A DNA stretch of 26,642 nt. Origin: a virus. The notes beneath the pieces are model-generated. The model had not been told where the DNA came from, did not search any database, and saw only the letters and a program-made list of their open reading frames with translations. Position numbers and translations under genes: made by a program. Positions 1 through 26,642 of the stretch are shown here, piece by piece (positions within the stretch are counted from its first letter, which is position 1; the number at the start of each line of letters is the position of its first letter). The DNA lies in the IMG/VR virus record IMGVR_UViG_3300007276_000248, positions 1 through 26,642 of that record; one strand, written 5' to 3'.

Positions 1-37
1 ATCATTAGGGACCCTTAATGGGGGTCCCCTCAATGAT
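1..37 (-). terminator. Hairpin downstream of the last gene, candidate operon terminator
   Basis: ATCATT pairs with AATGAT (outer stem) and GGGACCC with GGGTCCC (inner stem), with a 7-base loop and a small asymmetric internal loop. It lies 64 bases past the GNAT-like stop. Any U tract on the minus strand would lie beyond the window edge, so the terminator call is unproven. Bases 38-100 are AT-rich with no gene visible. Confidence 0.5.
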
Positions 38-100
38 ATAACAAAGAGTCCACTATCCTATAAAGAGATCAATTATAAGATGTTGATTTATAAGAGGTTT

Positions 101-724
101 TTAAGAGGAAGCAGGGTTAGGTTTGTTAATAGAAACGCCGGAACCTCGACGGATGGGAGCTGTCTGCTCAGTTATTTCTTGTTTCCACTCGGGAGACTCC
201 GCTTTTAATTCGCGATACTCATCAGGTAATATTGTTCCTGATCTTAGAGTATTTTCTTTATCAAACCGACTAGGACGGGTCCACTCTTCAGTGACCGCCT
301 TCTCTCGCCATTTACTCACAAGACTATTAACGGAGACATCATCTATAGTTTCGAACCAACAACTTGTACAGTTCAGTGCCTCAAAATACCACCAACCATG
401 TAGGAAGTTATCGGCTTTACCATGATCCGCCCCTCTATGAGAAGGGTGCCTCGCCACAATAGCAATTTCTACAACACCCTCTGTGAACCGGGAAACCCGT
501 AAACCAACGGGAACCCCTGCATGCTCAAGGATCATAGTAACTTCCGTATGAGTCATTACATCTTCCTCTCTAAAACCCCGACTCACATACTCCATGTTGC
601 TAAATTCATTCATAGCAGAGGCGTATGTCATAGTCGTGACAGGGAAGTCTAGCATGGTTTCAATAACAAAATCTCTGTCTGAAATTTCTATAGGTCGCAA
701 TCTGTAGTTTCTTGATTCTATCAT
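101..724 (-). CDS. GNAT-like acetyltransferase-fold protein (207 aa)
   Basis: The fold pattern of GCN5-related N-acetyltransferases is visible: strand 'YRLRPIEISDRDFVIE', a helix, strands 'VTMILEHAGVPVGLRVSRF' and 'GVVEIAIVARHPSHRGADHG', where 'HPSHRGADHGKA' resembles the acetyl-CoA binding motif A (R/Q-x-x-G-x-G/A), then a helix and a strand ending near 'VSVNSLVSKWREK'. The last ~55 residues are low-complexity and look like an extension. The substrate is unknown. It is coupled to the tip gene by TAATG, with AGGAAA upstream. GNAT-like proteins beside tail-tip genes might modify tail components or host surface, but that is inference. Confidence 0.55.
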   Translation of the reverse strand: MIESRNYRLRPIEISDRDFVIETMLDFPVTTMTYASAMNEFSNMEYVSRGFREEDVMTHTEVTMILEHAGVPVGLRVSRFTEGVVEIAIVARHPSHRGADHGKADNFLHGWWYFEALNCTSCWFETIDDVSVNSLVSKWREKAVTEEWTRPSRFDKENTLRSGTILPDEYRELKAESPEWKQEITEQTAPIRRGSGVSINKPNPASS

Positions 725-3700
725 TATTTTCCTGCCGTTACTGTTATGTTAACTACGTTCCCATTAAGCCATATTGTTTCACCACTAGCTGTATGTGTTA
801 TTGTAACATCAGCATAGCGAGTCCCTGATCCATTAACTGTCCCTGCTGTCCAGCCTGTAGAGGTGCCTGTAAACGCTCCTGCAACAGTATCGACATTACT
901 AGCAGGGTTGTTCGTTGCCGTCCACCTCCAAGTCACTGATGAGATCACCCCGTTTGCAATGGCCTGAATCACGACATCTTGGGTGTCAGTAGACGTTTCG
1001 GGGATCGAAGGTGTATAGTTAGAACCGTCATTGGTCACCCATACAGTAACCGGATTGTCGGCAATTAAGTGGGTGTCGATGTCCGAGTTGAGAATGTCCT
1101 CACTACCTGTCAAATTATCTAGGTTTGTAGGAAGGTTGTCTACGTTTGTATCCCAATCAGCCCCCTCGGTTGACCTAGACTCCATTGTTACATACTCAAA
1201 GTCAAAGTAACCTTTAGCCGAATCCCAACACAATAAATTAATGGACATCCATTTAGCAGTTGAAGTTGGGGTATAGGTCATCTCGTGGACTTCCCAAGTA
1301 CTAGACCCAATAAGCTCTACGGGACCCCAAGAGGCATCTTCCCTAGTTGAGTCGTCAGTATAATACTTATGTTTCCCATCAGGAGTGTCAGCATCACTTG
1401 TCCTTCTTATAGCGACTTTACCTATGTTAAGGTCTGTGTCCCTTTCAACAGGTCTAATAAAGAAGGTGTTTGCTGTCGTAGTATTAGTAGCTCGGACTTT
1501 TACTCTGATTTTATACGTAGTATTTGGGTTAATTGGTATTGCAGTAGAAACCAGCGTTACATAGTTATCTGTAACACCATCTACACGGCATGTGCTTGAA
1601 GTTACGTCTGCATAACTTAATAAAGCCATTGTACTGTTAGTCAGGTACCACCCAGCAGGAGTTCCATCAGAAGAATCTATGTTATTAAAGAAACTATTAT
1701 GTACCAACCCACCGAAATCAACACTAGCCGAACCTACTTCTCTTACTATAAACCAGTCTACCCTGAAAGGGTTTCCTGTTCCATTAGCATATAGAGAGGG
1801 AGAGAACCACTCACACCCCGGTTGTGGGGTGTATATACCTGTGACCAATTCATAACCTGAAGTAGGTATAGTATGGTCATCAGATATCACGACAAAACCG
1901 TCCCTTCCCGCCATGTTATTGGCATCAACATTGGTACTCCCAATGAAATAGTCCTGATAGTCTAGCTCTACAGAGTTGTACTCCTCTGCTCTGAGATCTA
2001 TATTAAAACTAGTACCATTATGGCTACTGACGAGGGCACTTACCTCGTACCGTACTCCCGGTTTAGTCTTAATTGCCGCAGCATTCAAAGTGACATTAGA
2101 AGATATTAACAACAGATCTTTAGTCCCACTAACATACAATGGCCAAGTTCCCGGGGAGTTAGTTGCATATCCCAGAGGACCAACAAAGGAACCGTGGGTA
2201 GACCCTTGACCCATTGATGGGTTTATGTTAACAGCGTTAAGCATGTTAAGTACGGCTTGGTCATTCCGAAGGTCTATATCCTCCAGATTAGCACCATCTT
2301 CACCAAAAATATTTCCATTTGCACCAGCAACTGCTTCTGCAACGTTGGGGCTCACTACTTCTAATCTTAAATTATCAAAGTAAACTGTACCCCGGAACCT
2401 GCCTCCCGACATGTCAGAATCTGACCCCATCACGTAAACACGCAATATATCATAAGCTGTAGGAGTACCTACACTTGTGCCATTGGAAAGGTTCTTAGAA
2501 GTCGCAAAATTGATGGTCTGCCACGACCCTACAATCGAGGTATCAGCAGGGACTCTGTGCCTGTGGTAAGATGTGCCATCCACTAAGTCTATCATTAGAC
2601 CGGGGGAACCTCCACCAGTGAAGGTACTAATATACACATCAATACTACCGATTACGGCGGAGTCTATGTGGTAGTTAATGGGATTACTCTGGTAGATACC
2701 AGCGTCAGTACCCCAACCTACAGTAAACCCTACAGCATTCTTGCCTTGGGTGACTTCACTGGTTATCTTATTAGGAGTACTCGCATACTGAAGCCAAGCC
2801 TCTGGATATGTTTCACCAGTAAACCACGCTTCAAAAGAAGGGTTAAACCCGTAGATCTCAGCCTGATTCCCTGTACCGGGCTCTGGTCGAGAAAATCTGA
2901 AGGTGATATTGAAATTTGGATTAGCATCAATGTTAGATGTTCCGTCTGTATCGTCATGTTCAACATATTCAACTTCATACAAGAAAGCATCACCAGTTCG
3001 TGAGACCTCAGTGACCGCATAGTCAACCCATTTCCCTGAAGACACATAAAAGGTTATGTGGTCTCCCACACGTACAGAATTGAGCTCGTTCTCTTTATTA
3101 GCACCAGAACTGTCTATCTTTGTTAGATTGATTGACTCGATGTCAGAAGAAGCTATTCGGGACCACACGGTAGTGCCATCACCTTCTATTGTTGACCACA
3201 GATTGTATTGTCCACTACCAGTGTTAACTAAGGGGCCTTGGAGATCATCATATTCCAGCAGTATACCTGCACCCGGTAACCCGGGGCGTCCATCAGGTCC
3301 TGTAGCGCCTGTGTCACCTGTAGCTCCTGTGGCACCTGTATCCCCATCAACACGGATAGCATATACTGCGGGTGCAGACCAACTAGCTTCTTGAGGTGCT
3401 AAGCCATCACTAGTGAAGATTCTTGTAGAGACATAAATCTCATCAAGGTCATTAGTTATAGTAGGGACTGCATACGACCAAGAGCTATTACCCGACAAAG
3501 GATCAGCATACGTACCATTCCCCAAAACTATAGTACTAGAATTTAACCTATATATACTAGGTTGTCTATAACCTTGTCCAGCATCACCAGTAGCACCTGT
3601 GACACCATCTACACGTATAGCATATACTGCTGGGGTGCTCCAGCTCGCGTCTTGTGGAGCTAGGCCATCACTAGTGAATGTACGGGTGATAATATAAACT

Positions 3701-6700
3701 TCATCGCCATCTGTAGTGAGAGAAGGAACTGAGTAAGACCACCCAGCTTCCATACTATCTAGAGGGTTTGCAAAGGTTCCCGCTGTTGGAGTTCCGATAC
3801 TAGAATCGTTGGCTTTATATAAGCTTACCGAACGAGTAGCTTGCCCTATGGCACCGTCTACACGTATAGCATATATTGCGGGAGTAGACCAACTAGCTTC
3901 TTGGGGTGCTAGTCCATCACTAGTGAAGATTCTTGTAGAGACATAAATCTCATCAAGGTCATTAGTTATACTAGGAACTGAGTAGGACCAAGAGCTATTA
4001 CCCGACAAAGGATCATCATACGTACCATTCCCCGAAACTATAGTACTAGAGTTTAATCTGTAAATACTAGGTTGTCTATAACCTTGTCCAGTATCACCGG
4101 CAGGGCCTGTAACACCGTCTGTCCTTACAGCATACAAGGTGGGCGTGTCCCAGCTAGCATCTTGTGGAGATAGACCATCATTTGTGAATGTACGAGTGCT
4201 GACGTAGACTTCATCACCATCTGTAGTGAGAGAAGGAACTGAATAAGACCACCCAGCTTCCATACTATCTATAGGGTTTGCAAAGGTTCCCGCTGTAGGG
4301 GTACCCATAGTAGAATCATTAGCTTTATAAACATTTACTGTTCTAACAGCCTGACCACTAGCACCTGTGGACCCATCAACACGTATAGCATATATTGCGG
4401 GAGTAGACCAACTAGCTTCTTGAGGTGCTAGTCCATCACTAGTGAAGATTCTTGTAGAGACATAAATCTCATCAAGGTCACTGGTTATACTAGGAACTGA
4501 GTAGGACCACATACCATTCCCAGACAGAGGATCATTGTATGTCCCTGAGCCTGCATTTATAGAGCTAGAGTTTAATCTGTAAATACTAGGTTGTCTATAC
4601 CCTTGTCCAGCATCACCAGCAGGGCCTGTAACCCCATCGGTCCTTATCGCATACAAGGTGGGGGTGTCCCAGCTAGCATCTTGTGGAAATAGACCATCAT
4701 TTGTGAATGTACGAGTGCTGACGTAGACTTCATCTCCATCAACAGTCAAGGCTGGAACGCTGTAGGTCCAACCTGCTTCCATACTATCTATAGGGTTTGC
4801 AAAGGTTCCCGCTGTAGGGGTATCCATAGTAGAATCATTAGCTTTATAAACATTTACTGTTCTAACAGCCTGTCCACTAGCACCCGTGGACCCATCAACA
4901 CGTATAGCATATATTGCTGGCGTAGACCAACTCCCTTCTTGAGGAGCTAGACCATCACTAGTGAAAATACGTGTACTCACATAGATTTCATCAAGATCAC
5001 TAGATAGGGTAGGGACTGAGTAAGACCACGAAGTATTGCCTGCCAATGGATCAGCATATGTACCTGAAGTTGAGCTTATAACACTGGAGTTCAACCTGTA
5101 AATACTAGGTTGTCTATAACCTTGTCCAGTATCACCGGCAGGGCCTGTAACCCCATCTGTCCTTACAGCATACAGAGCAGGAGTGCTCCAGCTGGCATCT
5201 TGAGGGGTTAGACCATCACTAGTGAGTGTTCGGGTAATGACATAGACTTCATCACCATCTGTAGTGAGAGAAGGAACTGAATAAGACCACCCAGCTTCCA
5301 TGCTATCTAAAGGATCCACAAAGGTCCCCGCCGTGGGGGTGTCTATAGAAGAATCGTTAGCTTTATATAGGTTTACTGACCGAGTAGAAACAGCAACAGT
5401 TAGGCTAAGGTCAATTGGACCCATAACGTCGGAAGGTACAGACCTACGACCTGTTGCTGTAAGTGTCCTAACACGAACATAAATGTTTCCTATAGGATTA
5501 CCTACAAACAAATTGAAGTGCTCATTACGAGTAGTACCCGCTAAGGTCCAGTCTTCGTCATCTGTGCTGTTAGTCTCAGCGTACTCTATCTCGTAGCCAT
5601 CCGTGCCGCTAGAGTCACTAGTACCCCAGCGGAGAAATATATAGTGTCCGTCGTTATTAGCGCGGTAGCCGTATACAGTTGGATCACTAAGATCCAATTC
5701 TGCAATCTCAGCGTTAAGTATATCTACTGGGAATACTTCAAAAGTGTTCCTGAACAATACATCGCTCAACATCTCATCGTCAGTGTTCCAAGCTAGGTCA
5801 GAGGCATTAATCAAGGTAGCAGATACCCTGACATTCAGATTCTCTAGTAACTCTACTCGTTCCACCCTCATGACATCGTCAACACTAGTGATGTTGTTTA
5901 TCTCACTGTTTAGTCGTATTACATCTCCCGGTTCCAAAGAGTACCCATCAGAGTACATTTCGAACTCATATTGGGTAGCCCTACGCGACTCTCTTACTGT
6001 TTGTTCACAGTATGCGGTAGCGTGGTAAGGGTCAGATATCCCATCACCATTCAGGAATGTGTTAAGTACCACCTCGTTGTCTTCAGCGAGGTAAGTCAGG
6101 TGTACCGCACTCCCTTTTGTTGGCCATGTTACTGTTGCAGATGCAAAGTCTTCTTGTTCATTGAGAAAACGCATACTAGCAGAGTTAAGCTTGGAATCGG
6201 CAGTAGGGTATATTGCTTTGATTGATGACCTTGCTAACATTTCATCCGTTACAACTAGAGTAGCTGCAGCGGCGGCTTTGAGAGCAGTCTGATCATCGAA
6301 ATAAGACATGTTCAGCTTGAACGTCCCTTCTGACCAAATAAGGTAGGCCGAGGGCATTGAGTTCAAGATAGACTGGACGTTGTTTTTAACAGGGTCACTC
6401 GGGTCTAACGCGATATTACACTCATACAAAGGCAAAGAATCAGCGTTGGTTGTGAAGATGTTTGATAACTGTCCGAAATCGTAAGACTCTATGACAGTCG
6501 AGGAATCTATTGTTGCTGCGCCTTGTATAGGTGTTACATCAGCTAAAGGTACTTGAATATCGGTACCATCGAATGTTGCGGAGCCAAAGTTTGCTATGTA
6601 CGCCCCACCCTCAGAACTAGGAACTACACCGCTATACCCACCTCCTAATGCTAGAGAGGTAGACAATGCATCCAAGTCAATTGTTCCGATAATTGTATTA

Positions 6701-7617
6701 GAAAATCTTAGATAAGCCTCTCCGAACTGCGTGTGTACAATTAGAGAGTTTTGGCCCTGTGTATTACCTGACCATACCTTTCCTTGACGCTGAATATCTC
6801 CGAGCCCCAGAGCAGGGTTAACTGTTTGATCACAAGTTACTTTGGCAGCAAAGAAACTTGCCAAGTCCAGATCACTTACTGCTAGGTCCATACCATAAGG
6901 GCCAGTAAGATAGTCAATAAGGACCAAAGCGGGGTTATTGGAATACAGTGTGTTTGCACCCCGTGTGTATGTGTAACTGCCACCACCATTATCAATGATG
7001 TCAGCAATAATCTTTCCTTTAACATAGAAAGTCATATCTGGTATTTGGTAGTACTGAGGGTCTTCGTGATTCAGCCAGAATACACCAGTGGCAAATGACA
7101 GTTCATCAAAGGTGTTCGTAGAAGGGAGGTTGTTAGCGGTAGCTAGAGGGCACGCTGTCCCTCCTTCATTGTAAACAGCTATCCGGTGACCACCGCCATC
7201 TTTATCAAATTCTTTATCGTTATAAGCAACGCCATCGACCTCGATATCAACAATCTCTTCAATATCTCCTTCACATATGGCGAATTGAGTAATTAGGAAT
7301 CGGTTCCGTTCTTTCTTAGCCTTATAACCAGTATCTATACCAAGGGCCTGATTATCCCCAATAGCAAATGTACGCTGGGCCCCGGTGGTGGCGTTATATA
7401 CATAGTCGTGTTCCGTACGGACATCCGCCAGTACACCGCCGAGCACCTGTCTCCCATATACAATAGGTACAGCGCTTGGCTCACCTTTGACTGTGAGTTG
7501 AAAACCTCTTTTCTTGTCAGCTTCTCTTTCAGCTTTAGCTTGCGCCCTCTTCTGTTTCCTCATCGTGACAACAGAGGACACAACAGAGATGACTGCCGCT
7601 ATAATTGCTACAATCAT
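724..7617 (-). CDS. J-like tail tip/host-specificity protein with repeats and adhesin domains (2297 aa)
   Basis: This is the central tail tip protein contacting the host. Residues 2-18 are hydrophobic (IVAIIAAVISVVSSVVT), followed by a basic coil and the tip signature 'SAVPIVYGRQVLGGVLADVR'. 'ALVLIDYLTGPYGMDLAVSD' further in is typical of tip-attachment phage J. A fibronectin-III-like unit spans ~642-732. Eight alternating units, four A-B pairs of ~85 residues each, span ~746-1423. A short collagen-like stretch follows (~1424-1448, GDTGATGATGDTGATGPDG). Then come beta-sandwich modules resembling carbohydrate-binding domains (FNPSFEAWFTGETYPEAW is a typical opening) and a C-terminal Ig-like unit. 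It is far longer than lambda J (1132 aa) because of the repeats and the adhesive C-terminus. ATGA coupling joins it to the upstream gene; TAATG joins it to the downstream one. Confidence 0.85.
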   Translation of the reverse strand: MIVAIIAAVISVVSSVVTMRKQKRAQAKAEREADKKRGFQLTVKGEPSAVPIVYGRQVLGGVLADVRTEHDYVYNATTGAQRTFAIGDNQALGIDTGYKAKKERNRFLITQFAICEGDIEEIVDIEVDGVAYNDKEFDKDGGGHRIAVYNEGGTACPLATANNLPSTNTFDELSFATGVFWLNHEDPQYYQIPDMTFYVKGKIIADIIDNGGGSYTYTRGANTLYSNNPALVLIDYLTGPYGMDLAVSDLDLASFFAAKVTCDQTVNPALGLGDIQRQGKVWSGNTQGQNSLIVHTQFGEAYLRFSNTIIGTIDLDALSTSLALGGGYSGVVPSSEGGAYIANFGSATFDGTDIQVPLADVTPIQGAATIDSSTVIESYDFGQLSNIFTTNADSLPLYECNIALDPSDPVKNNVQSILNSMPSAYLIWSEGTFKLNMSYFDDQTALKAAAAATLVVTDEMLARSSIKAIYPTADSKLNSASMRFLNEQEDFASATVTWPTKGSAVHLTYLAEDNEVVLNTFLNGDGISDPYHATAYCEQTVRESRRATQYEFEMYSDGYSLEPGDVIRLNSEINNITSVDDVMRVERVELLENLNVRVSATLINASDLAWNTDDEMLSDVLFRNTFEVFPVDILNAEIAELDLSDPTVYGYRANNDGHYIFLRWGTSDSSGTDGYEIEYAETNSTDDEDWTLAGTTRNEHFNLFVGNPIGNIYVRVRTLTATGRRSVPSDVMGPIDLSLTVAVSTRSVNLYKANDSSIDTPTAGTFVDPLDSMEAGWSYSVPSLTTDGDEVYVITRTLTSDGLTPQDASWSTPALYAVRTDGVTGPAGDTGQGYRQPSIYRLNSSVISSTSGTYADPLAGNTSWSYSVPTLSSDLDEIYVSTRIFTSDGLAPQEGSWSTPAIYAIRVDGSTGASGQAVRTVNVYKANDSTMDTPTAGTFANPIDSMEAGWTYSVPALTVDGDEVYVSTRTFTNDGLFPQDASWDTPTLYAIRTDGVTGPAGDAGQGYRQPSIYRLNSSSINAGSGTYNDPLSGNGMWSYSVPSITSDLDEIYVSTRIFTSDGLAPQEASWSTPAIYAIRVDGSTGASGQAVRTVNVYKANDSTMGTPTAGTFANPIDSMEAGWSYSVPSLTTDGDEVYVSTRTFTNDGLSPQDASWDTPTLYAVRTDGVTGPAGDTGQGYRQPSIYRLNSSTIVSGNGTYDDPLSGNSSWSYSVPSITNDLDEIYVSTRIFTSDGLAPQEASWSTPAIYAIRVDGAIGQATRSVSLYKANDSSIGTPTAGTFANPLDSMEAGWSYSVPSLTTDGDEVYIITRTFTSDGLAPQDASWSTPAVYAIRVDGVTGATGDAGQGYRQPSIYRLNSSTIVLGNGTYADPLSGNSSWSYAVPTITNDLDEIYVSTRIFTSDGLAPQEASWSAPAVYAIRVDGDTGATGATGDTGATGPDGRPGLPGAGILLEYDDLQGPLVNTGSGQYNLWSTIEGDGTTVWSRIASSDIESINLTKIDSSGANKENELNSVRVGDHITFYVSSGKWVDYAVTEVSRTGDAFLYEVEYVEHDDTDGTSNIDANPNFNITFRFSRPEPGTGNQAEIYGFNPSFEAWFTGETYPEAWLQYASTPNKITSEVTQGKNAVGFTVGWGTDAGIYQSNPINYHIDSAVIGSIDVYISTFTGGGSPGLMIDLVDGTSYHRHRVPADTSIVGSWQTINFATSKNLSNGTSVGTPTAYDILRVYVMGSDSDMSGGRFRGTVYFDNLRLEVVSPNVAEAVAGANGNIFGEDGANLEDIDLRNDQAVLNMLNAVNINPSMGQGSTHGSFVGPLGYATNSPGTWPLYVSGTKDLLLISSNVTLNAAAIKTKPGVRYEVSALVSSHNGTSFNIDLRAEEYNSVELDYQDYFIGSTNVDANNMAGRDGFVVISDDHTIPTSGYELVTGIYTPQPGCEWFSPSLYANGTGNPFRVDWFIVREVGSASVDFGGLVHNSFFNNIDSSDGTPAGWYLTNSTMALLSYADVTSSTCRVDGVTDNYVTLVSTAIPINPNTTYKIRVKVRATNTTTANTFFIRPVERDTDLNIGKVAIRRTSDADTPDGKHKYYTDDSTREDASWGPVELIGSSTWEVHEMTYTPTSTAKWMSINLLCWDSAKGYFDFEYVTMESRSTEGADWDTNVDNLPTNLDNLTGSEDILNSDIDTHLIADNPVTVWVTNDGSNYTPSIPETSTDTQDVVIQAIANGVISSVTWRWTATNNPASNVDTVAGAFTGTSTGWTAGTVNGSGTRYADVTITHTASGETIWLNGNVVNITVTAGK
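3349..5382 (-). repeat. Eight alternating ~255-bp coding repeats in the tip gene
   Basis: Four A-B pairs. A units carry 'VYKANDST', 'TPTAGTFANPIDSMEAGWSY', 'DGDEVYV' and end 'RTDGVTGPAGD.GQG'. B units carry 'YRQPSIYRLNSS', 'DPLSGN.SWSYSVP', 'DLDEIYVSTRIFTSDGLAPQ' and end 'RVDGSTGASGQA'. The second and third pairs are almost identical at the nucleotide level. The third B unit has a shortened collagen-like linker (DGAIGQA). This suggests recent recombination or duplication. Confidence 0.9.
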
Positions 7618-8168
7618 GGTCTTTTACCCCATCTAAGTGAAACTGCATCAGTATTCTTGTAAATATTATCAAAACAAGTGTCTGACGGGTTTATTTGTTT
7701 TTGGTGAGTAGGAGTAGTCAATCTTTCTGACGTCCTATCTAATGCTCCGAATGGAGAAGAACACTCAATTACTGCTAGCTTAGTACCTTCCTCAGGGTTA
7801 GTCTCTAGCTGAACAGTATCGATTCTTCCTTTATATAGTATATCTAAATCTGTAGTATTTCCTTCGATGCCTAATCGAACAGTAACATCTGTTCCGACAG
7901 CATTATCGTTGAAGTAAGACTGGAATTCGTTAGCCATATCTACCAACTCTATACGATATACTTCTCGATCAGCTACGTTAGTCAACTGAGGAGGAGCTAA
8001 CTTAGTTAACCCCCCGTCAGAAGTATACGTAACCGCACCGATCACTACATCATAGGGCAAGTTAGTCAAGCTAACCGTGCCCGAAGAAAATTCCATATCT
8101 ACCACTAAATAAGGTTCTACCAAATCGGAGGCTAGTGCAGAAGTAATTGCGCTTGGCGTATTTTTCAT
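7614..8168 (-). CDS. Tail hub-type minor protein (184 aa)
   Basis: It occupies the lambda gpL slot before the tip protein. 'VEPYLVVDMEFSSGTVSLTN' and 'DMANEFQSYFND' in the N-terminal half, and the ending 'NPSDTCFDNIYKNTDAVSLRWGK', match the pattern of DUF2163/BR0599-like tail hub proteins, in which the Cys segment before 'WGK' is conserved. The start overlaps the previous stop as TAATG, with AGAGG 7 bases upstream; the stop overlaps the tip gene as ATGA. No NlpC/P60 peptidase (lambda K-like) gene lies between this gene and the tip. Confidence 0.6.
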   Translation of the reverse strand: MKNTPSAITSALASDLVEPYLVVDMEFSSGTVSLTNLPYDVVIGAVTYTSDGGLTKLAPPQLTNVADREVYRIELVDMANEFQSYFNDNAVGTDVTVRLGIEGNTTDLDILYKGRIDTVQLETNPEEGTKLAVIECSSPFGALDRTSERLTTPTHQKQINPSDTCFDNIYKNTDAVSLRWGKRP

Positions 8169-8767
8169 TATAAAGCCTCTATTAGGTTAATGGTTCCAGC
8201 ATCCGAGAGGATGCCATCCGTAAATGTAATTCCTTGTACATTAGAAATATCCCTGTAAGCAGTAAATGTAATACTGTCACCGGAGTCCCTGTATAAGAAA
8301 GCTGTTGCAGTTGGTACATTCGATACCAGAGCGGGATATATCGAAATATCCCCCGTTCCAGAATAGAGTGCAGTTACCAAATATAGTTTGTCGTGATTAG
8401 CAAATTTAATGAATCGACCCTTGGCTATAGTCCCATTAGCGCTGGCGAGGGCAACCTCCGTTTCACCAGCGGAATGAAAGCCGTTAACCGTCACAGGTAC
8501 CGTAGAAGTACCTTGGCTAATGGTCGTGCCCCGAACATTAAGCTGGGGCATCTCCATAGTTTGAGCATCGTGGAATGTACTAACCGAATCAGCTATAAAG
8601 CTTGAAGAATCCTGAAGGATCAACCCAAACTCCAACTCCCAACGTTGAGCACCCTGCCTGACCCTTCGTACCTTAAGTGATACAGAGTCAGACGAGAATA
8701 CAGGCTCGTTAGAAGAAAGCCTAAAAGGGGCTACTATATCGTGCCCCTGAAACTGGTAAGTTGACAT
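8168..8767 (-). CDS. Minor/distal tail protein (199 aa)
   Basis: A beta-rich protein directly after the tape measure, in the slot of lambda gpM or distal tail proteins that link tube and tip. The N-terminus 'FQGHDIVAPFRLSSNEPVFS' and 'KVRRVRQGAQRWELEFGLIL' is reminiscent of minor tail proteins of marine siphoviruses. The C-terminal half has repeated hydrophobic strands. Its ATG overlaps the tape measure stop (TAATG), and GGGAG lies 8 bases upstream. The precise family is uncertain. Confidence 0.6.
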   Translation of the reverse strand: MSTYQFQGHDIVAPFRLSSNEPVFSSDSVSLKVRRVRQGAQRWELEFGLILQDSSSFIADSVSTFHDAQTMEMPQLNVRGTTISQGTSTVPVTVNGFHSAGETEVALASANGTIAKGRFIKFANHDKLYLVTALYSGTGDISIYPALVSNVPTATAFLYRDSGDSITFTAYRDISNVQGITFTDGILSDAGTINLIEAL

Positions 8768-11700
8768 TACCCGTTCTCCCTGTTAAATTGATTGACACCG
8801 GTTGCAATTGTTGGTAGCATACCGACTATTTCTTTCTTAGTTTGGCGAGAAATATCACCGTTAATGTTGATTGCAATACTCTGTTGATTAGTACCCTCAG
8901 ACTTTTTGCCCCCCTTAGCAGAAGAAAACAACTCCATTTGTTGAGCCTCCGAGAGGATCATCTCACCACCATTGAGTTTGTGGTAGCCTCCACCGTCAGG
9001 GACAATACCCCCATCGTGGAAGAACATTCCCGCTATGCCCCCAATAGCACCAAAGAGACCACCGCCTCCTCCGCCGCCACTGAAAAGGCCCCCAAGCATA
9101 GAACCAAGACTACCGAATATGTCTTTGAGCCCACCAAGGTTCCCAGAGAGAAGATCACCGAATCCACCTTTGAACCTGTCGAACATAGTAGTCCAAGGTC
9201 CAGTGGCTGCTTCAGCCCCTTCTTCTAATCCTTCTCCGACTTCAACATCAACCCCGGATATCTTAGGAGTTTCACCTGAGCCAGATAGGTCCTCTTTACC
9301 CTTGAGGAGTTTACTGCCTTTAGCTTCAAGAGCATCTTTCTCAGCATTACTAGGACCTCCTAGTAATCCTAGTAATCCTTTACTTTTTTCCAGAATAGTC
9401 TCAAATGTACCTGTGAAGAAAGAGGTCATACGTGCTTGGAAGCCATTAACTATAGAGTTGAGGATAATCTCTTGCAACAACTCACCGACCGATTTCTCAC
9501 CGCGAAGGACATTCATGATACCTTGGGACAGACCACTAGCTATATCTTCAGCTGTATCTCTGGCCCGTAGTGCATCTTCCTGTGCCTTCCTAGCTTGCTC
9601 TTGGAGCTCGAAAACCTTGAAGTTAAACTCTGCAACCGCAGTAAGTAGCTTTTGACCTTTTAAGTTACCATCCAAGAACCTGTTGTTGATAGTCTCATAC
9701 TCTTCACCGAGTACTTTGGCTTGGGTCAGGATATCAGAACTTATTGTGGCACTCAACTCTTTGAAAGCATCAGTGTCAATGTTTGCACCAATATCCTTAA
9801 ATGGAGCCAGAGCTGCATCAAATGCAGTTAGATCCATCTCCTTCAAAGCAGTGGTTAGATCCTCTTGTACCGTCGCGCCTAACTCTTGAATAGCTTGTGT
9901 GAGTCGTTGTCTTGCAGCAGGATCAGTTAGCTTAACTTCATCCAACTCCTTACCTAGCGAGGCCAATGCGTTGGCGTTCTCGATCAGGCTAGTTCGAGCT
10001 TCTCCACTTACAGAGGCAATTTCAGCAAGGCTTGTGGAGATGCCAGCATCACTTAGAGAGGCAATAATCCCTTCCATAGGAGTCAGCAGGGATCTCTGAA
10101 GTCTCCTTCCGGTAGCTTCTGCAGCCCTCTCAGCAGCATCAAGTTGTAGTTGTATAACTTCTTGCTGAATGAGCCCATCATTCCCAAGTTTCTTAGCCTC
10201 CCCAATAGCACGACGAAGATCTTCTACTTTTTGTTGAGCGGTAACCACCGCTTTTTGGTCAGCGTCGGACAACAGCTGGAATTTAGGTATAGAGAAGTTC
10301 AAAGAAGCAGCTAAGTCAAACTTGCTTATCTTTGCTATCTCAACACCTATCTTCTTAATAGCTTTGAGGGACTTATCGTAGTCTTTAAGCTGCTTAGCGA
10401 CGATATCCGCTTGCTCTTTGGGTGATAGTGAGCTATCAGAGAAAGCAACCTTAATGGCTTCTATGTAGCCCAAAGACTTCGCAACAAGACCGTTATAATT
10501 TTCCTGTTCTTCAGAATTTAAACGTAAGAAATCAGCTTGAGATTTAATTTGCAGTACTTCACCACCCAAGAGTTTTGAAGAACCTTCAATTAGATCCCTT
10601 GACGACTTTCGTTGCTCGTTGATCTCTTCCAGAAACTTCCCAACATTTATCAGGGATCTTCCTTCTAAGTTTAGGAGTTTAAGCTGCTGCTCTTTGATTG
10701 CAACAGACTTCTCTAGTTCGGCAATATTGACTGGGTTATCAATATCATCCCCTATAGCGTCTTGAAGATTCTTAGTCAATATCTGGTATTCTACAGCAGT
10801 CTCGTTTAGATTCTGTATGAACTCCTGACCTAAGAAACCCTCCGCACCGATATCGTCTGGATTAGCTAGGTCTATACCTAGGTCTATTATATTCTCACCA
10901 GCGTTAAGATCATCAACGAGTTTATTTATAGCAGAACGAGTGTCTGGAACGAAGTCTGTGAGATTTGGCTTGAGATCTATCGGGGCGTTTAGCCCAACTT
11001 GCTGAAACCCGCTATTTATAGCACCAGCAACAGCCTGCACTTCCCGAGAGTTGATTACGTCCTTGAATATATTACGTAGTTTACCACGGGCATTGGTAAG
11101 GCTGATTCCAATCTCAGTAAAGGTTTCTATGGCAAAGAATTTGAGGTTACCAAGAGCCAGTGTAGCAGAGTCAATAGGGTCTGTAAACCACTCTAAGATG
11201 GCTATAGAACCATCAGCGGGTAACCCTAGCGCGACTCTAGCTAGTCTCTCCTCAAACTGTTCAACAAGATCGAGAGAATCAGCTAACGTTTGCTCCTCTA
11301 GTTCAACCTTAACATTAGTTTCGTATGTTTTGCCAAATGTAATACCAATTATATCACCTAGACTAACTGCCTTTCCTGTAGTCTTTTCCATCTCACGGAT
11401 AGAGGTGGAAGCAGCCTTAGATGAATTCGAAAATAAGAACGTAGCAGCTCCAACAGCAATGGCTATCGCTTTACCGAAGCCGGGAACCAGCTTAAGTGCG
11501 GTCCTTAATCCTCCTGCTACAGTGGTGAACACCCTTGCAAAAGTAGGAACAAGATTCTTGACGTTCTTACCTAGCCCCAATAAAGTAGGAACAATATTCT
11601 TGATGTTCTTACCTAGCCCCGATGAGCTTGCAATAGCTGCTATTTGTGCCTTAGAGAAGTTTATCAAAGAGGCTATCGCACCCTTGATAGAAGTAGCTAG

Positions 11701-14628
11701 GGCAGTAAAGCTAAAGGCATTTGCAGTATTAGCTGCAGTGCTTGCAGTTGTTGCAGTAACATTAGACCATTTGGCAATAGTATCTGCGATGACAGCCTTA
11801 ATTGCTGGAATTTGGAATTTAACCCACAACTTAAGCTGCTTAGCTGCCTCTTTGAAGGAGGCCTTGGATTTGTCAGTAATACCTAATAGAGCTTTCAGCT
11901 TGTTACTAAAACCTCCAACTCCGGCTCCACTTCCAAATCTACCCGCAAGGTCAAAGTTGGACAGGTCTTTCAGTTTAGCAGCTAGAACACCAAGGAGTCC
12001 CCCTTCTTTACTTAACTTTTTGAATTTGCCTTGTAGGGCTGTAAATAAAGAAGATGAAGCTGCTTCTCCTGCCTTCTTGGCTTCCGTGTTCCAGCCAAAT
12101 AAGAACTTACTGAACTTGCTGATTACGAAGGAACCTACTATGCCCCCAACAATTACTTCACCAAGGCTACGGAATATGACTTGTATAACATCACCGATTA
12201 TACCTAATTGGTCGAGGAATGCTCTACCAAACTCCGCAGCAGCTTTTATTATACTGGCTATAATTCCAAGAATAAGTTTGTCAAGATTTGCGACAAAAGC
12301 ACCTGCAGCCCGACCCAGCGCGTTGGCTAGGAACTTAACTGCACTGTCTAGAGTTGTGATCAGCTTCTCAGGGTCTACACCTGAGGCCAATACGTTACCA
12401 AGAGTAACCCCTATGAACCCGAGGCCTCCCCCAAACTTTTTAACAAAGAGGCTCAAGGCTAGGCCAGAAGCAATGTCGAAAGCAAGAGGTAACTCCTTCT
12501 GGAAGAAGGATATAGCTTTACTGAAAGCCCCACTGAAAGCGACAAAGACACTAGCAGCGCTTATTTGTACTGCACCTAGGCCTGAAGGTATGAGTTCAAC
12601 TGCTATCGCTACTCCTGTTCTGAGCGCATTTCTCATCCTAGCAAATGCCCTCATAAAGCCAGAGGAGCCATCTGTTAGTTCCTCAAAGAACTCCCTGCTA
12701 TTCTTCATGCCGTTGAATACGAAGAATTTTATACTGTTGAACATACTTCTAAATACGCCAACTACTTCCTTACCAAAAAGTTTAACGTGCCTTAGCCCTT
12801 TTGTCACTAGATTCTTGGACCAATCGATGACGCCTCTTATGGTATCGGGCCAATAAGAAGAGCCCACAATCTTTACATACATCTCTTGGAATATACCAAG
12901 TACTCTTTTTCCGAAATTAATCACAGGAGCCAATGCGTTAGATATTGACTTGGAAAAGTCACCTATAGCCTCTCCCAGTTGCTCTACTAGTCGAACACGA
13001 TTGAGGCTTAGCCCACCAATACTCTGGAATAGACTAAACACACCTTCGACCAGATCAGCAGGACTGATAGAGAACAGGGCATTTAACCCTTTAGTAAGGA
13101 CTGACACTCCTTTCGATATGCCAGATTGGAATAAATTCGATACGGTAGTAAACAAACCACTAATAGACTTAGCTGCCTTTTTGATAGGGTATGTTAGCAC
13201 AGCAAGAGCTGCAACCATAGCGGTTGTAGATAGTACAGCAGCGGTCGCCGCTTGGGCAATATAAGAGAATACAGAACTTCCTGATAATTCTTTACCTAGG
13301 TTCTTTATTTGAAAAAACACAAAGGAAAGGTTGACTGCTAGGGATCTTATTCTGTCACTTAATCCCGCGCTCAACTGAGAGGCAAAAGCTCTTGTATTAG
13401 CTCCCAGCACCGCTAGGCTTACACCAACCCCAAGCACAACACTGTTGAGGGAGAGCAAGCTACTTCTTACAGCCTTATTTAGAAAAGACCTTTCTAATGC
13501 GTTAGCGGCTATGTCTAAGAAGAATGCTAAATTGTCAACAGTGTTTGACAAGGTGAAAAACACACGTGCTAGTGTAGGGGCTATTTTTCGGGAAATTATC
13601 TGAAAAGAGGACGCGAGTTCTTGCACCCTCAACAGAAAGGATAAAGGAAACACTCGGGATACACCGGCTGATAACAGCCGTACAGTGGCGCTACCTAAGT
13701 TTAAAAACGACTCTACTAGCTCCTTTATGGAGGCTATTAATATTGGGTTTATGAACCTACTAAAATCAAAAGAGAATAAGGAACTTAGAGCGGCTCCTGT
13801 GCTTCTCGCAACTGGTCCCAGCGCCTGTAACCTGTTTGCTAAAGAAAACAAACCTTCAGTTATGACAGAAGTAGCTCCCGTCCCTTTAACGAATTCTGAT
13901 ACAACAAAGCTCATACCTTCACCCGCTTGGGTAGAACCTTGTGAGAAGGTGGCGTCCATTGCGGCAAATTCTTTATCGATCTCTGCACGCTGGTTACGGA
14001 AGGCATCAATAACAACCTCGGAGGTGATCTTACCTTCCTGAGCTAATGCCCTTAGACCCCCTACCCCGACTCCTAGTTCCTTGGCCAGTGCTGCTGCTAC
14101 TCTTGGTGTTTGTTCTAGTACGGAGTTAAGTTCTTCTCCACGGAGCTGCCCAGAGGCCAAACCTTGACCAAGCTGAACAATAGCCGCGTTTGCAGATGAT
14201 GCGTCAGCACCAGAGATGACAATAGCTTTCTGAATTGACTCTGTTACTTGCAGCAGATCTTCGTTACTTACACTAAGATCCTTTGTGGACCTACCTAGTC
14301 GGTTATAAAGGTCTGACAGAGTACCAATGGAGCCTCGTGATCTTAGTGCTGTTTTCTGTAGAGAGTTAAATGTGGTGGAGAGTTCTTGTGTTCTCCCCGT
14401 AACCAATGCAATACGGTTTTCTATGTTTGTAAAAGTATCTGCTGCCTTAGCAACACCCTTTAGAGCAAAAGCAGCGCCTAATCCCGTGCCTATAATTCCT
14501 ACTGCCCGTTGGACAGAGGAGGCAACCCTACTTGTGGTTGCTGATATATTATCAACCGATTTGTTGAGTTTCGCGAGATCTGCTCTGGCTTGTCTGGAGT
14601 TCGAATTGACTTCAATCTCTATAGCGAT
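8767..14628 (-). CDS. Tape measure protein, starting at ATC (1953 aa)
   Basis: Tape measure proteins set tail length and pass through the tube at ejection. The N-terminal region holds a TIGR02675-like tape measure domain: 'DTFTNIENRIALVTGRTQEL', 'LYNRLGRSTKDLS', and the hallmark 'QLGQGLASGQLRGEELNSVL' (residues ~152-171). Long Ala/Leu/Lys-rich helices with hydrophobic segments follow, then a Gly-rich stretch and a C-terminal 'FFHDGGIVPDGGGYHKLNGG' (from ~1869). By the lambda ruler relation (~0.15 nm per residue) the tail would be near 290 nm. I start it at ATC 14628: the first 74 codons (MAIEIEVNSNS...; AVGIIGTGLGAAFALKGV) are family-like and follow a perfect AGGAGG. A start at TTG 14406 would cut into the domain and lacks a ribosome site. 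A 14-residue tandem repeat lies at 11543-11626. The stop overlaps the next ATG (TAATG). Confidence 0.85.
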   Translation of the reverse strand: MAIEIEVNSNSRQARADLAKLNKSVDNISATTSRVASSVQRAVGIIGTGLGAAFALKGVAKAADTFTNIENRIALVTGRTQELSTTFNSLQKTALRSRGSIGTLSDLYNRLGRSTKDLSVSNEDLLQVTESIQKAIVISGADASSANAAIVQLGQGLASGQLRGEELNSVLEQTPRVAAALAKELGVGVGGLRALAQEGKITSEVVIDAFRNQRAEIDKEFAAMDATFSQGSTQAGEGMSFVVSEFVKGTGATSVITEGLFSLANRLQALGPVARSTGAALSSLFSFDFSRFINPILIASIKELVESFLNLGSATVRLLSAGVSRVFPLSFLLRVQELASSFQIISRKIAPTLARVFFTLSNTVDNLAFFLDIAANALERSFLNKAVRSSLLSLNSVVLGVGVSLAVLGANTRAFASQLSAGLSDRIRSLAVNLSFVFFQIKNLGKELSGSSVFSYIAQAATAAVLSTTAMVAALAVLTYPIKKAAKSISGLFTTVSNLFQSGISKGVSVLTKGLNALFSISPADLVEGVFSLFQSIGGLSLNRVRLVEQLGEAIGDFSKSISNALAPVINFGKRVLGIFQEMYVKIVGSSYWPDTIRGVIDWSKNLVTKGLRHVKLFGKEVVGVFRSMFNSIKFFVFNGMKNSREFFEELTDGSSGFMRAFARMRNALRTGVAIAVELIPSGLGAVQISAASVFVAFSGAFSKAISFFQKELPLAFDIASGLALSLFVKKFGGGLGFIGVTLGNVLASGVDPEKLITTLDSAVKFLANALGRAAGAFVANLDKLILGIIASIIKAAAEFGRAFLDQLGIIGDVIQVIFRSLGEVIVGGIVGSFVISKFSKFLFGWNTEAKKAGEAASSSLFTALQGKFKKLSKEGGLLGVLAAKLKDLSNFDLAGRFGSGAGVGGFSNKLKALLGITDKSKASFKEAAKQLKLWVKFQIPAIKAVIADTIAKWSNVTATTASTAANTANAFSFTALATSIKGAIASLINFSKAQIAAIASSSGLGKNIKNIVPTLLGLGKNVKNLVPTFARVFTTVAGGLRTALKLVPGFGKAIAIAVGAATFLFSNSSKAASTSIREMEKTTGKAVSLGDIIGITFGKTYETNVKVELEEQTLADSLDLVEQFEERLARVALGLPADGSIAILEWFTDPIDSATLALGNLKFFAIETFTEIGISLTNARGKLRNIFKDVINSREVQAVAGAINSGFQQVGLNAPIDLKPNLTDFVPDTRSAINKLVDDLNAGENIIDLGIDLANPDDIGAEGFLGQEFIQNLNETAVEYQILTKNLQDAIGDDIDNPVNIAELEKSVAIKEQQLKLLNLEGRSLINVGKFLEEINEQRKSSRDLIEGSSKLLGGEVLQIKSQADFLRLNSEEQENYNGLVAKSLGYIEAIKVAFSDSSLSPKEQADIVAKQLKDYDKSLKAIKKIGVEIAKISKFDLAASLNFSIPKFQLLSDADQKAVVTAQQKVEDLRRAIGEAKKLGNDGLIQQEVIQLQLDAAERAAEATGRRLQRSLLTPMEGIIASLSDAGISTSLAEIASVSGEARTSLIENANALASLGKELDEVKLTDPAARQRLTQAIQELGATVQEDLTTALKEMDLTAFDAALAPFKDIGANIDTDAFKELSATISSDILTQAKVLGEEYETINNRFLDGNLKGQKLLTAVAEFNFKVFELQEQARKAQEDALRARDTAEDIASGLSQGIMNVLRGEKSVGELLQEIILNSIVNGFQARMTSFFTGTFETILEKSKGLLGLLGGPSNAEKDALEAKGSKLLKGKEDLSGSGETPKISGVDVEVGEGLEEGAEAATGPWTTMFDRFKGGFGDLLSGNLGGLKDIFGSLGSMLGGLFSGGGGGGGLFGAIGGIAGMFFHDGGIVPDGGGYHKLNGGEMILSEAQQMELFSSAKGGKKSEGTNQQSIAININGDISRQTKKEIVGMLPTIATGVNQFNRENG
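11543..11626 (-). repeat. 42-bp tandem duplication inside the tape measure gene
   Basis: Two adjacent, nearly identical 42-base units (11543-11584 and 11585-11626) encode GLGKNIKNIVPTLL and GLGKNVKNLVPTFA. The reading frame is preserved. It looks like a recent in-frame duplication that would lengthen the tape measure by 14 residues. Confidence 0.85.
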
Positions 14629-14634
14629 GGGTCA

Positions 14635-14640
14635 CCTCCT
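14635..14640 (-). promoter_or_regulatory. Perfect Shine-Dalgarno AGGAGG deciding the tape measure start at ATC
   Basis: AGGAGG is followed by TGACCC and then ATC at 14628, a 6-base spacing. The in-frame TGA at 14634 rules out any farther upstream start, and no ATG, GTG or TTG occurs in frame until TTG at 14406, 74 codons inside the conserved region. Confidence 0.75.
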
Positions 14641-14656
14641 ACGTTTGTTCAAACGT
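14641..14656 (-). promoter_or_regulatory. Perfect inverted repeat abutting the tape measure Shine-Dalgarno
   Basis: ACGTTTG-AA-CAAACGT on the coding strand: 7-base arms around a 2-base centre. It lies between the terminator and AGGAGG, touching the ribosome site. It could be a DNA operator or an RNA hairpin influencing initiation; which one cannot be decided from sequence. Confidence 0.5.
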
Positions 14657-14674
14657 TGTTAAATAGTTTTGAGT

Positions 14675-14732
14675 AAAAAATACCCCTGACGGTTAAGACA
14701 CCCGAATTATCCGGGAATCACCATCAAGGGTA
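14675..14732 (-). terminator. Strong intrinsic terminator upstream of the tape measure gene
   Basis: Minus-strand RNA forms a 12-pair stem (TACCCTTGATGG with CCGTCAGGGGTA, two G-U pairs) that encloses a second 6-pair hairpin (CCCGGA-TAA-TTCGGG, 14701-14715). Six T residues follow directly. It begins 8 bases after the gp10-like stop, so it should end or attenuate the head/early tail transcript before the tape measure gene. Confidence 0.8.
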
Positions 14733-14739
14733 AGTTTCA

Positions 14740-15138
14740 TTAAGTGAACTTCACAGTGCCAGCTGTAAAATTAAAAAATTTGTTCAGAGCCTTCTCGATA
14801 AATCGGGGAGCAGCTTGTTGAGAGCTACCCGCATTAAGGTCTCTAATATATGGAGTTCCGTTTGTAATGTATAATTTTTCTATTGTTGATGGTGGTATTG
14901 GGCCCAAGAATGTTACCCCGCGACTACCATCCAGAGAGTCTACAAAGGAACCACTTTTATTAGCAGTCCAAGAATTTCTCGCTCTTCCTGTATCAACAGG
15001 GGTAGTATAGCGTAGCTCGTTTAAAGCAGAGAACACAGCTGCGCGTTGAGCTTGATTTATAAGACGTACTAACTCACTCTCCGCTTTCCCGAATTCTTTG
15101 TCAATACCTTTGATATTGATCTTTACACTAGCAGCCAT
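14740..15138 (-). CDS. HK97 gp10-like tail/neck protein (132 aa)
   Basis: It contains the family signature 'TPVDTGRARNSW' at about residues 45-56, then a strand-rich middle, 'TNGTPYIRDLNAGSSQQAAP' and a final helix 'RFIEKALNKF'. Members help join head and tail or complete the tail. It starts three bases after the chaperone fusion stop, with AAAGAGG upstream, and ends 8 bases before a strong terminator. Its place after the tail chaperones, rather than before the tail terminator gene, is unusual. Confidence 0.7.
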   Translation of the reverse strand: MAASVKINIKGIDKEFGKAESELVRLINQAQRAAVFSALNELRYTTPVDTGRARNSWTANKSGSFVDSLDGSRGVTFLGPIPPSTIEKLYITNGTPYIRDLNAGSSQQAAPRFIEKALNKFFNFTAGTVKFT

Positions 15139-15141
15139 AGC

Positions 15142-15764
15142 TTACCTCTTTGGTGATGCGCCTTCAAGCATAGCTCCAAATACGGATCTAGACAATGAGG
15201 CTCTCATTTTATCTTCTTCTGCGACGTCTCTATCCCACTTTTTCATTTGTGAAAGTGACTGGAATATATCCTCGCCTGATTTCTTCATGCCAGCAGCTCT
15301 TAACTGATAAGAAGCTCTCAAGTCTTCTTTCCAACCAATAGGTCTGGCTTCAAGATACTGTGCCCACATCTGTAACTCTGATGCAGGCATATCTTCTTCA
15401 ATCTTGTAAACTGGTGTCCCGAGGTGAAAGGCTAAATCATATAGCCATAGATCACTGGGACTTATTCGTTTCCCTCATCTACACCTGATAGAGACATGAT
15501 CTTCTCAGTGAGCTTTGTTAGCTCCATGATTGGCAGAGACTCAAAGTCTTCTTCCGACATGTCCTGAGCATCGACAACACAGAGGCGAATAACAAAGCGA
15601 AGTAGCTCAAGATTATCTACCTCTTCACCTTTTTTAACGTTCATCAGTTCTTTACGCTTTGCTTCAATTTCTTTGGCTTGGCCAACAGTAAGCATACGTA
15701 CTTTTACTTCACCGTCCATGAAAGGGACAGAGTCTAGTTTTTCTTTTCCTACAAATTTCTTCAT
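15142..15764 (-). CDS. Tail assembly chaperone, -1 frameshift (GT-like) fusion (207 aa)
   Basis: The reading frame of the C-terminal part (stop at 15142) has no good start of its own: it stays open upstream from an in-frame TGA at 15477 and overlaps the G-like gene exactly at G GGA AAC. Slipping back one base after Asn99 joins the G-like part to 108 residues beginning RISPSDLWLYDLAFHLG. That segment plus 'WAQYLEARPIGWKEDLRA' is the characteristic T part of such chaperones, and translating it only from the ATG at 15390 would discard its conserved beginning. The predicted fusion holds the tape measure binding region. The coordinates given span both frames; the slip is at 15468-15474. No strong downstream pseudoknot is evident. 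Confidence 0.85.
15462..15764 (-). CDS. Tail assembly chaperone, short (G-like) product (100 aa)
   Basis: This is the zero-frame product of a lambda G/GT-type system; these chaperones coat the tape measure protein during tail assembly and are absent from the finished tail. It starts MKKFVGKEKLDSVPFMDGEV, continues with a Lys/Glu helix (VGQAKEIEAKRKELMNV), and ends GVDEGNE. AAGGA precedes the ATG by 9 bases. The slip site GGGAAAC lies over codons 97-99, just before the stop. The location between the tail-tube gene and the tape measure is the standard one. Confidence 0.8.
   Translation of the reverse strand: MKKFVGKEKLDSVPFMDGEVKVRMLTVGQAKEIEAKRKELMNVKKGEEVDNLELLRFVIRLCVVDAQDMSEEDFESLPIMELTKLTEKIMSLSGVDEGNE
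15468..15474 (-). other. Slippery heptamer GGGAAAC for -1 frameshifting
   Basis: On the coding strand the heptamer reads G GGA AAC in the zero frame, matching the X-XXY-YYZ rule, and lies 3 bases before the zero-frame stop codon TAA. It resembles the lambda G/GT slip site GGGAAAG. The -1 frame then stays open for 108 codons. Confidence 0.85.
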
Positions 15765-15776
15765 ATTATGTAATCC

Positions 15777-16016
15777 TTATTTCTCAAATAGATGTGAGTT
15801 GTTTGATTGAAATTCATCTAATAGCTTATGCATCTTGTTCAGTACGTCGAGAGTTTCGAAAATCTCTTTACGCTTCTCTGAATCTGCTACGTTTTCTTCA
15901 TCATTGAAGTCCTTGTATCGATCAAAGGTCTTTCGTGAACTGAAATCAATGTCTTTTTTCATGTTTCGTAGCGTGGTTTGTAACACGAACGACTTATCAA
16001 ATGGGGTATTTTCCAT
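15777..16016 (-). CDS. Small helical hypothetical protein (79 aa)
   Basis: Unrecognised. It is highly charged and predicted helical, with a C-terminal 'RKEIFETLDVLNKMHKLLDEF' amphipathic segment. It starts only 19 bases after the tRNA 3' end; AGGA lies about 10 bases before the ATG, so its leader would be created by tRNA 3' processing. It ends 12 bases before the tail assembly chaperone gene, which suggests a tail-assembly accessory role, but nothing in the sequence proves it. Confidence 0.6.
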   Translation of the reverse strand: MENTPFDKSFVLQTTLRNMKKDIDFSSRKTFDRYKDFNDEENVADSEKRKEIFETLDVLNKMHKLLDEFQSNNSHLFEK

Positions 16017-16035
16017 TGTTATACTATCCTAAAAT

Positions 16036-16111
16036 TGGTGCCACCACCAAGAGTCGAACTCGGGACATCCTCATTACAAGTGAGGCGCTCTACCAACTGA
16101 GCTATAGCGGC
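16036..16111 (-). tRNA. tRNA-Thr, anticodon UGU
   Basis: A complete 76-base cloverleaf can be drawn. The acceptor stem pairs GCCGCTA with TGGTGGC (7 pairs, two G-U). The D stem is GCTC/GAGC with loop AGTTGGTA. The anticodon stem is CCTCA/TGAGG with loop CTTGTAA, giving anticodon TGT, which reads Thr ACA. The variable loop is ATGTC. The T stem is CCGAG/CTTGG with loop TTCGACT, and CCA is encoded after discriminator A. It sits inside the structural operon, between the tail-tube gene and a small gene, on the coding strand of the operon, so it is probably cut from the late transcript. All stems are intact, so it looks functional. Confidence 0.95.
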
Positions 16112-16135
16112 GTATATATTTGTATAAAAGTATCG

Positions 16136-16153
16136 GGGGCCCGGGTGGACCCC
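16136..16153 (-). other. GC-rich stem-loop between tail tube gene and tRNA
   Basis: The arms GGGGTCC and GGGCCCC (one G-U pair) enclose the loop ACCC, read on the minus strand. It is flanked by TAAAAG on one side and CTTTTA on the other, which could extend the stem around a 6-base bulge. The T run is displaced from the stem, so it is a weak terminator at best. It could also be an RNA processing or stability element at the 3' end of the tail-tube message. Confidence 0.5.
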
Positions 16154-16168
16154 TTTTACTGTATCTTA

Positions 16169-16780
16169 TTATGCAGGGAGAGCGTACGTAGAAGTGCCTG
16201 TACCCGCAACAAGACTGAAAGGACCAGAAAAGGAACCTTCAATCGTCAGAGTCATAGACGCTTGCATAGCATCTGTGAGTCCGGGAGTGATTTCAAAAGA
16301 AGCAATAGTTCCAAAGAAATAGAAGTCAGCAAACGAATCTAATTGATCCGCAGTATAAATACCAGAACCGTCGACCGACAGATCAGCATCAGCAATGCGA
16401 ACACGGAAACACAAGCGAGTAGCAGCTTTACGCAGAGCGTCAAGTGCAGCGTGGTCTGAGGGTACATAGTTCAAAGAGAACTCCAGTGAAGGAGCATCTG
16501 CTTGACCAGAAACCTGAGATGACGTTGCTTGGCCGTAAACAGGGACGTTTACGATGTTAGAAGGAGCACCCATTGAAGGGAATTCCCGAACGTTACCAAC
16601 GTGAACAACAGCAACTTCGTTAGTTTCATCGGTTGGGGTGTCTGTTGCCAAGATAGTAGCACTGTTTGAAACAAACAAGGAATGAAGCGCCCCTGCTGTA
16701 CTCGCAGACGATGCTCCTGTATTTGGTACGTAGTCCAAAGCAGTAAACTTTGACGCACCGATAGACTGAATATGAGCCAT
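16169..16780 (-). CDS. Major tail protein (tail tube) (203 aa)
   Basis: Beta-rich, Ala/Ser/Thr-rich and about 200 residues, as expected for a siphovirus tail-tube subunit. It carries a family-like middle stretch ('SLEFSLNYVPSDHAALDALRKAA') and a closing strand set ('QASMTLTIEGSFSGP'). It lies between the tail terminator and the tail assembly chaperone. AAGAGG precedes the ATG. Downstream, within 60 bases, come a GC-rich hairpin and then a tRNA gene, so the tube mRNA probably ends or is processed here, which would fit its need for high copy number. Confidence 0.75.
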   Translation of the reverse strand: MAHIQSIGASKFTALDYVPNTGASSASTAGALHSLFVSNSATILATDTPTDETNEVAVVHVGNVREFPSMGAPSNIVNVPVYGQATSSQVSGQADAPSLEFSLNYVPSDHAALDALRKAATRLCFRVRIADADLSVDGSGIYTADQLDSFADFYFFGTIASFEITPGLTDAMQASMTLTIEGSFSGPFSLVAGTGTSTYALPA

Positions 16781-16794
16781 GGTTAATAAACCTC

Positions 16795-17190
16795 TTAATT
16801 GTAGAATTTAAAGTTGACAGAATAATCGCCTCGATAAAGGTTAGGATTATCCTTGTCCTGTCCCAGAACTTGAAAGGAAGACGACTCGGTCTTGGTTCCA
16901 TTGTTGAGAGACACATTTTGTAGTAAGCCGTCGAGTAAGTCTGCAATTTCCATTAGACGCCGGATACCTTGGTTAGCTGTTATATACACTTGTATGATCA
17001 CAATACCATCTAAACCGAATCTAGCATAGTCTTGATCTGGGCCCAAAGGCACCAGTTCAATCTTAACGAATTCATCGATAGTTGAGGGGACAATGAAATT
17101 AGAAGGGAATGTGTTAATACCGGTAGTAGTCCAAGCAGTTGTGCCAAAGACTCCTTCCACATCAGATATTAAGTCTGCGTATTTACTCAT
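16795..17190 (-). CDS. Tail terminator protein (131 aa)
   Basis: Tail terminators (lambda gpU-like; DUF4128 in many siphoviruses) cap the tail tube and join it to the head. The pattern matches: an N-terminal helix (YADLISDVEGVF), a strand segment around 'VKIELVPLGPDQDYARFGLDGIVI', helix 'RRLMEIADLLDGLLQ', and a final beta hairpin ending in 'NLYRGDYSVNFKFYN'. It immediately precedes the tail tube gene. A strong GGAGGG ribosome site lies 5 bases before the ATG, inside the 3' end of the upstream gene. Confidence 0.7.
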   Translation of the reverse strand: MSKYADLISDVEGVFGTTAWTTTGINTFPSNFIVPSTIDEFVKIELVPLGPDQDYARFGLDGIVIIQVYITANQGIRRLMEIADLLDGLLQNVSLNNGTKTESSSFQVLGQDKDNPNLYRGDYSVNFKFYN

Positions 17191-17542
17191 TTGATCCCTC
17201 CGTTACTAAAAGGGTTACAAGACCAATGTCTTGCCGAATTGATAAAATGGAATGATCTACTGAACTAATAGTTACTGTATCGTAGAGTTTAGGATTAGGC
17301 AATTCCGCCTCTTTCACATAAACCTCTTTCTTGGGAGCTCCGATGAACTCTGCATTAGGATCAATCTCAATAGAGACGACAATTGCAGTTACTGAACTTG
17401 CTGTAGCAGTGCTTGTCTTCGTGCCTGTGGTGAAGTCATAAGTTTCCCCTGTTATTTGTGTGAGAGTTACTGTCTCAGACAAATCCCCTACCTTCGCAAA
17501 GGCAGTATCTACGGCTTTAGTGATCTTATTACGTAGAGACAT
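17183..17542 (-). CDS. Probable head-closure (stopper) protein (119 aa)
   Basis: A short protein rich in beta strands and Thr/Val. It occupies the stopper slot between the connector and the tail terminator, where siphoviruses encode a protein that seals the filled head. The start is put at the ATG at 17542 (MSLRNKI), two bases after the upstream stop and behind a GGGGG/GGTGG purine run. A GTG at 17551 would add three residues inside the upstream gene and is less likely. Its 3' end overlaps the next gene by 8 bases. Assignment is mainly from gene order; I see no family-specific motif. Confidence 0.6.
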   Translation of the reverse strand: MSLRNKITKAVDTAFAKVGDLSETVTLTQITGETYDFTTGTKTSTATASSVTAIVVSIEIDPNAEFIGAPKKEVYVKEAELPNPKLYDTVTISSVDHSILSIRQDIGLVTLLVTEGSNE

Positions 17543-17544
17543 AA

Positions 17545-18060
17545 TTACCACCCCCGCCAGTATCTATTACTATTCCTTATCATTGTTCGTATAACTTTAT
17601 TAACCGTACTGGATGTAGTGCTTGCGTTCTTCACTTCAGTGAGTTCAATAGGACCCACCTTTAAGCTTTCTACTGTTCCAGTACCATCAGTTAAACCCTC
17701 GTTGTTCAACAAGTGGTAAGCCAACTCAAAGCAAGCTTTACGTAGAAGTCGGATATCACGATTAAGAGTTGTATCTACTTCATCAGTAGCAACAAACGAA
17801 TAATCATTTGTGAATACCTGCCTGTACCCGCGACTAGGATCCGTGAAGGAACCTGACCGTGGGAAGGCAAGGACTTGAGTCCCAGAAACTGAAACACCAA
17901 GCCACTCTTTGTCTTCTAGCATATTTGTCGCTGTGACAAGTGCTTGCTCTCTGTTAAAGGCAGAAGCATCGTCCCAAGCGCTAGCGTCTAATCGATCATC
18001 GAAGTAACTGTCAGCTTCGTTTAGAGTGACATAAGAATTAGTACCTTTAACTAGTGCCAT
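17545..18060 (-). CDS. Head-tail connector (DnaT-like/adaptor type) (171 aa)
   Basis: The protein opens with the pattern common to small phage neck proteins annotated as DnaT-like: 'TNSYVTLNEADSYFDDRLDA', then Trp and 'EQALVTATNMLED', then 'VLAFPRSG'. A helical segment with acidic and aromatic residues follows (DIRLLRKACFELAYHLLNN). Such proteins form the ring below the portal (adaptor). It follows the major capsid gene with AAAGAGG upstream of the ATG. Its stop (TAA) lies two bases before the next ATG. The name DnaT-like reflects remote fold similarity and does not imply a replication role. Confidence 0.7.
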   Translation of the reverse strand: MALVKGTNSYVTLNEADSYFDDRLDASAWDDASAFNREQALVTATNMLEDKEWLGVSVSGTQVLAFPRSGSFTDPSRGYRQVFTNDYSFVATDEVDTTLNRDIRLLRKACFELAYHLLNNEGLTDGTGTVESLKVGPIELTEVKNASTTSSTVNKVIRTMIRNSNRYWRGW

Positions 18061-18081
18061 TAGCAGTTACCTCTTTAATGA

Positions 18082-19266
18082 TTAAGCGTGGAAAATTGGC
18101 AGAATACCCAAATTAAGAGCATCAACCTTACGAGACCATGTAGGTGTACCTACAGTACCAGCAAGTGAAACGTTAGTTGCAAAGGCAGTCTGTGTGCCTG
18201 TAAAGCTGTAACCACGGGGGTGCATTACGTAGCCCCAACGGTACCATGCAGTCGTGCGACCAGAACCCATGCCTACGTGCTCGTTGCGATCAACGGCGAC
18301 GGGGCTGGGTACAGGAACAGGCTCCATGAACATAGAACCGGGCAGCATCATGTATGATACTTTAGGTGCGATAGCAGTAACGCCACTCAGACCAGCGTTA
18401 GTAGCAGAAGCCAGTGCGTTACCAAAGTTGCGAGACACGATTACACGTACAACACCACCGAGGATAGTTTCGAAAGAAACGTTACCATCAGTAACACGCT
18501 CGTCGTCAACCAAGTTGGCAACCTTAACATCTAGGTATACTTCAGGTGAAATTACCATGTATACAAATTCAGGGTTGTAGTCAGACCATGCACCCATAGC
18601 GCGGATGATGTGCTCAACTCGCTTACCGGGGATTGACTGAGTGTTGTCAACGAGGGCTTCGATGCTAGAACCAGTGCCAACAGTGTCGGAACTAGAAGCT
18701 ACATAACCAAAGGCTTTGCTGTTGTCAGCATCTACAGAGTTACCCAACCATGCTTCGGTATAGTTAGTGGGGCCAATGTCGTTAGCAACCTTGAGTTCGG
18801 TGTTCATGACACCAACAAGAGCAGCACGCAGAGCTTGATCTTCGTCTTCTGCACGTGTTTCAGAAAAATCACGAGCGATCTTAGCAAGACCATTTTCGCC
18901 AGAAACAACCGACTGGACCAAGTACTCGTTTGCACCGTGGGTACGAACAGTTTTGATGTACGTCTGTACTTCAGTAGAGATGTTAGTCGTGCGACCGTAA
19001 TCTTCAGATTGAGTAGCAACGTTAACTACGGAGTTTGAAGAACCAGTTGTGTCTTCAGAGGTTTCACCAGTTGCGCCAACAGCGTAGGCACCAAGAGGCT
19101 TGTAGAAACGAACCTGACCAATAAAGTCTTCGCCGGTTGCGTTAATTTGTGCCTCAGAACCCATAAGTTCTGTGCTGACGAGCTTCTTGGCTCTGGTGTA
19201 CATCTCGTCTGTGTAAGCGGAAATCGCCTTGTTCAAAGTGCCAAATGCACTAGAAGAAATAGCCAT
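18082..19266 (-). CDS. Major capsid protein (394 aa)
   Basis: This is the shell subunit, by position after the scaffold and by character. It has a 394-residue length usual for HK97-fold coat proteins, an N-terminal helix followed by a segment 'GQVRFYKPLGAYAVGATGE', a long acidic helix (DFSETRAEDEDQALRAALVG) that fits the spine helix, and a C-terminal beta-rich half with GYSFTGTQTAFATN near the end. There is no obvious cleaved prodomain. The leader contains AAAGGAGAGT 5 bases from the ATG, a strong ribosome site. The fold assignment is inferred from context and secondary-structure impression, not from a search. Confidence 0.85.
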   Translation of the reverse strand: MAISSSAFGTLNKAISAYTDEMYTRAKKLVSTELMGSEAQINATGEDFIGQVRFYKPLGAYAVGATGETSEDTTGSSNSVVNVATQSEDYGRTTNISTEVQTYIKTVRTHGANEYLVQSVVSGENGLAKIARDFSETRAEDEDQALRAALVGVMNTELKVANDIGPTNYTEAWLGNSVDADNSKAFGYVASSSDTVGTGSSIEALVDNTQSIPGKRVEHIIRAMGAWSDYNPEFVYMVISPEVYLDVKVANLVDDERVTDGNVSFETILGGVVRVIVSRNFGNALASATNAGLSGVTAIAPKVSYMMLPGSMFMEPVPVPSPVAVDRNEHVGMGSGRTTAWYRWGYVMHPRGYSFTGTQTAFATNVSLAGTVGTPTWSRKVDALNLGILPIFHA

Positions 19267-19271
19267 TATTT

Positions 19272-19284
19272 ACTCTCCTTTATA
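19272..19284 (-). promoter_or_regulatory. Leader motif TATAAAGGAGAGT of the major capsid gene
   Basis: Identical to the element before the MuF-polymerase gene, here 5 bases from the ATG at 19266. ACTCT just upstream can pair with AGAGT at its end, placing AAAGG in a loop. A strong ribosome site suits the most abundant virion protein. Confidence 0.5.
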
Positions 19285-19302
19285 AGAGTCTAGAATTAAA
19301 TT

Positions 19303-19977
19303 TTAAACCCAATTACCTGTGCTATCAAACTGACCAGCAGCAGCAGCTGCCATAAGTTCGTCGGTTGACATTTCAGTAATAGGCTTGGATGTGTTGAATT
19401 CACCAGCATTGTTCACTTTATCTTGACCAATACCAGTTGATGTCTTAGGCTTAAACAAGAATTCTTTGTCCTCGTCCTTTCGGAAACTTTCGATAAAGTC
19501 TTTAACAGAAGCACCTGTGCGGTGTACCCACTTTCCATTTTCATCTTGGATTAGTTGAGCCACTACATCTCTGTATGCAAAATCCGCAGCTGTATCATTT
19601 TTGAAATCTAGACCTTTAAGGGAGTCACGTACAACGTTATCTCTGGTTAGATTAGTAATTTGACTTTCTTTCTCATCGAGTTTAGCAGTTAGTTCCGCTA
19701 TCTTCATCTGAGCAACTTCAGTATGCTTACCTTCGTCTTCGAGACGTTTCATCTCATTCTGCTTTTTCTCTTCCTCAAAGCTGACTGCCTTCTTAATTGC
19801 CTCGTCACGAGACTCATAAGCACTGTCTAGCTTAGCCTTGATACCTTTGAGTTCTTCGGCAACACGCGCCTCTACAATCTTTGCGAGTTCGTCTTTGTTG
19901 ACTTTACTACTGGATTCATCATTTTGGTCTTGAGGTTTCTGATCATCAGAATTGTTATCATTATTATCTTCGGACAT
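19303..19977 (-). CDS. Capsid scaffolding protein (224 aa)
   Basis: Scaffold proteins direct assembly of the capsid shell and leave before or during DNA packaging. The product is acidic, has a disordered N-terminus rich in Asn/Asp/Gln, then a long charged coiled coil (about residues 28-110, with ELAKIVEARVAEELKGIKAK and EEEKKQNEMKRLEDEGK), a small C-terminal region, and a tail containing MAAAAAGQFDSTG. This composition and the position immediately before the major capsid gene are typical of siphovirus scaffolds. AAGGAG with a 7-base spacer precedes the ATG at 19977. No protease motif is visible. Confidence 0.8.
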   Translation of the reverse strand: MSEDNNDNNSDDQKPQDQNDESSSKVNKDELAKIVEARVAEELKGIKAKLDSAYESRDEAIKKAVSFEEEKKQNEMKRLEDEGKHTEVAQMKIAELTAKLDEKESQITNLTRDNVVRDSLKGLDFKNDTAADFAYRDVVAQLIQDENGKWVHRTGASVKDFIESFRKDEDKEFLFKPKTSTGIGQDKVNNAGEFNTSKPITEMSTDELMAAAAAGQFDSTGNWV

Positions 19978-19991
19978 TTGTATTCTCCTTG

Positions 19992-20030
19992 GGGCACAGC
20001 CCTTGTTGTTTGGGTGAGGTCACAGACCTC
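19992..20030 (-). promoter_or_regulatory. Two small TGT-loop hairpins before the scaffold gene
   Basis: On the coding strand, GAGGTC-TGT-GACCTC (20016-20030) and GGGC-TGT-GCCC (19992-20002) both have a three-base loop TGT. The second abuts the AAGGAG ribosome site of the scaffold gene. No T tract follows either, so they are unlikely terminators. Confidence 0.5.
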
Positions 20031-20040
20031 GTAAAGTGGT

Positions 20041-23000
20041 TTAAGGTCCTATACCGTAGAAATCCCAACCTTCTGGGATATCGGCAAGGATATCTTTGGC
20101 GGTAACGCCGTTTTCTGGATTCAAGAGACCTAAATCTTTGGCTCTCTTTACAAGCTTATTGTAAGAGCTATAAGAGAGCCCTTCACGTCTCATTTGTTTC
20201 AAGGTATTTAGGATCGTATCACCCTCGATTGCCTCTGCGTAGATGTCCCTAAGCTTCCACTTAGCATCTAGAGAGTCAGCGAGGTTGGTGAAAAACCCAT
20301 CGTGAATTGTTGCGGTATTCACATTGTTCTTTTTGCCCCACAAGTGGAACTTCCTGACAATGGTTGCATCATTCATGTGATTTCCATTTACTCCTAAACC
20401 GCTTCGAGCATTGATAATTGACGACCTTCCTAAGAATTTGTTATCAGTTACCGTATCCTCGAATACGTTCTTAACCCTACGGCCAGTAACAGGATCTAGA
20501 AATTCTATTGATTCCTGAACTGTTGGCCTGTATCGCTGATACAAGACTTTACCATCTATAGTAACCCAAGGTATATCAACACGCTTCGATTCTGTGATGT
20601 AAATATCTGCAACTTCTTTCCAGTATGAAACGAAGTTCTCCGTGATAGGAGCAATATCTTTAAGGTGTTTCGACATTATTTTGGCCACTTCTCTAAATTG
20701 AGCAGGGCCTACGATATTTCCTTTGACATTGGTCAGCTTTTGAACAAAGAGCTCTGAGTCGGGGTGTATGTCTCTAGCGTGAGCTAGCAACCTATTCCCT
20801 ATCGGAGCATTGTTATTAATTGAGTAGTTTACTTCTGTCTTGAGTGATCTCAACTGCGCTGCCACAGACACCGCGTCATCTGACACCGCCCGTTTAATGG
20901 CATTGTCGAGAGACTTGTTAAATGTACTCAGACCAGAAGCTGTTACTACTGTGTAATCTTTAGAGGCAAGAACCTTTGCGAGTTTCCCCTCAATGGCCCC
21001 TGCCTGTGTGGCTGATCCAGCCCCGTAAAACGCAACCATTGATTGTCCCTTTGCAGCTTTAGCCATATCGCTAAAGGTAAGGTCATTACCCAATGGGTTT
21101 ATTTTTTGAAAGTCTGGATCAGACATTGTTCGTTCTGCAACCAAATCGTAGAGTCTATTCTTACGATCGGTCGCTAATATGTTAGAAGCATTAGCCAAGG
21201 CTCTATCTCTTGTAGATAAGGCTATCAGCTGGGCTCCCGATGCGGATGCATCATTCTCATTACCTAGTTGTGTCTTATACGTATTCAACCGGGCAGTATT
21301 ATTGAAATCACCATCTACATGCTTATGTATTCTTGTGTACTCTAAAGCAAATCTTGCGAGTTTAGGGACTTCCTCTGCATCAATACCTTGGATAAGAGGG
21401 TGTTCTAAAAACTCCCGAATTCGTCGGTCCTTCTGCGTCTTAGAGAGAAGTAGCTCTCCTATTTCTCTGAAAGCTCGCTCGTTCCGTATGAAAGATGACA
21501 TACGTCCTTCATTGGTCAAAACGCTAGAGGCTTCCCCTACTAGGGTGCCTAATTGTACCCGTAGCTCCTGCATCACAGGGGGAGAAATGTTCTTAGCAAT
21601 CTTAGTGTTCAGGAAGGGGCGAATGAATTCACCACCGGCAGGATGTAGGTACCCTTGGGTATACAACCGTCCTCTTCCATCGATCTGAGCTATGTTACGC
21701 CAAGATGTACCATTATCCAAGTGCCACTTAATAGACTGTACCAAACCACTGCCTGCTTCTCCTCTCTGGATAATAATTTTACGAAAACTATTTAACTCAT
21801 CAAACTTCTTCACATTACCACGAGGGTCTCGGAAGTGTGCTAAGTCATAAAAGAAAGAAGCGAAGTCGCTGTCTGTTTCCCATTCGAAATCCATGGCATG
21901 ATTTAGCATACCGGAGAAATCTCTATCAACTAAATTCTGTTCGTAGTTTCCTCCTGCTCTACGTGTAATAACGCTTTGCTGGGTCTTTCTACCTCTAGAA
22001 TCGAAGTAAGTCTTTGAGCCTGCTTTCACAAACAAACGATCACGCTCGTTCACCACACCTATTCTACGAGAATAAATGAGCTCTCTGGCGGCACGTTGTA
22101 GTTTCAGCATCTCAGGGTCGACTATCTGGACTTCACGGGATATAGTGTCTTTAAATGAACCCTGTTGTGGTCTCCCTGATTCAAGATCATTGATACCTCG
22201 TCTGGTCACTCCTCTCATCCCTACTCTTATCTTACCTTGGTCTTTTAATCCATCTAGGATGTTGGAACCAACTTTGTGGTAGTTCTTGAGTGTTGGGGCA
22301 CCGAATAGTAAATCGAAGTCCCCTTTCTCTGCTTCGAATATCTTTTTACCAATCTTAATCGATAGGGAGTCATAGTCTGTTGAAGTACCAGTAGCTACGT
22401 CTTTAACGATGTCTGCTAGCAAAGCTGTACGTTTCTGAACATACTCAGGCGTGAGTTGTCTTTGCGTAAAGTCATCCTTACGTCTGGTATATAACCACTC
22501 TAGATCTAGGAATCGTCTTTTCCTCTCGCTACCTGCTTGCAGGAATCGTGTCAATAAGGAGTCAGAAGGTTCCCCATTCCACCTCTTGATGAAGGCCTTA
22601 CCAAAAGGTAGGTTCTCAATCTGGGCTATTATGGACTTCTTCACCTTCGCCTTCGATGGTATGTAGCTAGGAGTCTTGGGGAAATATGTACGTAGTGGGG
22701 AACGCCCTGAGGAGTACAACCGTCTCGCCACAGGTAAACCCCCTTTCACACTCCATTCATCTATGAACTTCTGGTTTGAGAGGGTTCGGTCTGCTATAGA
22801 GTTAAAAGAAGTCCACTCACCTAGGATCTGTACTTGTGCAGCATCCTGATCAGGTCCGAATTTAAAAATACGGCTTCTAGCTCTTGATCGTCTGTCTAAA
22901 ATACGAGAGGTGTTAACAACGGAATTCTTTAATTCTGCTTTTAGTACTTGGTCCAAGTTGATCCAAGGTATCTTGTCTTTAGCGTGTCGTTCGAATACTA

Positions 23001-24510
23001 TACGTAAGTTCTCTACGACCGCTGTCTGTTGGTTAACTGACAATCCTTGGTTCTCTAGTGTGTCCACGTAGTTCAAGATCCAATCTTTCTTCTCCCTATC
23101 AAGTAACTTAGAGTTATTCAAAAAATCCCTTCGTTCTTGGTAGACACTGAAGTCTGGATTGTATATGAGAGTGGACTTTTGTTCTCCCGTTAGGGGGTCA
23201 ACCCCTACATTCCTTTCATCGAATTCATTATTAGCTCGACGCCTACTGGCACGTTTACCCGGTAAGGATGTACCTCGATAGTCCGTTAAGGACAACGGGG
23301 AGTGGATACCTGCCGCTTCGGCTCTATAAAACACACTTAACTCTTCTTCTAATTTTTTATTTCGGATGAGTTGATTAGGTCTTGAAGCCGTTACTGATAA
23401 GTTATTTATAGCGGAGGCATTTAGAGCTCTCTGTTTCACAGGTACACTTATGGTGTTACTGTTGTCGATTCGACGTAGAGCTGTCAATGAAAGAGGCTTA
23501 CCACTTGCTGTAGTAAACTTTTCCAGTGGGAGTTGACCAGAATCAAAGAGATCTACTTTCTGTACATCACCTTGAAAATGTCGCAACTTGGTTTCCCTAG
23601 GTTGCCGTTTAAGCCATTGTCCATAATTCTCTACAGCAGGAGCTTTACCATTAAGCTTTTTGATACCTGCTAGGTTCAGAGATTTCAGTACCTTTTTCTT
23701 AATTTTGGGTGACTGAGTGGAAAGAAGGTCATCATATGACTTCACTACGGGCACAATCGTTGATCGACAGCGCCAGTGCAAAGGAGGTATGAATCGGGTA
23801 TCTTCTACATCATAAACTTTTCCGTCATGATGAGCACATATTTGAGAAGTACGACTATCTAGTACCGCAGTATACCTCATACCTTCCAAGATCTCTTTAT
23901 TCTCTTGTAGAGTCATTAATTGAGATGTGGATTGAGTACGAGTAACCGCTGTGCGTACTAATGCTGAAGCTTGAGACTCGGTCAACCTAGTAGCTCGTTG
24001 AACCTGCCGAGATAACTCCTTGTTATCCCAACCTTCTCTTAGTCCTCTTCGTATCGTATTGTCTATTCTATTCAACTCAGATGCGCCAAGGGCATGGATC
24101 CTCTTAGTGAGATTACCGTCTCCCCTCACATTCTCTCCTACAATTCGGGTGAGAACCTTGAGTGAGCCCGGTTTCCTAACTGAGGAAAAGGCACTAACTG
24201 ATTTGTTCAGGCTGTTACTAGTAAAATCGACCTCGATTAATCCTAATTCTTTGAGAGAGGAAATAGAACCGCTATCTAACTGAGTGACAAACCTTCGAAC
24301 TTCTCTGCTCGTTGAGGTTTTCATTGAGCTGAAATCTTTAGAGTCAAACGCCTTCTTAAACTCAGGACTGGCTACTATCTTCTTTAGTTCCTTCCTGTGT
24401 TTGCGGATGAATCGCTTAGTGTCGATCTGCATCTTGTCTTCAAACATACGAGACATAGCAGCATGGTCAACAGAGCGATCATAGAGATCTTGATTAACAG
24501 AATCTCCCAT
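20041..24510 (-). CDS. MuF head protein fused to a T7/N4-type single-subunit RNA polymerase (1489 aa)
   Basis: Residues ~130-255 are a MuF (SPP1 gp7-like) domain: helices with TESQASALVRTAVTRTQS, then 'LDSRTSQICAHHDGKVYD' (C225, H227/H228) and 'PPLHWRCRSTIVP' (H245, C248). The C-terminal half has the single-subunit RNA polymerase motifs in order: DxxGR at D944-R948 (IDGRGRLY), motif A with D1087 (NENDASASGAQ; G1092 and Q1094 match T7 G542 and Q544), motif B with K1154 and Y1162-G1163 (same 8-residue spacing as T7 K631-Y639), and motif C with H1403-D1404 (TIHDGF against T7 IHDSF). Both metal-binding Asp are present, so catalysis is plausible. Residues ~350-930 are unassigned and may hold the polymerase N-terminal domain. 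Motif C (HDGF, not HDE) and DxxGR argue against a family A DNA polymerase. AAAGGAG precedes the ATG. The gene sits in the usual MuF slot, suggesting a virion-packaged polymerase. That role is inference; the domain calls are firm. Confidence 0.85.
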   Translation of the reverse strand: MGDSVNQDLYDRSVDHAAMSRMFEDKMQIDTKRFIRKHRKELKKIVASPEFKKAFDSKDFSSMKTSTSREVRRFVTQLDSGSISSLKELGLIEVDFTSNSLNKSVSAFSSVRKPGSLKVLTRIVGENVRGDGNLTKRIHALGASELNRIDNTIRRGLREGWDNKELSRQVQRATRLTESQASALVRTAVTRTQSTSQLMTLQENKEILEGMRYTAVLDSRTSQICAHHDGKVYDVEDTRFIPPLHWRCRSTIVPVVKSYDDLLSTQSPKIKKKVLKSLNLAGIKKLNGKAPAVENYGQWLKRQPRETKLRHFQGDVQKVDLFDSGQLPLEKFTTASGKPLSLTALRRIDNSNTISVPVKQRALNASAINNLSVTASRPNQLIRNKKLEEELSVFYRAEAAGIHSPLSLTDYRGTSLPGKRASRRRANNEFDERNVGVDPLTGEQKSTLIYNPDFSVYQERRDFLNNSKLLDREKKDWILNYVDTLENQGLSVNQQTAVVENLRIVFERHAKDKIPWINLDQVLKAELKNSVVNTSRILDRRSRARSRIFKFGPDQDAAQVQILGEWTSFNSIADRTLSNQKFIDEWSVKGGLPVARRLYSSGRSPLRTYFPKTPSYIPSKAKVKKSIIAQIENLPFGKAFIKRWNGEPSDSLLTRFLQAGSERKRRFLDLEWLYTRRKDDFTQRQLTPEYVQKRTALLADIVKDVATGTSTDYDSLSIKIGKKIFEAEKGDFDLLFGAPTLKNYHKVGSNILDGLKDQGKIRVGMRGVTRRGINDLESGRPQQGSFKDTISREVQIVDPEMLKLQRAARELIYSRRIGVVNERDRLFVKAGSKTYFDSRGRKTQQSVITRRAGGNYEQNLVDRDFSGMLNHAMDFEWETDSDFASFFYDLAHFRDPRGNVKKFDELNSFRKIIIQRGEAGSGLVQSIKWHLDNGTSWRNIAQIDGRGRLYTQGYLHPAGGEFIRPFLNTKIAKNISPPVMQELRVQLGTLVGEASSVLTNEGRMSSFIRNERAFREIGELLLSKTQKDRRIREFLEHPLIQGIDAEEVPKLARFALEYTRIHKHVDGDFNNTARLNTYKTQLGNENDASASGAQLIALSTRDRALANASNILATDRKNRLYDLVAERTMSDPDFQKINPLGNDLTFSDMAKAAKGQSMVAFYGAGSATQAGAIEGKLAKVLASKDYTVVTASGLSTFNKSLDNAIKRAVSDDAVSVAAQLRSLKTEVNYSINNNAPIGNRLLAHARDIHPDSELFVQKLTNVKGNIVGPAQFREVAKIMSKHLKDIAPITENFVSYWKEVADIYITESKRVDIPWVTIDGKVLYQRYRPTVQESIEFLDPVTGRRVKNVFEDTVTDNKFLGRSSIINARSGLGVNGNHMNDATIVRKFHLWGKKNNVNTATIHDGFFTNLADSLDAKWKLRDIYAEAIEGDTILNTLKQMRREGLSYSSYNKLVKRAKDLGLLNPENGVTAKDILADIPEGWDFYGIGP

Positions 24511-24513
24511 TTG

Positions 24514-24526
24514 ACTCTCCTTTATA
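24514..24526 (-). promoter_or_regulatory. Leader motif TATAAAGGAGAGT of the MuF-polymerase gene
   Basis: A 13-base element containing the Shine-Dalgarno AAGGAG, 3 bases before the ATG at 24510. The same 13 bases occur before the major capsid gene at 19272-19284. It may simply be a strong ribosome site, or it may also contain a transcription start element. Confidence 0.5.
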
Positions 24527-24534
24527 TAATACGA

Positions 24535-24741
24535 TTAAAATTCGTCTGGCGACACCACTTTAGCACTGTCTTCTCTAGAGATCATCATCCTACCGTCAGG
24601 CAAAACTTCTAGCACCTCGAAACCCTCTGAGTTTTTGTCGCCTACCTTAAACTTAGCTACTTTTTTATCTTTAAAGAGATCAACTTCTTGATTTATAAGG
24701 TTTTCTTTGTCTTTATCTTTGTTAAATCTGGGCTCTTTCAT
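24535..24741 (-). CDS. Small charged hypothetical protein (68 aa)
   Basis: Unrecognised. The N-terminal half is highly charged (KEPRFNKDKDKENL); the C-terminal half looks like a short beta-rich unit (VAKFKVGDKNSEGFEVLEV then PDGRMMISRED). The start is placed at 24741 because AGG lies 6 bases upstream and the ATG follows the previous stop by one base (TAATATG). An in-frame upstream Met at 24762 would overlap the previous gene without a good ribosome site. It ends 24 bases before the MuF-polymerase gene. Conservation of this small gene in relatives would be the real test. Confidence 0.55.
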   Translation of the reverse strand: MKEPRFNKDKDKENLINQEVDLFKDKKVAKFKVGDKNSEGFEVLEVLPDGRMMISREDSAKVVSPDEF

Positions 24742-24742
24742 A

Positions 24743-25000
24743 TTAGACCTCAAATAGCTCACATAGAGCCTTTTCTGTTAATGCAAACCGCCCGTTTGCG
24801 TTGTTACCCTTCATAGGGGACAAAAGCCATTTCTGTGAATCTTCGCAGAAACTCTTAACTGACCATCGACCGTCCTTAGACTCCATGCCGACTTTAACTT
24901 TTGGGGTTACTTTAGGCGACCCTTTTACTTCCCCATCCACAGGAGCCTCTGGCTTTGACTTGGGGCGACCGGGGCGGCGCTTACTGTTCTCTTCAATCAT
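24743..25000 (-). CDS. Small basic protein with an AT-hook-like motif (85 aa), function unknown
   Basis: I do not recognise the family. Near the N-terminus is KRRPGRPKSKP, which fits the AT-hook core (R-G-R-P flanked by basic residues), a minor-groove DNA-binding peptide. A Pro/Lys-rich linker leads to a compact C-terminal part with Trp and aromatic residues (GRWSVKSFCEDSQKWLLSP). I chose the ATG at 25000 because AAGGA sits 8 bases upstream; the adjacent ATG at 25003 is equally readable, and a farther ATG at 25036 has a poorly spaced site. The start overlaps the portal stop (ATGATTGA), so translation is probably coupled. Its place between portal and the MuF-polymerase suggests a head or DNA-associated role, but that is inference. 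Confidence 0.6.
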   Translation of the reverse strand: MIEENSKRRPGRPKSKPEAPVDGEVKGSPKVTPKVKVGMESKDGRWSVKSFCEDSQKWLLSPMKGNNANGRFALTEKALCELFEV

Positions 25001-26642
25001 CATCCTCTTCCTTCTCTTGTAATGTAACAGGAGCATTCACCTGTTTGTTAATTATACCTTCCATATCTTGAGGGTCAAGTCCTCCCATGATAAGATCGTC
25101 TTCGTCAATCTCTGAACGTCCTATATCGTCGTTGTACTCTGAGTCGATAAGGTCGTTAGATTTAGCAAGATCGAGAAATACAGAGCGAGGTATGATACCA
25201 CCTTGGTACCACTCTGTGACCAATCGTAACCAGTCAGCACCAATAGGGGCAGGGTTAAGATCAGGGGAGAGATCAAATTCGATTTCTTCAATTTTGTAAT
25301 CAGTGTCGTAGCGCCAGTTCAGCATCCACACAATTACTTTGCGTATCTGTTGAGATGCCTTCTTACCTATAGAGGCAAGCAGGGCTGTCTGTCCCGCATT
25401 CCTAATCTCTAAGGCTACACCGGAGTCTCGTCCTCCCCCAGACTCAGCCGCCATCATACGGATACCCAACCGGGCCATCTCGTTAATAGTGTTCTGAATG
25501 ATAGCCTCCATATCCCGGAGAGCTTTTGAAGGGGTCTCTAGCGCTGACACTTCATCCCCTTGTGCCACCTTGATCCAAGAACCTAGACCAGCTGATACTA
25601 GATTGTCAAACTGGTCATCTGTCATGTCAGAAGCTACTACAGGCGTGTATGTGGCAGAACCGAGTAGTAGGTGATTCCTTCGTGATACCTTATTGTAGAG
25701 GGACACTTCCCGATCAATCAAGGGCATTAGCATTGGTTCCTCCCCTTCTATGTTACCATTAAGAGGCACAGCAGGGATGAATTCCAAATGCTTGTCGTTG
25801 GACAAAATATTATCAAAAGTAGTGACAAACGACCAAGCGCTTTTTCCAGATTTGTTACCACCAGTGGCAGTTACAGAGTAGTCTTGTTGCTTTACGCCAT
25901 TAATATATTCTACATTTACAGCTTCACCTCTGTTGTACTTATACTTATCTACAACATACTGACCATCAGCATTGAGCTTATGTACATAAGCTACTTCTTC
26001 GTAGTTAGGGTGGAACTCGTTCTCAGCATAGCTCGTCTCAAAAGTACGGATTACTAGCATTGTAAGACAATTGACACCTGTCTTTGGGTGGCTACCCATC
26101 TTCCAATTCACAACAGATTCTGCGTTAACCAGTATCGGATAAGGGGTAATACTATCTCGTTCGGCTTTAGACAAGTTTTCAGGATTGTTTACTACAGGGT
26201 AATCAACCATAACCCATGCTCTAGAAGTCTGGAACTCTTCGTTGAGAGCTTCATCCAAGAAAGACATCATTGAATTATCGTTTGAAGTGAAAGTATTACG
26301 TATCCACTCTAGCGCGTCTTCAGGGGCGCTATCAGGTAGCTTGATATGAGGTTGTTTTCGTAACATACCTCCAACTAGTACCTTCACGTACTGAGCGGTT
26401 AAACCCGGTAACTCTGCTTCTGCTTTGTAAAAATTGTACTGCTCGTTCGTCATTGAGGGTGAAAAAGGTAAGAGGATGTTCGAAAACCCAACCGTGTCCA
26501 CGTAGGCGTCCAATTCTTTCACATGGGCCTGACCATTAAGAACTCCTCTGGATCTTCTCCAAAGATGCTTCAATGATTCATACCGAGAATGAGGATCTCC
26601 AACTGACTTGCTCTTATTCGATGATGTGGCACTATTAGCCAT
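24993..26642 (-). CDS. Phage portal protein, DUF4055 type (549 aa)
   Basis: Portal proteins form the dodecameric ring at the capsid vertex through which DNA is packaged and ejected. The N-terminal third has the layout of the DUF4055 portal family: a short polar leader, an aromatic/Trp-rich segment (SLKHLWRRSRGVL), a 'LLPFSPSMTNEQYNFYKAEA' stretch, then the helix preceding 'RKQP'. A long acidic C-terminus ends EEKEEDDD. A MuF-type protein and a scaffold follow, as expected for a portal gene. The ATG lies exactly on the window edge, so its ribosome binding site cannot be seen and an upstream extension is possible, although the family-like beginning suggests the gene is essentially whole. The 3' end overlaps the start of the next small gene by a few bases, implying translational coupling. 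Confidence 0.85.
   Translation of the reverse strand: MANSATSSNKSKSVGDPHSRYESLKHLWRRSRGVLNGQAHVKELDAYVDTVGFSNILLPFSPSMTNEQYNFYKAEAELPGLTAQYVKVLVGGMLRKQPHIKLPDSAPEDALEWIRNTFTSNDNSMMSFLDEALNEEFQTSRAWVMVDYPVVNNPENLSKAERDSITPYPILVNAESVVNWKMGSHPKTGVNCLTMLVIRTFETSYAENEFHPNYEEVAYVHKLNADGQYVVDKYKYNRGEAVNVEYINGVKQQDYSVTATGGNKSGKSAWSFVTTFDNILSNDKHLEFIPAVPLNGNIEGEEPMLMPLIDREVSLYNKVSRRNHLLLGSATYTPVVASDMTDDQFDNLVSAGLGSWIKVAQGDEVSALETPSKALRDMEAIIQNTINEMARLGIRMMAAESGGGRDSGVALEIRNAGQTALLASIGKKASQQIRKVIVWMLNWRYDTDYKIEEIEFDLSPDLNPAPIGADWLRLVTEWYQGGIIPRSVFLDLAKSNDLIDSEYNDDIGRSEIDEDDLIMGGLDPQDMEGIINKQVNAPVTLQEKEEDDD

Follow-up and report, generated by a model that had tools for sequence, protein, structure and literature searches.

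A MuF head-protein domain joined to a T7-type RNA polymerase in a single open reading frame: a candidate virion RNA polymerase of long-tailed phages

A 26,642-nucleotide stretch of viral DNA (IMG/VR record IMGVR_UViG_3300007276_000248, positions 1 to 26,642; hereafter, the window) contains a gene in which a MuF-type head domain is followed by the hallmarks of a single-subunit RNA polymerase, raising the question of whether the phage loads a polymerase into its own virion and delivers it along with its DNA. The sequence-only reading that drew attention to this gene had described one uninterrupted frame at 20041-24510 without giving its strand. The frame is real and unbroken and lies on the minus strand, encoding 1489 aa from an ATG start to a stop codon at 20041-20043. 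Pfam placed Phage_Mu_F (PF04233) at aa 148-252 (23755-24069, minus strand; E 1e-15, 58.8 bits against a curated cut-off of 29.6 bits) and RNA_pol (PF00940) at aa 1075-1454 (E 2.3e-7), each match exceeding its own cut-off. These are the only Pfam domains in the protein, whose C-terminal end is formed by the polymerase; Pfam gave no match to a zincin metallopeptidase-type C-terminal domain, which is a feature of N4-type virion polymerases. PHROGs profiles for head morphogenesis (aa 3-365, E 4e-54) and RNA polymerase (PHROG 414, aa 942-1217, E 5e-21) also matched, while the N4-type profile PHROG 2166 reached only 0.007; MuF-type (PHROG 241) and RNA polymerase PHROGs both matched in all 30 members of an alignment of full-length homologues (identity down to 39%). 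The fusion ORF is confirmed, and the co-occurrence of a MuF domain and T7-type motifs in one frame is borne out by both Pfam and PHROGs.

HMMER aligned three stretches of the fusion to T7 RNA polymerase around D421, D537, and H811-D812, in that order, and the residue numbers proposed earlier (D944-R948, D1087, K1154, Y1162-G1163, and H1403-D1404) were exact. On the minus strand, the DxxGR motif (DGRGR, D944-R948; 21667-21681) corresponds to T7 D421-R425, motif A (ENDASASGAQ; 21229-21258) supplies catalytic D1087, equivalent to T7 D537, motif B (21016-21060) reads K1154-x3-M1158-x3-Y1162-G1163, and motif C (TIHDGFF; 20290-20310) contains H1403-D1404, equivalent to T7 H811-D812. Motif B of T7 RNA polymerase comprises K631, M635, Y639, and G640 in the established numbering, i.e., the same K-x3-M-x3-Y-G spacing. 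Residues D944, R946, G947, R948, Y950, D1087, K1154, M1158, Y1162, G1163, H1403, and D1404 were invariant in the 30-member alignment, and the C-terminus (YGIGP; 20044-20058, minus strand) was conserved. Loss of D1087 or D1404 among homologues, which had been named as grounds for refutation, was therefore not observed. With these catalytic residues present and in order, the protein meets, as far as sequence can tell, what is required of a T7-type single-subunit RNA polymerase.

To this can be added the predicted structure. AlphaFold, given residues 340-1489 and 34 sequences, returned a model with a mean pLDDT of 82 and a pTM of 0.74. Among solved structures, Foldseek ranked T7 RNA polymerase (E 5e-19) and mitochondrial polymerases best, and VIA gave a Z of 28.6 against T7 RNA polymerase (525 residues, rmsd 3.7 Å, over model residues 233-1148), compared to ~25 for mitochondrial polymerases and 14-16 for the N4 virion RNA polymerase (vRNAP). 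Since the structural match extends to T7's final residue, 883, the polymerase fold looks complete; it occupies aa 572-1489 (20044-22797, minus strand), or approximately T7 residues 38-883 by AlphaFold, Foldseek, and VIA. Absence of a polymerase fold had also been listed as a refuting outcome; instead, a polymerase fold is predicted, its N-terminal part and C-terminus included. The best BFVD match by far was a 1463-aa protein at 46% identity, a length and identity that fit the homologue of phage DSS3_VP1. Between the MuF domain and the polymerase fold lies a conserved, mostly helical region to which no fold was assigned (aa 340-567; 22810-23493, minus strand). The MuF part (residues 1-590) was predicted at a pLDDT of 83, and because a structure search found no match for it among solved structures, the MuF assignment rests on sequence profiles. 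In a phylogenetic tree, the fused polymerases formed one clade (100/99 support), well separated from the T7 and SP6 enzymes, the stand-alone polymerases, and N4 vRNAP, and an origin of the fused polymerase by duplication of a stand-alone one was rejected on that basis. The deeper order of the tree is unsure due to long branches, with N4 on a very long one. By sequence and predicted fold, then, the polymerase is of the T7/mitochondrial type and not of the N4 vRNAP type.

A profile-guided scan found relatives of the fusion encoded in 380 IMG/VR stretches, and dozens of IMG/VR contigs carry full-length relatives at 36-72% identity. Since the same full-length fusion recurs in so many separate contigs and in deposited phages, it is neither a chance product nor an assembly artefact. 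Three deposited genomes carry it: DSS3_VP1 and DSS3_PM1 (43% identity), whose host is Ruegeria pomeroyi DSS-3 in the case of DSS3_VP1, and EBPR siphovirus 1 (~32%, in pieces). DSS3_VP1 gp108 and its counterpart in DSS3_PM1 ('minor head protein-like'; Naomviridae) are full-length homologues, and gp47-gp49 of EBPR siphovirus 1 are a homologue in pieces; in all three phages the proteins were deposited as head proteins and the polymerase part is unannotated. The suggestion that such a fusion was undescribed stands in part: we found no MuF-polymerase fusion in the literature searched, although an earlier mention in the description of DSS3_VP1 is not excluded, and homologues labelled only as head proteins were already in GenBank. 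A scan of 84,980 prokaryote genomes, one per species, with only two conserved peptide patterns yielded no relative, although such a procedure could miss distant forms. This absence suggests that the carriers of the fusion are probably virulent phages, as judged from sequence data, and it argues against a toxin role in lysogeny. DSS3_VP1 and DSS3_PM1 are roseophages with dU-DNA (for DSS3_VP1, PMC12697855). A phage of this type might well profit from a polymerase of its own, but that does not show how the fusion functions.

Several variants of the gene deserve mention in their own right. In EBPR siphovirus 1 (L082), an HNH/NUMOD1 endonuclease gene (23186-24040) splits the fusion at motif B, after residue 1159, resembling a homing element in the active-site stretch. 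A 1983-aa version of the fusion (L070, 7970-13921, and L069) carries an in-frame insert of ~320 aa that follows residue 1444, close to the C-terminus, besides further insertions. Group I introns were rejected as the source of these interruptions, since Rfam detected none in EBPR siphovirus 1 or L070 and the latter is a single frame. Pelagibacter phage Kolga encodes a related 633-aa MuF protein without a polymerase (L125, 14998-16899) as well as a stand-alone polymerase, which makes it a naturally occurring comparison for how the fusion was gained or lost.

The genomic setting of the fusion is that of a head protein. The portal gene lies upstream and runs to the contig end (24993-26642; PHROG 145, E 8.5e-53), the head scaffolding gene is directly downstream (19303-19977; PHROG 206, E 3e-13), and the major head protein follows (18082-19266; PHROG 247, E 2e-17), all on the minus strand. 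DSS3_VP1 has the same succession of portal, fusion, scaffold, and major capsid genes. The gene for SPP1 gp7 occupies the same place, and its product attaches to the portal protein gp6 and is directed into the procapsid (PMC6316719). A position beside the portal and ahead of scaffold and capsid is thus what a MuF protein of the SPP1 gp7 kind should have, and the fusion has it. The window consists of head and tail genes only, its early region being outside. Further downstream is the gene for a cysteine-free, 1879-aa tape measure protein (8767-14406, minus strand; Pfam TMP_3, E 1e-48). Its ORF starts with TTG, and since residue 1 of the ORF aligns to position 19 of the Pfam profile, the true start may lie upstream. 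A 2297-aa protein of the tail region (724-7617) contains internal direct repeats at a spacing of ~519 bp (~173 aa) and has only weak matches, to carbohydrate/peptidase-associated domains. A tRNA-Thr gene (anticodon TGT; 16036-16111, minus strand) sits within the structural operon, and relatives carry tRNA-Asn or tRNA-Thr/Ser.

If the polymerase part travels with the virion, its composition may bear a trace of that life. Across 30 orthologues, the polymerase part contains 1 cysteine in 34,599 residues (none in 29 of the 30, one in the other), and the only two cysteines of the window's fusion, C225 and C248, are both within the MuF domain and both invariant. By comparison, the vRNAP of N4 (gp50) has 0 cysteines in 3500 residues, while stand-alone polymerases have 12 (T7), 10 (SP6), 6 (Kolga), and 7-8 (those of the same phages). 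Depletion is not unique to the fusion, since other late proteins of these phages are also cysteine-poor: in DSS3_VP1, cysteine makes up 0.47% of late proteins vs. 1.2% of early ones. The tape measure protein, in general also an ejected protein, has none. At 0.47%, finding 0 cysteines in 1150 residues would still be unlikely, with a Poisson probability of ~0.005 for one protein. Cysteine loss in the polymerase part, as read from these sequences, supports a virion or ejected life without proving it.

Besides the fusion, a second T7-like polymerase, which stands alone, is encoded in DSS3_VP1 and in six long relatives; it scores ~270 bits compared to ~30 for the fused one. Two classes of promoter-like sequence were found. 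Class 1, ATAGGGTGCGTTAAAGAGGGG, occurs in about a dozen coding-strand copies in DSS3_VP1, ahead of structural and other genes, and its sequence varies between relatives while that of class 2 is nearly constant. One class-1 variant, TAGGTGACGTTAAAGAGG, resembles the SP6 promoter, and on that basis class 1 is assigned, by inference, to the stand-alone polymerase. SP6-like class-1 candidates are located between record positions 2242 and 59196 in L127 and L126 (DSS3_VP1). Class 2, AAAAAGTGAGAAAACTAAGGCATCTATAATGA in DSS3_VP1, is a conserved promoter-like motif of ~35 bp with the form AAAAAGTGAGAAAA-N7-ATCTATAATGA; it is present at 35.8 and 36.3 kb in that genome (NC_055826), preceding the gene block that includes the stand-alone polymerase, and near-identical copies occupy the corresponding place in divergent relatives. 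Neither class was found inside the window, and a single ATAGGATAGTGGACTC near its contig end has no close repeats. Since the window stops short of the early region, the motif and the second polymerase are inferred for this phage from its relatives, the closest of which with class 2 (L024/G003) has a fusion 67% identical.

A degenerate search pattern for class 2 with 20 fixed bases, TATAAT among them, picked out 90 stretches among 2.9 million viral contigs, many of them with 2-5 copies, and a PF00940 protein was present in 57 of 78 class-2 contigs tested, including every contig >13.1 kb. All 99 sites in the 48 pieces with both a site and a stand-alone gene (a few of them overlapping) were on the same strand as that gene and 0.6-7.3 kb upstream of it; most of these pieces are stretches around the class-2 site, so that absence elsewhere is shown only for longer contigs. 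A portal was present in 8 of 19 class-2 records tested, and all 8 carried the fusion. Since the tested records without the fusion also lacked a portal, they are taken to be fragments and were rejected as true exceptions. Of 50,697 phage records, only those of DSS3_VP1/PM1 matched class 2 convincingly over its full length, and the motif was absent from Kolga. Just downstream of class 2, 63 of 99 sites can fold into a stem of ≥6 bp beginning at a conserved TGA vs. 3% in shuffles, and the stems pair despite differing in sequence (TGATAC/GTATCA, TGAACT/AGTTCA, TGATATA/TATATCA; L148-L227). Such a hairpin may act in the RNA, as a 5' stem-loop, or just as well in the DNA, as a promoter hairpin of the sort that N4-type virion polymerases use. 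In the EBPR siphovirus lineage, the fusion occurs without a class-2 motif, and the partial genome showed no second polymerase; a two-polymerase cascade may therefore not be universal.

These observations are best accommodated, in our view, if the protein serves as a virion RNA polymerase that is loaded through MuF, ejected, and used for pre-early transcription from class 2 before handing over to the stand-alone polymerase, a reading to which we assign a probability of roughly 0.8. The N-terminal MuF part would bind the portal during head assembly and so bring a small number of copies into the head. The polymerase part, kept cysteine-free so that it can pass down the tail and traverse the periplasm, would leave with the DNA and refold in the cytoplasm. 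There it would transcribe the pre-early genes from class-2 promoters upstream of the stand-alone polymerase gene, and the stand-alone enzyme would then read middle and late genes from the SP6-like class-1 promoters. The proposal that MuF acts as a packaging and delivery tag is supported by the predicted fold, the invariant active site, the gene order, and the cysteine-free polymerase part, and further by the second polymerase in longer relatives and the promoter-like motif, with its position upstream of that polymerase's gene, all of which, like the fusion itself, are computed directly from the data. In the absence of proteomics or transcription data, it is by inference only that the protein is packaged, ejected, and active and that each promoter class is assigned to its polymerase, and the same is true of portal binding, presence in the virion, promoter-specific RNA synthesis, and independence from the host polymerase.

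Because class 2 precedes the gene of the second polymerase, it must act before that enzyme exists, leaving the host polymerase or a virion polymerase to read it. The polymerase could accordingly be packaged and active while class 2 serves as a set of host sigma-70 promoters, its own target being elsewhere (other promoters, or a genome pulled in by transcription). Many phages do use the host polymerase for pre-early genes, and the CTATAATG with which class 2 closes is a perfect -10 hexamer, so that host sigma-70 polymerase is not excluded. However, the hexamers 16-18 bp upstream match TTGACA at ~1 of 6 positions, no better than chance; conservation is contiguous over ~30 bp, through the would-be spacer, a pattern shared with T7-family promoters; T7/SP6 promoters, too, have CTATA as their core; and class 2 co-occurs with the fusion. 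Lacking a -35 element at that distance, the sigma-70 interpretation was set aside, but it remains a possible, if not the favored, explanation.

It is unlikely that the enzyme instead acts late without being ejected, with MuF tethering it to the portal or capsid and coupling late transcription to packaging or assembly. The fusion gene does lie within the late structural operon, as this would predict, but in the relatives a stand-alone polymerase with promoter-like sites of its own already serves later genes, the loss of cysteine would be left without a reason, and MuF proteins are, by precedent, internal head proteins (PMC6316719). We consider still more doubtful an effector-like role against the host, e.g., harmful non-specific transcription in place of phage promoter use: MuF-effector fusions are common (PMC5512222, PMC6316719), yet no toxin domain is present, every catalytic polymerase residue is kept, and the fusion is not a prophage trait as far as the scan of sequenced prokaryote genomes with two peptide patterns, which gave no relative, can show. 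A decayed remnant kept only for structure, which the low similarity to T7 RNA polymerase (~15%) might suggest, is scarcely credible when the DxxGR, A, B, and C motifs are invariant and the predicted fold is complete across 39-72% identity.

Returning to the virion polymerase, we hold it somewhat better than an even chance that the fusion represents an undescribed class: a MuF-delivered T7-type enzyme of long-tailed phages that has its own 35-bp pre-early promoter with a 5' hairpin and sets off a cascade of two polymerases, maybe independently of the host polymerase and, in one family at least, on uracil-substituted DNA. If true, MuF, which is common in tailed phages and a known carrier of toxins, would be an added delivery route for virion polymerases and would be capable of carrying a large, processive enzyme. 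It would also explain how widespread phages, dU-DNA roseophages included, could start transcription. The interest is high because the candidate promoter is precise and directly testable in the cultured phage DSS3_VP1, and the system may yield a cysteine-free T7-type polymerase with a new promoter specificity.

Earlier examples of virion polymerases come from N4-like phages, jumbo phages, crAss-like phages, and P23-45. Fusions of MuF to a cargo are on record as well, and the combination of the two is not found in the literature searched; in the accessible part of Iyer et al., N4-like RNA polymerases are confined to N4-like phages and a MuF-polymerase fusion is not described (PMC5512222). With the T7 and SP6 RNA polymerases, the fusion shares a predicted fold, catalytic motifs, and motif spacing, whereas those enzymes stand alone, are made in the cell after infection, and contain cysteines. 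SPP1 gp7, Mu gp30, and the MuF-toxin fusions resemble it in their MuF domain, portal-adjacent gene, and C-terminal enzymatic cargo (PMC6316719, PMC5512222). However, the toxin fusions bear toxins and belong to temperate phages, while the cargo here is an RNA polymerase and the phages are apparently virulent; no prophage copy of the polymerase fusion turned up in the 84,980 genomes scanned with two peptide patterns. N4 gp50 (Schitoviridae) is likewise a single-subunit polymerase within a large virion protein, with a cysteine-free polymerase, and N4, like the relatives of the fusion, has a second phage polymerase, in its case made after entry. The fusion matches N4 in the lack of cysteine only in its polymerase part, the MuF part retaining two, and delivery in N4 depends on N- and C-terminal domains rather than MuF. 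Nor does the fusion belong to the N4 vRNAP branch by structure scores, by PHROG 414 over PHROG 2166, or by the tree, its fold being nearer the T7/mitochondrial enzymes and very long branches separating it from N4. In P23-45, a polymerase fused to the tape measure protein transcribes pre-early genes, including that of a second polymerase, and relatives without the fusion also lack the pre-early motif (PMC10770324). Thus P23-45 is also a long-tailed phage with a polymerase carried on a structural protein, a second non-virion polymerase, and a dedicated pre-early motif, but its enzyme is a two-barrel (cellular-type) polymerase borne on the tape measure protein, whereas here a T7-type polymerase is borne on MuF.
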